DNA from: Mesostigma viride
Taxonomy: Eukaryota; Streptophyta; Mesostigmatophyceae; Mesostigmatales; Mesostigmataceae
Length of the DNA stretch: 64,000 nucleotides
Assembly: GCA_009746045.1 (NCBI GenBank)
Contig: RPFO01000164.1
Coordinates: 358,212 to 422,211, forward strand
Reading direction: 5' to 3'
In this document: positions 1 to 64,000 of the stretch, piece after piece
How positions within the stretch are numbered: the stretch's first letter is position 1
Layout: the number at the start of each line of letters is the position of its first letter
Made by a program: the position numbers and the translations under genes
The notes under the pieces: model-generated
Databases searched by the model: none
What the model was told of the DNA's origin: nothing
Seen by the model: the letters and a program-made list of their open reading frames with translations, nothing else

Positions 1-395
1 AGGGAGGAGGAGGAGCGAGGAGGGGAGGGAGAGAGGAGGAGGGAGGAGGGAGGAGGAGGGAGGGAGAGGAGGGAGAGGGGAGGGAGAGGGGGAGGGAGGA
101 GGAGGGAGGGAGGGAGGAGGAGGGAGGGAGGGAGGAGGGAGGAGGCGAGGGAGGGAGGGAGGAGGGAGGGAGGGAGGAGGAGGAGAGGAGGAGGGAGGAG
201 GGGGAGGAGAGGAGGAGGGAGGAGGAGGGAGGAGGGAGGAGAGGAGGGAGGGAGGGAGGGAGAGGAGGAGGAGGAGAGGAGGAGGAGGGAGAGGAGGAGG
301 AGGAGGGAGGGAGGGAGGGAGGGGGAGGGAGAGGAGGAGGGAGGGAGGGAGGAGGAGGAGGAGGGAGGAGGAGGAGGGAGGGAGGAGGGAGGAAA
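1..395. repeat. (GGA/GGGA)n purine tract
   Basis: About 395 bases of almost pure G and A on this strand, in irregular GGA, GGGA and GAGGA units. It is simple-sequence DNA with no coding sense and could form triplex (H-DNA) or G-quadruplex structures. The tract runs off the left edge of the window. Confidence 0.95.
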
Positions 396-408
396 GGCAT
401 GACTGTGT

Positions 409-455
409 GTGTGCTTGAGTGCGTGCGTGCGTGCGTGCATGCGTGCGTGCGTGCA

Positions 456-515
<60 letters not shown>

Positions 516-537
516 TTGCGTGCGTGGGTGCGTGCCG

Positions 538-602
<65 letters not shown>

Positions 603-615
603 GTGCGTGCGTGCA
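409..615. repeat. (GTGC)n microsatellite
   Basis: About fifty tandem GTGC/GCGT units with few interruptions. All three forward frames stay open only because the repeat contains no stop codon, so the apparent Cys-Val-Arg-Ala proteins are artefacts. Confidence 0.95.
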
Positions 616-624
616 TGGTTATAT

Positions 625-742
625 GGTGGGGTGGTGGTGGGGTGGTGGGTGGTGGTGGTGGGTGGGTGGGTGGGGGGTGGGGGGTGGGTGGTGTGGTGGG
701 GGTGGGTGGGTGGGTGGTGGGGTGGTGGGTGGGTGGGGAAGG
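625..742. repeat. (GGT/GGGT)n microsatellite
   Basis: GT-rich tract of GGT and GGGT units directly after the GTGC array. It has G-quadruplex potential and no gene. Confidence 0.9.
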
Positions 743-879
743 TGTGCTTTTTATTATGAAGATTAGCTAAGTCACGTGGTGTTGTTGATGTACATGTTGA
801 CTTTATCATGGGCGTGTGCCCCTAAGTCTGCCTTCCTGCAATATCACATAATATATCATCTAGATGTGTGTTGGGAACC

Positions 880-1830
880 TGACTATATATCCCAAACTGC
901 AATGGTTGACATGCAACTATGGGATGAAACCCTTGAAAAACAATTACTAGGAACTGCATTTTTTGCTATGTTTGCTAGCATCTGTCACCTATTTGTCATG
1001 CAAACAGTCTGAATTTCTTGTGGGCAGTTAACATAGATGTTTTTATGAGCTGTGCAAAGTTCTAGGCTTAACTGAGTTCATTGATATAGGCACCCATGTT
1101 GGAACCCTTGGAAAACCATGAAAAACTGCATTTGGGGGGGGGGTCGCTAGCATCAGTCACCATTTGTCATCCAACCAGCCTGAAACTTTGTGGGCATGCT
1201 GCATGGATGTGTTTAGAACATGTGCAAAGTTCCAGCTCCAACTGAGCTCATTTGGTGTCATTAGTATGCATTGTGTGATAAAACCCTTGGAAAACCATGA
1301 AAAAACTGCATTTTGGGGGTATTTATGCTAGCATTTGTCACCAATTTGTCGTCCAACCAGCCTGAAACTTTGTGGGCATGCTGCATGGATGTGTTAGAAC
1401 ATGTGCAAAGTTCCAGGCCCAACTGAGTTCATTTGGTGTCATTATGTATGCATACATGTGATAAAACCCTTAAAAAAACCATGAAAAACTTGCATTTTTG
1501 GGGTATTTATGCTAGCATTGTCACCAATTTGTCGTCCAACCAGCCTGAAACTTTGTGGGCATGCTGCATGGATGTGTTTAGAACATGTGCAAAGTTCCAG
1601 GCCCAACTGAGTTCATTTGATGTCATTATATATGCATACATGCCAGAAAGTGCTGAAAATACGTATTTTTGCTAGCAAATGTCACCATGTTACCTTGCTG
1701 CCAACTCCCAAAAATTTTTTGACCACATGGCATCATAAGATATCTGATAAGGAACCTTGGTGCCAAATTGAGGTCAAACTGACCATTATTCCATCTCCAA
1801 ATATTTTCCAGGGGAAGAAAATGGGTTTTC
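880..1830. repeat. ~183-bp degenerate tandem satellite, 4-5 units
   Basis: A block containing CCAACCAGCCTGAAACTTTG recurs at about 1171, 1353 and 1536, a period near 183 bases. More diverged units can be followed upstream to about 880 and downstream to about 1830. Each unit also carries a GCTAGCAT...GTCACC segment and an AAAACCATGAAAAA...TGCATTT segment. No conserved frame was seen. Confidence 0.8.
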
Positions 1831-1836
1831 GGATTG

Positions 1837-1982
1837 ATGTGGATGGATGGATGGATGGATGGATGATGGATGGATGGATGGATGGATGGATGGATGGAGA
1901 TGGATGGATGAGATGGATGGATATGGATGGATGGATGGATGGATGGATGGATGGATGGATGGATGGATGGATGGATGGATGG
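1837..1982. repeat. (GGAT)n microsatellite
   Basis: About thirty-five GGAT units with two short interruptions. The Trp-Met-Asp-Gly ORF on + and the His-Pro-Ser-Ile ORF on - are consequences of the repeat. Confidence 0.95.
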
Positions 1983-2689
1983 CTTGTCTTACATGATGCA
2001 GTGGAACTTTGGTGCTGGAGGGTTAATTGTGGCCCGGTCTGGTTTAGCTTCAGTGCTCTCATGGCGGCCTTCATTTGTAATTATTTGAATGCATGCCCAT
2101 TGGGCCATGCATAGTGTATATTTTTTACGCATGCACGCCCATTATGTATCGCTGGGTCCATCCCATCAATGCTTGTTTATGCCAGGTCTGGTGTAAGTAA
2201 GTTAGTACTTGCGTGTCATGCGCATGGGCATGTTTAGAGTACTATGCTAATCTCTTTAGAAACATAATTACACGGAAGTTACAAATCTCATCTGCATCAT
2301 GCCCCAAGACACTACATTAAAGAATCAAATAAAATTATAACATGCCTCCGTTGGGAGATCATGCAGCACATGCATATTCCTTGCTGAATGGGAAGAGGTG
2401 GTCAAGCCGCAACATCGAAATAAGCTAACTCTAAGCTATCTAGTCTACAAAATCCTCACTACACTTCTCCCCAAAGCCCCTTCCGCTTTGGGGGAGGGGG
2501 CTTACCCACATGGGCTGGCGTGTGAGCCGGGACATTGGTCTTCCACCTCTTCTTGTTCTGCATAGGAACAGAGAGCGAAGAAATGCGGTGTGGGACCCCT
2601 TCTCGTGGTAATGCGTTACATGTACTCCCCACCGGGCTTTGCTCTTCATGGGTTCATAAAGACAACAATTATTCAGTAAGAATTTAATA

Positions 2690-2800
2690 AATTAGGAACA
2701 TATATCCGTTGGGAGTCACTGTTACACATATACCTGAAAAGGGGCATATGATTTTAAATACATTCTGAGCTACAACCTGCACGTGCATGGGTTTAGTTAA
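2690..2800 (+). repeat. Dispersed repeat R1, partial copy
   Basis: The core TCCGTTGGGAGTCA followed by ACACATATACCTGAAAAGGGGC and a TTTTAA...ACATTCT segment matches the repeats at 59110-59310 and 59578-59970 (+) and 61600-61965 (-). It follows an AT-rich AATTTAATAAATTA stretch as the other copies do. The rest of 2000-3590 has no recognised gene. Confidence 0.6.
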
Positions 2801-3590
2801 CTGGCACCTATACTAGAGGCCTGACATGGGGTGGAGCTTCAGTGCTTCCCCGCCTTCTCCTTCTCCCACACTGGGTGCTCCGCGTCCTTCTTCTCCGGCC
2901 CTGCCCATGGGTGCACCGGCCCCGCCTCCTCCTTCTCCTCACGGGACGATTCGCGCTCCACGCATGGCTGCAGCATCAGTTAGCACGGGCAAGACATAGC
3001 AGTAACCGCGCTATGGCTGTTCTAGCACCAGCCTAGCAGACTGCCATGATCACTCAGCAAACCCACGACAGCTAAACCCTTGGCTGTCACAACCAGTCCA
3101 TGCATCATTAAGTATGGGTACAGGGAAAGCTTCCCGCATATCCATGGCCATATGGATGGCAGCAACACAACGACTTGCCCCCTAGCCCCCCGTGCACACA
3201 CAAAAACGTGGGTCGTGGCTTCCACGCCCCATCCGCCATGCATGCCAGCGCGTACCTTACTCGCATTCACACCGGGCTGCATCCCAGCGCCGTTGCTGTC
3301 CCCATGTGACACGTCGGCTGATTAAGCAGATACACAGCAGAGTCTGATGTAAACCGCTAAACCCCAAACCCATGCAGACCACAGTCAAGGACGCGTGCAT
3401 GTCAAGCCATGCCAATTGTGAACCGTACAGCAATTTACTTTTCAAGCCTGAAGAGGTGGATAGCAGATACTAGCCTGGAAGAGGTTACAGGGGCACATGT
3501 CCATTAGCGAGCGGAACAACACAGCTTACACCCTACAAGCGTACCGCACAATGTCCTCCTGCAATTGTCTGCAGATCTCCCAATGCCGCA

Positions 3591-3683
3591 GACATCTCCA
3601 CTGCTCTCATGGCGATTGCAAATGCTTCATGCCGCTGACATCTCCACTGCTCTCATGGCGATTGCAAATGCTTGATGCCGCAC
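3591..3683. repeat. 46-bp tandem duplication
   Basis: The stretch beginning GACATCTCCACTGCTCTCAT at 3591 is repeated from 3637 with almost no change. It lies just 3' of the hypothetical minus-strand gene at 3753-4862. Confidence 0.85.
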
Positions 3684-3752
3684 CTCTGCTTACAGCAGAA
3701 AAGCTTCCTCCGGGCGAGGCACCTGACTGGAACCAACACCCATTCCTTGGCT

Positions 3753-4862
3753 TCACAACGTGGCCATGACAGCATCGTGAATCTGCTTCGCCAACGCCCA
3801 CACTTCAGGACCCGCGCCCTGCACCGCCATGGCCACAGGCTGCACCGCTGCAATCGATGCAGCATTCACTGCCTGCGCCGCACCATGTACTGCATGCACG
3901 AAAGCCAATCCTGGCTCGGTTATCATGGTCTTGCCCGATTCCTGCTGCTTCTTCTTCTTCGATGCGGTCATGCGCACTTTATACCCCTTCCTCTCCAAGC
4001 ACGCCTTCAGCACCTGGCTCGTGCGGTGCTGAATATGCTTCTGAAGGCGCGCCTTCTAAACACGAAATGTTGGCAATGTATGATTCCCAAACGGCATGAT
4101 AGGCACATAATCAGTCCCATGAATTGCTTTGCGGCAGTCAATGCACCAGAACACCTGTTGAAAAAAGAAGGTTATGCACGCTAGCGATTACCCGCGGCAA
4201 GAAGCAATCAACACGCCTCGCTAACAACTGCAACCACAATGTAATTCATGACGGGCCACTCACCGCTACCCTGCTCTCCTGCTTCAATGTCTCCCCATTC
4301 TCAAGGCCTCCATTGTAAACCTCTCCGTCTTCACCATCGTCATCGTCTTCCTCTTCCTCCACTCCGACGTATCCGTGTTTCCTTTTCCTAAGATACCTAG
4401 GGTTGTTCAAGTCGTATGTGCGGCGTTGGCACACTTCCAACAAAATTTTGGCCGCCTCTACCCATTACCATTTATTCGTACTATCATAACATATCCAGGC
4501 GTTTGAAAAATCATTCCCTCGTTCAAACTTCTACCCCTGGGCGTCCATGACGAGGCAGTCACGACGGGACGCAGATGCACAAAAATAAAACAAGGCGACA
4601 TCCCTTCAATCATTGACCAAAAAACAGAATACGCGCAGAACTTGGATTTCAACACCACGCACCCATTACCAGCGAGCACGGCTGGCCTGCAACCGCCATC
4701 ATTTCATAACCAGAAGCCAGGGCCCACACTCCATCCCGTTACCTCATCTTCCACGCACGGCTTCCGCTGCTTCCCTCTGCTCTTTCGCATTCTCCGCCAG
4801 CAACCTCGCCTTCTCCTCGTCCAACAATCCACTAACAATAAAATCCCCTCTATTGGACGCCA
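3753..4862 (-). CDS. Hypothetical spliced gene, minus strand, with one in-frame TAG
   Basis: I do not recognise the family. A possible start ATG at 4862 opens a charged helix (MASNRGDFIVSGLLDEEKAR). A later exon (about 4450-4264) encodes a basic stretch, then the acidic run VEEEEDDDDGEDGE, and ends at a strong donor GTGAGT. A 109-base intron (4263-4155) ends in TTTTTTCAACAG, and the next exon (4154-3753) continues in phase 0 with VFWCIDCRKAIHGTDYVPIM, then PFGNHTLPTFRV, then a TAG, then KARLQKHIQHRTSQVLKACL and a lysine-rich, Ala/Val-rich tail in the same frame. The first exon-intron boundary is unclear: its frame reaches a TGA beside a GTAACG donor. Whether the single TAG marks decay, a terminal stop or an error cannot be decided here. 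Confidence 0.4.
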
Positions 4863-5044
4863 TTCAGACGAACTTTGCTAGCGTCTTTTCACCGGCCCCA
4901 GCACACATAATCTATAGCCGCTTACTGACAACGGCCGACAACGACAACTGCTGAATAGGCGAAAAAGGCTGATAACTACATTTTTATATTTCGCTGCATT
5001 TGCTAATAGACACGCACGTTCTCCCACTTCTCCATTACAATATA

Positions 5045-6104
5045 GAGCTTTTGACAGATCTGAAAAGTTAGGGCCCGAAAAATACAGATGGCTAGGCGTA
5101 TATGCAGATCTGTTTTTTTATTCCAGATCTGTACGTAAACTCCGACGTAATGCCCTTACGTCTTCGAGACTCGTCCCGGGCCATGCATGCGGGCGGTGCG
5201 GCACAAATACCTGCAAATTAGCCAAAATTAGTCAGCCATGGTTTTAAAAGTAAGCTAATGGAATTTTAAGGCATGGTAAAACCAGTCCTGAAAAGCTAGC
5301 AGCCCAGTTTTATCGCGTGTAGACTGTTTGCTTTCTCGACATTTTGTTCGGACGCGAGTGCATTATCACGGGAAGCATTACGATTGGTACGTGAAGCCTC
5401 TGCTCTATGACGGGAAGGCATCTGGCGTTGCTGCAACTGGAATCAGGCCAGTGCCATGTTCGGCACCGTGCACGCGGAAATAAGGCGCCGTCACGTTAGA
5501 TAGCACTGCTGAGGACGAGCTGCGCCTGCCTGCTCATAGTTACCGAGTTTTTCTCGCATCGCACTGCATTATTGCTGGCCAGACTTTGCTGCCTTTATGC
5601 CCGACAGATTGGTTCACGAACCGTTTTAATTTGCTGCGTGCGTGGCTCCTGCCCTTCCATGGCAACCACACGCTTGTCCTGTAACCATGCAATTCATTCC
5701 ATTTGCGTTATGAAGCTGGCAGCTTGTGAGCCTGCAACCATTAATTGCAGTTTGGCACATGTTACAACAAGAAGGCTCCTTGAATTAAGGCTGCTTTCTC
5801 GCTTATTTTTGCTGATGCTACAGGCAACTTTGGACTTTACACGAACTTGAGTCCCACCCGCATCCAGCCCCCCCAATCATCCTGGTCATACGGCTGACAT
5901 TCCTCTAGCTTTCGTACAGTAGCCATGGCTGAATTTTGCTTCCAGGTACTGAACAAGTGAACACGGCCTGCACCTCGACCCCCGAAGACGTAAAGGCATT
6001 ACGTCGGAGTTTACGTACAGATCTGTCATTAAAAAACAGATCTGCATATACGCCTAGCCATCTGTATTTTTCGGGCCCTAACTTTACAGATCTGTCAAAA
6101 GCCC
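5045..6104. mobile_element. MULE-like non-autonomous DNA transposon, 1060 bp
   Basis: Terminal inverted repeats of about 122 bases (5045-5166 and 5983-6104) begin G(A/G)GCTTTTGACAGATCTG and agree at nearly every position. The element is flanked by a perfect 9-bp direct duplication TACAATATA at 5036-5044 and 6105-6113. Long TIRs plus 9-bp target duplications are the hallmark of Mutator-like elements; the 9-bp duplication is seen, the superfamily is inferred. The roughly 815-base interior has only short ORFs and no transposase motif, so it must depend on an autonomous relative. The TIRs contain several inverted CAGATCTG palindromes. Confidence 0.85.
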
Positions 6105-6440
6105 TACAATATAATTATCCATCTGGCCGTGTACAGGCAAAGATCCCCGAAGTAACTTACTGAAACGTATCTTACAGCATCGGATCACTGGCACCTAATC
6201 TACAGGTGGTAGATTACCAACCAAGACCCGTCGCGGTAATTTACTCTGTCGGAAATGTACTACCAAAGATGTGCAGTCGTAACGTTACTCTTACTTACGG
6301 CTAGTAAAATTACTACGTAGGATGATAGGTAGTAATGATTACGGCGTTGGATCTCACGCCTCGTATCTAGGTAGTAAGATAAGACCTCGTAATTTACGCC
6401 TCGGATCATTTTTACTACCCTCGGACGAAAAGTATAGTGC

Positions 6441-8017
6441 ATGGTCATTTGGTTTCCAGATAGCTCTTACTGGGTACCTGAACGTCATTATAGATTGGAA
6501 AATTTATCCTTGGTAGATATTACTCCTCCTACACCTGTTGATCCTCCTGTAAGACCTATACCTGAAGTATTAATGTCCAATGATGAGTTGCGTTCTGAAC
6601 TAAAGGAATATGGATATTTATTATGTATGTTCCTTCAGTTAGAAGTACAGGAGATACCTATCACTAATAATAGTGTGGATATAGATATAAACACAGTGGA
6701 TACAATAGGAGTGGGATTTACTGAAAATGAAATAGTAAGATACATGGCTGTGATAGATTCCTCAAAGGTTTTTGAAGAAAAGACTCCTTCTTATCCTCCT
6801 CCTCGTTCTGTTTTACACCGTGTAGTTATCAAGGACGGTGCAGTTCCTACGCACTCTCCGATGTATAGAATGGGCCCTACCGAGTTAAAGGAACTAAAAC
6901 AGATTTTAGTGTCTATTAGAAGCAGGATTGATAGAGCCTAGTAACTCCCCTACTCAGCTGGTGTCCTGTTAGTTCCTAAGCCAAATGGCAAGTTTCGCCT
7001 AGTTACTGATTATAGGAAGTTGAATGATATTACTGTGAAGTCTAAATACCCTCTACCTCGTATTGATGATATATTTAATAAGGTTAAAGGTTCCACTTGT
7101 TTCACAGTACTGGATTGTGCGGATGGTTTTTGGCAGTTGCGGATAGCTCCTGAGGATTGCCATAAAACCGCCTTTGCTACCCCTTTTGGTCATTACCAGT
7201 TTAGAGTAGCGGCTATGGGACTCTGTAACTCGCCTGCCTCTTTTCAAATGTTAATGAATGAAGTGCTTAGACCTGTTATGGGAAATTCTCATCTTCCTCA
7301 GGTGTCCTCTGATCTAAAGGATCCTTCCTTCTCCTCTGTTTCTTTATCTGAGCATGACCGTTCTTGTGCTCAAGCTTACTTAGATGATATTCTTATTTAC
7401 TCTCCTGATTTTGAAACGCACCTACGTGATTTAAAGAAAGTATTAGAAATAATGGCTGAAAATTCTTTGTGGGCGCGCCGTGCTAAAGTCGTTCGGGTAG
7501 GAGTGTCCCATTTTTAGGGCACGTTCTGTCAGATGCCGGGGTCGCTACCGACCCGGATAAAACTAAGTCAATTCAGGAATGGCCTACTCCTACCGACGTT
7601 AAAGGTGTACGTAGTTTCCTAGGAATTGCTTCTTACTATAGGCGTTTTATCCCGCGTTTCGCAACTATAGCAGCCCCTATTAATCATTTATTAAAGAAGG
7701 ATATCCCCTTTGTTTGGAGTAGTGAATGTCAGTCGGCTTTTCAGTGCCTAAAATCCCTACTCCTTTCCCCTCCTGTACTCATCCTACCGGATACTACTAA
7801 ACCCTTTGTTGTGGCTACAGATGCTAGTAAAGTAGCTATAGGTGGTGTCCTTCTCCAGGATCAGGGTCAGGGCTTACAGCCAATTGAGTATATCTCTAGG
7901 ACAATGCTCCCTGCGGAGCGTAACTATCCTGTACACCAGCAGGAACTCTTAGCTGTGGTGTATTGTTGCCACGCGTGGCAGCACTTCCTTAAAGGTGCCA
8001 ATTTGATGTCTGCCTGA
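6441..8017 (+). pseudogene. Ty3/gypsy pol: protease end, RT and RNase H, frameshifted
   Basis: This is the polymerase half of a Ty3/gypsy chromovirus, which would copy the element RNA into cDNA. A remnant like the C-terminal end of a retropepsin (YLNVIIDWKI, another frame, about 6475-6505) comes first, then an RT lead-in (HRVVIKDGAVPTHSPMYRM). The frame breaks near 6925 and 6972 and resumes with VPKPNGKFRLVTDYRKLND and the catalytic AYLDDILIYS (about 7372-7400). It breaks again near 7510, continues with FLGHVLSDAG, the RT thumb (SFLGIASYYRRFIPRF) and the RNase H start (VVATDASKVAIGGVLLQDQG), and shifts once more near 8000 into the integrase frame. Four or more frameshifts mean it is dead unless some are sequence errors. 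Gag, most of the protease and a 5' LTR were not found upstream, so the copy looks 5'-truncated. Confidence 0.9.
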
Positions 8018-10092
8018 ATGAACCCTGTGAGCTAGATCCTTATAGGTTAGTTATCCAAACGGATCATCGTCCCCTTACCCATCTTCTCTCCCAACCCAAC
8101 CTTACCCCTCGGCAAGCGCGCTGGATGGAATTTTTAGCACAGTTTTCCCCTTTTAAACTTCAGTATGTCAAGGGTGTAGATAACATAGTACCAGATGCAC
8201 TCTCTCGTCGTGCAGACTATTCCTTCTTCGAGGACCTTGATGTTCTCAATACTACTCTAGTTCCTACTACTATGGGTGTAACCCCTTATGGTGAACTACC
8301 TGATGATGAATCCTATGCCTACCTCTTTCATACAGCTGTTCGCATGCCTGATCTCCTTTCTCACGTAGGACTCTCTCTCCCGTGTGAGGCCCTTCCCGTG
8401 GCCTCGGTGGGGGGGGAGGGGAAAAATAAAATTTCTATACCGCTTAGCCATATAGCGACTAGGTCAGGAAAGTCTTATGAAAACGTAGTCCCTCTAGGAC
8501 CTCCCCTTCTCTTTGGCAAGGCGGTAGGAGATCTCTTTAAACCTGTTCTGGATACTTCTGTAGCGATGCCTACCTCTGATCTTGAACGCCTTATTAGTAG
8601 ATTTACGGCCACTGAGCCGGAAGCATTAGCTGCCATTGCTGCACATCCCCAACAATTAGGCAAGCACCCTTGTAAATTTGTAGGTGGGTTTTTATATGTG
8701 CAGATAGCAGATTCTCCCCCTCAATGGCGCCTGTATGTCCCTCCTATCTGTCGCTCCTCCTTGCTCTTTGAGTTGCATGACTTAGCTGCTCATCAGGGTG
8801 GTAAACGGGTACGGGACCTAGTAGCCCGCTCTTATTACTGGCCTTCCCTTTATAAGGATGTAGATGAGTATGTTAGAACTTGTCAATCTTGCCAGGAAAT
8901 GAAACCCAATAATGTAGGACAGATAGCAGAACCTAGGACCTTGCCTGACCCCATCATGCCTTGGGATTCTATCATGATGGATTTTGTAGGACCTTTTAGA
9001 AAGAATGATAGGGGCAATGCCCAAATCCTTGTGTTCATAGATCGTTTTACTCGTATGTGCCATCTTGTGCCGTGTCCTTTAGAACTCACCGCACGTGATT
9101 GCGCACGCCTATACCTCAATAATGTATATAGATATCATGGATTGAGTAGGCAGTTTATTAGTGATAAGGATAAATTATTTACCTCAGATTTTTGGCAGCA
9201 GTTTTTCGCTGCCATCGGTACCAAGGTTACCTACGGTACTGCCTACCACTCCTCCTCCTCTCATTTAGTAGAGCGTCTTAATAGAGTAGTAGAAGAAGCG
9301 CTTAGGCACTATGTTAATGGCTCGGGTAGTGATTGGGAGGATTATTTATGTTTGGTAGAGTTCTCCCTCAACAATTGTCCCCAAGCTGCGCATGGATATA
9401 CGCCCTTCTTCTTAGATACTGGTAGACAGCCCCTTACCCCTACCTCTCTCTTAGCTAGTCCTCTACGGGACAAGGATGATGTGTCCCGAGATACTGTAGA
9501 AGGTGTACAGTCCTTACTAGATAGAATGAAAACTGCTCATGACCACGCGATCTCAGGGTACCAAAAAGCTCAGGCTAAGTACCTTGCTAGGTTGCGTGCC
9601 TCCTTAGATAGACGAGCACCTGAGATAGAAATAGGAGATCTAGTATTAGTAGAAGGCCCCCGTGTTGGCCGTTTTGCTCATAAGTTTGAAGCAGAACTGA
9701 AGGTCAAACTTAGGCCCGCCTTCTTAGGACCCTTCCATGTGTTGTCTAGGGTAGGAAATTTCTTATATAAAGTCGATATCCCTACCTCCTGGCAAACGCA
9801 TTCAAACACCTTCCATAGGAGCCAGCTTAAACTGTACCATCCTAGTACGTTCGCTGGCAGGGAGTTAGCGCCTGCCCCTTTAGAGCATAACCCTGACACT
9901 GGGGAAGTAGAAGACGAAGTAGAAAGCATCGTGGCCCATAGAGATATCAAAAAGGGCCGCGGTACCCAGCGTCAGTATAAAGTGAAGTGGATGTATGCTC
10001 GTAGTGAAGTAGATAAGGTTTGGTATACGGAGAGTGAGCTAGATGGGTGTAGTCGCCTGCTGCAGGAATATAAAACCCTGCACAAGCTCTAG
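8002..10092 (+). CDS. Ty3/gypsy integrase with C-terminal chromodomain
   Basis: Open frame carrying the end of RNase H (IQTDHRPLTHLLSQ...VDNIVPDALSRRADY), an HHCC zinc domain (LHDLAAHQGGKRVRDL... then CQSCQEMK) and the DDE core. The core shows MMDFVGPF for the first Asp, FISDKDKLFTSDFWQQ for the second and HLVERLNRVVEEALR for the Glu. After a basic C-terminal region (HKFEAELKVKLRPAFLGPFH, a GPF-type SH3-like fold) the protein ends in a chromodomain-like segment, VESIVAHRDIKKGRGTQRQY then KVKWMYARSEVDKVWYTESE. Chromodomains steer integration to marked chromatin in chromoviruses; that role is family knowledge. The catalytic residues appear intact. Codon use is less GC-rich than in the ORF that follows. 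Confidence 0.92.
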   Translation, partial: FDVCLNEPCELDPYRLVIQTDHRPLTHLLSQPNLTPRQARWMEFLAQFSPFKLQYVKGVDNIVPDALSRRADYSFFEDLDVLNTTLVPTTMGVTPYGELPDDESYAYLFHTAVRMPDLLSHVGLSLPCEALPVASVGGEGKNKISIPLSHIATRSGKSYENVVPLGPPLLFGKAVGDLFKPVLDTSVAMPTSDLERLISRFTATEPEALAAIAAHPQQLGKHPCKFVGGFLYVQIADSPPQWRLYVPPICRSSLLFELHDLAAHQGGKRVRDLVARSYYWPSLYKDVDEYVRTCQSCQEMKPNNVGQIAEPRTLPDPIMPWDSIMMDFVGPFRKNDRGNAQILVFIDRFTRMCHLVPCPLELTARDCARLYLNNVYRYHGLSRQFISDKDKLFTSDFWQQFFAAIGTKVTYGTAYHSSSSHLVERLNRVVEEALRHYVNGSGSDWEDYLCLVEFSLNNCPQAAHGYTPFFLDTGRQPLTPTSLLASPLRDKDDVSRDTVEGVQSLLDRMKTAHDHAISGYQKAQAKYLARLRASLDRRAPEIEIGDLVLVEGPRVGRFAHKFEAELKVKLRPAFLGPFHVLSRVGNFLYKVDIPTSWQTHSNTFHRSQLKLYHPSTFAGRELAPAPLEHNPDTGEVEDEVESIVAHRDIKKGRGTQRQYKVKWMYARSEVDKVWYTESELDGCSRLLQEYKTLHKL

Positions 10093-10168
10093 TTGTAGGC
10101 CTTCTCCTCTCTTATGTTATGTCTGCTGTCGACGGGTGGTTGGTTGTCCCCTCCCCTCCGCAGCCGTC

Positions 10169-12456
10169 ATGTCAGAGCCTACCCCTCCGGCTGAGAGCCC
10201 GCTGCCGTCCCTGCCCCTACCGGACCCTGAGCTGTACTTCGAGGCCCTTCCGGGCCGTTGGGTTCACGGTCTAGTTTCCCGGGTGGCGTCGTGCATCCGG
10301 CCCTCCAGGCCCAGCATGCGGGCATAGTCCGGGCGGCTCTCTTCGGGGTCACGTGGTACGGTCCTTCCCCTGCTGAACCGCATCAGCTTGTTTTGCACGG
10401 ATTTGACGATGCCGGCCACTGTTTGCTAGAATGTGGCTCCAGCTGTCCAGCCCTGGGACAGATAGCTGCGATTCTCCAGTGCCCCAGGGTGTTTTCCTAC
10501 CTTTCTACCCCTGTGGGCCGCTCTTGCCTACGGGATGTGTTCCCCTGGCTTCCTGCCGAGGGTGATGCGGAGCTGGATGAGAACCCCTGCGACCTGTTAC
10601 GGGCCGTAGAGTTTATGGAGATAGCAGACCAGAACGCGGGTGTAGGATTTGGCGACCCTACCCCTACGGACGCGCCGGTAGAGGCGCAGTATTCCCCTGA
10701 GTATTCGGCCTCCCCTGCGGCGTCCTCCTCTTCAGTGTCGGCGCCTTCCCCTGTCCCGTCTTCACCGAGGTCGGTCCTGTGCGCATCGGTGGAGCCTACC
10801 CCTTCGGGCTCTGGTCGTGAGCCTGATCCTCTTGCAGCGACAGTTTCTGCGATGCAGGCGCAGATCCAGTCCCTGACGGCGGCCTTCGGGGCCTTCATGG
10901 CGGCCCAGGCGCACGCTCCAGCCACGCCAGGTGGGGTGTCTGTTGCAGCTGTGCCCCCTTCCCCTTCGGTCGCCTCGGCGTCTACGGTTCCCTCTGGTGC
11001 TGCAGCTCCTACGCCTTCGGCTACCGCTGCGCCTGCTACTGACGTACCTGCGCCTCGGCGCGAGTCCGCCGTCCCAGTGGCAGCGCCCGCCGCCGCCGCG
11101 TCCGAGCCGCCCACCACGTCAGCGCCGCCCTCGCGGGGTTTCTTCAGCGACCCGGGCGGTCTTCCCAGGCTTTGGGAGGGCGGTCCTCCGCAGAGGATCC
11201 CGGTGCCTGACTGGAGCTTGGACGGTAACCAGTCGTATGCCGGATTGCCTGTCCCCACGGGTCCTATTTTCAACATGTGGCCTGGTGGTGCTCCACCCCC
11301 AGAGACCGGCGCGCCAGTTGCGGAGGCGGGTCCGTCGCGACCCCCTGCGGCCTCGGGTCCGACGCGGCCCCCTGTTGTACCGGCACCTTCTGCGCCTGTG
11401 CCGGTTCCTACCCCTTCGCCGGCCCCTGCCCCTTCGGCCCCGCGGTCTTTGGCTGCGGTTGTTCGGTCCAGTGGCTCTGACCCGCGCGCCACCCGCGCTG
11501 CCGATTCCCTTCGGGAGTTGTCAGAGGGCGATCGGGATCGGGCCCCTTCTGTGGTGCATGCGACTCCGGAGTCGCGCGACACGCCTGTCTTCGGGTATGG
11601 TATGTCTGCGCTCGCTTGCCGCCAGTGTGACCTGCCGCGCGCCTCCGCCGAGCTGGCCATTTCGCCCATGTCCTACGGGTTCTCCCAGGTGTGTCGGGCG
11701 CCGCGGGACCGTAACCTACCAGTTGAGACTGATCGGCCTCCTTTCGACATGGTTATTTTGGCTGATCCGGTGTTCCAGGGTGAGATCCTGGTTCGGCGCG
11801 TCCTGTACCGCTGGGCGCGGCGCCACAATGACTTGGACACCTACGGCGGGTTCCAGTGGGCCTACCCTCCGCCTCTGGGCATTATGGCCTCAGATGCTCT
11901 TACGGTAGATTTTCCTGCGGTGCCGGGTGCCACGTACAGCACCGTCCTTCAGCCCATCCTAGAGTGGGATGCCCGTCGTCCAGCGCCCATCCCGGGCCAG
12001 GGTTTGGACTCTCGGGGTCATCCTCCTCCCCGGGCTAGCGACTACCTTGAGACGTTCGGGTCGCGACAGTGTGCCCGCCGGTGGCGTTCCCGCGAGATTC
12101 GGCACATCCGGTTGTGGCCGTCCAACGTGGAGCCCCTGGTAGATCTGTTTTTCCCGACGGGTATGCGCCCTCGGATCCGGTATCATCGCCTGCTCCTTCG
12201 GGCTCTCTGCCTGATCGCGGTAGAGCCTTTCCTACGCCTCTTTGCCTGCGGTTTCCTGGACTGGGCCCGGGGCCAGGTCGTTCTTACACAGCATAGGTAC
12301 TACTGGGCCTTCCTGGGACTTTTCCCTGACGGCGTGTGGGCCGATGTTTTCCTCACTGTAGATAGGCACGACAATGCTGAGGATGTGTCTCACTACCAGG
12401 CTTACCTGGATGTCCTGCTGGCCTCCCGTGGTACCTACCAGACGGATGGCCATTAG
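10169..12456 (+). CDS. Large uncharacterised Pro/Ala/Ser-rich ORF 3' of chromovirus pol
   Basis: Lies between pol and the 3' LTR on the same strand, so it belongs to the element or was captured by it. A likely start is the ATG at 10169 (MSEPTPPAESPLPSLPLPDP); a frameshift near 10300 is needed to join the main frame open from 10258. The N-terminal ~130 residues are folded-looking (GITVR-type region reading AALFGVTWYGPSPAEPHQLV), the middle ~300 residues are Pro/Ala/Ser/Thr-rich with a short helix MQAQIQSLTAAFGAFMAAQ, and the last ~250 residues are rich in Arg, Trp and aromatic residues (LFACGFLDWARGQVVLTQHR). There is no zinc knuckle and no similarity I recognise. A gag-like or envelope-like role is possible but unsupported. 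It is markedly richer in GC than pol. Confidence 0.6.
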
Positions 12457-12813
12457 ATAGAGGGCCTTAGGCCCGACCTGAGGGTGTTGTCCCTCCGGTA
12501 TGTAGAGTCGCCCTCATGTTCTGGCCAGTTGACTGGTCGTTCTTGGTCCTTGGTGCTGATTGGTTTACTCTGTGTGTCCTGCCCAGTGCCGTTCCCCCCG
12601 GCAAGGACTTTGTTCCAGGCAGTTAGGGGAACCTACCACCAGGCTTGGTGCTGGCTAACCCTACACCTCCAGGCGTGGTGGTGGAGACCGTGTGAACTAT
12701 TGGTGCCTTGTATCTTGGATGGCCTGCTGACTGTGTTAGTGTGTGCTGGGTGCATTAGGTTTCCTACCCCTTGTTTTCCTCCCTGTGCGTAGGGAGAGGG
12801 CTCCCTACCTTTG

Positions 12814-12825
12814 TGGGGGGGGAGG
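12814..12825 (+). other. Polypurine tract of the chromovirus
   Basis: A T followed by a G-rich run TGGGGGGGGAGG sits immediately before the 3' LTR, the position of the plus-strand primer in LTR retrotransposons. Confidence 0.7.
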
Positions 12826-13398
12826 TGTTACGTCGCGTAACAATTCGTTGTAGTTACGGACGTAAATTAGGTCTTTTGCCTCGGTTGTCCCTAGGTTTAC
12901 GTTTAGGCTCCTACCGGGACATTATTGTCCTCGTAACAGTACTGTGGTACATTGGGTGCCGTTGGGCGCCGCGCCGCGTACTTTACTAGTGGTCCTGATC
13001 CTGTGGTAGAATGTAGTGGACCAGCGTGCATCAGTAGATGTAGTGGACCAGCGTGCATCTGTAGGCGAGGGCCATGTCGGCCCGAGCGTGTTGGACCGTT
13101 GGTGACCATTTATGCGCGTTCTACCCCTTGTGTGTGCACTCGGCGTGTGTTAAATGAATTAACACATATAGGCTTGGGTCACGGCAGTGTAGTTGTGTTT
13201 CCTTCCTCTATTCCTGGAGTAAACGGGTTTTGATAAATGGTTGTATGGCGTATTATAGTAACACTTACGTTAATGCATTGAGATCAGCTCCGTCACGTTC
13301 GTCTTTCGCCAGAGGGTTAAGTAGAGGAGGCCTGACCAGTTTAGGTAGTATCAGGCCCATTAGAGGTAGAGGTGGAGGTAGATATCCGCGGCGTAACA
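12826..13398 (+). repeat. 3' LTR of the Ty3/gypsy chromovirus, 573 bp
   Basis: Starts TGTTACGTCGCGTAACA right after the polypurine tract and ends ...GCGTAACA at 13398, giving perfect TGTTAC/GTAACA terminal inverted repeats. A 26-27 bp tandem duplication (GTAGTGGACCAGCGTGCATC, twice) lies at about 13010-13065. No 5' partner was found in the window, so a target duplication cannot be checked. Confidence 0.8.
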
Positions 13399-16300
13399 CT
13401 GCCCCCGGATTTGGGCAACCCCTCATCCAGCAGAAGTGGCAAGTAGGGTAGCTAGTCCTACTCTCACCACCCAAGTCAGCTTCCAAGCAGGGTTTCCCCC
13501 TCCTCAACATCAGGCATCAGCCTATGTCCTGTTCACCATCTGTCGCGGGGAGTGTGTCAGGGCCACCGTCTCCCCATGGTGCTGCTGGAGCTGAACTTCC
13601 CAGGCTAGGCACACACGTTCAGCTCTGCTGTTGTCAAGCATTATTGAGCCTGAACACAACGACCAGGGCGCGCGCATGACTCCACTCATGCTCCCCATTG
13701 GTCCCGCACCACAGACCCACTGCTTGGCAACATAAATATATCGGGGCATGTACACCACGGGTGCAGATCCGTTCATCACCAGACCAAGTATCTGTCTGCT
13801 AGCTCCCATCTCTGAACAACCCAAACCAGTGTCATGGTCACAGCTACCTTTCCAGAACAATACCAACTGCCCAAAACCCGAATTGTTACCAAACGCTCAT
13901 GAGGTACTTCTACGCCCGCAAAACAGTACAATTCCCAACGCTTTCCTTTTATTAAGGAGTAAAATGTGCGTTTGACCGACCAACACGAGCATAAGGACGC
14001 GTGAAGTGACACGCCACGGAGCTAACGCACCACGATGGGTTGGTTTAGAAGAAAAGGTCGTTGGCGGAGAGGAGACACAGCAAGTTCACACAAGCAACAC
14101 CTGACTGCAGTTATACCACCGCCAAATCGGTACCTGCACTAGTAACCCCACCTGATCGCTGGTACCCAAAACGTTGTCACTCACAGCACCGGCACCTTAG
14201 GGAACAATACCACAGAGATTAGCTGCACGCCCAGAGAGGTACTGTGTGATGAATCAGACACCGATCTCAATCTGCCACCCATGCCCCACCAAGCGTCCGG
14301 ATACTAAGTGGGACAACTTTGTCTGTGGTGGGCCCCCTTTTAGTGTACTCAATTCCAAGCTCCCATTTCTTCCTCGTTCCCAAGGGTAGCTTCCCCCGCT
14401 CACAGCTCCCTTTGCCCCAGGCGGGACCCTCCTACATGCAAGATCCAGCGGGATGCCCCCCTTTCTGTGCACACCCGCGAGCGATCTCTCCATGGACCGA
14501 GCTGCTGCCTGGGCAACCGAGAAGGGACTAAGTCTCGGTGGGTCAGACCTAACATGCCCCCTTCAACATGAGCATGCAAGTCCGCAGTGAACGCCATCAA
14601 CCGGCACGCACCTTGACCTTAAACCGGCACGCATCATCTGACCTTCAACCCCAAACATATATCCAGAGCACACTCACCAAGTTCCCTTCTGGAGGTCTGC
14701 ACTGGCACAATCAAAAGGTGCCGCCAATGACTCAACATCATGAAACAGCACGGGCCATTCACATCAGAATTCAACTCCATTGAATTAAGCTCCGGCACAC
14801 AAATTACAATCCCAGTAGACAATCCCAGTAGAGGCAACCTGACCCAGACTATGCACAAATGGGCCGTTAGTCTGCTATACTGTTGCCTCTCCCACATCTA
14901 TAGAAGTAGTCGGCGCATGGACAGAGCTCAAAGCAAGAGGACACGGGATAATGCCACTGTCAGGCCAGCAATCCCTCTGCTTGTAAGCTCTCATATGAAT
15001 GAACAACGCACATCCTGTCCACATCAAGCCCTAAATGGAACCTCCGCATGATACGCACTGCCTGAAAGAAACGCCATACACAAGTCACACGCCACTGCAA
15101 CCTTGCTTAGCGGGTCACCATCCCACAACCCATTCAAATGTGCAATCTCAGCTTAGACACCGCCTTGCAACTTCGTCAGATGTAGAGGCAAACTCTATCA
15201 TCAACTCATGGACAGCACGGAGCAACCCTAGCCACAAAAAACAGATGAAAAACCACAGATGAAAAAACAGAGAGAACCCATCGGAGGAAGTCTTTAGAGA
15301 AAACACGCCCCCTTTCCAGGTTTATAAAAGACACAGACACTTAGTCCAAGTAAGTCTCCAGTCATTGACACATAGAAAAACAGCGTGGGACATCTCATCA
15401 CTGTCCGCTCATAAACAACTGCCTCCATCCCAGCTGCCCAACCATAACCGGCAGCCACAAACATTAGCATGCCACACCGAGGCACCACGCATCATCCGAA
15501 CGCCAAGCGACAAGTGTGACAGCCACTCATTCATTAACAAATTCCAAATAATCATCACATGGAGTCATTAACAAATTCCAAATAATCAAGTAGAGTGTCA
15601 CACATACTCCCAGATAATACAAGGCTCACTCGACTCAGTGATACAGTTTCGTTCTCGGATTCCACTGCACCAATATTGCCCCAGCGGGCAGGATGCACCA
15701 CGGCTGGTTCAGCCAGACCACCATACCCAGTCACACACGGGTTACTGAAAATGCCTCTCACAATCATCATCACCACTGGTATCCCAACTCTCTGTCTCAG
15801 CAGGGCACAGCCCAACACTGCGCATGCGCATGTGGTATAAAATGCAACCGTTACCTGGAAGAACGCCGAACAGCGCAGCCAGTACACTGTTCTTGACATG
15901 GCTGAAATGGAGAACAGAACACTAAGAGCAGGCACACTCAGTGGCCCTCAGTTGGCAAAAGCGTCCCAAAGCCGGTAGCACATAGCTCATGGTGCTGCAA
16001 ACAAGGAACAAGATGAAGCAAGCCTCTTCTCGGTACATGCAACTTTCATCACCTGCATAAACTTTATTTGAGTACGCTTAGCACCCAGGCTGAGAAGGAA
16101 GCCACCAGCCGAATCAAAAGAACAAATTATACATTGCAAGTCGTCATGGACTTGCTGGAGTACTAGCAATTTCGGCGCAGAAGAAGCGCAGATAACGTCG
16201 AATAACAGACTTTTGTAACACACACAGAGCCTACGTTTCCTGCACAAAGTCTTGCCCGTAGGCAACCACAACGTCTCGAGACAAGACAATAGTGCCCAGT

Positions 16301-17342
16301 TGACGCAGAGAAATAGCTAGCATACTGCATGCAGCAAGTAACGACCCAAGAAAACTGCATTCCGACAATCAGCATGACGAGCATGACCCACAAGAGATCA
16401 CCTCAGTCTATGCCGTTTGAGATACACAGCGCACAGTTACGGAATCTATTGCAAACTCAATCGACACGGCTATCATAATAAATCCATTAGCATTCTTAAA
16501 GGACAAGCGCACAGAGAGAGATTCTGGCGCAATTCAGTCGGTCAGTCGAGACGACCCGAAATTCCAGGCACATCGCCTACCGAGCTCCGTTTCAGATCGA
16601 ATTGTCGCAGCTTCAAGCAGCCAATCAGGAGTAGCTCGCCAAGATAGCAGAGGACATTTCCTTCGTCACTTCCGTTTACATTACCGCTAGAAAGTGTACA
16701 ATTCCGTTAGAAATTCCGCATCATTTTCTCTTGGACAAATGCCGCCATTGTCAACTGACGCTTTCAGCTAAAACAAGAACCCCAACCTAGTACATGTTAA
16801 ATAAAGCATCAATTACAAGCTTAAGGAGTTGGCGAAGATCCTCGAAGATGATGGTAGTGGGTATTGTGCTCAGATCCATAGCCCGCAGCCCTTAGGCCCG
16901 TAGGTGCGCGCGCTCACATGGTGATTGCGCCCCAAAATGTAATGACGGCTGCCTTTGTGGATCATCACCGCAACGCATCAGCTCAACCACAAGACACACA
17001 TACCGCGAACTGAAGATATCAACGCGACGCCACAAAGTACCCAGAAATAGAGCGATACCACCGCAAGTAGTAAAACTGCACAAGTACCGGCGTGGCGCCA
17101 CACACATCGGCCACAGCCGAAAGTACTATGCAACTTCCGATCACTGACAGACTTCCGCCCACTCGATTAGTCACAATACCATATCAACACATAGCCCACA
17201 TCAGCTCATCAAATACCAACACCAATCAACACAGACAAGATGGGTGAACACAAACTTGTATGAATTACCACCAGTTGGTTAATGCACCAATCAACACAGG
17301 TTGTTATAGGTTACCCACCAATGTGACTGCGAGCCATAAAAG
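13399..17342. other. 3.9 kb without a recognised gene
   Basis: Only short, poorly supported ORFs occur on either strand. The only structure I noted is a small direct repeat, TCATTAACAAATTCCAAATA, at about 15531 and 15566. It may be intergenic or may contain upstream exons of the gene that begins to be visible at 17343. Confidence 0.5.
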
Positions 17343-17890
17343 ACAACAACGATGGGGATGACCAACTTGACGGTGGCGCTGGTAATGATATCCTTAGTGG
17401 AGGCGCCGGTGCTGACACTCTGCAGGGAGGCGACGGGGACGATCGCTTGTACGGGTACGATGGGGCGGATACCCTCCAAGGGGGAGCCGGGCGTGACGTC
17501 CTTCTTGGGGGGCTGGACAATGACAACCTTCAGGGAAACGACGGGAACGATTTCCTGTATGGAGGGGCGGGGGATGACACGTTGGCGGGCGGTGATGGAG
17601 ATGACAAGCTGTCGGGGCAGGACGGGGCGGACAACCTTGACGGCGGCGCCGGTGGAGACCTCCTCTTTGGCGGAGACGGCAATGATGTTTTGAACGGGGG
17701 CGCGGGTGATGACACGCTGTACGGCGGGGTTGGGGCGGACACCCTTAACGCGGCGGTGACGGTGATGATGTCATCGTTGCAGATTCCACCGACGTCGTCT
17801 CGGGGGGCGCGGGCCGCAACTTCATCATCGATGGCAGCGGGCGAATCGGAGAGGTCCAGAACGCGGCCGGTGGCATCGATATCTACGCAA
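17343..17890 (+). CDS. Exon encoding RTX-type calcium-binding repeats
   Basis: Translates to about eleven nonapeptides of the GGxGxDxLx type (for example [20 protein letters not shown]). Such repeats fold into a calcium-loaded beta-roll in secreted proteins; that is family knowledge. An in-frame TGA lies just upstream, so this is an exon, not an ORF start. An acceptor CATAAAAG precedes it and a donor GTAAGA follows at 17891; both give phase 1. Near 17750 the frame shifts (LNAAV instead of [11 protein letters not shown]) because of 2 extra bases (CG); without them the exon is 546 bases, a multiple of three. Sequence after the shift ([20 protein letters not shown]) reads as a normal end of the repeat domain. 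No toxin-type catalytic domain is visible; a matrix or adhesion role is more likely. Confidence 0.75.
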
Positions 17891-19396
17891 GTAAGATGTG
17901 GGGTGGAGTTTAGATAGACTAAATGTTGTGGTAGCACGTACATACGTTACGTATGTTGAGCATCATTGCGTCGAGCTGTCCCACCAAATGATGGCGCAAA
18001 AAAGCTAACCCACGACTTCCTAGCTGTGGTAGCATGTGCGTTACGTATGTTAGCATGTGATTAGCTGTCTTGTAGCACTATTAATGATATCGCTTAAAAG
18101 GTAAGCCGCGACCTGCAGGGCTTGATGCTCTCTGTGACGTTGTTCAGGTTCGCGCGATGTGACATCTCCGTTGATCAAGAAACATATCTTATTTGGTGCG
18201 ATTTGAAACGTTGGGTACGTGTGAAAACGTCATTGCTGAGCACCAAGTTTTCTAGGCAAAAAAGGTAAATAATGCCTTATTTGCAGGACTAGAAGTAGCT
18301 GACAATGTAACTCAGAAGTTTTGTTGAAACTACGTGTATGATCCATATGGTCGCCGGCCAATGTGAGTTTAAGTAAGCTGCCACTTATCACCCTAGTCTA
18401 GTAGCTACCATGGTCCGGATTCTTCCCGATATATCTGGCGGCCGCGCTACTGTCTCTTTGAGAGTACCTTGCAGAGTCAACTTTGTGCATTCTCCTTGTG
18501 CATATACATCCCTAATGATCCTTGCATGCCCGTGTCCGATTCTTACTATTGCATGTCTTTAGGGTTCTTCTTTTCGGGGTTAAATTTCCTTACGTTGCAT
18601 GGCACTCTCACCTCCGTAATTTATCATTAATGAATACATATACCACAGGGCTTATTACTAGCGTTGTCCAGGGGGGAAAAAATCTCTCTCTTTTTCTTTG
18701 CTACAAAATTATACGTAAAGAAGATGGTTTTCTTTCCCTCTGAGATGCTGAACTGGGAAATTTCTCACCACCAGAGCGTTACCAGGTAAATTGTTTTCCT
18801 GCTTTTGACATGGATGTAAACAGATGGGGTTTTATGTTTCTTATATCTTTGTACTTTGTGGAAAAAGCGATCAATTACATATCATGTCCATGCAAGCTAG
18901 AGATTATTTGTTTTTTAAAAAACGTAAATGACATTTATTTCAGAATAGAATTATCATTTTGATGTCAGGGTACTGTAGAGTGGCCAGTCCTGCAGTGGCC
19001 CGTCCTATTGCATGTGTGTGGCCAGTCACGTGGCCAGTCATGTGTTACCACCTGTCTCGTTGTGGACAGCGCTTGTCTTGCTGCCGGCCCGGGGCCATCA
19101 CCATGGCGGTGGCAGGTATCTTCTTGGGGTCTAAATGTTCACCATGCATGCAAGATGGCCCTTCACCGATCTTGCAGGCACGAAGCCAAGTCTTTCCAAC
19201 AATCAATAGTGTAGGATGCATCGTTGGGTGTGGTTTCAATTAACCAGGGCTCCAGGGCTCTTTGCGCAGCTTTTCATATGTGTAATGTGTGCATGTACGT
19301 ATACTGTGTGCACGCGCGTGGCCATGCATGTGCGCACTTGTTGACCTGTCCCCCCGAGCCGTTGTTCCCGTTGTTCCGCGGGCTAATTCTGGCCAG
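17891..19396 (+). other. Presumed intron, AT-richer, with a tail-repeat copy
   Basis: No coding sequence was seen between the RTX exon and the first Cys-module exon. It holds one copy of tail repeat T (18520-18645) and a region of TGGCCAGTC-like words (about 18975-19045). Confidence 0.45.
18520..18645 (+). repeat. Tail repeat T, standalone copy
   Basis: Carries the signature AGGGTTCTTCTTTTCGGGGT ... CCTTACGTTGCATGGCACTC ... ACCTCCGTAATTTATCATTA followed by a TACATATA tail. The same sequence forms the 3' untranslated end of non-LTR family 1 (25440-25735) and recurs at 30553-30645 (-), 36236-36330 (-) and 37165-37212 (+). Confidence 0.7.
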
Positions 19397-19486
19397 ATTG
19401 CATCGACACCCAACCTGGCAGCGACATCGACTTTGGGTGCGACGCGACGCTGCCCTTATGCGTGAACGGGACATGGATCTGCCAAG
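19397..19486 (+). CDS. 90-bp symmetric exon, 30-residue Cys-rich module, copy 1
   Basis: Acceptor CTGGCCAG and donor CAAG/GTACGT bound exactly 90 bases in phase 1-1. The translation reads (D)CIDTQPGSDIDFGCDATLPL then CVNGTWICQ(G), with four cysteines. It is closely similar to the exon at 30323-30412: same length, same phase, same C...DID.GC...TLP.C.NG...C pattern. I do not recognise a named domain. Phase-symmetric exons are typical of shuffled extracellular modules. The exon's last bases, ATCTGCCAAG/GT, seed the minisatellite that follows. Confidence 0.7.
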
Positions 19487-19830
19487 GTACGTTCCGATCT
19501 GCCAACGTACATTCGTGTTCGTGGATCTGCCAAGGTGTTCTCGTATCTGTGGATCTGCCGAGGTGCATTCGTGTCCGTGGACTTGCCAAGGTGAATTTTT
19601 TTGTCCTAGGATCTGCCAAGGTGTGCTCGTGTTCGTGGATCTGCCGAGGTACATTCGTGTCTGTGCCTCCATGGATTTGCCATTGAGGCACATTTTTTGT
19701 TCTTGGATCTGCCAAGGTGAGCTCGTGTCCGTGGAATCATCTGCCGACTAGTACATTCGTGCCGGCCGTGGATCTGCGAAGGTTTGTTTTTTGTCCTTGG
19801 ATCATGCCAAGGTGTGCCCGTGTCCTTCAT
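19470..19830. repeat. ~28-bp intronic minisatellite derived from a 5' splice site
   Basis: About eleven degenerate units of GGATCTGCCAAGGTGTGCTC + GTGTTCGT. The first unit overlaps the end of the Cys-module exon and its donor (GGATCTGCCAAG/GTACGTTC), so later units repeat an exon-end/GT junction. Confidence 0.8.
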
Positions 19831-20199
19831 TACAGCACGTTGTTGCGTGGCTGCATGATGTTTCCCTTCTGCCATATCCACGTCGGGATCTGCCGGCCAT
19901 ATGCATGCCACGAGAACCGCCCGGATCCTAGTTGGAGTAAAGCGCCGTTGCATGGCGGCGTACACATCGCCTTAATAAGAATGTCCAAAACAAAAACTAG
20001 GCATAGGTCAGCACCACTCGACGTCCATGGGGCCGGTCGACGGAAGGCAGACAGCCGTAGTCGGTCGCATACTGGTTGTCTCATGGATACATGTATTGGT
20101 GCACATTGCAGCTGTGCGAGCCCATAGCGGCCCGGATCATGGCTGAAAAATTCCCCCCTTTGTGCATTCAAGGTGACACCCTTAATTGCCAGTTATTAT

Positions 20200-20540
20200 C
20201 CCGGGCCAGTCGTGTCGTGGCCTTCCTTCATGTGGCCGTCTCAGTATTGTTGCCGTTTACATTGCATGTCGCTGATCCTAGTTTGGCAGACTGTGCAGCA
20301 TACTGTGGCCGGTCCTGTTCAATGTGGCCTGTCTTATTGTGGCCAGACCTTTTGCAGTTGAGTTCTGTTGTGGCCAGTCCAGCCCTGTTGTGGCCTGTCG
20401 GATTGAATCTGCATACTTGTTGTAGTCAGTCCCGCGGCCCTCAAGGCTGTATAGTGCCACATGCCATCTTTTGGGTTCTAAAGGTGCATGCAGTTGGCAC
20501 GCTTCACAGTGCTCGCGTCGTGGCCAGTCCTAATGGGGGC
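20200..20540. repeat. Irregular TGGCC(A/T)GTC-rich stretch
   Basis: Words such as GTGGCCAGTCC, GTGGCCTGTC and TGGCCGGTCCTG recur without a fixed period between about 20200 and 20540, with a few more at 18975-19045. It precedes the family-1 non-LTR element. Confidence 0.5.
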
Positions 20541-20622
20541 TACAGCTGGGAGAAAATGAACCAGTTAGATTCAAGTCTGCACATTCTGGATAGAATTCCT
20601 ACTGAGAAGTATTAGTGCTTTT

Positions 20623-21405
20623 ATGTCTATAATTGACCAATGTACTCTACCTTCTATAGTACATTGGTCCTACGTACACCTGCGTCCTCCTGTGCTTGAG
20701 GGGTCCCTGGCGGCTCTCCTCCCTGAGGCTGTGGCACACCCTGCGGCGACTCCTGTGGTGGGCCCCTGGTCGGCCGCGCTTGGGTCCCACGACTTCTCCG
20801 TTTGGCCCCCCACCAACATTGCGGGCGTCAGCGCGCTCCGGCACGCCACGTTCTCTTGGCTGTATTGCCCCTTGCTGTTGGACGCTGTCGGCTTGCACGC
20901 GGCGTTTCCTACGCTCCCACGGCCCCCTGAATTTAGTGCCCTTGTGGTTCGTGTCCGGCACATGCTGCAGGCAGCCTCCCCCCCTGTCCTTGCCTCCACG
21001 CTTTGGGGGTTTGTCCTCGAGGACTACCATGCCGGCGGCCGCCTGCCTTGGCACCTGCCCGCGGTGCGCCAAGAATGGCTCCTGAATCTGGACGCTCAAG
21101 TGGCGCAGGCGGTGGTGCTCTTTGCTACAGGGCTTGCCGTGCAGGCCCAGCAGGCCGCCCGTGCGACATATCTCGCTGGGGGGGCCACCGACCACGCCTT
21201 GCTCGATCGCCCTCAGCTGCACACGTTTCTTGCCTCTGCCGGGCCCGGCTCGGCCGGCCTTGTTGCGCAGGCCCACGGGCGCTTGACTACGGCGGTCACC
21301 CCAGCGCAAGCCGCCCGCCTGCGCGTTGACTTCGGGGCTCCTGTCACCGTGCACGCCGGCGACCTGGTTCTGTACGATGCGGGGGGGGGCGTGTTCTTGA
21401 GCTGA
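20623..21405 (+). CDS. Family-1 polyprotein, N-terminal part (before G-tract frameshift)
   Basis: Starts at an ATG (MSIIDQCTLPSIVHWSYVHL) and runs 260 residues to a TGA. The last codons cross a run of nine G (21381-21389). Reading one frame back after the run continues as LVLYDAGGGRVLELSAGAAV without a stop into the downstream ORF, which fits better than the actual VFLS ending. One missing G, a sequencing error, or -1 ribosomal slippage are all possible. The region has no recognised domain; it is Ala/Leu/His-rich and looks helical. Confidence 0.75.
   Translation: MSIIDQCTLPSIVHWSYVHLRPPVLEGSLAALLPEAVAHPAATPVVGPWSAALGSHDFSVWPPTNIAGVSALRHATFSWLYCPLLLDAVGLHAAFPTLPRPPEFSALVVRVRHMLQAASPPVLASTLWGFVLEDYHAGGRLPWHLPAVRQEWLLNLDAQVAQAVVLFATGLAVQAQQAARATYLAGGATDHALLDRPQLHTFLASAGPGSAGLVAQAHGRLTTAVTPAQAARLRVDFGAPVTVHAGDLVLYDAGGGVFLS
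20635..20669. other. Perfect 11-bp hairpin at the start of the family-1 element
   Basis: GACCAATGTAC (20635-20645) is the exact reverse complement of GTACATTGGTC (20659-20669), with a 13-base loop. It sits twelve bases inside the first ATG of the element's ORF, near the probable 5' end. Confidence 0.6.
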
Positions 21406-21419
21406 GCGCGGGTGCGGCC

Positions 21420-24400
21420 GTGCCCGCCATCTTGCACGATGTGCTCGAGCTTGCGGGCATCCCCCATGTCTGGCACCCTGCTGGTCCGCGCCGCCGTCTT
21501 CTCTCCGCCGATGAGATCGCCCGACTGCCGAGCTGGGAGCTGGGGTGGGACGCGGCGCCCGCCCACTACGGGCCGGCCCACTTGGTGGATGTCACTGCCA
21601 GCGGCCCCTCCTGCCCCATCTGCTTGGACCTGCCTCGCCCTGGTGACGGTCTCTGCCGCCTCCCTGCTTGCGGCCACGTCTTCCATCAAGCTTGCATCGC
21701 CACGAGCTTGCACACGACCTCCGCCACCTGCCCCCTTTGCCGGGCCGCGGTCCTTTCCCCCTTGCCTCCTGGCGTTCTCCCGCTGGGGCCCTCGCCCGTG
21801 TCCGTGCGCCGCCAGTCCCACGCGCCTGCCCCGACACCTGCCTCCCCTGTGCGTGGTCGTGGGTCGCGCGCCGGCTTGGCTGCCTCCTCCAGCGCCCCCC
21901 TCCCGGCCGTGGGGGCCGTCCCCGCGCCGGTCTTGTCCTCGGCTGCCACGAGCCCTGCTGACCGCCCGGCGGCCGGCCCCGCCCTGGGTTCCGCTGCAGC
22001 TGTAGTTCCTCTGGCTGAGGGTGCTCCCGACCCCTCCCCCTCTCGACCCGGGCCGGCCCAACCGGGTGGGCGCACCCCCTCAGATGGCTTCCATTATTGC
22101 CAAGTCGATGGTCCCCTTGGTGACCCGTGTGGCGCGCGCCTGCCCAACCGGAATTCGTTGCTGGTGCACATTCGGGCTTCCCACCCCCACATCACGGAGG
22201 CCGCCATGCGCGCCATGGACTGCTACCGCTGCCCGGCAGCCCATTGCCAGCGGATTTTTTCGATCCACGGGCGGTACCAGCATGAGCGGCAGTGCCGCCG
22301 CCAAACCCCCCAGAACGGCCTGCCCGGCGGCCCGGCGGCCGCACCGGCCTCCCGGTCCGGGGCGGCCCCTCGGTCGGCCCCTGCCCCTCCACCGGCATCG
22401 CAGGGTACGAGCGATCCGGGGGACCTCTCGGCAGGCTGGGCATTCCTGGCCACGCTCCCTTTTGCCGCCTGTGCGCGCAACCCTTGCATGACGCTCCCGG
22501 ACGTCCCTCACCGCGCCCGGAGCTTGTTTACGCGCTGCGCCCTGCTTTCCCTGGCCCGGATGCATAGTCACCCTCTCGACGAACTCGGCCACAAGCTGTT
22601 TCTCGTCACCCCCCGGCTCCTCTTAGCGCCGTTGGAGCGGGGCGTGCGTGGCGTACAGGGTGCGGTCATCGCTCGCTGCCGGCGGTTCCTCCTCGGGGAT
22701 TGGGAAGGGCTGTGGGCGCTGCAGCCTCCGGCCTCCACCCGGGTGTCGGGGGCCGCCTCCTTTGCCCGGGTGGAAGCTGACGTCATGCGGTTGGTGAAGG
22801 TAGGTGAATTGAGCCGGGCCATGCAAAAGCTTGAACTGACCGCGTTGGCTCCCTCCACTCCCCCGACCCTGCAGGCTTTGCGCGACCTTCACCCCGACGA
22901 ACCGGCCTTTGCGGTGCCCGCCCCGGCCACCCCCCCGCCCCCGCCTATTGTCCTGGACCTGGACATCTTCACGGCTGTGCTGAAGGATCTGCCGAACGCC
23001 TCCTCCACCGGCCCCTCAGGCTGGCGCTACGAGCACCTCTCCGTGATGGCGGGCCATGGCGGGGCGACCGCACTCTTTGAGGCTGCCGCCGACTTGGCCG
23101 CGGGGTCCCTGGCCCCCGCGGCGCGCCCTTGGCTGGCTGGGGCACGCCTCATTGCCCTCCTGAAAGACGACGTCCCCCCGCCTGCTGGCCGCGTTCGTCC
23201 CATTGCTTGCGGCGAGGTCCTACGCAAGCTGGTGAGTAAGGTCATTTGTCGCCAAAAGGCCCCCGAGTTTCGCGCCTACTTCTGCCCCAACCGGAGTGAT
23301 ACTGAGGAGTCCGTCGCGGCCCAGCTTGGCGTCGCCACCAAAGGGGGCAGCGACATCATCGTGCACACAGTTCAGGCCTACCTCGAGACGCATCCGACCC
23401 ATGTGGCGCTGAAGGTGGATTGCCACAATGCGTTCAATGCTGTCACCAAGGCTAGCATCTTTGAGGCCGTCGGCGAGGCGTTCCCTGACCTTCTTGCGTG
23501 GACAGCAGCCTGCTACGGCGAACCCACTCAACTCTCCTTCCTCATGGAGGATGGGACGTTCGCCGACATCGCTTCCCGCACGGGAACCCAGCAAGGTGAC
23601 CCCCTCGGCCCCTTTTACCTGTCTGCCCCGCTGCACAAGGCTCTCCAAGGTGTCCACGCTGCGCACCCGGATGTCGTGCTCCTCGCCTACATGGACGATA
23701 TCCATGCCCTTGGCCCGGCCGACGCTGTGGTTGCCGCCCTGGCTGCCCTTGAAGTGGCCATGGCGGCCATCAACCTTCGGCTCACCCTCCCCAAGTGTGC
23801 AGTCTTTTCGCCCCAGGGGGACTGCTCTGGCTTCCCCGCGGCTATCCCGGGGGCATTGGCGCGGGCGCGTGGTTTCTCGTGCCTGGGCGTCCCTGTGGGT
23901 GACCCTGACTACGTCGAAGAGGAGCTCCGGGCCACCGTGGAACAGCGCACCCATGTCCTTGAGACTTGGGCGCGCCTCAAGGACCCCCAGACCAAAGGGC
24001 TCCTCCTGTGGTTTTGCGCCCACCCGCGGGTGGTTCACTGGCTCCGTGGCGCTCCCCCCCACTTGGTGCGGCTTGCCGCGGAAGGCCATGACGAGCGCAT
24101 TCAGGCCGCCTTGCAGGTGCTCCTCCCCGGCCCTAGCCTGCCAGCTCACTCCATGCGCTTGGCCACCCTCCCCTGCCGCATGGGCGGGTGTGGGCTCACC
24201 CGCGCCGCCCGCCTCGCCCCCGCCGCCTTCCTTGGCTCTGTTGCTCAGGCCTGGGCGGAGATCCGCCGGTTGGTCCCCAGCGCCGTCAGCGCCATTCCCG
24301 ACTTGGTCACCCCATCCCCCTTCCCCTTTGTGCAGGCTGTGCAGGATTCTTACCTCGGGATCCAGCAGGCTTGCGACCTCGTCCGCCCCGCTCAGGCCGT

Positions 24401-25340
24401 CCACCGTCGCCTGCCCCGGGGCACGCCCGGCGTGTCCACTGTCGTCAGTCCTAGTGTCTTCCCTGCCTGCGTTCATGAAAAACAACAAAAGACCTACGCG
24501 GGTATACTACACTGTGCCGACTGGATGGGTCTGCATGCGAGCTTGAACGATCAGGGGAAGGCTTGGCTTCACTCCGTTTCCCTTGAGGGGAGCGTGGGGT
24601 CCGCATTCCTGCGCGCCCTCCCCATGAGCCCTTTGTTCACACTGGTTCCGGCCCTTTACGCCATCGCTCTCCGCCACCAGCTCTTTGCCCCGCAACCTCT
24701 CATCACGGCGGGTGCGTCCTGCGGCAGCTGCGGGCTTGCTCTGGATACTACTGGGACGCACTACATCGCGTGCATGGGTGGCCAGCAGAACCAGAACTGG
24801 TTCCTCTATCTCCATACCGCTCTCCTCCGGGTGGTGTGTGCCATGGTTCGGTCGGTCTTTCCCCACTCCACCATTAAGTGCGAGGACGCGGATGGGGCCG
24901 CCCTCTACTCACCCAACCACCGCCCCGACATTACCGTGCTTGACTACGACGGGCAGGGTTGCCACCTGCTCATCGATGTCTCCGTGGCTCGGCCGCTTTC
25001 CGGTCGCCACATCCTCCGGGCGGCTGTGGATGCCGGCGCTGCTGCCGCTGTGGCTGAGCGCGACAAGTTTGCCTCCTACGGCAATGTGGGGCCCCACCGG
25101 GTCATCCCCTTTGTCCTTGAGGAGTTCGGGGCCATGGGCCCCAAGACAGCGGAGTTTTTCCACGAGTGCTGCCAGCGCCGTGAAGACCGCCTCGACCTCG
25201 AGGGTCAGACCGCCCCGTGGTCGGCCCGCACGTGGTCCTCGTATTGGCGGCAGCGTCTGTCACTCGCCCTCACTCGCACCGTGGCTGATGTGTTATTCCG
25301 CCGCACCCGGGCCGACTTTGTCGCGACCCATGCGGTCTAG
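21420..25340 (+). CDS. Family-1 polyprotein: RING-H2, C2H2 fingers, reverse transcriptase, RLE endonuclease
   Basis: Numbered from 21420. A RING-H2 finger (residues 65-107) has CPIC, then CGHVFHQAC, then CPLC with C3H2C3 spacing. Two C2H2-like fingers follow (YCQVDGPLGDPCGARL...HIRASH and RCPAAHCQRIFSIHGRYQHE). The RT has SSTGPSGWRYEHL, RPIACGEVLRKLV, KVDCHNAFN, GTQQGDPLGP and the catalytic YMDD (757-760). A CCHC motif (C1101-C1118: CGSCGLALDTTGTHYIAC) leads into the endonuclease: RPD (1168-1170) and the downstream LIDVSV Asp (1186). That order, fingers-RT-CCHC-RLE, is the R2/NeSL/CRE type, which usually inserts at specific sites. The RING-H2 is not part of the usual set and suggests ubiquitin-ligase-like activity, an inference. 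The frame is open for 1306 residues to a TAG; no ATG starts it because the true start lies upstream of the frameshift. Confidence 0.9.
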   Translation: MPAILHDVLELAGIPHVWHPAGPRRRLLSADEIARLPSWELGWDAAPAHYGPAHLVDVTASGPSCPICLDLPRPGDGLCRLPACGHVFHQACIATSLHTTSATCPLCRAAVLSPLPPGVLPLGPSPVSVRRQSHAPAPTPASPVRGRGSRAGLAASSSAPLPAVGAVPAPVLSSAATSPADRPAAGPALGSAAAVVPLAEGAPDPSPSRPGPAQPGGRTPSDGFHYCQVDGPLGDPCGARLPNRNSLLVHIRASHPHITEAAMRAMDCYRCPAAHCQRIFSIHGRYQHERQCRRQTPQNGLPGGPAAAPASRSGAAPRSAPAPPPASQGTSDPGDLSAGWAFLATLPFAACARNPCMTLPDVPHRARSLFTRCALLSLARMHSHPLDELGHKLFLVTPRLLLAPLERGVRGVQGAVIARCRRFLLGDWEGLWALQPPASTRVSGAASFARVEADVMRLVKVGELSRAMQKLELTALAPSTPPTLQALRDLHPDEPAFAVPAPATPPPPPIVLDLDIFTAVLKDLPNASSTGPSGWRYEHLSVMAGHGGATALFEAAADLAAGSLAPAARPWLAGARLIALLKDDVPPPAGRVRPIACGEVLRKLVSKVICRQKAPEFRAYFCPNRSDTEESVAAQLGVATKGGSDIIVHTVQAYLETHPTHVALKVDCHNAFNAVTKASIFEAVGEAFPDLLAWTAACYGEPTQLSFLMEDGTFADIASRTGTQQGDPLGPFYLSAPLHKALQGVHAAHPDVVLLAYMDDIHALGPADAVVAALAALEVAMAAINLRLTLPKCAVFSPQGDCSGFPAAIPGALARARGFSCLGVPVGDPDYVEEELRATVEQRTHVLETWARLKDPQTKGLLLWFCAHPRVVHWLRGAPPHLVRLAAEGHDERIQAALQVLLPGPSLPAHSMRLATLPCRMGGCGLTRAARLAPAAFLGSVAQAWAEIRRLVPSAVSAIPDLVTPSPFPFVQAVQDSYLGIQQACDLVRPAQAVHRRLPRGTPGVSTVVSPSVFPACVHEKQQKTYAGILHCADWMGLHASLNDQGKAWLHSVSLEGSVGSAFLRALPMSPLFTLVPALYAIALRHQLFAPQPLITAGASCGSCGLALDTTGTHYIACMGGQQNQNWFLYLHTALLRVVCAMVRSVFPHSTIKCEDADGAALYSPNHRPDITVLDYDGQGCHLLIDVSVARPLSGRHILRAAVDAGAAAAVAERDKFASYGNVGPHRVIPFVLEEFGAMGPKTAEFFHECCQRREDRLDLEGQTAPWSARTWSSYWRQRLSLALTRTVADVLFRRTRADFVATHAV

Positions 25341-25439
25341 ATTCCTTCCAGGCCTGCATGGTGGGCCGGCAGCGCTGTTGCTGCGTGTAGTTTTGTGATG
25401 TATAGTTAGTTGTACCTTGTGCCGCTGGCGTGATCCTTG

Positions 25440-25735
25440 GATGTCTGTGTCAGATTACTATTAATTTCTTCAGGGTTATTCTCCCAGTTCTCGGGTTTTT
25501 CCTTATGTTGCATGCCTATCTCACCTCCGTAATCTATCATTCTCAATGAATATATATAACTAGTTATATATATTCCTTATGTTGCATGCCTATCTCACCT
25601 CCGTAATCTATCATTCTCAATGAATATATATATATCGAGTTCTTCAGGGTTATTCTCCCAGTTATCGGGTTTTTCCTTATGTTGCATCATTGCCCATCTC
25701 ACCTCCGTAATCTATCATTCTCAATGAAGATATAT
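25440..25735 (+). repeat. Three tandem copies of tail repeat T
   Basis: CTTATGTTGCATGCCTATCT followed by CACCTCCGTAATCTATCATT CTCAATGAA and a TATATA run occurs three times (about 25503-25560, 25573-25632, 25676-25735). The first and third are preceded by TTCTTCAGGGTTATTCTCCC; in the second copy that leader is missing. Each copy ends in or near TA dinucleotide repeats. Confidence 0.85.
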
Positions 25736-25834
25736 CGAGTTGTATAGTTGTTTTGTCGTGGTATCCCTTGTTAGCGTTGGCTTTGTTTCTTTTACGTGGG
25801 TGCCTTCACTCTGATGTAAGTAATTATAACTTTT

Positions 25835-27888
25835 CATATATATATATATTAAAAATATAATTACTTACAGCAGAGTGAAATCACTCAAACCAAAGCAAAC
25901 GCCCAGCTATAAACCTATATACAGAGCCATGTCAAAGCTCGATACTACGATAAGACCAATGAAAACTCCTAACGGGAGGAACCTAATAGCCCTGCTACAC
26001 CGCAAAATCAGCCCGCGCGCGGCGGAGCATGATGTCAGCCATGGCCCCGAGTCAGCGCCACCGACAAGCGCTGACGCCAATATGACGTCCAGGTCCGCGC
26101 CGACCATGGGGCCCGCTGGCCCTCTAGGTCCAGCCGGTCCTCCCGGAGCCGGCAACACTCCTTGAAGAAGGCGGAGGTCAGGGGCCCCATGGCCCCAAAC
26201 TCCTCCAGGACAAAGGGCACCACACGATGGTGCCCGACGTCGCCGTAGGCCAGGAGCTTGGCCCGCTCCGCCCGGTCCGCCGTGTAACCTGCCGTGAGGG
26301 AGGCCCCAGCCACGTGGCTAAGAGCCAAGGGCCGCGCCACCGAAACGTCAATAAGCAGATGCCGGCCACCCCCCTCAAAGTCCAGCACCACGATGTCAGG
26401 CCGGTGGTTGGGGGAATAGAAGGCAGCGCCATCCGCATCCTCGGACCGGATGTTCGCGTGGGGGAAAACCGACCGAATCATGGCGAGCACCACCGTCAGG
26501 AGGACAGTGTGCAAATACAAATACCAATTCTGATTCTGTTGGCCCCCATGCAGGCAAGGTAGTGAGTCCCCGTGGGATCCAGCGGCTGCCCACAGCTACC
26601 ACAAGGCCGCCCGGCCGGAACAAGAGGCTGCGGGGCAAATAGCTGGTGCCGGAGCGCCACCGAGTAGTGGCTGGGAGCCAAGGCGAATGGGGGGCCATGG
26701 GAAGAGCACGAAGGTACGCCGAGCCCACACTCCGCAAGGAAAGCGAGAACAGCCACGCACGTCCCTGGGCGTTGAGGTCCGCGAAAAGAGCAATCCAATC
26801 AGCCGTGTGCAGAATACCCGCGTAGGTTTTCTGGTGTTTATCGATGACGCGAGCAGGGAATGCGGCGGGAGATTGAACGGAGGCGACCGAGGGAGTGCCG
26901 CGAGGGAGGTGGCGCTGTACCGCCTGAGCGGCACGGACGGGAGAACAGGCCTGCTGGATCTCAGCATAGGCCTCCTGGATGGCGGTGACGAAGGGCAAAG
27001 GGCTGCTGGGGTCCAGGAGGTCAGGCGCTGCCGTTGCCAAAAGGGGCAGGAGCCGGCAGCTTTCCGCCCACGACTGAGCGACGGAGCCCAAAAATGCTGC
27101 TGGGGCCAGCCGGGCGGCACGAGTCAGACCGCAGCCACCCATCCGTGCAGGCAGGGAGGCAATGCGAATAGCATGTGGCGGGAGGTCGGGGCCCGGGACC
27201 AGCTGCGCCAAGGCCGACTGGATGCGTTCGTCGTGGCCCTCGGCGGCCAGCCGGACCTGAGCCGGAAGAGCGCCCCGGAGCCAGTGAACGACGCGAGGGT
27301 GAGCGCAAAACCACAGAAGCAGACCCTTGGTCTGCGAATCATGAAGGCGCGCAATCAAGGGCAGTACCTCAGTGCGTGCCTCGAGGGCGGCCCGCAGAGC
27401 ATCGATGACAAACGCGGGGTCGCCAACCGGAACGCCGAGGACATCCAACCCATGGAGGCGCTCGTCCCGGCCCAAGAGCTGGGGCGGAAAGCCGGAGCAA
27501 TCACCTTGGGGCGAGTACACCGCGCACTTGGCCAGGGTCAACTGGAGGTTGATGTCGGCCACCGCGGTCTGCAGTGCCAGCAGAGCCGCGGTGGTGTCCG
27601 GCACAGGGCCCAGAAGGTAGATATCATCCAAGTAGGCCTGAATAGCGACTGCCGGGTGGGCAGCATGGACCGCTTGGAGGCAACCCTGGAGGGGGGCGGC
27701 AAAGTACAGGGGTCCCAGGGGGTCCCCTTGCTGGGTGCCCGACCGCGACAGCAGGCCGCCGCGAGTGCCGTCCTCCATGATGTGAACCAGTTGGCCGGGC
27801 TGGCCGTAGCACACGGCTGTCCAAGCGTACAAGTCCTCGAAGGACTCCATGACGGCCGCAAACATGCTGGCGCGGGACAGACTATCCG
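25835..27888 (-). mobile_element. Non-LTR family 2, copy A (5'-truncated)
   Basis: Minus-strand copy with its 3' end at the left: a (TA)n run, TTAAAAATATAATTACTTAC (reverse of the family 3' end), a ~170-base 3' UTR, then coding sequence for RT (from the palm, with AYLDDIYLLG), CCHC and the RLE endonuclease. Compared with copies B and F it lacks one base in two homopolymers (near 26690 and 26545), which splits the frame. It is 5'-truncated at about 27888 next to a CATATATATAT run shared with copy B, with which it forms an inverted repeat. Confidence 0.88.
26035..27865 (-). pseudogene. Family-2 RT-endonuclease ORF, copy A
   Basis: The frame opens inside the RT (MFAAVMESFEDLYAWTAVCY), carries GTQQGDPLGPLYFAAP and the catalytic YLDD, then a helical linker (GLLLWFCAHPRVVHWLRGAL). 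Two single-base homopolymer losses near 26690 and 26545 move the C-terminal CCHC (CGSCGQPLDPTGTHYLAC) and endonuclease (NHRPDIVVLDFEGGG, LLIDVSVARP) into other frames. Residue identity to family 1 is high throughout, so both belong to one clade. Nonfunctional alone because the N-terminal fingers and RT start are absent. Confidence 0.85.
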
Positions 27889-29696
27889 CATATATATATC
27901 AGGCCTACTTGGATGATATCTACCTGCTGGGCCCTGTGCCGGACACCACCGCGGCTCTGCTGGCACTGCAGACCGCGGTGGCCGACATCAACCTCCAGTT
28001 GACCCTTGCCAAGTGCGCGGTGTACTCGCCCCAAGGTGATTGCTCCGGCTTTCCGCCCCAGCTCTTGGGCCGGGACGAGCGCCTCCATGGGTTGGATGTC
28101 CTCGGCGTTCCGGTTGGCGACCCCGCGTTTGTCATCGATGCTCTGCGGGCCGCCCTCGAGGCACGCACTGAGGTACTGCCCTTGATTGCGCGCCTTCATG
28201 ATTCGCAGACCAAGGGTCTGCTTCTGTGGTTTTGCGCTCACCCTCGCGTCGTTCACTGGCTCCGGGGCGCTCTTCCGTCTCAGGTCCGGCTGGCCGCCGA
28301 GGGCCACGACGAACGCATCCAGTCGGCCTTGGCGCAGCTGGTCCCGGGCCCCGACCTCCCGCCACATGCTATTCGCATTGCCTCCCTGCCTGCACGGATG
28401 GGTGGCTGCGGTCTGACTCGTGCCGCCCGGCTGGCCCCAGCAGCCTTTTTGGGCTCCGTCGCTCAGTCGTGGGCGGAAAGCTGCCGGCTCCTGCCCCTTT
28501 TGGCAACGGCAGCGCCTGACCTCCTGGACCCCAGCAGCCCTTTGCCCTTCGTCACCGCCATCCAGGAGGCCTACATATGCTGAGATCCAGCAGGCCTGTT
28601 CTCCCGTCCGTGCCGCTCAGGCGGTACAGCGCCACCTCCCTCGCGGCACTCCCTCGGTCGCCTCCGTTCAATCTCCCGCCGCATTCCCTGCTCGCGTCAT
28701 CGATAAACACCAGAAAACCTACGCGGGTATTCTGCACACGGCTGATTGGATTGCTCTTTTCGCGGACCTCAACGCCCAGGGACGTGCGTGGCTGTTCTCG
28801 CTTTCCTTGCGGAGTGTGGGCTCGGCGTACCTTCGTGCTCTTCCCATGGCCCCCCCATTCGCCTTGGCTCCCAGCCACTACTCGGTGGCGCTCCGGCACC
28901 AGCTATTTGCCCCGCAGCCTCTTGTTCCGGCCGGGCGGCCTTGTGGTAGCTGTGGGCAGCCGCTGGATCCCACGGGGACTCACTACCTTGCCTGCATGGG
29001 GGGCCAACAGAATCAGAATTGGTATTTGTATTTGCACACTGTCCTCCTGACGGTGGTGCTCGCCATGATTCGGTCGGTTTTCCCCCACGCGAACATCCGG
29101 TCCGAGGATGCGGATGGCGCTGCCTTCTATTCCCCCAACCACCGGCCTGACATCGTGGTGCTGGACTTTGAGGGGGTGGCCGGCATCTGCTTATTGACGT
29201 TTCGGTGGCGCGGCCCTTGGCTCTTAGCCACGTGGCTGGGGCCTCCCTCACGGCAGGTTACACGGCGGACCGGGCGGAGCGGGCCAAGCTCCTGGCCTAC
29301 GGCGACGTCGGGCACCATCGTGTGGTGCCCTTTGTCCTGGAGGAGTTTGGGGCCATGGGGCCCCTGACCTCCGCCTTCTTCAAGGAGTGTTGCCGGCTCC
29401 GGGAGGACCGGCTGGACCTGGAGGGCCAGCGGGCCCCATGGTCGGCGCGGACCTGGACGTCATATTGGCGTCAGCGCTTGTCGGTGGCGCTGACTCGGGC
29501 CATGGCGGACATCATGCTCCGCCGTACGCGGGCTGATTTTGCGGTGCAGCAGGGCTATTAGGTTCCTCCCGTTAGGCGTTTCCATTGGTCTTATCGTAGT
29601 ATAGAGCTTTGACATGGCTCTGTATATAGGTTTATAGCTGGGCGTTTGCTTTGGTTTGAGTGATTTCACTCTGCTGTAAGTAATTATATTTTTAAA
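27889..29696 (+). mobile_element. Non-LTR family 2, copy B (5'-truncated)
   Basis: Plus-strand copy starting at CAGGCCTACTTGGATGAT after a CATATATATAT run and ending with CTCTGCTGTAAGTAATTATA. It covers the RT from the YLDD motif onward, the CCHC and the endonuclease. A 4-base insertion at 28571-28580 (CTATGC became CTACATATGC) truncates the first frame, and one G is missing near 29171 (GAGGGGGTGG against GAGGGGGGTGG). Confidence 0.88.
27902..29561 (+). pseudogene. Family-2 RT-endonuclease ORF, copy B
   Basis: Reads AYLDDIYLLGPVPDTTAALL onward, same protein as copy A, until the 4-base insertion at about 28574 ends the frame as EAYIC. The second frame (28584-29170) continues EIQQACSPVRAAQAVQRHLP to the endonuclease RPDIVVLDFEG. 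A one-base loss then shifts the last segment (LALSHVAGASLTAGYTADRA ... FAVQQGY, stop at 29561). Apart from these breaks only a few base differences from copies A and F were noticed by eye. Confidence 0.85.
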
Positions 29697-29780
29697 ATAT
29701 ATATAGGTTTATAGCTGGGTGTTTGCTTTGGTTTGAGTGATTTCACTCTGCAATAAGTAATTATATTTTTAATGTATATA
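29697..29780 (+). repeat. Extra copy of the family-2 3' end
   Basis: A second TATAGGTTTATAGCTGGGTG ... TTTCACTCTGCAATAAGTAA tail follows copy B directly, separated by a TA-rich run. It is either a tandem duplication of the tail or a very short truncated insertion. Confidence 0.75.
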
Positions 29781-29975
29781 TATCGTCGTCACGGGCTGAC
29801 TTTGCGGCACATCACGATTATTAGGCTGTTTTACTTCATTCCGCAGTGTGGATCGAGTGTCGCATGCCGGCCATATACAGTTATTTTGTCGTGGTATCTC
29901 TGGTTAGCGTTGGCTTTATTTATGTTTAATTGGGTGTCTTCACTCTGACGTTAGTAATTATACTTTTTAATTAAC
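29781..29975 (+). mobile_element. 3' fragment of a third non-LTR family
   Basis: After TATATATATCG the sequence encodes a decayed C-terminus and a 3' UTR containing TTATTTTGTCGTGGTATCTC and GTTAGCGTTGGCTTTATTTA, ending TTCACTCTGACGTTAGTAAT. The same 3' end is at 58930-59120 and, in part, 25736-25830. Confidence 0.7.
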
Positions 29976-30322
29976 ATATCTAGACAACTAATCTATACCG
30001 GCCAAGACCATGATTCGCAGTGTGGCCCCACCACGTACAGGATGCAATCTTGGGTGTGTTAGATCATGTCTACATGCAGCATGTGTGGGTTGTCATGATG
30101 GCTGGTGTTTCTCCTGCCTTAATTGGGATCCCTGAAGTTTAGTGTGTGCGTGAGCATGGCAAGGTGCATGCGTGCGCAAGCATGACAAGGTACTAAGGTG
30201 CATGTGCAAGCATGACAAGGTGTGTGTGCCTAAGTAGAAGGTTGCTAATTTGGTCTCTTTCTGACTTACTCATGTGAATGGCTCATCGTTTGCCCTACAT
30301 TATCGTGTGTGCTTCTCACCAG

Positions 30323-30412
30323 CGTGTGTGAACATCGCGCGCGGCAACGATATTGACCTGGGCTGCAATTCAACTCTACCCCGCTGTGCTAACGGAGTAT
30401 GCGCCATACCCG
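30323..30412 (+). CDS. 90-bp symmetric exon, 30-residue Cys-rich module, copy 2
   Basis: Acceptor GCTTCTCACCAG and donor CCCG/GTATGC bound exactly 90 bases in phase 1-1. It translates to (A)CVNIARGNDIDLGCNSTLPR then CANGVCAIP(G). It aligns without gaps to the exon at 19397-19486, sharing Cys and the DID.GC, TLP.C and NG positions. The two exons are 10.8 kb apart, with the non-LTR cluster (20.6-30.0 kb) between them. Confidence 0.7.
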
Positions 30413-30552
30413 GTATGCCACAGGTTTCTGCTGCCGCACGCATCGTTATCGTCGCTGAAAGTCAAGCATTCGTAATAAGTATTTGACAGTCTGTTTCAAT
30501 AGCTTCAACGTACGTCGCTTTGGCCTATGTTACTTCCTGCTAGCTTCTTACA

Positions 30553-30645
30553 TATATTCATTGAGAATGATAAATTACGGAGGTGAGATTGGCGTGCAAC
30601 ATAAGGAAAACCCCGAAAAGAAGAAGAACCCTGAAGAAATTAATA
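30553..30645 (-). repeat. Tail repeat T, standalone copy, minus strand
   Basis: Reverse complement of the T signature: TATATTCATTGAGAATGATA, GGAGGTGAGA, then AACATAAGGAAAACCCCGAA and GAAGAAGAACCCTGAAGAAA. No coding part of family 1 adjoins it. The surrounding 30413-31684 looks intronic, with no other feature recognised. Confidence 0.7.
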
Positions 30646-31684
30646 CACATGTGGCGTCACGGTTGCAGATACTGCTCGCCCTGTGAATCCCTTGTGCCGT
30701 GCGTGAATAGCAGCACCCCGCTGAGGTGAAGGCCCGGTGTCTCTAACATGTTCTGGCACTTTGTTATGCTACCTGATGTTCTGATAACTCGTTGCACTGG
30801 AAGCTGGGTACACAATGGAGGTGTGTGCATTACTTACGTGTGGAGTTTGCTCTTGTGATTGGCTGAGTCGGTGCCATGGCACAAGCAGCGGCTGTAGTGT
30901 GGCGCCATAAGTAGTAACTTGGCCCTTTTGCTTGGTATTATGCCAGTACAATTAGTACCAACTGTATAGTGTGGCGCTATATATAAAGTAGTAGCTTGGC
31001 CCATTTGCTTGGTGTTATGCTATTATATATAGTTGTCTAACTGTGGCTTTCGGAAACAGATACTTCACATCACAATATTATAGTATATATGTGCCCGATT
31101 ACCTTTATAATTTTCTACCTATGTAACTTGGCATGCAGCCTTCCATAGCTGTTGATAGCCAAAGTAGCAGCAAAACTATTCAACCAAGGTTTATATTGGG
31201 TAATCCCATCTTTGGAGTGCCCAGAACACGGTCCCGCAAACTGGGTACATGAGGCCAGCAGAGAGAGGCTAGGGACGCAGTTGCCATGGGGCCATGTAGT
31301 TACAAGTTACAATCCGTGCAAGTCAGCGACCGGTGGTCTGCTTTGAATGCACACCATGGTGAAAGGAACCGACTTAGCTTACGCTGGATGGGGCCCCTAG
31401 CTGTGACGGCACGGCTGTGAGCTTTACGACCGGCTGTTGGGCCGGCCTGTGTGCATGCATGGTAGTGCTTGCAAGAGTTTCAAGGGGCATGCCTGAAAAT
31501 TGGTGACACACTCATGTATGATACACACATATGCCAAACACATATGCCATGCACCCAATGATGCCTTTCACACATGATACTCACCAGAAGCAACAGTTCT
31601 AATCATGTCAACCATAATGTTGCTTGTGCTCAACGACATTCGCGCACGCGGCTGTGCTCCGTCCGCACTCGGCACTCGCGGCAG

Positions 31685-32429
31685 CCATCAACCCGGACTG
31701 TGACTTCAACGGTGCTGAGTTGGATGCAACCTGCGAGACCTCCCTGGCCGTGCAAGCCACGGTCGACATCTTCATGGATGATGTCTGCATCCTGTCCCCC
31801 GACCCCACGCCCTCGGAGCTGGAGGCGTTCCGCGCGGCACTCTTCGACGCGCTAGCCCGATCCCTCCCCGGCGCGCCCATCCCGGCGTGTGCGTTAGACT
31901 TCTCGTGGTACAAGAGGCCTGGCACGCGCCGGCGCCTGATGCAGAGTGTGCACGAGATCGTGCTCGCATTCAAGGTGTACATGAACGACATCCCACAGGC
32001 GACGGCGCTCATGGATCTAGTTAACTCGCACGCGTTCGGTCTGTTCCTGGCCTCGTACTTCAACGTGGCGGTCGGGGACGTACAGACCGTGCAGAACATG
32101 CGCGCAGTCTTCTGGATCCTCAGCTCGGCCACATCCGACCCCCACTTCACGACGTCACGGGGGGAGAAGTTTGACTTCAACGGGGAGGCGAACCGGACGT
32201 ACTGCATCGTCACCGACAGGGCCCTCCAGGTCAACGCACGGTTGACCGGTCCCGCCCACGTTGCTGCCCTGCCTGTGTCATCATCCCTGTCCGGCCCGGA
32301 TACCCGCACCTGGATGGACCATGCAGGTGGGTATCCTCTTTGGAACCGACCGTGTGCTCGTGGGCGCAGAGTCGTCTGCTGGCGCGGGCTACGCCAATGC
32401 TTTCGGCACCCTGCTGCATGGTGAATGGG
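31685..32429 (+). CDS. Exon with a VWD-like domain
   Basis: Acceptor CACTCGCGGCAG and donor GG/GTACGT both fit phase 1. The first ~140 residues (AINPDCDFNGAELDATCETS...) are unrecognised. Then comes SDPHFTTSRGEKFDFNGEAN RTYCIVTDRALQVNARLTGP, the GDPHF...FDF.GE...YC.VSD...VNA pattern of von Willebrand type-D-like domains found in plant and algal extracellular proteins. Near 32319 four extra bases (GGACCAGG became GGACCATGCAGG) shift the frame; without them it reads TWMDQVGILFGTDRVLVGAE and the exon is 741 bases, a multiple of three. Either a broken allele or an artefact. Probably part of the same secreted or matrix protein as the RTX and Cys modules. Confidence 0.65.
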
Positions 32430-33787
32430 GTACGTTCCCGAGTATGCCTTATGCTTTCTTTGGCCGTGTTGCCTCCTTTGACAGGCCTCAGTGCATGACA
32501 GCCGTGCCTTTGGGGGCCAGTTGGGAAGTGGCTGTTTGCGTTGGTAGGTCTCATGGAGCAAGCTTGCTGTGGCGTGGATGGATGGACGGACGGTTGGGCG
32601 CATGGATACTGGCGCCTGGCTTGATATGTACTCTAGGGCATGATGCGTTGATCTCGCCAGGTCATGATCTCACGAAAGGTGATTGCTATACATAGACTGG
32701 TTGGCTTCCTCGAGACACAGTTGGTGCTGTGGAATCGGCCAGAAAATTGAGAAGGTACGTGCGGTACAGACACGTCACTCGGGCATACTATACGATGTGC
32801 GTAATTACAACACAACGCACGCGTGCCTTTGCCGAGCTATCCAACCTCGCTGGCATGCTCATGACATCTTAGGTGCCCCCACCTGCCACCACCAGGGTGT
32901 CGCACCATGCATGTCCAGCTAGCTACTACTATTGTTGGGCACTTCACATACTGCAGTACAAGCATCTCATATATACCAGCTAGGTGCTCATACATCAGCA
33001 CGTGCTATATGCTGTGCTAGCACCATGCATGTAGCTGCACGATACCAGGAAGGCCCTGTGCAGCAAATTGCGATCTTGTGCCCGGCCCTATAGCAGCTGG
33101 TCGATTTCGTGTCCTTGGTTTGTAGACCCAATGCCAAGGGGTCATCGCTGCAAAATCAATATCGAGAGGCGAGAGAGCAGGAGCAGTATCTGGGCTTGCG
33201 GGTAGAAAACATGGGCAAATACTTTATTGAAGAGGATTTCTTGATCAGATAAGCTTTGCATGATCAAGCCTCTCATGAGCGCGTTTCCACGCCATCTTTA
33301 CTTGGGTGTGCATGCAAATCAATGCTCACTGTTACCGTAGCGGGCAACCGGCACACATTCTCCTGCATGCATGCATGCACCTGACGGGTTGACTGTCACG
33401 GGGAGAGGACCCACTGGTTCTATACCGAGATGGTGACAGCACCACAATAGCGCCGGGCCAGCCACGCCCATGTCTTGAGCACCAGACATCCGTGCATGGC
33501 TGCGCATGACAATGCCGTGGCGTATTAGTCCTGTGCCGCAAAGTTCAGACCTCGGACACCTGGCCGGGTTCTTGCCCACACATCAATGGCCCCTCATTGC
33601 GGGCACTGCCCTCAGTCCACATGCAGGATCGAGCTTGGTGCGCCCAGTGGAGATAGGTATACACCCACTGACCTGCATGAAGTGGGGCGCTTGTTCTGCT
33701 TGGTTCAACTTGTATTGGCCATCATCGGGCGTGCGGACTCATCTCTTGCTTGCATGAAACGACCCTCTCGCGCGCACATGCATGCAG
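32430..33787 (+). other. Presumed intron, 1.36 kb
   Basis: No coding sequence was recognised. It is rich in GCATGC/TGCATG words, for example TGCATGCATGCATGCA near 33365, as is much of this locus. Confidence 0.4.
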
Positions 33788-34129
33788 AAACCGCATACCG
33801 CCCCCAGCGGTGTCCTGACGCTGCCTTCCGGTGTATCGATCTCTCGCAAGAAGACGCGCATCACGGTCAGCGCCCCAAACCTGGTCTCGATCGAGATTGA
33901 GGTCGTGCGAGCGAGCTTCTGGGAAGTCGGAAAGGGGCCCGGCAAGAACTTCTTAAACCTCAGACTGTTAGAGTTCCACCCCACCAGCGACGTGCACGGA
34001 ATCCTGGGCCAGTCCGATCGAGGGACTGGCTCTGGGAACTGGACCATGCAGGACTCGGAGGATTACCAGACAACGGGGATTTTGGCCACGGATTGCCACT
34101 TCAACCAATACGTCAGCCTGGCGGCTTAA
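33788..34129 (+). CDS. Terminal exon of the VWD-like gene
   Basis: An acceptor-like CATGCATGCAG precedes it and a TAA at 34127-34129 ends it. The protein reads SGVLTLPSGVSISRKKTRIT VSAPNLVSIEIEVVRASFWE then FHPTSDVHGILGQSDRGTGS and ends DCHFNQYVSLAA. VHGILGQ matches the VHG.LGQT motif that closes this type of VWD-like domain. From this acceptor the exon is one base out of phase with phase 1, which again equals a 4-base excess. A GTATCGATC palindrome near 33835 or another spot could be the insertion; the true acceptor is uncertain. Confidence 0.55.
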   Translation, partial: KPHTAPSGVLTLPSGVSISRKKTRITVSAPNLVSIEIEVVRASFWEVGKGPGKNFLNLRLLEFHPTSDVHGILGQSDRGTGSGNWTMQDSEDYQTTGILATDCHFNQYVSLAA

Positions 34130-34199
34130 GGGAGAGGACCGTCACCGCACGAGCTAATGGCTCAGCGCTCCCAACCTTTGATATGCCTGTTGGTTCTGC

Positions 34200-34640
34200 C
34201 CATGCAGGGTCCCGCACGGCCATTGATATAGAGGGAATTGTGGTCCATCAGCGAGATTTCCAACCTTATCATCAGGGCCGGTTGCGGCAGGACCTGTCTC
34301 AGTGTATTGGGCATCCAGGACTGAGGCACCCCTCAGGCAGTGTACATGGACGGCTTGTCACAATTCTCACGCATGAAGTGGGTTTCCCTGATTTTAACGG
34401 CGGCCGCTTCTCACAGGACCTGCCTCTGTACTGGGCACTCAGGGGGGCACCCCTGGCAAGGTACATTTGTTGTCAGTCACGCTTATTTGCGCGTGAAAAC
34501 GCTAGAGACCCGCGCCGCCAACTTTGTAAGTCGCGTGTGAAAGCGCGACTTCCAAAGTTGGTGATGGTCTCTTGCTGCAAGGACTGCCTTTGTACTGCAC
34601 TTGGCAATCAGGGGGACATCCCTGGGACGGTACATAGATA
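34200..34640. repeat. Three degenerate tandem units in the 3' flank
   Basis: CAGGACCTGTCTCAGTGTAT, CAGGACCTGCCTCTGTACTG and CAAGGACTGCCTTTGTACTG each open a diverged block (starts near 34289, 34414, 34577) that runs through a G-rich stretch to GG(T/A)ACAT. They lie just downstream of the stop at 34129, possibly in the 3' UTR. Confidence 0.6.
34518..34563. other. 18-bp stem hairpin
   Basis: CCAACTTTGTAAGTCGCG and CGCGACTTCCAAAGTTGG are reverse complements except for one position, separated by TGTGAAAG. It lies inside the degenerate tandem units. Confidence 0.7.
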
Positions 34641-34859
34641 GTTGTGTGTTAGAAAGCGATCACAGAGGTTTCGTTTGCCTCTTAATCATGACTGTGTGTC
34701 TCAGCTTGTCGTGTGTCCTAATTGTCATGCTCCGTGTGTTTGTCTGCTTGTTATGTGTGCTTGCATGTTTGCATCTGTTTGCTGGCAGTTTCCAAGTGGT
34801 TTTAGTTTCTGACGGCTTTATATGCGTGGCAACTGTGGTATAGATAGGATGCACATGTT

Positions 34860-35206
34860 ATAATATGTGACAACGTGATTTGTACGTGATTTATTGAGAT
34901 TTGTGTGTGATGGCATGTTTTCTACCATGTGCTCGCCCCCTAGCTAGTAGTATCCTAGCTGTTGTATTTTATTATTTTATTTTATTTTTCGTTTTCAATT
35001 AAGGCGTAAAAGTCATCAAAAAAGTAAGCAAATCATCTGCTCTGGGAATTAAGCGTCAATAAATAACACATGCAGTCGCATAGATAGTTATAGTTCGATC
35101 GAGTTGATTAATTCGTGCTGATGTTAATTCAAAAATTGCACCAGTACTATAGCACGTATATAAGATTAATCAAACTGCTATGTACATGAGAGTCGGGACT
35201 TGTATT
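34860..35206. other. AT-rich intergenic stretch
   Basis: Contains T/A-rich runs such as TTTTATTATTTTATTTTATT and no ORF of note. I see no feature before family-2 copy C begins at about 35207. Confidence 0.5.
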
Positions 35207-36236
35207 TAGCTTGACGTTTCGGTGGCGCGGCCCTTGGCTCTTAGCCACGTGGCTGCGGCCTCCCTCACGGCAGGTTACACGGCGGACCGGGCGGAGCGGG
35301 CCAAGCTCCTGGCCTACGGCGACGTCGGGCAACATCGTGTGGTGCCCTTTGTCCTGGAGGAGTTTGGGGCCATGGGGCCCCTGACCTCCGCCTTCTTCAA
35401 GGAGTGTTGCCGGCTCCGGGAGGACCGGCTGGACCTGGAGGGCCAGCGGGCCCCATGGTCGGCGCGGACCTGGACGTCCTATTGCCTATTGGCGTCAGCG
35501 CTTGTCGGTGGCGCTGACTCGGGCCATGGCTGACATCATGCTCCGCCGTACGCGGGCTGATTTTGCAGTGCAGCAGGGCTATTAGGTTCAGTCCCGTTAG
35601 GAGTTTCCATTGGTCTTATCGTAGTATATATATTAAAAATATAATTACTTACAGCAGAGTGAAATCACTCAAACCAAAGCAAACGCCCAGCTATAAACCT
35701 ATATACAGAGCCATGTCAAAGCTCTATACTACGATAAGACCAATGGAAACGCCTAACGGGAGGAACCTAATAGCCCTGCTGCACCGCAAAATCAGCCCGC
35801 GTACGGCGGAGCATGATGTCCGCCATGGCCCGAGTCAGCGCCACCGACAAGCGCTGACGCCAATATGACGTCCAGGTCCGCGCCGACCATGGGGCCCGCT
35901 GGCCCTCCAGGTCCAGCCGGTCCTCCCGGAGCCGGCAACACTCCTTGAAGAAGGCGGAGGTCAGGGGCCCCATGGCCCCAAACTCCTCCAGGACAAAGGG
36001 CACCACACGATGGTGCCCGACGTCGCCGTAGGCCAGGAGCTTGGCCCGCTCCGCCCGGTCCGCCGTGTAACCTGCCGTGAGGGAGGCCCCAGCCACGTGG
36101 CTAAGAGCCAAGGGCCGCGCCACCGAAACGTCGTAGTATATATAGAGCTTTGACATGGCTCTGTATATAGGTTTATAGCTAGCTGGGCGTTTGCTTTGGT
36201 TTGAGTGATTTCACTCTGCTGTACATAAGTAATAAT
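35207..36236 (+). mobile_element. Non-LTR family 2, copy C (3' fragment), split by copy D
   Basis: Plus-strand fragment starting at TTGACGTTTCGGTGGCGCGG, in the endonuclease region, with an in-place 7-base duplication (CTATTGCCTATTGG near 35480) that breaks the frame. Its 3' UTR stops at CGTAGTATATATA (35620-35632), where copy D is inserted, and resumes at 36132-36236 with GAGCTTTGACATGGCTCTGT through to the 3' end. The resumed part has two 4-base insertions relative to copy B: TAGCTAGCTGGG near 36176 and TGTACATAAGT near 36226. Confidence 0.82.
35633..36131 (-). mobile_element. Non-LTR family 2, copy D, inserted in copy C with a 13-bp target duplication
   Basis: Minus-strand 3' fragment of about 499 bases. 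CGTAGTATATATA flanks it on both sides (35620-35632 and 36132-36144). Its 5' truncation (GACGTTTCGG) falls within about two bases of the truncation point of copy C. The coding part reads from VSVARPLALSHVAGASLTAG to the stop after FAVQQGY with no break. Confidence 0.85.
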
Positions 36237-37165
36237 ATTCATTGAGAATGATAAATTATGGAGGTGAGATTCGGCATGAAACATAAGGAAAACCCCGAAA
36301 AGAAGAAGAACCCTAAAGAAAATAATAGTAATATGACAATTGCAAGGATCACGCCAGCTGCACAAGGTACAACTAACTACATCACAAAACTACGACACGC
36401 AGCAACGTACATCGCTGCCGGCCTACCAGGCCTGGGAGGGATCTAGTCATCTAGACCGCATGGGTCGCGCGACAACGTCGGCCTGGGTACGGCGGAATAA
36501 CACATCAGCCACGGTGCGAGTGAGGGCGAGTGATGCAGGCACTGCATGCCGCCAATACGAGCTAGGACGATGTGCGGGCAGACCACGGGGCGGTCGATCT
36601 GACCCTCGAGGTCGAGGCGGTCTTCACGGCGCTGGCAGCATGCACTCGTGGAAAAACTCCGCTGTCTTGGGGCCCATGGCCCCGAACTCCTCAAGGACAA
36701 AGGGGATGACCCGGTGGTGCCCCACATTGCCGTAGGAGGCAAGCTTTTCGCGCTAGCTAGCTCAGCCACAGCGGCAGCAGCGCCGGCAACCACAGGCCCG
36801 CACGGAGGATGACTTGGCGACCGGAGAGCGGCCGAGCCACGGAGACATCGATAAGCAGGTGGCAACCATGCCCATCGATCGTCGTCAAGCACGGTAATGT
36901 CGGGGCGGTGGTTGGGTGCATGAGTAGAGGGTGGCCCCATCCGCGTCCTCGCACTTGCATGATGGTGGAGTGGGGAAAGACCACCGAACCATGGCACACA
37001 CACACCACCCCGGCGGAGGAGAGCGGTATGGACTCAGATAGAGGAACCAGTTCTGGTAACTTCTGCTGGCCACTGGATCCCATGCACGCGATGTATAGTG
37101 CGTCTCATGGTAGTATCGAGAGCAAGCCCGCATGCAGCTGCCGCACCGTCGGCCGGGACGCACCC
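36237..37165 (-). mobile_element. Non-LTR family 1, decayed 3' fragment (copy E)
   Basis: Starts with a T tail (36236-36330, minus) and reads back through the family-1 3' UTR, the endonuclease and the CCHC region. Base identity to 24700-25435 is high, but at least ten short insertions, mostly 4 bases, interrupt it (TGCATG, CTAG, CGATC, GCTAGCTAGC and others). No frame survives. Confidence 0.85.
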
Positions 37166-37490
37166 CATGCCCATCTCACCTCCGCGTAATCTATCATTCT
37201 CAATGAATATATATTGGTATATACTTGTACTTGCACACTGTCCTCCTGACGGTGGTGCTCGCCATATGGTCCGGTCCATTTTTCCCCACGCGAACATCGG
37301 CCCCGGTCTGCATTAGGATGCGGACGGCGTGGCTTTCTACCCGGCCCCCCAACCATGCACCGCGACCGGACATCTTGGTTCTGGACTTTGAGGGAGGCGG
37401 CCCGGGCACTTGCTCATGAACGACATTTGTGTGGCTTGCCCCTTGGCTCTTAGTAGCCATGTGGTTGGTGCATCCTGCAGGTGGCGGGCT
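37165..37490 (+). mobile_element. Tail T fragment followed by a decayed family-2-like fragment (H)
   Basis: CCATCTCACCTCCGCGTAAT then CTATCATTCTCAATGAATAT (37165-37212) is a partial T. It is followed by a plus-strand piece matching the segment from YLYLHTVLLTVVLA to RPDILVLDFEGGG, with many small insertions. Both ends of the piece abut TATATA runs. Confidence 0.7.
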
Positions 37491-39803
37491 ATATATATAT
37501 TAGAAATATAATTACTTACAGCAGAGTGAAATCACTCAAACCAAAGCAAACGCCCAGCTATAAACCTATATACAGAGCCATGTCAAAGCTCTATACTACG
37601 ATAAGACCAATGGAAACGCCTAACGGGAGGAACCTAATAGCCCTGCTGCACCGCAAAATCAGCCCGCGTACGGCGGAGCATGATGTCAGCCATGGCCCGA
37701 GTCAGCGCCACCGACAAGCGCTGACGCCAATATGACGTCCAGGTCCGCGCCGACCATGGGGCCCGCTGGCCCTCCAGGTCCAGCCGGTCCTCCCGGAGCC
37801 GGCAACACTCCTTGAAGAAGGCGGAGGTCAGGGGCCCCATGGCCCCAAACTCCTCCAGGACAAAGGGCACCACACGATGGTGCCCGACGTCGCCGTAGGC
37901 CAGGAGCTTGGCCCGCTCCGCCCGGTCCGCCGTGTAACCTGCCGTGAGGGAGGCCCCAGCCACGTGGCTAAGAGCCAAGGGCCGCGCCACCGAAACGTCA
38001 ATAAGCAGATGCCGGCCACCCCCCTCAAAGTCCAGCACCACGATGTCAGGCCGGTGGTTGGGGGAATAGAAGGCAGCGCCATCCGCATCCTCGGACCGGA
38101 TGTTCGCGTGGGGGAAAACCGACCGAATCATGGCGAGCACCACCGTCAGGAGGACAGTGTGCAAATACAAATACCAATTCTGATTCTGTTGGCCCCCCAT
38201 GCAGGCAAGGTAGTGAGTCCCCGTGGGATCCAGCGGCTGCCTACAGCTACCACAAGGCCGCCCGGCCGGAACAAGAGGCTGCGGGGCAAATAGCTGGTGC
38301 CGGAGCGCCACCGAGTAGTGGCTGGGAGCCAAGGCGAATGGGGGGGCCATGGGAAGAGCACGAAGGTACGCCGAGCCCACACTCCGCAAGGAAAGCGAGA
38401 ACAGCCACGCACGTCCCTGGGCGTTGAGGTCCGCGAAAAGAGCAATCCAATCAGCCGTGTGCAGAATACCCGCGTAGGTTTTCTGGTGTTTATCGATGAC
38501 GCGAGCAGGGAATGCGGCGGGAGATTGAACGGAGGCGACCGAGGGAGTGCCGCGAGGGAGGTGGCGCTGTACCGCCTGAGCGGCACGGACGGGAGAACAG
38601 GCCTGCTGGATCTCAGCATAGGCCTCCTGGATGGCGGTGACGAAGGGCAAAGGGCTGCTGGGGTCCAGGAGGTCAGGCGCTGCCGTTGCCAAAAGGGGCA
38701 GGAGCCGGCAGCTTTCCGCCCACGACTGAGCGACGGAGCCCAAAAATGCTGCTGGGGCCAGCCGGGCGGCACGAGTCAGACCGCAGCCACCCATCCGTGC
38801 ATGCAGGCAGGGAGGCAATGCGAATAGCATGTGGCGGGAGGTCGGGGCCCGGGACCAGCTGCGCCAAGGCCGACTGGATGCGTTCGTCGTGGCCCTCGGC
38901 GGCCAGCCGGACCTGAGCCGGAAGAGCGCCCCGGAGCCAGTGAACGACGCGAGGGTGAGCGCAAAACCACAGAAGCAGACCCTTGGTCTGCGAATCATGA
39001 AGGCGCGCAATCAAGGGCAGTACCTCAGTGCGTGCCTCGAGGGCGGCCCGCAGAGCATCGATGACAAACGCGGGGTCGCCAACCGGAACGCCGAGGACAT
39101 CCAACCCATGGAGGCGCTCGTCCCGGCCCAAGAGCTGGGGCGGAAAGCCGGAGCAATCACCTTGGGGCGAGTACACCGCGCACTTGGCCAGGGTTAACTG
39201 GAGGTTGATGTCGGCCACCGCGGTCTGCAGTGCCAGCAGAGCCGCGGTGGTGTCCGGCACAGGGCCCAGAAGGTAGATATCATCCAAGTAGGCCTGAATA
39301 GCGACCGCCGGGTGGGCAGCATGGACCGCTTGGAGGCAACCCTGGAGGGGGGCGGCAAAGTACAGGGGTCCCAGGGGGTCCCCTTGCTGGGTGCCCGACC
39401 GCGACAGCAGGCCGCCGCGAGTGCCGTCCTCCATGATGTGAACCAGTTGGCCGGGCTGGCCGTAGCACACGGCTGTCCAAGCGTACAAGTCCTCGAAGGA
39501 CTCCATGACGGCCGCAAACATGCTGCATGGCGCGGGACAGACTGTTGAACGCGTTGTGGCAGTCGACCTTGACGACAGCGTGGGTGGGGTGGGCCTCGAG
39601 GTAGGCCTGCACCGAATGGATGAGGATATCCGCCCCGCCTGGAGTCGTCACCCCCAGCTGGGCCGCCACCGAGGTCTCACGTACCGCTGCGAGGGGCGGG
39701 CAGAAAAAGGCACGGAGCTCGGGCGCCTTTTGGCGGCAGATCACTTTGCCCACGAGCTTGCGGAGCACCTCACCGCAGGCGATCGGGCGCACCTTGCCCT
39801 CGG
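37490..39803 (-). mobile_element. Non-LTR family 2, copy F, 3' part
   Basis: 3' end at the left (GGGCTATATATATATTAG then AATATAATTACTTACAGCAG). The copy continues on the far side of two inserted LTR elements: 51724-52270 and 58387-58644. Removing the LTR elements and one copy of each 5-bp duplication restores an uninterrupted frame at both junctions (VLPPPE/GKVRPIACGEVL and TPLGRG/VRGLQGAVIARC). Two 4-base insertions (near 38801 and 39525) are the main breaks. Confidence 0.9.
37634..39792 (-). pseudogene. Family-2 RT, CCHC and endonuclease, copy F
   Basis: Three frames together encode RPIACGEVLRKLVGKVICRQ, HAVVKVDCHNAFNSLSRA, the catalytic AYLDDIYLLG, the helical linker, CGSCRQPLDPTGTHYLAC and the endonuclease (NHRPDIVVLDFEGGG, LLIDVSVARP), ending FAVQQGY at 37634. 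The frame changes exactly at TGCATGGCG (39522-39530) and at GTGCATGCAGG (38798-38807), each with 4 bases more than copy A or B. Otherwise it is the best-preserved family-2 copy. Confidence 0.88.
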
Positions 39804-40261
39804 AGTTGGATGGAGACTAGGAACGACGAACAACTGCTGAAGCTGAAAGCGAATGATGATTGTATTACAATAATACAATGAGAGAGCGATGAAAGCTGAG
39901 GGCTCAGAATGGAACGTCTGGGCAAACTCGGGTCCTGCGGCACTCCCCAGTGCTACGCCTATATGCCTATGGCGGTGCTACCTGCAGCACCTCACCAGTG
40001 GACAACTGTACACTGCAATGCCATGCGACCACGTCACTAGCAACCAGCTAAGACTCGGCCCGTCAGGCCCGGCTACACCGGACCTGGCGGGTCGAGCTAG
40101 CACCTAGGAACAGTCTGGCACTAACCGCACATCGGTCCACATGACACCTCAGTACCGTACACCCTGCCGTACTGTACTGAGGTGTCCCGCTCAGCCGCGG
40201 TAGGCAATACGCGGCGCGCAGGCCGGAAATCCGTGTGTCAGCCTAAGCATCTCATCTAACT
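39804..40261 (-). repeat. Copia-1 3' LTR
   Basis: 458 bases, identical by eye to the LTR at 51266-51723. Contains a hairpin (CACCTCAGTACCGTAC ... GTACTGTACTGAGGTG, about 40144-40184) and ends AGTTGGAT (left) and ATCTAACT (right) on the plus strand. Confidence 0.93.
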
Positions 40262-40711
40262 CCCATTATGTTTTCCTTTCAGGTTGAAGGCTAGCGACTT
40301 CAAGCCTGACCCTGCCCAGCTAGGAGACTGACTCAAAGCTGACTGAGGTGCTGAGCAACTGACACCCATACTGCAACATCTGGACTGAAAAAGATGGGCC
40401 CCAGAACTCGTGCAATACTTGTGATGGCATCACGTTTAGCTCAACATGCCCGGGGAGTTCCTCCTCCTCGCGAGCTCACAAGGGAGATAGCTATGCCTGT
40501 CTGCCTATCCAGGGAGTGCATCACCAGCCAAGAGAGCCATTGTAAAAAAAAAATGCCAAGGTAACCGTTTAAGAGGTTCCATGTTGTTCCATCATCATCG
40601 CCCACTCAGAGAAAAAATACCCAGCCAGGCTGGGTCAACTGAGCTCAGGTTACCTGCAACCTGAGGAGTGACAGTGGACAGGTTTATTGCACCCTGCACT
40701 GTCCATGTTGT

Positions 40712-40912
40712 ACCTGGACAACATGTGAGGACCAGCCACCCCTGCCCTGCACAGAGGGGGCTGAAGTCCTAGTGACAGGTGACAGGACTATGACATCCTG
40801 GACCTGTCCACATGGCACCTGCACCACGTGTGAGACCAGCCACCCCTGCCCTGCACATGGGTGACTAAAGTCCTGGTGACAGGTGACAGGAATATTTCAT
40901 CCTGCACCTGTG
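40712..40912. repeat. Two tandem ~105-bp units in the copia-1 3' region
   Basis: GACCAGCCACCCCTGCCCTG, then TGACAGGTGACAGGA, occurs in two diverged consecutive units, just left of the foldback array. The rest of 40262-40914 is noncoding. Confidence 0.65.
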
Positions 40913-40919
40913 CTGAGCA

Positions 40920-42318
40920 AGTTAGGTTAATATTGTGCGGAAACCTTTTTGCCACTTGGGCTACTCAGGTTCCGCACAATATTACCGGCGATAACCACTC
41001 GCCGGACACTCAAGTTCACGACGTCGTGAACTTGAGTGTCCGGCGAGTGGTTATCGCCGGTAATATTGTGCGGAACCTGAGTAGCCCAAGTGGCAAAAAG
41101 GTTTCCGCACAATATTAACCTAACTAAAACCTAGCCTCTTGGGGCGAGGACGAATCACTAGGCTCGGAACACCCGTATGCATGAATATGATCGAATATAA
41201 GCATCTCGTTGGTGCAAATATCGATATGAATATGATCGAATATGAGCATCTCCTTGGTGCGCATATGATTAGAGCCGGGTGCCAAATCGGAACGAATTAT
41301 TCCCCCAAATAATCCGCTTCCGAGTGGATTCGAACCTGCGCCCCGCAAGGATCCAGGTCTTAGTTAGGTTAATATTGTGCGGAAACCTTTTTGCCACTTG
41401 GGCTACTCAGGTTCCGCACAATATTACCGGCGATAACCACTCGCCGGACACTCAAGTTCACGACGTCGTGAACTTGAGTGTCCGGCGAGTGGTTATCGCC
41501 GGTAATATTGTGCGGAACCTGAGTAGCCCAAGTGGCAAAAAGGTTTCCGCACAATATTAACCTAACTAAGACCTGGATCCTTGCGGGGCGCAGGTTCGAA
41601 TCCACTCGGAAGCGGATTATTTGGGGGAATAATTCGTTCCGATTTGGCACCCGGCTCTAATCATATGCGCACCAAGGAGATGCTCATATTCGATCATATT
41701 CATATCGATATTTGCACCAACGAGATGCTTATATTCGATCATATTCATGCATACGGGTGTTCCGAGCCTAGTGATTCGTCCTCGCCCCAAGAGGCTAGGT
41801 TTTAGTTAGGTTAATATTGTGCGGAAACCTTTTTGCCACTTGGGCTACTCAGGTTCCGCACAATATTAACCTAACTAAGACCTGGATCCTTGCGGGGCGC
41901 AGGTTCGAATCCACTCGGAAGCGGATTATTTGGGGGAATAATTCGTTCCGATTTGGCACCCGGCTCTAATCATATGCGCACCAAGGAGATGCTCATATTC
42001 GATCATATTCATATCGATATTTGCACCAACGAGATGCTTATATTCGATCATATTCATGCATACGGGTGTTCCGAGCCTAGTGATTCGTCCTCGCCCCAAG
42101 AGGCTAGGTTTTAGTTAGGTTAATATTGTGCGGAAACCTTTTTGCCACTTGGGCTACTCAGGTTCCGCACAATATTACCGGCGATAACCACTCGCCGGAC
42201 ACTCAAGTTCACGACGTCGTGAACTTGAGTGTCCGGCGAGTGGTTATCGCCGGTAATATTGTGCGGAACCTGAGTAGCCCAAGTGGCAAAAAGGTTTCCG
42301 CACAATATTAACCTAACT
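40920..42318. mobile_element. Composite palindromic foldback array with 5-bp target duplication
   Basis: Flanked by GAGCA on both sides (40915-40919, 42319-42323). Three perfect 206-bp palindromes P (40920-41125, 41362-41567, 42113-42318), each centred on CACGACGTCGTG, alternate with 236-bp segments S (41126-41361 reversed; 41568-41803 and 41877-42112 forward) and one 73-bp short hairpin p (41804-41876). Outer ends are AGTTAGGTTAATATT and its complement. Because the first two S are inverted around the middle P, about 810 bases (41060-41869) form one perfect palindrome. No protein is encoded; the ORFs here are reflections of each other. Confidence 0.88.
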
Positions 42319-42736
42319 GAGCACGTTGTACTAGACAACATGACAGCACCCATGCCTTTACTGCCACTGAACAGTGAGGCCAGGTGGCTCAGGATATCCA
42401 CAGTGAACTGGGGTCCTGGGTAACCACCTGTCAAGGGAGCTTTGACCCTCCACTTGAATGGGGGGCACCTGAGCCACTGAGCTCAAGGCCAATCCACCAA
42501 GGCATACGCCCTAGTGTATAAAGGTGTGAGATACATCCCATGCCCACCTATGAAGGTGTGCATAACGAAATTCCATGGTGTTGAAAAAATCAAAACAGAT
42601 TTTATTGGGCATCGGGCACGCAGATGTATGAAAAACAGACTCCAACCAACCCCCCGTGCTGGAAGCCACAACCTACCCCTTGGACCTGCCCAAGGGGTAC
42701 TGGGTGACCTAGGCGGCCCTGGTGAACAGGACCCTG

Positions 42737-44062
42737 CTAGGCGTCCCCCCTATGGGGCAGGGTTGCCTGCTTGCCATAGGGGTTCATCAAGTGGTACAAC
42801 AGCTGGTATTGGTCAGCTGCCTGCTGAGGCACTTTAGTGAGTGCATCAGCAGCGTTGTGTTTGTCCTCCACGTGACGGGTGGACTCCCAGTAGGTGGACT
42901 CCTGTTTGAGGACCACCCAGTCAAGATCAGTGTGCACAGCATAGGGGTTAGCAAGGAAACTGAGGACTGACTGACTGTCAGTGAGCAAGTGTGCCAGGCA
43001 CCCCAGCATTGCTGCCTGCTTGCATCTGCAACCACACCAGCACATGATTCAAGTACCTGGCATGAAGCACTGCTGACACCACTGCCCTGCACTCAGCAGC
43101 ATTGCTGCTGACAGCCTTGCGTCTATGCAACCGGCTGTACCACGAAATAAGAGACAAGGGTGCATCATCATTCTGCACAAAATACAAGCCTGACTCCCTT
43201 GCCTGCAACTTGGTAATCTGCCTGGACTCCATGGAACTATCCATCATAGCTTGGATGTGAATGGTTTTGTGAAGATCCAAGGAGTGCAGGATAAGGGGAG
43301 GGCCCTCCTGGAGAGTTTTGGTGATGGCTTTGTGACCTACTTGCATCAAGACATCATCATCAACTCTGCTAACCACAGCCAGGTGAGGTGCACACGTTGA
43401 GCACAACCACCCCAGCTTGCCTCTAATGGTAGGACAGGCTCCAGGTTTGATTTTTGTTTGCAAAACCTCCAAGCAGCTGTGCATGTAATCATTGGGAGAG
43501 TAGAGTGCACACACCCACTGGTTTTGATGCTGCTGGAGTTGTAACATTGTGCCACAAAATTTTATGGCAGTGGTGCCCAGCTCTACTTGCTTGCCAATCT
43601 CAAAATGCTGTGACACTTGTTGAATAAAATCATCCACAGCACGCCTTGGCCCAGCAATCAGCTGATCATCCCCATGCCACACAAAGGTGAGAATGCCATG
43701 AGGGTGTGGGACCACAAAGAAGCAAGGGTCTATGTCATCATATCTAGCCCCTAACTTTTCAAACACAGCCTGAGCTGACATCCTGAAAATGCGAGGAGCT
43801 GATTGCAGCCCTTCAACACCTATGTTAGCTTTCAGGTACTGCTGAGGGATGTGTTTTGCCCAAACTCTGGGAGTGGAGACTACGTACACCTGACCATGCC
43901 ACACTTGTTGTGCTATCTCAGGTGAGCCTTTCAGGAAAGCCCTTTTAATGTCTGTAGCCTTACAGATATAGTCATCCCCATCATTGAGATGACCCACAAA
44001 GACAGACAGCAAGATTTTTAGGGATGTTTGCTGAATGCCTGGCGTGTACAACTCTGCCTCTG
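42737..44062 (-). pseudogene. Copia-1 reverse transcriptase and RNase H
   Basis: Continues the RT that begins at 46540, after the inserted LTR element. It reads ELYTPGIQQTSLKILLSVFV, ATDIKRAFLKGSPE (first catalytic Asp), then FVWHGDDQLIAG, where copia RTs usually have YVDD; the two Asp are kept but the preceding residues are His-Gly. RNase H follows with MMDSSMESRQI, ISWYSRLHRRKAVSSNAAEC and LLTDSQSVLSFLANPY, then HVEDKHNAADALTKVP. A single-base frameshift near 42990 separates the last part. Otherwise the sequence is well kept. Confidence 0.85.
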
Positions 44063-44586
44063 TGTCTGAGGTTATGCCCACCTCTTGCCGTGTATTTATG
44101 CTAGGTAGTCTAGCCGTGTGCTATTCCAACTTATCGCATCACATTTTATATAGTGGCGAGTGAGATATTTAGTGCCGATGGTCCTATTCCGGCACTGAGC
44201 GTGCAATATGTGTGGCGATAATTAGAGTGGCCGTACCTATGTCCACGTCATGATGCGCCTGCACCTGTGCGCAGTACTTTCTAGAATGTGCACCGTATGC
44301 ATGCATTCGACACCACTAGTGATGCTGACCTGTCATTTGTGCCAGCCGTTAGATTGTCGCCAAGGGTAGTGCCGACCCCATGCCACCGTGCATGATTTTA
44401 GGGTTGGCAACTCCACGAACTCTTCCCTTTTCCTTGCTAGCAAGTGACAATGTAGCAATTTAGGCTAATGGCTGCCCGATGGCAAGGGCAATGCCATAGC
44501 CGTGCTGCCAATATGCGTTAATTAATTCTAATGAATTACGTCAATTATCATGTTGACCAAGTAACGCATTATACATATTTTAAACA
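44063..44586 (+). repeat. 5' LTR of the 2.0-kb non-autonomous element
   Basis: 524 bases, matching 45546-46069 throughout. Followed immediately by the tRNA primer site TGGTATCGGAGC. Confidence 0.93.
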
Positions 44587-45545
44587 TGGTATCGGAGCTG
44601 ATGGTTCATGGTCTTTCAGCCTTTGCCTGGCGAGCATTATTTTCTTCCCACCTCGAGGACGAGGTGTGCTTGCATCGCCGGCACTTTCGTTGGAGTTTCG
44701 CCTTTGCGCGAGTCTGGCCACGGCCGTTGTAGTCCGCCAAGCCATTTACGAGGACAGCGCAGCTAGCACTTGGTGCCGCTGGCGTTGCTGCCAGCAGACC
44801 TGGATTCGGTGTGTTGCATATATTTGCATAAAACAGATTCGTGAGCACACCCGCAGCTGCCAGTGTGCATGGTGTGCAAGCGTTGACGCTGGATGCCTGA
44901 AGTCCGTGTTTGGTTCTGGGCGGGGACAGCCAACTTTTTTATTTTTTCGACGACAGCAAATTTATTGTTCCGGATGCTGATTCCGCTGCTGGCACAGTGA
45001 GCCGTGAGGATTCAAGCCCATTTTCGCAGAGTCTACGAGCTGATATCGCCTTCTATGGCAAGCGGCATTGATCCGCTAGACTATTATACTCGACTTTTTA
45101 TGTCGAGCGCCCAGTGCCTGCCCGAGAGCCACGTGCCGTGAGCCCAGTGCCGGGAGAGCCCGTAAGAGCCGCTGAGCCAGGAGCCGCCGAGCCAAGGAGC
45201 CTAGAGCCAAGAGCCAGGGGGTGTATGAGCCGAGCGCCTTTTGTCGAGATTTCGTTGATAATCAGTTTGGATTATTTATGACCTGCCGGCCATTGTTTTT
45301 TGTCATAGTTGAGCTAGTCCTTTGTTGGCCGTTGACCTGAAAGGACCTTCTCCTTGAGGGGGGGTGCCTGATTCCCCATCTTTCTTGCTGGTACTGAGTT
45401 TGAACCTCCTTATCCCCACCATGGTTAGCCGTGTAAGGGGGGTATGCCAGGGTGTTTTGTACCCGGCTATCCTACCTAGTTATTGAGGGGGGAGAGGAAG
45501 GAGTGTCATGTTTCTTTTGAGCACGCATGAGCTGTGCAAGGGGGG

Positions 45546-46069
45546 TGTCTGAGGTTATGCCCACCTCTTGCCGTGTATTTATGCTAGGTAGTCTAGCCGT
45601 GTGCTATTCCAACTTATCGCATCACATTTTATATAGTGGCGAGTGAGATATTTAGTGCCGATGGTCCTATTCCGGCACTGAGCGTGCAATATGTGTGGCG
45701 ATAATTAGAGTGGCCGTACCTATGTCCACGTCATGATGCGCCTGCACCTGTGCGCAGTACTTTCTAGAATGTGCACCGTATGCATGCATTCGACACCACT
45801 AGTGATGCTGACCTGTCATTTGTGCCAGCCGTTAGATTGTCGCCAAGGGTAGTGCCGACCCCATGCCACCGTGCATGATTTTAGGGTTGGCAACTCCACG
45901 AACTCTTCCCTTTTCCTTGCTAGCAAGTGACAATGTAGCAATTTAGGCTAATGGCTGCCCGATGGCAAGGGCAATGCCATAGCCGTGCTGCCAATATGCG
46001 TTAATTAATTCTAATGAATTACGTCAATTATCATGTTGACCAAGTAACGCATTATACATATTTTAAACA
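45546..46069 (+). repeat. 3' LTR of the 2.0-kb non-autonomous element
   Basis: Second 524-bp LTR, preceded by a G-rich polypurine tract and followed by the CTCTG target duplication. Confidence 0.93.
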
Positions 46070-46540
46070 CTCTGTCAGATCAGTGGTGCCCTTGAACTCT
46101 GTCACACAAGGTCTAGCATGAAAGATGACTGACCCATCTGCTGCTGGCTTATGTTTACACACAAACTTCAGGCGCAAGTGCTTGCACCCTGCAGGCTTTT
46201 TGTCAATAGGTGTGACAGGTGGAGTATGAGAGGGACTAAGAGGATCTGGCACTACCCATTCTTCCCTGGCCTTGTTAAAGGCCTCCACCCATTTTAGAAA
46301 TCCTATGTGTGTGCGACAGTCTTGCTCTATCTGTTCATAGGAAAGAGGAGACATTTTAGCCACATCATGCTTGCCCAATCCAAATGAGTTGGGATGAAGT
46401 TTTTGGTTGTGAACCAAGTCTGCCACACAGGGTTCTTGCCCTGGGGCATACTTGGGTGTAGCAAATTTTACAGAAGCAATGTTGGTGTTAAGAAGTTTTT
46501 CAAGAGAAATTTTGAAATGATTCAGATCAACACCACCCAT
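46070..46540 (-). pseudogene. Copia-1 RT N-terminal region (interrupted)
   Basis: Open frame MGGVDLNHFKISLEKLLNTN ... CKHLRLKFVCKHKPAADGSV then ARPCVTEFKGTTDLTE, the fingers part of a copia-type RT (K.RLV.KG region). The original frame is cut at 46069 by the 2.0-kb LTR element and resumes at 44062. Confidence 0.8.
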
Positions 46541-46544
46541 GTCC

Positions 46545-47273
46545 TGGATGGATAGTCTATCACTGGAGATATGACACCAGGGTAACAGAGAAAAGGATCC
46601 CCCAACAAAGCATTCCCTTTATAACCTTCCAATACCTGAAAAGGAGTGGGGATACCAGTATAGTCAACATGACCTGACCTAATACCTTGAGGGATGACTG
46701 CCCTGAGAAATCAGCCACATGGTGCCAGGGTGAAGGTTCCAAAGGCAAATGGGGCACAGCCAGGGCACTGATAATGCTGACCTGGGCTTGTGTGTCCACT
46801 GCAACCATAAATGGGCTATTGTCATTCTGCCCAACCTTCCCCACCTTAGCTGATCCTGCAGCAGTTTGAGCTTTGGCTCTATGAGCTGCTTGTAAAATGC
46901 GAACAGCGTCTGCTAGGCTGCGTTTGGAAGGTGCAGCTAGTGGCTGAGCTATGTTCACACTTGAAGAGGTGATAGGTTGCTGATCACCTGTTTTGCCAAT
47001 GTGACCCTCTGCTGCAGGGGGCCAAGCCTGCAGTGACTGCCTGCAATCATCAAGGGTGACCTGGGTGTCACAGTGGGTGTGGCTCTCACACTCACCAGTG
47101 GGTGTTCCAAACAACCACTCACTGGGCAACGCTGGGATGCCAGGCAACTGTACAGGGCTGTCGGCCAACAGCTCTTCCTCCTCTGCCACGTCTGACACAG
47201 TTGGAAAATACAATTTCATCCTGTGAGGTGAACACCTGTGAATCTTTCCCGTGTCATTGTGTTTAACTAACAC
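46545..47273 (-). pseudogene. Copia-1 integrase tail and retropepsin-like protease
   Basis: Begins with the end of the integrase (VLVKHNDTGKIHRCSPHRMK), then a linker, then FMVAVDTQAQVSIISALAVP, a flap-like DFSG and, in a frame shifted by one base near 46660, GYKGNALLGDPFLCYPGV. Together these are the parts of an aspartic protease: the catalytic Asp (with DTQ in place of DTG), the flap and the ALLG motif. Its place between integrase and RT is not the standard copia order, where protease precedes integrase. Confidence 0.7.
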
Positions 47274-48508
47274 TGTCCTGCCAGTGGTGTTAAATTTAGG
47301 ATGGTGGCTGGCCCATGCCAGGTACCCACCTTGCCTAGTCCCGACTCCTTGTAGAATAGGACCTGATCCCCTTCTCTGAAGGTGGGACGTGGATGCTTTG
47401 CATCCTTGACAGCTAACCTGCTAGCTGTCTGTGCTCGCTGTGCGTTGTAGAGGGCTAGTACCTCAGGTGGATAAATGCCTGCATGCAATCCATCTGGTGT
47501 AATGACCACCCCTTGTGGGGTTTTCATGAGTGGCCTCCTGTTGAGGACTTGGCACAACCTGGTGGACCACAGAGCTCTGTCAGCATAGGACCCACTGTCA
47601 GCCAGCAGATTGCCATCTTCTTTGGCTACAAGGGTTTTAATGGACCTGATGGCCCTTTCAATAATGCCTTGCCTCTCATGATCTTCTAGCCCAGCCAGAT
47701 CAATAGCCTCACACCCTGGTTCATTGGCAAGACATGTGAACTGCTGATCCAGTAACAATGCCTCCACAGGGTAGTACCTGGCCTGAGCAATCAAGAGAGC
47801 CCTGAGCAACTGTGTCTTGTCCATTCCAGGTAATGGTTCAATGGTTGTGTACCTTGACCATGCATCTTTAAGTGCCAAGTAAGATTGTCCTTTGATATGA
47901 AAGACATCTCCTACCACCCTGCCCTTGCTCTTAGGTGGGGTAGCTACATGCCACTTAGGGGGTTTGGGTGCATTGAACTGACAATGCTGGCAGTGGGATC
48001 TGACCACCTGGCATGCACGTCTGAGTGCTGCCCCCCCTATTGCTGCTGCCACCACCTCTGCACTCACTTCATGCCCATAAAGGAAATGCAACTGCAAAGC
48101 AAGCTCCTGAAAACTGATCTGAGCATCCTCTGCTGGGGACACTCTGCACACCTTGGGAACCATAGATGTGAAGGTTGGTTTAGAGACATAATCTTCTGAA
48201 ACCAGCTGTAGCACCTTTCCAGAACTGCTCACTGCTCTGACAGTGGGGCATGCAGAAGAAGAAGGTGAAGCAGGCACACTCAAGCCAGCATGAGAGGGAG
48301 ACTCACACTTCTTGCCGTAAGGAGGCCGCTTGCAGTCCTTGGGGTCACCGTGGGGCGGCCCGTGGCACTTGTGGCACAGGACGTCCAAATGCCCCAGCTC
48401 GTCCACGTTCTTGCGGCAGGTGGGCCGCAGGTGGTACTTCATGCCACAGCGGGTGCACCGCTGAGAAGACTTGTCCTCCTTGTCCTGCTTCTTGTTGTTG
48501 TTGTTGTT

Positions 48509-48559
<51 letters not shown>

Positions 48560-49021
48560 GCTGTTGTTGTTGTTGTTGCTGGAGCTGCCCCCCTTGGAGG
48601 GAGACTGCCCCTTACCCTTGCCCTTGCCCCAGCCCCTGCCCTTGCCCTTGCCCTTGCCCTTGCCCTTGCCCTTAAACATTTGTCCCAGCAGGGACTTGAC
48701 TTCTGCCATAGTGACAGGTCTCTTGCTCCTGTCTTCCCTCTCCCTATCCTCCTCCTCCCTCTCTTCCCCCCTGACCCTCTTTACAGAGGTGCCCATGGCC
48801 CCCTGGCTAAGGGGAGCCAAGGCCAGCTTGATATAATCCAATGCCTCCTTCATGTCCTCCCAGTACTTTGCCATTCCTGTTGCAAGCATAGCGTAGGTGT
48901 TTTTGTCAAGTTTGAGTTTCTCAAGGAAGGAACGCAGCAAGAACTTGTGATCTAGCTGCTGGACATCAGGACGTGCTTTGATGGCTAGCTCATATTTCTT
49001 TGTCTCAGCCACATAGTCCAC
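47267..49021 (-). CDS. Copia-1 gag C-terminus with zinc knuckles fused to integrase
   Basis: The N-terminal ~170 residues are gag capsid-like (VDYVAETKKYELAIKARPDV QQLDHKFLLRSFLEKL), followed by a lysine/glycine tract, an Asn tract coded by (AAC)n, a CX2CX4HX4C knuckle (CTRCGMKYHLRPTC) and a second Cys/His cluster (CHKCHGPPHGDPKDC). The integrase follows directly: HX4H (HFLYGH) and CQHC, then GDVFHI (first Asp), LLLDQQFTCL (second Asp), ERQGIIERAIRSIKTL (Glu) and an SH3-like end (FREGDQVLFYKESGLG, WHGPATIL). No protease motif lies between knuckle and integrase. The frame ends at 47267, one base off from the next ORF. Confidence 0.85.
48488..48582. repeat. (GTT)n microsatellite within copia-1 gag
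   Basis: About thirty GTT triplets, read on the minus strand as AAC and giving a polyasparagine run. (CCCTTG)n units follow at 48610-48670, read as Lys-Gly. Confidence 0.9.
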
Positions 49022-49041
49022 TGATGTGACCCTGTATTCCT

Positions 49042-51221
49042 CTACCCACCTGAATGCCCCATAATGTCCACAGATGAGGGGGTGGAGAGGAGGTCAGTTA
49101 GCTCCTTCATGAAAGCCTCCCAAACTGCCCTAGCCTGCGTGTCCTGCCACTTGGGATACCTACGCTGGAAGACAAGAATGAGATTCTGAATCTGAGAGAG
49201 GACTGATGGTAAAAATCCCCCTGCATGAGAGATCCAAACCAATTCTTGACATTCAGTTCCTCCCTAGCCAGCTGAAGAGAGAGAAGTGCATGATTTCCCT
49301 GCTCCCTAGTATACCCCTCAGGCAGCCCCCTGACATTGATCCTATCCACAGGACGGTTTTCATTGTAAGTGGGCAACCTGGAGGGGGATGCAGGGGGAGA
49401 GGGAGAAGATGGTGTTGCTGCTGCAGCATTCACAGGATAGTCATGCTGAGAGGGAAGTGCTACGTGAGTAAGCTGAGCAGGAGGGGCAATCATAGGCTGT
49501 GTAGGAGGGTTAGGCAACACAGGGGTGGTCTGGGTGGGGGTGTGAGTGTGTGTCACTTCCCGCCTCCTGCTGCGGGCCTCCTCCCAATCATGGAAGGTGG
49601 GAGAGAGGGACACATCATCGTCAGTAGGGTTAGTAAAATCATGATGCAGCCAGGTAGGCAGCCACCTACCCGCCCCCTTCAGGATGGCATTGTGCAGGAG
49701 CTCCAGGAGGCGCACCAGGCACCCTGCTGCCCTGCACCCTCCTCCCTGAGAGGAGAGCCTGCAGGGCAGGCAGCAGGTCGTCACACACCCTGCGTGTGTC
49801 TGCATGGAGGTTGGGCAAGCCCAGGATGTGCGTGATAATCGCACACACCAGGCTGCCCGCCTCCGCGACATGCATCTGCTGGCTCCTGTCGGCCAGCCCA
49901 CGGAAGGAGGCTGTGGCTGTCTGTATGGCACGCCACACGGCCTCATCACCCAGGGTGATGAAGTCCCGACCTTCCAGGTCGCCCTCCAGCAGTGCTGGTT
50001 GCTGCCCTGCAAGGTGGGACCCTGAGGCCCCTCCGGCCCTGCCAGGGCCTTGTCCTTGGTGCGGCTAGAGGGGGCCTGCCCCCCAGAGCCGCTGGAGGTG
50101 CCCGTGACACCCTCCATGGGGGCTGCATCCCCCGCCAGCGCCGGAGGCGCCGGCGTCGCTGCCGGGGTCCCTGCGACCCCGGGCGCTTGTGTCGCCGCCG
50201 GGGTCCCTGCGACCCCGGTGGCCTCCTCAGCCACCTGGCCCCCCACGCTGGGCGGGGGAGCCTGCGGCTGAGGTTGGACCCTCTGACCTGCCAGAGGGTC
50301 CTGGGTGGCTTCACCACCCATGGGCGTGTTGGGGGCGTCTGCCGCCCCGCGCTCCGTCGCAGGCGGCATCGCAGCCGCCTCACGCCGCTCCGGGCCCCAG
50401 CCAACTGGCGTGACTTGGGGCCACGGCCCCAACGGAGTCAGTTGGATCTCCTGTCGGGCGACCACGCTCAGCGCCTCTCTCTGGCGCTGCCTGGACGCCC
50501 ACTGATCAACAGTGCCGGGGTTGTGCCTCGGCCGATTGGCGAAACAGTACAGCCAAACTGCTACCTGAACCAGGGAGAACTGCATCCTCAGCCGCCCCTC
50601 GACCAGCGTGTGCACCCGATGAACCTCTATCGCGTGCATCTCCTCATCTGGAAGCATCTGAAAACGTTGACGTAGGATCCGGCCGTTCATCGAAATGAAC
50701 GCGGGGATGTCGTCCTCCCCAATGGGGAGAAAATGGGGGGGGCGCCCGAACGCGACCGGGGGCGGAACATGTGCCCCATACCGGTCAATGTCCATGATGG
50801 CCATCTGTCGGCCCACGGAAAGATTGCCAGACGTCGCAGGTGTCTTTGACGAAAGCTCAAGCGAAGGCCGAGGCCTCGCAGGCTGCACCTCGCCATCCTC
50901 CTCAGAGGAATCACTCCGTTCACGACCCCCGTCACCTGCGACGGGGGCATTGCGTGCCCGGGGGACCTGCCCCCCAGGTGCCATGGCGGACGAACCGCCT
51001 ATGGCAAACGGACGACCGCTCGCCATTCCCCGGGCGCCGGGCCCCACCTGCGGGGTCCGACGCCTGGAGTGGTCAGCGACCACCGTGCGGAAGGTGACGT
51101 TGGGCGTCACCCTCGCATCGTTGGTGGAGGGCGTGCCCTCCGGCGAAAGTCGTGGTGAGGTGCGCCTGGCAGGCGCCTTCCCCTTGTTGTTGTTGCCGTT
51201 GTTGCCGTTGTTGGAAGCCAT
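49042..51221 (-). pseudogene. Copia-1 gag N-terminal region, frameshifted
   Basis: Starts MASNNGNNGNNNKGKAPARR (51221) and continues as a disordered Pro/Ala/Gly-rich region. Near 50000 the plausible frame changes to DEAVWRAIQTATASFRGLAD then returns near 49750 (LLELLHNAILKGAGRWLPTW). It changes again near 49230 to VFQRRYPKWQDTQARAVWEA and joins the next ORF around 49030. The pattern W..F....LTDLL is gag-like, but I found no firm domain match. The breaks are single-base changes, some at homopolymers. Confidence 0.65.
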
Positions 51222-51265
51222 ATCTTTTTTTTGCTTGTAAAAAAAATATCGAACTTTTCAGTCCA

Positions 51266-51723
51266 AGTTGGATGGAGACTAGGAACGACGAACAACTGCT
51301 GAAGCTGAAAGCGAATGATGATTGTATTACAATAATACAATGAGAGAGCGATGAAAGCTGAGGGCTCAGAATGGAACGTCTGGGCAAACTCGGGTCCTGC
51401 GGCACTCCCCAGTGCTACGCCTATATGCCTATGGCGGTGCTACCTGCAGCACCTCACCAGTGGACAACTGTACACTGCAATGCCATGCGACCACGTCACT
51501 AGCAACCAGCTAAGACTCGGCCCGTCAGGCCCGGCTACACCGGACCTGGCGGGTCGAGCTAGCACCTAGGAACAGTCTGGCACTAACCGCACATCGGTCC
51601 ACATGACACCTCAGTACCGTACACCCTGCCGTACTGTACTGAGGTGTCCCGCTCAGCCGCGGTAGGCAATACGCGGCGCGCAGGCCGGAAATCCGTGTGT
51701 CAGCCTAAGCATCTCATCTAACT
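51266..51723 (-). repeat. Copia-1 5' LTR
   Basis: 458 bases, partner of 39804-40261. The gag start lies about 45 bases beyond its inner end, and the target duplication CTCGG follows its outer end. Confidence 0.93.
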
Positions 51724-52270
51724 CTCGGGGGGGGGCAAGACACCCTTGAGCAGAGCGAGGAGGCGAGCGCCCGCTAACCACTCGCGCGCAGCGGGAGGAA
51801 CGCGACCAGCCGCCAGGTCAATGAGGGTGTCAAAGAGAATGTCCTCGCCCCCATGCCCCACCAGGACCTCCAAGTGCTCGTAGCGCCAGCCCGACGGCCC
51901 GGTAGAGGAAGCCCGCGGGACCGCACGCATCACCTCCAGGAAGCAGTCGCGGTCCAGCCGGAGGGGGGCCGGCAGGGGGTCCGGCACGGGCAGCTGGAAT
52001 CCGGGCTCCGCAGGGTGAAGAGCCTCCAAGGCCGCCAGGGTAGCCGCATTGGCGGGGGCCAGCTTGGCCATTTCCAAGCGGGTCATGGCCCGGCTGAGCT
52101 GCCCCTCGCGGACGAGGCGGATGACGTCGGCGGCCACCCGCTCGAAGTTGACCTCCCCCGACAGCCGGGCCGTGCGCGGGGGCGGCACGCCAAACAGCCC
52201 CTCCCAGTCCCCCTGCAGAAAGCGTCGGCAACGGGCAATAACCGCACCCTGGAGGCCGCGCACACCACGC
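51724..52270 (-). pseudogene. Family-2 non-LTR copy F, middle part (before RT palm)
   Basis: Minus-strand frame GLQGAVIARCRRFLQGDWEG ... AVPRASSTGPSGWRYEHLEV ... LLALLKGVLPPPE, the region just upstream of the RT core, collinear with family 1 at 22630-23180. It is bounded on the left by copia-1 and on the right by copia-2, both with 5-bp duplications. Confidence 0.88.
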
Positions 52271-53014
52271 TGTTGAAAGAACTAATGGGTTTGCCTTCTA
52301 CAATGCTTGTGATTGAAACCCAAATGTGCCTGTCCTTGCAGGTACAGGCTATGGAGGATGGGAGCAAAGAGACAGAGACTCAGTTTGAGGCAGAATGATA
52401 GTGAGGAGTACCTTTGGCAAGGCTCCTCAGTTGTTTTATTAACTCGAGGAAAAAACACAGGCAGCAAACTGGAATGACCTGATTGGCTGGCTAGGAATGT
52501 GCCTAGGAATATTCTCATGTAATACTCAGGCCACCAATCAGGTTAGGTCAGTGTACAGGCTACCAATCAGATCTAGACAAGAATAAATCTTATCTTGTAA
52601 CTGCTGTACAGCCTTATCTTGTAACTGATGTACAGTCTTAACTTGTAACTGCTGCACAGTAATCTAACTATTTAATAAAAGATCTCTCTATGTGTGATCT
52701 GATGATGATGAAGTAAATCTGGCGTGAACATATCAGCGCCACATCTGACATGCACAGTGTACATGTCAATCAGTCAGCTGTCCTGTCATAGATTCTCATC
52801 TGACATGTCATAGGTCAGCTGACATAGACAGATTTGTCAGCTGCCTATAAGGATCCACTTGGCATAGGTACTAATCCCTGATTACTAAAACTGGCCACAA
52901 CTTTCTCATTTGTAGGCCAAATCCAACGGGATAAAAACAGTGGCTCCTGTACAAGAGCCTCTATCTATCTAGCCAGGTCAGGTGGGTACAAATACAAGGA
53001 CCATGTCCTTGACA
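52271..53014 (-). repeat. Copia-2 3' LTR
   Basis: 744 bases. Differences from the other LTR were seen near 52360 (GGG for GG), 52454 (GCAGCAAAC for GCAGAAAAC) and 52936 (AAAAAC for AAAGAAC). Confidence 0.94.
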
Positions 53015-53115
53015 CCCCCCTTACAACACATGACCTTGCTCTAGTGCTATCCTGTCAAGTATAACACTTAGAGCAAAAAAGCTCTCAGCCCCTGTGGGCA
53101 TATACAACTGCATAT

Positions 53116-53800
53116 CTAAGTAGACACCAGCAGCTTGTCCCGCAGGGTGATGAACCGTGCCCTTCCCAGGGCCTTGGTGAAGATGTCAGCCAGGTTGTCC
53201 TTGCCAGGGCAGTGACGCATGCAGATGGAGCCCCCCTCCACCTGCTCACGGATGAAGTGGTAGCGCACGTCGATGTGCTTGGTGCGCTTGGGGTGCACAG
53301 GGTCCTTGGCCAGGGCCACCGCGCCAGTGTTGTCGCACAGCACGGTCGTGGGCCCCTCCACAGGTGCACCCAGGTCTCCCAGCAGGCGCCTGAGTGGCAG
53401 CACCAGCTGGGTGACGCTGCTCGCAGCAATGTACTCTGCCTCGCAGGAAGACAGAGCAACAATGGGTTGCTTGCGGCTGCACCACTCCACGGGCGCACCC
53501 CGGAACAGGACCAGGTTGCCCGTCACAGAGCGTCTGGACTCTGGGCAGTTAGCCCAGTCAGCGTCAGTCCAGGCCTCCAGCCCCCCTTCCTGACCATACC
53601 GCAGACCCTTGTCCCTCGTGGTGTAGAGGTACCGGATCAGGCGGTCGGCAGCCTCCATGTGGGCCGCCGTGGGTGCCTGCATGTGCTGGCCAGTTGGTTG
53701 ACAGCAAAAGCAATGTCTGGACGTGTCCACAGCGCGACATACAGCACGGCACCGGTTTTGGACTGATACAGCTGGGTGTCCGGGGCATTTAGCTGCATTC
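53116..53800 (-). pseudogene. Copia-2 RNase H
   Basis: After the pol stop at 53789 the frame moves by one base (QLNAPDTQLYQSKTGAVLYV ALWTRPDIAFAVNQLA) and again near 53690 (MQAPTAAHMEAADRLIRYLY). It then reads the typical copia RNase H: EAWTDADWANCPESRRSVTG, VEWCSRKQPIVALSSCEAEY, VLCDNTGAVALAKDPVHPKR and FIREQVEGG to a stop at 53116. Both shifts are single-base and may be recent or sequence errors. Confidence 0.88.
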
Positions 53801-56653
53801 CCCCTCGCGTTGGGGACTAACACGGGACACACTGACCGGGGTGCGTACAGGGAAGGAGGGAGAAAGCCCAAAGCGGGCAGCCAGGGCCTCAATATACACA
53901 GTTTGGTGCAAGGAAAGAGACCGGGAAACAGGGTCGACATGGAGAGAAACACCGAGGAAAAAAGAAGGGTCATCGGACTCGGTGATCTGAAACTTGCTGG
54001 CCAAACGATGAGACCACGAGGCCAGCCAGGAAGAGGAAGGACTGCCTGCAATAATGTCGTCGACATGGACAAACACAAACGTACGAGACGTGGGATACAC
54101 GTACAGGCAGGAATCCGTTGGGCTTTGTACAGCACCATCGGAGAGAAGATAGGCACTAAATGTTTTGTGCCAGTTACGTGGTGCCTGCTTGATGCCATAG
54201 AGGCTGCGTTGCAGCTTCCACACCAGCACATCACCAGCGGCATCACGCTGCTCAAAGCCAGCAGGAGGACGCACATAGACGTCCTCAGAAAGTGGGGCGT
54301 ACAAAAACGCAGTGCGAACATCAAGTTGCTTCAGCACATACCCAGACGAGACACCAAAAGCTAGTGCCAAACGAATGGTGGAGGAACGAACAGTAGGGCT
54401 AAAGACCTCAGTGAAATCTATGCCTTCCCGCTGAGCAAAGCCCTTCACAACAAAACGGGCCTTGAAACGGCCATCGCTTTTGACAGCAAACACCCACCGA
54501 GATGGAAGGACCTTGGCAGTGCGAGGAAGAGACTTGGAAGAAACGAGTGAATATACTGCATGCTCGCGAATGCTAGAAAGCTCACTATCCATCGCAGCAC
54601 GCCACTCAGGGCTAGCATGGGCCTCAGCAAAAGAGGAGGGGATGGACGTGGAACCTGAGCTAGTGTGGAGTGAGAAAGTATCAAACAGATCACGCACACT
54701 CATGTAGTCAGGGTAAAAACGAGCCCATTTAGGGGAAACACGATCAAGAGGGGTTGTGGGTAACACCTGAGCGAGGGGATCATGTGCAACGCCGTCGGAC
54801 ACCAGTGCAGCAGTGGCCATAGCGGCAGCCGGTTGCTTGCCGCGGAGGGCCTGCACTAATTTGTGTAGCTGGGACGAAGAAGGAGATTCAGCAGCAGGTG
54901 TGTCTGCCGTCGACACGTGTCCAGGTGGTGTAGAGGTAGAAGCCGACGACGCCTCCAGCGCAGGACTTGGTGCGAAAACAGGTGCAGACTCAGACTCAGC
55001 GGGTTTGGGCTCAGGACTTGGCGCTGGCGCCTCCTCCAGTGGCGAGCCCCCCTCACCACTGGCATCCCCCGACAAAGCCTCCAGTGGCGAGCCCCCCTCA
55101 CCACTGGCATCCCCCAAAGCAGTGCCCCCACTGCTGGCAGCGCCCACAGCAGCGTCCTCACTGCTGGCAGCGGCGCGCCGCGCCATGGCTCTAGTCACAG
55201 GACCAGAGGGCGGTAGGGCCAGAGTAGTATCAGGCCCAGGGACAGAATTCTCAGTGACCGGTGGCAGCAGAAGCTCGGAAGCCTCCTCCCCCTCCACCAG
55301 TGCCGGCAGCAGCTGAGGTGATGGCAGGGCGTCGTTGCGCCAGGCCTCATTGAAGGCCACGTGGCGACGTTGCACCAAAGTGCGAGTGGCGGAGTCCAGG
55401 ATCAGATATGCCGGCGAGTCGGGAGCATAACCGACAAAAATGCCAGGCATGGCCTTGGCCTCCAGCTTGCCACGATGCCCTTCCACACGATGCCAGGCTG
55501 GGCAGCCGAAAATGCGCATGTGCGACAGATCAGCGTGATGACCTGTCAGCAAAAAGTGTGGCGTGGCATCACCAGGATTCGAGGAGCACGGCAGGCGGTT
55601 CAGGATATAAATAGCACACTGGAGTGCCAATGCCCAGTATGCCTTCCCCAGGCCGGCGTGTGTCAACATCGCCAGAGTCATGCCCATTGCCAGGCCCCAG
55701 AGCCGCTCCGCTACGCCGTTCTGCTCAGGGCAGTAAGGCGCGGAGAACTCCTGGTGGACGCGGTGTTCAGCACACACCGCCCGCCAGGCTTGACCGGTGA
55801 AGACCGCGTCGTTGTCGGTGCGCAGCACGACAGAGCCGGCGTAGAAGGGGCGAATATCGCGGACGAGCAGCTCTGCAAACCGCCCCACCGCCTCGTCCTT
55901 GGTCTTGAGCGCAAACCCCCATCGCCACCGAGTGGCATCGTCAGTGATGCCCAAGAAGTAGCGGGCTCCCCCCAGCGACTCGACGCTCATCGGGCCCAGC
56001 AGGTCGCCATGAAGCTTGGCGCGCGGCACAGTGGATCGCCGCTGCCCTGGCGGAAATGGCTGGCGCTTGATGAAGCCAGCCGGGCAGGATGGGCAGCCAG
56101 GAGCAGTTGGACTCCTCGTCGTCAAGTTGGATGCAGGGATGGCGACCAGCTTCTTGATGCGGTCGGCACCAGCATGGCCCAAACGCCAGTGCAGCAGCAG
56201 GTTAACCGGCCGCTCCACCGTCACAGCAGCCATCGCTGGCGCTGCCTTCGCCGCAGGTAACACGTAGATGTTGTTCTGCATGGCGATCTTGTGATGCTTG
56301 TTATCCAGCACCACTGTCTCTTTGTGGAAATCCACCTTGTGACCTGCCTTTGCGAGTTGCGCGACTGAAAGGAGTCGTGCATTCAGGCCAGGTACAAGCA
56401 GCGCTCCTTGCAAGCGCACGCTGTGGCCAGGAAGCTCCACAGCGATGGTGCCCTGGCCGGTAGCGTGCAGCTGTCCGCCGGAGCCAGCGATTGCCCTGCT
56501 GTGGGGGGTCAGAGACACAAAGTCAGAACGGCACGGGGACATGTGGCTGCTCGCAGCCGAGTCCAGCACCCAGGTGAGGTTGTCGCACGTATACTGCGTG
56601 AGAGCAGCAGCCTCCAGCGGCGTCGACGGCGACTCCTCGGCGATGGTGACCAT
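53789..56653 (-). CDS. Copia-2 pol: protease, integrase, reverse transcriptase
   Basis: 954 residues. Protease WVLDSAASSHM (Asp31). Integrase HHCC at H155, H160, C187, C190, then HGDLLGP (Asp216), RTDND (Asp280) and QNGVAERL (Glu316). After a Pro/Ser-rich linker, the RT has RWVFAVKSDGRFKARFVVKG, QLDVRTAFLYAPLSEDVYVR (Asp778) and FVHVDDIIAGS (Asp865, Asp866). All catalytic residues appear present. The linker holds a tandem peptide duplication DASGEGGSPLE (515-525, 530-540). The frame starts at an ATG in the gag-pol junction, so the real product is probably a gag-pol fusion made by frameshift or a lost base. Confidence 0.92.
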   Translation of the reverse strand: MVTIAEESPSTPLEAAALTQYTCDNLTWVLDSAASSHMSPCRSDFVSLTPHSRAIAGSGGQLHATGQGTIAVELPGHSVRLQGALLVPGLNARLLSVAQLAKAGHKVDFHKETVVLDNKHHKIAMQNNIYVLPAAKAAPAMAAVTVERPVNLLLHWRLGHAGADRIKKLVAIPASNLTTRSPTAPGCPSCPAGFIKRQPFPPGQRRSTVPRAKLHGDLLGPMSVESLGGARYFLGITDDATRWRWGFALKTKDEAVGRFAELLVRDIRPFYAGSVVLRTDNDAVFTGQAWRAVCAEHRVHQEFSAPYCPEQNGVAERLWGLAMGMTLAMLTHAGLGKAYWALALQCAIYILNRLPCSSNPGDATPHFLLTGHHADLSHMRIFGCPAWHRVEGHRGKLEAKAMPGIFVGYAPDSPAYLILDSATRTLVQRRHVAFNEAWRNDALPSPQLLPALVEGEEASELLLPPVTENSVPGPDTTLALPPSGPVTRAMARRAAASSEDAAVGAASSGGTALGDASGEGGSPLEALSGDASGEGGSPLEEAPAPSPEPKPAESESAPVFAPSPALEASSASTSTPPGHVSTADTPAAESPSSSQLHKLVQALRGKQPAAAMATAALVSDGVAHDPLAQVLPTTPLDRVSPKWARFYPDYMSVRDLFDTFSLHTSSGSTSIPSSFAEAHASPEWRAAMDSELSSIREHAVYSLVSSKSLPRTAKVLPSRWVFAVKSDGRFKARFVVKGFAQREGIDFTEVFSPTVRSSTIRLALAFGVSSGYVLKQLDVRTAFLYAPLSEDVYVRPPAGFEQRDAAGDVLVWKLQRSLYGIKQAPRNWHKTFSAYLLSDGAVQSPTDSCLYVYPTSRTFVFVHVDDIIAGSPSSSWLASWSHRLASKFQITESDDPSFFLGVSLHVDPVSRSLSLHQTVYIEALAARFGLSPSFPVRTPVSVSRVSPQREGECS

Positions 56654-56654
56654 G

Positions 56655-57551
56655 CAGAAGCCAGGCGGCAGTTCAGCCGCCTCCTGAGTTGCGTTGGCAG
56701 CGGATCCAGCAGGTGCGTTGCGTCCCTTGTTCTGGTTCCCTCGGTTGCCGCCCTTGCCCCCCTGTGCTGGTTGGGGTACCAGCGTGGGGCCTTCTCAGGA
56801 TGCTCCTTCCAGCAGTCTTTGTCCTTGTGATTTGACAGGCCACAGTGACTGCATTTCTTGGTCCCCCCGTTCCCCTTGCTGTTGGTGTGGTAGGCCTGGC
56901 CAGTGCCAGCACTCTCCTTTTTCACCACAGCACGTCCCCCCTTGAGCAGATCCTCCGCCTCCATGAGTGCCCTCTTCACCACAGGTAGTGGGTCCTCCTC
57001 GTTGAACCGTACAGACACCAGCGCAGGGCGGTACTCGTCTGTCAGTGCTCCCAGTAGAATGGCAGCAAAATCACGGTCCTGGATGACTCCCCCTGCAGCC
57101 TGGTAGTCAGCACGTAGAAGCTCCGCCCTCCTCACGAGCTGTTGCATGGTCTCGTTAGGAAGCTTCTGTAGGCGGTGCAGCTTGCTCCTCAGCTCAAACC
57201 TGTGACTCTTGGTTAGCCTGGTTTGCTCATAGTTCTCCATGAGACACTGCCATGCTTGGCTACCAGTTTTGTTGGCCACAGTGGCCATTAGGCGTGCAGC
57301 TTCACCTGTTAGACAGGTGAGCAAAGCTGCCCACAGGGCCTTATCAGCCCTGTCATTCTCCTCAGTGCCCAGCAGGACAGCATCCAAACTGAAAAGACTG
57401 ACAACAGCCAAAAACAATTCTTCCACTCCTCCCACTTGCTGTAATCATCACCAGCTGCACCAACAAATTTCTTGCAGCTCTTGGCAACTGTTGAAACAAG
57501 AGAGGTGTAGTCAGGCTGTCTGGTAGCAGTTTGGGTGTCTTGATCCTCCAT
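56655..57551 (-). pseudogene. Copia-2 gag
   Basis: Starts MEDQDTQTATRQPDYTSLVS at 57551. A single-base shift near 57425 (WEEWK then ELFLAVVSLFSLDAVL) leads into a UBN2-type copia gag (DKALWAALLTCLTGEAARLM, QAWQCLMENYEQTRLTKSHR, LQKLPNETMQQLVRRAELLR). It ends in a CX2CX4HX4C knuckle, CSHCGLSNHKDKDC. After the knuckle the frame shifts to join pol near 56740. Confidence 0.88.
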
Positions 57552-57642
57552 GGTTGATCTGGGTCTGGGTGTTGTCTCTGGGGTAGTCAGATGAATGTCT
57601 CTGCTCCTCAAATGCAGGGTAGGCATCAAACCTCCGATACCA

Positions 57643-58386
57643 TGTTGAAAGAACTAATGGGTTTGCCTTCTACAATGCTTGTGATTGAAACCCAAATGTG
57701 CCTGTCCTTGCAGGTACAGGCTATGGAGGATGGAGCAAAGAGACAGAGACTCAGTTTGAGGCAGAATGATAGTGAGGAGTACCTTTGGCAAGGCTCCTCA
57801 GTTGTTTTATTAACTCGAGGAAAAAACACAGGCAGAAAACTGGAATGACCTGATTGGCTGGCTAGGAATGTGCCTAGGAATATTCTCATGTAATACTCAG
57901 GCCACCAATCAGGTTAGGTCAGTGTACAGGCTACCAATCAGATCTAGACAAGAATAAATCTTATCTTGTAACTGCTGTACAGCCTTATCTTGTAACTGAT
58001 GTACAGTCTTAACTTGTAACTGCTGCACAGTAATCTAACTATTTAATAAAAGATCTCTCTATGTGTGATCTGATGATGATGAAGTAAATCTGGCGTGAAC
58101 ATATCAGCGCCACATCTGACATGCACAGTGTACATGTCAATCAGTCAGCTGTCCTGTCATAGATTCTCATCTGACATGTCATAGGTCAGCTGACATAGAC
58201 AGATTTGTCAGCTGCCTATAAGGATCCACTTGGCATAGGTACTAATCCCTGATTACTAAAACTGGCCACAACTTTCTCATTTGTAGGCCAAATCCAACGG
58301 GATAAAGAACAGTGGCTCCTGTACAAGAGCCTCTATCTATCTAGCCAGGTCAGGTGGGTACAAATACAAGGACCATGTCCTTGACA
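57643..58386 (-). repeat. Copia-2 5' LTR
   Basis: 744 bases, partner of 52271-53014, bounded outside by the CACGC duplication. Confidence 0.94.
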
Positions 58387-58644
58387 CACGCCCGAGAGGG
58401 GTGAGGAGCAGGCGGGGGGTCACCATGTGCAGTTTAAAGCCCAGCGGGTCGTCCGGAGCGGCGTGCATGCGCCGGAGAGAAACGATTGCACATTGCGCGA
58501 AAAGGCTACGCGCGCGGTGGGGGAGGTCGGTCAGGGTAGACGTCGGGTTGATGGCGCATGCATCCCAGGGAACCGTGTCAAGCCAACGCCAACTGGCCGA
58601 GTAGTCGGGCGGCGGGGGCTGGGAGCCGGTGGGAGCCGAGGCGG
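58387..58644 (-). pseudogene. Family-2 non-LTR copy F, 5' part
   Basis: Minus-strand frame APTGSQPPPPDYSASWRWLD then LPHRARSLFAQCAIVSLRRM and LGFKLHMVTPRLLLTPLGRG, collinear with family 1 at 22430-22640. The copy is 5'-truncated at a TATATA run (about 58644), so the zinc fingers are missing here. Confidence 0.85.
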
Positions 58645-59125
58645 GCTATATATACACCGGCACGGCGGATCGGGCCGAGCGGGCCAAGCTCACGTAGTAC
58701 GGCCTAATATGGCGACATCGGGCCGATCATCGTGTGATGCCCTTTGTCTGAGTCATGGAGGAGTTCGGGGCCATATGGGGAACCTGACCGCCGGCTTCTG
58801 CTGCTGCCGGCGGAGGGATCGAGGACCGCCTGTACCTAGTAGTCGGCACGGACCTCATGGATCGACGTCATACTGGCGCCATCGCCGGCTTTCGGTATAG
58901 CGCTTACCCGGGCTATAGCTGACATATTTTGCTCCGCCGCACGCGTGCTGACTTTACGGCGCAGCATGGTTCGATCTTATAGGATGAATTTTACTTCGTT
59001 CCACGGCCGGTGTGGAGTGTCCCATGCCGGCTAGTTGTAGTTATTTTGTCGTGGTATCTCTTGTTAGCATTGGCTTTGGTTATGTTTAATGGGGTGCCTT
59101 CACTCTGATGCATGTAAGTATTTAA
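58645..59125 (+). mobile_element. Decayed non-LTR 3' fragment (copy G, third family)
   Basis: After TATATATACACC the plus strand resembles DRAERAKL...YGDIG.HRVMPFVLEEFGA, with many short insertions. Its 3' UTR contains TTATTTTGTCGTGGTATCTC and ends TTCACTCTGATGCATGTAAG, the same end as 29781-29975. Confidence 0.78.
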
Positions 59126-59310
59126 TTAGGAACATCACTCCGTTCGGGGCGTTGGGAGTCAATGTAGCACATATCCCTGAGAAGGGGCGTATGGCTTTTA
59201 ATACATTCTATAGGCTACTTCCTGCAAGGGTGGGAATGTAAGCGGCCCTTGCTCTAGGTGCACCAGGGCACCTGCACCCTCATAATCTTCACACTATGCC
59301 CAGCTAAGGG
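59110..59310 (+). repeat. Dispersed repeat R1, partial copy
   Basis: TTAGGAACATCACTCCGTTC ... GTTGGGAGTCAATGTAGCAC then CCCTGAGAAGGGGCGTATGG. Shares about 200 bases with the fuller copies at 59578 and 61965, with a 9-base insertion (CGGGGCGTT) near 59141. Confidence 0.75.
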
Positions 59311-59577
59311 GGATTTATAATATATAGATATGTAAATTTATTTGGGACGGGACATACCTAACTAGAGGGCACTTTTCTGGAAACCATATACCTATGCATG
59401 TGCAAAAAATCCAAATATAATTGGGGGCCATAAATATGACTATTGAAAAAAATTCCAACCACTTGGGGGGGGACTAGCCCCTACCATACGCCGGTAATGC
59501 GCGCTAAAAAAATAGAAAAAGACGCTATTTTAGCTCACATTTTCCATGTATAGGACCATTAAATTGCAAATTGAATT
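59311..59577. other. AT-rich spacer
   Basis: No gene recognised. Contains short A-runs and a G9 run (near 59470). Confidence 0.5.
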
Positions 59578-59970
59578 GAATTGTAACATAACTCCGTTGG
59601 GAGTAAATGTAGCACATATCCCTGAGAAGGGCCCCTGAGGGGCATATGGCTTTTAATAATACACTATTGGCTACTTCCTGCAAGGGCAGGGTGTAAACTT
59701 CACCTGCTCTGGGTGCACAAAGTGCACCTGCACACCACTATGTATATTCCAGCACCTAGGGGCGCAGACATAGGGGGGAAGATCATCGTGGCTAAACAAT
59801 GGCTAGAGCATGGCTTCTCAACAGAGAGTAGCTCTCTAGCTGCATGGGCACAGCATAACTAAATAAAGCTAGGTATCAATCTAGCTGGGGTGCATGGCAC
59901 ATCATAGGCACTGTCACATGTACATGGCGCTAAATAATGCTAAGTCATCAGCTGGTAGGGTTTAGCCATG
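59578..59970 (+). repeat. Dispersed repeat R1, near-full copy, left flank of ORF1p-like gene
   Basis: About 390 bases from AACATAACTCCGTTGGGAGT to the CAGCTGGTAGGG region. The inverted copy at 61600-61965 matches it collinearly, including GGGGGGAAGATCATCGTGGC, CATGGGCACAGCAT and ACTAAATAAAGCTAGG. Relative to that copy it has CTCTCTAGCTGCATGG where the other has CTCTCTGCATGG. Confidence 0.8.
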
Positions 59971-60149
59971 CTATGCCATGCAAGGCCAAGTGGGCCCACG
60001 AGCCACGAGCCACGAGGTAGCCATGGCTGACGGCGGCGCTCATAACTTTCACGTTTGAGCACCGAATTTAGTCGTGAATATCACAATCGCTTCGTCTTTC
60101 TAAGACGCACATGCTGATATAATTTTCCGACGCTATTACGCAATATACG

Positions 60150-61523
60150 ATGAGCAAACGCCCATCGACGCAACGCAGCCTGACGGCTGCGCTCGGCAAT
60201 GAAAATACGTCCGCAGCTTCGGCTGCAGCTTCGCCCACCGGCCCAGAAGGCAGCGGCGCCACTAGCCAAGCTCTAGTGGTCGTCCAGCCCCCTGCTGCGC
60301 CCGCATCGCCAGCAGCGTCGCCCGAACCCAAGCGCAGTCGCCCTGACGGGCTGCTGGATGGGTACGACTTTGACGCCAGCCAGCCCGGCTATTTTGACAA
60401 GCTTACACCCGATCGCATCCTGGGCAATGTGTTTTTCGGGACGCATGCCTCTCTTCTAGAACTGTGCAAGCAGCTTTTCCACCAAGGTCGCCTTGTCAAT
60501 GCCCGCCTCCAGAGGCGAGATTTCGGCAGAGACGTCCTCCACGCCCGCCGCCCCCACCTCCAGCAATTCGCCCTCTTTTCCCTCCTTGGACGCTCCATGG
60601 AGGAGCTTTGGCCCCCAAAGCCCCTCACCACCACCTTAACCGAATCCTCCATCCGCTCACTCCTCAAGGAGGCCCTCGAGCAGCACGTGGCCCCCATCGC
60701 TGCAGATGTGGCGGCCATGGGCAGCACGCTGGCTGCCGAGCTCCCCCTCCTCTCCACCATCCCCACCGCCACCGCCACCCTCCTCGCCTCCTCCACCGCC
60801 ATCACCCCCACCTCCGACGCCATCACCGCCCAGCTCCGTGAAATCGACCAGCGTCTTAAGGACAACGCAATCGCCATCGAGGTCCTGCAGAACACCGCCG
60901 GCCTCACCGCCCAGGCGGTGAAGGACATTGCCGCCAAGCCAGCCCCTGCTGGCCTGGCCGGCGATGCTCCTCCCATCACGACCTGGGCGGACATGCTTAA
61001 GCAGCACACCACCTCCACCACCTCCGCCGTCGCAGCACAGCTCCAGAGGCAGACGCTTGACCTCCGCGAGGAGGCCGAGCTCGCCAAGCGCAGCCTTAAC
61101 GTCATTGTCAAGAATCTCAAGATGGAGGAAGGTGAGAATTCCGAGAAGCTTGCGCGTGCTTTTGAGAGAGAAATCCTTGATCGCATGGGCCTTACTGGTG
61201 AGATCGAGCTGGCCGCCCACCGCCTTCCCCGCGCGCGGGGTAAGGCAGGGCCGCCCCCGCTCCTTCTCACCTTTAAGACCCCGGCGGACAAGATTTCTTT
61301 TCTCAGACGCCGCAAGCGGCTCGAGAAGACTCTCTTCACCCTTGATGACGACCTGACCCTGGCGCAGCAACAACGGCGACGGGAGCTATGGCCGGCCTAC
61401 CTCCAGCTCCGGCAGACCAAGGCGGGGCAGCCGGTGTACTGGAAGGGGGCGGCCATCTACGTCGGCCACAAGCCCTGGCAGGCGACCCCCGCGGCCCCAG
61501 CGACTCCAGACGCCCCAGCTTAG
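60150..61523 (+). CDS. LINE ORF1p-like RNA-binding protein
   Basis: 457 residues from ATG to TAG, uninterrupted. Residues 1-60 are low-complexity with a basic PEPKRSR motif. A helical region follows (GYFDKLTPDRILGNVFFGTH, LLELCKQLFHQGRLVNARLQ), then a long Ala/Leu/Thr-rich segment with coiled-coil potential. The C-terminal third resembles the RRM-CTD of L1 ORF1 proteins: RSLNVIVKNLKMEEGENSEK, IELAAHRLPRARGKAGPPPL LLTFKTPADKISFLRRRKRL, and RRRELWPAYLQLRQTK...VYWKGAAIYV. That family trimerises and binds retrotransposon RNA. No RT ORF adjoins it; the gene sits between inverted R1 repeats. Assignment is from motif similarity only. Confidence 0.65.
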   Translation: MSKRPSTQRSLTAALGNENTSAASAAASPTGPEGSGATSQALVVVQPPAAPASPAASPEPKRSRPDGLLDGYDFDASQPGYFDKLTPDRILGNVFFGTHASLLELCKQLFHQGRLVNARLQRRDFGRDVLHARRPHLQQFALFSLLGRSMEELWPPKPLTTTLTESSIRSLLKEALEQHVAPIAADVAAMGSTLAAELPLLSTIPTATATLLASSTAITPTSDAITAQLREIDQRLKDNAIAIEVLQNTAGLTAQAVKDIAAKPAPAGLAGDAPPITTWADMLKQHTTSTTSAVAAQLQRQTLDLREEAELAKRSLNVIVKNLKMEEGENSEKLARAFEREILDRMGLTGEIELAAHRLPRARGKAGPPPLLLTFKTPADKISFLRRRKRLEKTLFTLDDDLTLAQQQRRRELWPAYLQLRQTKAGQPVYWKGAAIYVGHKPWQATPAAPATPDAPA

Positions 61524-61600
61524 GGGAATACAGCAGTAGTAGTGTAGAATAGATAGACCGTGGCCATGTACATGTACGCCTCCTAGAGGCCCTATTCCAG
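61384..61600. repeat. Inverted duplication, left arm
   Basis: The last ~140 coding bases of the ORF1p-like gene and ~70 bases after its stop recur reversed at 61975-62200 with moderate divergence (for example TTAGGGGAATACAGCAGTAG and CATGTACATGTACGCC). Confidence 0.75.
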
Positions 61601-61965
61601 CTAAGCCACGCGCTTTATGTAATCATGTACATGTGTGCCTATGATGAGCCACACTCCAGACGATGCCTAGTTTTATTTAGTAATGCTGTGCCCATGCAGA
61701 GAGCTGCTCTCTGCTGAGATGCCACGCTCTAGTTTTTGTATAGCCATGATGATCTTCCCCCTCACAGGCATGCTCCCCCCCTTACCCGGGCATAGCGTGA
61801 TAGACCATGAGGGTGCGGGTGCCCTGGTGCACCTAGAGCAGGGGTAGCTTACATTCCCACCCTTGCATGAAGTAGCCTAGAATGTATTAAAAGCCATATG
61901 CCCCTTCTCAGGGCTATGTGCTACATCTACTCCCAACGGAGTGATGTTGATAATTAATTAATCAG
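61600..61965 (-). repeat. Dispersed repeat R1, near-full copy, minus strand
   Basis: Reverse complement of 59578-59970; its outer end is ACTCCCAACGGAGTGATGTT followed by an ATTAATTAAT tail. It lies between the two arms of the inverted duplication. Confidence 0.8.
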
Positions 61966-61974
61966 CTGGTAAGG

Positions 61975-62200
61975 GGCCCATAATAGGCGTACATGTACAA
62001 GGCCACGGTGGCTAGGCCTTCCTACTCTACAAGCTACTACTGCTGTATTCCCCTACTACTATACGCTGGGGTCTCTGGAGGTGCTGGGGCCGCGGGGGTC
62101 GCTTGCCAGGGCTTGTGGCCGACGTAGATGGTCGCCCCCTTCCAGTACACCGGCCGGCTTCCCCGCCGCGGTCTGCTGGAGCTGGAGGTAGGTCGGCCAT
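61975..62200. repeat. Inverted duplication, right arm
   Basis: Reverse-complement partner of 61384-61600. It carries a truncated, decayed 3' end of an ORF1p-like gene (from the RRELWP-region codons to the stop) on the minus strand. Confidence 0.75.
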
Positions 62201-62204
62201 TAAT

Positions 62205-62340
62205 TACTTCATTAATTAAACTCGTGCTCCCGTTGGGGAGTCACGGAGCACCGAAGTGCTTTTAATCCCTGTGTGTGCACTACAGGAGAAAGGGCAGAGA
62301 CCCCCAGTCTCCTTCATGCCAGAGGCATGCCACAGCTGCA
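62205..62340 (+). repeat. R1-related fragment
   Basis: TTAATTAAACTCGTGCTCCC then GTTGGGGAGTCACGGAGCAC and TGCTTTTAATCCCTG resembles the R1 start in a diverged form. The following 62340-62615 has no recognised feature. Confidence 0.45.
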
Positions 62341-62615
62341 TTCGGGCGCGCTAGCTAAACGGACACGCTAACGATCCGGCAGTCTGTGGGTGCAATAAGA
62401 ACCATGTGAGCATATCATAGCAAGGAGCGTGGGCAAGTAATCTGAACATATAGCCAGGGCGTAGCATGGCTGTACTAGGACTAGGCTAAGGCTATGGCTG
62501 GTTGTGTATCGTGCATCGGCGGCACGTGACTAGTGTGTTGGCACAGCTAGACAAACATTCTAGGCATGGCTGCCTTAGCGGCAGTGACGCCAATGGTTAC
62601 AAGCTAGGGCTATTG

Positions 62616-64000
62616 CTATTCTAGCCCGCTGGGGGCGTCCACATCTTGTGGTTGATCATCAGGTCCCCGCCCCTCCATGCAGTACACCTTGGGCTTCTTG
62701 GGGTCCTGCTTATGGCGGAGGTATTCCGGCCACAGGTCGCGTCGCTGCTGTTGCTGAGCGGGGGTGAGGTCGTCATCCAGCGTCCAGGTGAGGTCGTGCA
62801 ACCGCTTGCGACGAGAGAGGAACCGTTGCTTATCCTCTGAGGGGAAAGGAAGGTGAGCAGGACTGGTGGGGGAGCCGCCTTGTCCCGTGAGTGGCCGGGG
62901 AAGGCGGTGGCACCCACGCAATTCTACCTCACCTACCATGCACTGGCCCATGAGGGTAAAAAGCTGGTTCTTGAGCTCGTCAGCAAGGGACTGAGGTTGA
63001 CGTCTCACCTGGCTTCTGGGGGAAGCGACGTAGCACCACTCGGCACTCGCGGCGAGCGCGATCGGTGACCTCCCGTTGCTGGGCCTGCGGTGGTCCTCCA
63101 GCTCCTGGAGCTTCGTGGCGATGGCGTACGTCGGTGGTGGAGGCGGTCGCTGACCGCAGCAGGTCCGCATAGGAGAGCGGCGGGAGGTCACCAGCATCCT
63201 GCCGGGGTGGCTGGGAGGCAATGGTGGCCGTCTGCTCCGCTAGCTTTGGGACCTGTGTGGCCAGGGCCTCGGTGTGGGCGGTGATGGCCTCAAGCTTCTT
63301 CATGAGCACGCCGCACTTGCCCTCCACCTGGTTAAGGCGAGAGACAAGTGCAGCATGCGTTTCCGAAGCCTGCGCCGCGGTGTGTAGCGCCGTGAACTGT
63401 GGTTGTAGCTTGTGGACGACCTTGGTTTCCACGTTGGAGACCCGGGCCTCGACCGTGTTGAGCGTGGTGTTCAGCGAGGTCATCTTCTCGGCCAGCGGCC
63501 AGGTCACGTGCTCCTCCAGCACTGCGCAGATGTCATCCTTGCAGAGGGAGGAAGCCGATGGGGCTGCCGGCTGTGCGGGGGCTGGGGCGTTGAGTGCGTT
63601 GAGTGCTCTGCTGATTTCGCCGAAGCTGCGCTGGTAGTAGCTGGTCAAGATAACCAGGCGTTGGCGGGCTTCTGCAAAGGTGTAGAGCCAGGACGTGTCG
63701 CGGTAGTCGATAGCCGCCCCCTGAGAGGGGGCCCCTCTCGCGACCACAAAGAGCTTCCGCTCCTGTGTGAGGAACTGGAGAACTTCGACGACTTCCTGCG
63801 GCGACAGCTTCTGCCACTCGAGGAGGGAGAACCGTTGGTCGCCGGGCAAGAATAGGCTCCATTTGTGGCGATCGTGACATGGTTTCTTGGGCTCAGGCGA
63901 GGCGCTTGGCGATGGGTCTGCTGGCGGTGGGTTGGCGAGCCCAGGCGGCTGGGCAAGAACGATGGCGAGAGGGTTGGGCTGGGAGCCGGTAAGCTCCTTT
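62616..64000 (-). pseudogene. Second LINE ORF1p-like gene, frameshifted, runs off the right edge
   Basis: The minus strand reads LAIVLAQPPGLANPPPADPS PSASPEPKK at the window edge, then FLPGDQRFSLLEWQKLSPQE, a long coiled-coil-like region (MTSLNTTLNTVEARVSNVET, RLNQVEGKCGVLMKKLEAIT), DLPPLSYADLLRSATASTTD and the ORF1p-like C-terminus (RRECRVVLRRFPQKPGE; SRRKRLHDLTWTLDDDLTPA; QRRDLWPEYL). It parallels the gene at 60150 (QPP, SPEPK, DDDLT.AQQQ.RR.LWP) but is clearly diverged. Frameshifts near 63000 and 62880-62840 break the last third (RDKAAPPPVLLTF in another frame). The start lies beyond 64000. Confidence 0.6.

Follow-up and report, generated by a model that had tools for sequence, protein, structure and literature searches.

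Repeat copies in the window

The window, a 64,000-nucleotide stretch of the Mesostigma viride genome, contains copies of two LINE families. Some of these copies carry short insertions that follow a simple rule, in which a dinucleotide XY becomes XY, its reverse complement and XY again, a gain of four bases. The features concerned are the following.

21330..25340, + strand: LINE family 1 copy whose 1336-aa open frame contains RING and RVT_1 domains; the 3' part of this copy is the comparison sequence
25839..27883, − strand: LINE family 2 copy A, 5' truncated, without the 4-base insertions (pairwise alignment)
27899..29706, + strand: LINE family 2 copy B
28572..28575, + strand: 4-base insertion TA to TACATA, in copy B only; breaks the rule, placement ambiguous
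35211..35628, + strand: LINE family 2 copy D, first part, interrupted by copy C
35625..36132, − strand: LINE family 2 copy C, inserted within TATA of copy D
36141..36239, + strand: tail of copy D
36176..36179, + strand: insertion yielding AGCTAG / CTAGCT (AG-CT-AG); fits the rule, placement ambiguous
36222..36225, + strand: insertion TA to TACATA
36228..37155, − strand: old copy of LINE family 1 with a heavy load of insertions
37489..39803, − strand: LINE family 2 copy F
38798..38801, − strand: insertion TGCA to TGCATGCA, in copy F only
39524..39527, − strand: insertion CA to CATGCA, in copy F only

The first-pass annotation had described rule-bound 4-base insertions in near-identical copies and had listed five cases. 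As far as assembled sequence can establish it, that description is confirmed: all five insertions are present, each is limited to one copy among the copies compared, three follow the rule, and two read TA-CA-TA. Alignment of copy F with copy A gives 11 mismatches and 5 gaps; two gaps are the 4-base insertions near 38798 and 39524, and the other three are 1-bp gaps within C or G runs. At 28572 the change from TA to TACATA is present in copy B and absent from F and A. Over the 99 columns of copy D's tail (36141–36239), the only departures from the reference copy are 1 mismatch and two 4-base gaps, which produce GCTAGC near 36176 and TACATA near 36222. Counts of exact 24-base words place every inserted allele once (n = 1) in the sequence compared, while words for the empty allele occur 40, 44, 44 and 39 times at four of the sites; the count of 0 at the 36222 site is due to a nearby mismatch that disrupts the word.

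The strongest specimen, absent from the first-pass annotation, is the LINE family 1 copy at 36228–37155. Against 24710–25561 it shows 31 insertions, 6 deletions and 35 substitutions over about 850 bp. Transitions account for 16 of the 35 substitutions, and 13 are C>T or G>A. One of the insertions is 8 bases long and can be read as the 4-base rule applied twice (AG-CT-AG-CT-AG). In some other pairs of copies the insertion load is zero. Insertions are thus absent from some pairs and abundant in others, which indicates a load that is not tied to substitutions (the comparison across pairs omits L010 and L013, which are segmental copies of L009).

Lengths and polarity of the gaps

An all-against-all comparison of 297 kb of the 440-Mb genome (a total of 328,714 less 32,000) yielded 150 distinct non-microsatellite gaps: 42 of 1 bp, 36 of 2 bp, 23 of 3 bp, 36 of 4 bp, 5 of 5 bp and 8 longer. 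The spectrum has a second peak at 4 bp and then a cliff, with 36 gaps in the four-base class and 5 in the next. Before counting, homopolymer, dinucleotide and trinucleotide runs were removed; this filter kept 36/36 gaps of the four-base class and removed 29/130 from the one- to three-base classes. Slippage is rejected as a source of the four-base class, which lost none of its 36 members when runs were filtered.

Events of 2–5 bp in LINE family 2 comprise 15 insertions and 1 deletion, a count that excludes copy D as well as a tract of L044 that had been replaced, and is drawn from the best 40 of 1263 candidates, a choice that biases the set towards young, uninterrupted copies. The pairs used in Fisher tests were chosen post hoc, after inspection. 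For gaps from pairs at 78–90% identity, polarity was set mainly by pattern. The sequences themselves show the cliff in length, the rule, how few deletions there are, and a load that differs greatly from copy to copy.

The reverse-complement rule

The rule fits 22 of the 36 four-base gaps, as against 2.2% of 40,000 random segments (binomial 1e-27), and still fits 19/31 when the five cases first described are set aside. Tabulation across repeat copies also showed an excess of self-complementary 4-mers: inserts of this kind occur in 23/36 four-base gaps, compared with 9.6% of random segments. The more general form XY-NN-XY accounts for 26/36 (19.8% at random). Tandem duplications number 5/36, and all five fit the palindrome rule as well. 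CA/TG steps supply 14 of the 22 rule cases. The remaining 14/36 gaps violate the rule; two of these are TA-CA-TA, and several resemble, by eye, fold-backs with a loop of one or two bases (GTT-TG-AAC, CAG-CA-CTG, GTG-AG-CAC, CAG-A-CTG).

Shorter gaps show a related pattern. With three composite 2-bp gaps dropped, 18/33 two-base gaps are the reverse complement of the adjoining dinucleotide (null under the same parse, 19.7%). Two-base tandem duplications make up 12/33, and 8 of these 12 are TA or AT/TA, although the share of TA among dinucleotides is 3.3%. CG and GC, which are also self-complementary, contribute at most 2/12. A looser parse, with free stagger and free length of palindromic (P) additions, fits 31/43 gaps of 2–5 bp, against null rates of 36%, 24%, 9% and 4% for 2, 3, 4 and 5 bp; this set lacks 3 of 29 earlier gaps, and one of its gaps is entered for each strand and so appears twice.

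Four blindly chosen 8-kb regions gave 16 new four-base gaps, of which 5 fit the rule and 11 do not. Twelve of the 16, including 3 that fit, come from a satellite self-alignment (L049), which was set apart; outside the satellite array, 2/4 fit. Under a second aligner, seven pairs gave 13/23 fitting four-base gaps, a sample partly shared with the first set and with the blindly chosen regions.

Rule hexamers in bulk sequence give a picture that depends on the background model. In the 103 kb that has no second copy within the compared set, the 12 rule hexamers occur at 1.51 times the third-order expectation, while the controls reach 1.25 (XY+complement+XY), 1.08 (XY+reverse+XY), 1.21 (other XY-NN-XY) and 1.36 (XYXYXY). 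A fourth-order background lowers the rule set to 1.156 in unmasked sequence, where the controls lie between 1.05 and 1.12, and to 1.007 in repeats, where they lie between 0.89 and 1.02, and under a first-order background XYXYXY (1.85) exceeds the rule set (1.67).

A proposed staggered break with fold-back joining

The first-pass annotation had offered three causes: staggered-break repair, an excising element and a consensus artefact. The first is supported by the stop in length after 4, by the inserted dinucleotide usually being the reverse complement of its neighbour, and by insertions of 2–5 bp far outnumbering deletions in LINE family 2. Our preferred reading, to which we assign a probability of about one half, is that each insertion records a double-strand break whose ends were staggered by 2 bases, folded back or formed hairpins, and were then rejoined with almost nothing lost.

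From the sequence patterns, we infer a break, hairpins and annealing in the following order. A nuclease would nick the two strands 2 bases apart, leaving the dinucleotide XY at both ends, and each end would be sealed or folded into a hairpin. Opening about 2 bases past the tip would produce 3' overhangs, XY plus its reverse complement on one side and the reverse complement plus XY on the other, so that about two P bases are added per end. The overhangs would then anneal through their last 2 bases, as microhomology, and be joined to give the gain of four. Where XY is itself self-complementary, as TA is, annealing would be possible over all 4 bases, giving XYXY and a gain of 2 only. Trimming could account for gains of 3, 2 and 1. 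The cutter may be, as a guess, a transposase-like nuclease acting without any element surviving at the site. Footprints of Ac/Ds, where P nucleotides come from hairpins (PMC5873905), are a precedent for this way of joining.

The TA-rich two-base duplications are the exception that this model predicts for a self-complementary XY. The low share of CG and GC among them suggests that the TA excess may instead reflect target preference. The two TA-CA-TA cases run counter to the model, which predicts TATA there. For the loop-type fold-backs among the misfits, self-priming would be a better match than sealed hairpins.

In the coding joints of V(D)J recombination no stagger duplication is known, and deletions are common. 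The parts of PMC13041557 that treat these joints describe RAG hairpins, opened by Artemis, as giving rise to P nucleotides, and place Artemis mostly within vertebrates.

Alternative explanations

Each insertion could instead be a footprint at a site that a cut-and-paste transposon once occupied and then left. The element would be very active, would duplicate 2 bp of target and excise through hairpins, and might be CACTA/EnSpm-like or a relaxed relative of Tc1/mariner. We regard this as possible, with a probability of about one in four. A footprint of 2 plus up to 2 bases matches a 2-bp duplication, and the concentration of targets at CA/TG and TA resembles target preference. However, among 70 listed interruptions a 2-bp overlap was found in 4, all TA, where one LINE sits in the TATATA tail of another, and 34 hits came from a scan for terminal repeats bordered by 2-bp duplications; inspected by eye, they were satellite, LINE-pair and fold-back matches with no clear element. 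Neither the interruptions nor the terminal-repeat matches revealed an intact element flanked by a 2-bp target duplication, in about 0.3 of 440 Mb, a sample in which a rare element could be missed. The 31 insertions within about 850 bp of one copy, with one site apparently used twice, also weigh against former element sites, as does the count of CA-CA-CA or TG-TG-TG, expected if element ends donate CA/TG, at 0/36 four-base gaps.

hAT elements duplicate 8 bp; neither such a duplication nor a remnant of one is seen here, where the repeated unit is 2 bp, lengths drop after 4, only 8/150 gaps exceed 5 bp, and no element was seen. The likeness to hAT elements lies in added bases that repeat the flank as a palindrome and are frequently joined through microhomology, which passages of PMC5873905 and PMC4561436 describe for Ac/Ds and other hAT footprints; such bases occur here in the 22/36 rule cases. 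The account of Ac/Ds given in part of PMC5873905 makes these flank-derived palindromes a hallmark, derives them as P-nucleotide insertions from hairpins, and puts microhomology at 85–100% in Arabidopsis and 51% in Candida. TA-CA-TA scars, with their 2-bp TA duplication, and the frequency of TA to TATA among two-base gaps recall Tc1/mariner and Stowaway elements. Mariner-type scars retain element-end bases, in the description that a portion of PMC4561436 provides, whereas the rule cases draw theirs from the flank. Two putative element-end bases between copies of TA occur in just 2/36 four-base gaps, and Tc1 ends are rejected as the only source.

A more speculative and unlikely proposal builds on the staggered break: a dedicated process might disable repeat copies through palindromic insertions, mostly of 4 bp or less, using a 2-base-stagger nuclease that prefers CA/TG and TA steps together with hairpin-type joining. 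Its products would include the copy at 36228–37155 and the L016 copy (5741–7218). This would be the insertion counterpart of fungal RIP, which it resembles in that some repeat copies are heavily mutated and others spared. Unlike RIP, the changes here are insertions instead of C-to-T, and the one riddled copy, with C>T or G>A at 13/35, lacks a C-to-T bias.

Also unlikely is a mechanism with no covalent hairpin, in which DNA ends or forks undergo a short template switch or snap-back synthesis of the polymerase-theta type. It would suit the several non-rule four-base insertions that by eye resemble stems with loops of one or two bases, and TA-CA-TA can be read as a TA/TA stem with a CA loop. Snap-back synthesis is expected to give a wide range of lengths together with small deletions; against this, lengths drop after 4 bp, and LINE family 2 shows 1 deletion of 2–5 bp to 15 insertions among the best 40 of 1263 candidates.

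Reverse transcriptase errors at the birth of each LINE copy, which would fix its load at that moment, appear improbable. LINEs make up most aligned copies, and load is uneven and not tied to substitutions, but a terminal-repeat element in L026 also has arms that differ by a rule insertion, TG-CA-TG, and the third-order model shows an excess of rule hexamers in unmasked sequence. No reverse transcriptase error known to us produces a two-base reverse complement.

Trapped topoisomerase II leaves 4-base 5' overhangs whose fill-in gives 4-base tandem duplications, of a kind known from yeast and human cells; topoisomerase II duplications span 2–4 bp, and no insertion exceeds 4 bp. This source matches the insertion length but is very improbable and already largely refuted, since an insert equal to the adjoining 4 bases is found in only 5/36 four-base gaps, all five of which fit the palindrome rule too.

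An assembly or consensus artefact is the least probable of all: 1-bp gaps in G and C runs do resemble ordinary consensus errors, but some insertions are common to more than one copy (L009/L010/L013, two copies in L014, two in L024), insertions occur in old and young copies alike, they follow the reverse-complement rule, and no sequencing error known to us writes a reverse complement. An allelic comparison of L031 with L040, which share flanks, gave 100% identity, and hence no heterozygous sites there.

Significance

In most genomes, small deletions outnumber small insertions. Here, small rule-bound insertions rival substitutions in some copies. A literature search of titles and abstracts returned no account of a comparable genome-wide signature. 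If reads confirm the insertions, they would offer a natural source of evidence on how breaks are structured and ends joined in a lineage that, to our knowledge, has no known V(D)J system. The model of a staggered break with fold-back joining makes a specific prediction, namely that self-complementary dinucleotides should gain 2 bases and others 4. Such insertions could also reveal whether a host can silence repeats by insertion.

A retrotransposon-dense region

The assembly comprises 440 Mb in 2243 contigs, and all results presented here are based on about 0.33 Mb of it. Retrotransposons crowd the region. The green alga Cymbomonas tetramitiformis supplies the closest named relatives of a LINE protein found here, at 43% identity, which makes a green alga the likely source; the best hit for that protein has 51% identity. 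Loci with an L number lie elsewhere in the assembly. The main features are as follows:

Window region: two LINE families, both carrying RVT_1 domains and one also a RING finger at the N terminus
Window region: a copia-type element and a gypsy-type element
39804-40262 and 51266-51724: identical 459-bp repeats of an LTR-type element splitting LINE family 2 copy F
52271-58387: copia element splitting copy F, with 745-bp repeats and a 5-bp duplication, CACGC
40920-42318: 1.4 kb structure with inverted ends AGTTAGGTTAATATTGTGCGG, a 5-bp duplication, GAGCA, and internal repetition
44062-44586 and 45545-46069: directly repeated segment of 525 bp, its two units 100% identical
L025 3651-6964: 3.3 kb fold-back structure, with many short gaps between its arms
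L049 2273-8000 and L050 907-2639: satellite arrays whose repeats are spaced at close to 70 bp and 35 bp

LINE family 2 ends 3' in TTTTTAATATATAT (25839, 29706, 35625, 37489; loci L009-L047) and is located in TA repeats, and several copies are inserted in the TATATA of older copies, forming tandem or nested arrays (L014, L024, L043, and C in D). Copies A and B lie head to head, separated by ATCCGCATATATATA alone (27884-27898), and together make up inverted arms of 675 bp. Copy F is interrupted by the two LTR-type elements across 37489-58645. At 35479-35490, copy D reads GTCCTATTGCCTATTGG, the counterpart in other copies being GTCATATTGG; by eye, this resembles a footprint left where the target duplication was longer (7-8 bp). 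Loci L031 and L040 share 3.8 kb of identical sequence and have their flanks in common; they lie on two small contigs, C306 and C93, which are likely duplicates within the assembly.

Four-base gaps follow a dinucleotide rule

The first-pass annotation described five 4-base insertions in retrotransposon copies, three with a dinucleotide XY becoming XY, its reverse complement and XY again (XY+rc(XY)+XY) and two with TA becoming TACATA. Copy alignments confirm that all five are present in the assembly, and each is absent from all other copies compared. The pattern itself holds for three; the other two are TA-CA-TA.

LINE family 2 was sampled at 39 further places, the best-matching of 1263 first-look candidates, and compared together with the window copies against a reference copy, L020. 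Long alignments of these places were 98.4-100% identical to L020. Sampled and window copies differed from it by 63 substitutions, and 15 insertions of 2-5 bp were found against a single deletion of that size (excluding copy D and the replaced tract of L044). C/G runs varied by 1 bp at reference positions 341, 2590, 2738 and 2912; these variants, common to up to 12 copies, are probably consensus noise or slippage.

All-against-all comparison of 297 kb, with microsatellite-type gaps removed and gaps up to 30 bp counted, left 150 distinct gaps: 42 of 1 bp, 36 of 2 bp, 23 of 3 bp, 36 of 4 bp, five of 5 bp and eight longer.

Forms of the four-base gaps, and their frequency in random 4-base segments drawn from the compared sequence itself
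XY+rc(XY)+XY: 22/36; random 2.2%
XY-NN-XY: 26/36; random 19.8%
Self-complementary: 23/36; random 9.6%
Tandem duplication: 5/36; random 3.3%

The rule still fitted 19 of 31 gaps when the original five were left out. CA/TG was the commonest XY (14 of the 22 rule cases), followed by TC (3), CC (2), and AG/CT, AC and GT (1 each), and because several dinucleotides are represented, the rule is independent of any single one. Fourteen gaps break it, two of them having the Tc1 form, TA-CA-TA, and some others resembling, by eye, fold-backs with a short loop.

Four 8-kb regions picked blind, by round coordinates, yielded 16 new four-base gaps, of which five fit the rule. The L049 satellite array aligned to itself supplied 12 of the 16 (three fitting), and two of the four outside it fit; in the L050 satellite, the self-alignments listed showed substitutions but zero gaps. 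With a different aligner, seven pairs overlapping the earlier gap sets gave a fit of 13/23, or 11/19 for insertions in the second copy.

Insertions are unevenly distributed among copies

An old LINE family 1 copy between copies C and F (36228-37155) is riddled with insertions. Relative to the open-frame copy of that family (24710-25561), it carries 35 substitutions, 31 insertions (seven of 1 bp, eight of 2 bp, three of 3 bp, eight of 4 bp, five longer) and six deletions, one of which (TGCA) is readable as a rule insertion in the open-frame copy. The rule is obeyed by six of the eight four-base insertions; in addition, a single insertion of +8 can be read as the rule acting twice at one place. 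Similarly, two alignments of the L016 copy (5741-7218) gave 47 insertions, 12 deletions and 127 substitutions. Other pairs are gap-poor: L018 differs from the open-frame copy by seven substitutions and zero gaps over 1416 columns, and between L011 and L023 there are 11 gaps of 2-4 bp alongside 153 substitutions. Fisher tests, on pairs picked after inspection, gave 6e-9 for 36228-37155 and 2e-4 for the L016 copy against the L011-L023 pair, and 0.04 for 36228-37155 against the L018 pair.

The substitutions of 36228-37155 are unlike those of RIP, 13/35 being C>T or G>A. Nor do these 35 cluster near gaps: 13 lie within 5 columns of one, and such columns make up 37% of the total.

Possible origins of the insertions

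Excision of a transposon could leave such scars, and the density of the riddled copies speaks against one visit per scar. Among the 70 interruptions listed, no insert with a 2-bp duplication was found besides four LINE-in-LINE junctions at TA. The remaining inserts are LINEs, LTR elements, some chance chains and three with other duplication lengths:

L009 5739-6947 (and L009 segmental copies): 1.2-kb insert inside a LINE family 1 copy, 8-bp duplication; parts resemble, by eye, a Penelope-type reverse transcriptase
L018: 1.3-kb insert, 6-bp duplication
L014: 51-bp insert, 5-bp duplication

In the favoured reading, a break with a 2-base stagger would duplicate XY, and the broken end, by forming a hairpin or folding back, would add the reverse complement of XY. 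If it were then opened roughly two bases beyond the tip, the overhangs left would be able to pair over two bases, and their joining would give XY+rc(XY)+XY. There are precedents. Hairpins, P nucleotides and microhomology occur together in Ac/Ds excision (PMC5873905), and in V(D)J joints P nucleotides arise in part from hairpin opening (PMC13041557).

Where XY is self-complementary, the overhangs would pair over all four bases, for a gain of two. TA or AT/TA accounts for 8/12 two-base tandem duplications, TA being 3.3% of dinucleotides. CG and GC together give at most 2/12, so a preference for TA is as simple a reading as the gain-of-two exception. The 14/36 off-rule gaps, among them TA-CA-TA and the apparent short-loop fold-backs, suggest either that two processes are mixed, or that the fold-back primes itself and is not in every case a sealed hairpin.

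Rule hexamers outside repeats

In 103 kb of unmasked sequence, defined as having no second copy among the sequences compared and thus not equivalent to single-copy DNA, the 12 rule hexamers occurred at 1.51 times the prediction of a third-order model. Controls reached 1.25 (XY+complement+XY), 1.08 (XY+reverse+XY), 1.21 (other XY-NN-XY) and 1.36 (XYXYXY), and CATGCA/TGCATG ranked 3-4 of 4096 hexamers. Under a first-order model, XYXYXY (1.85) exceeded the rule set (1.67). A fourth-order model gave 1.16 for the rule set and 1.05-1.12 for controls in the unmasked part, and 1.01 and 0.89-1.02, respectively, in repeats as a whole. The hexamer excess in unmasked DNA is mild evidence that the process extends beyond LINEs.
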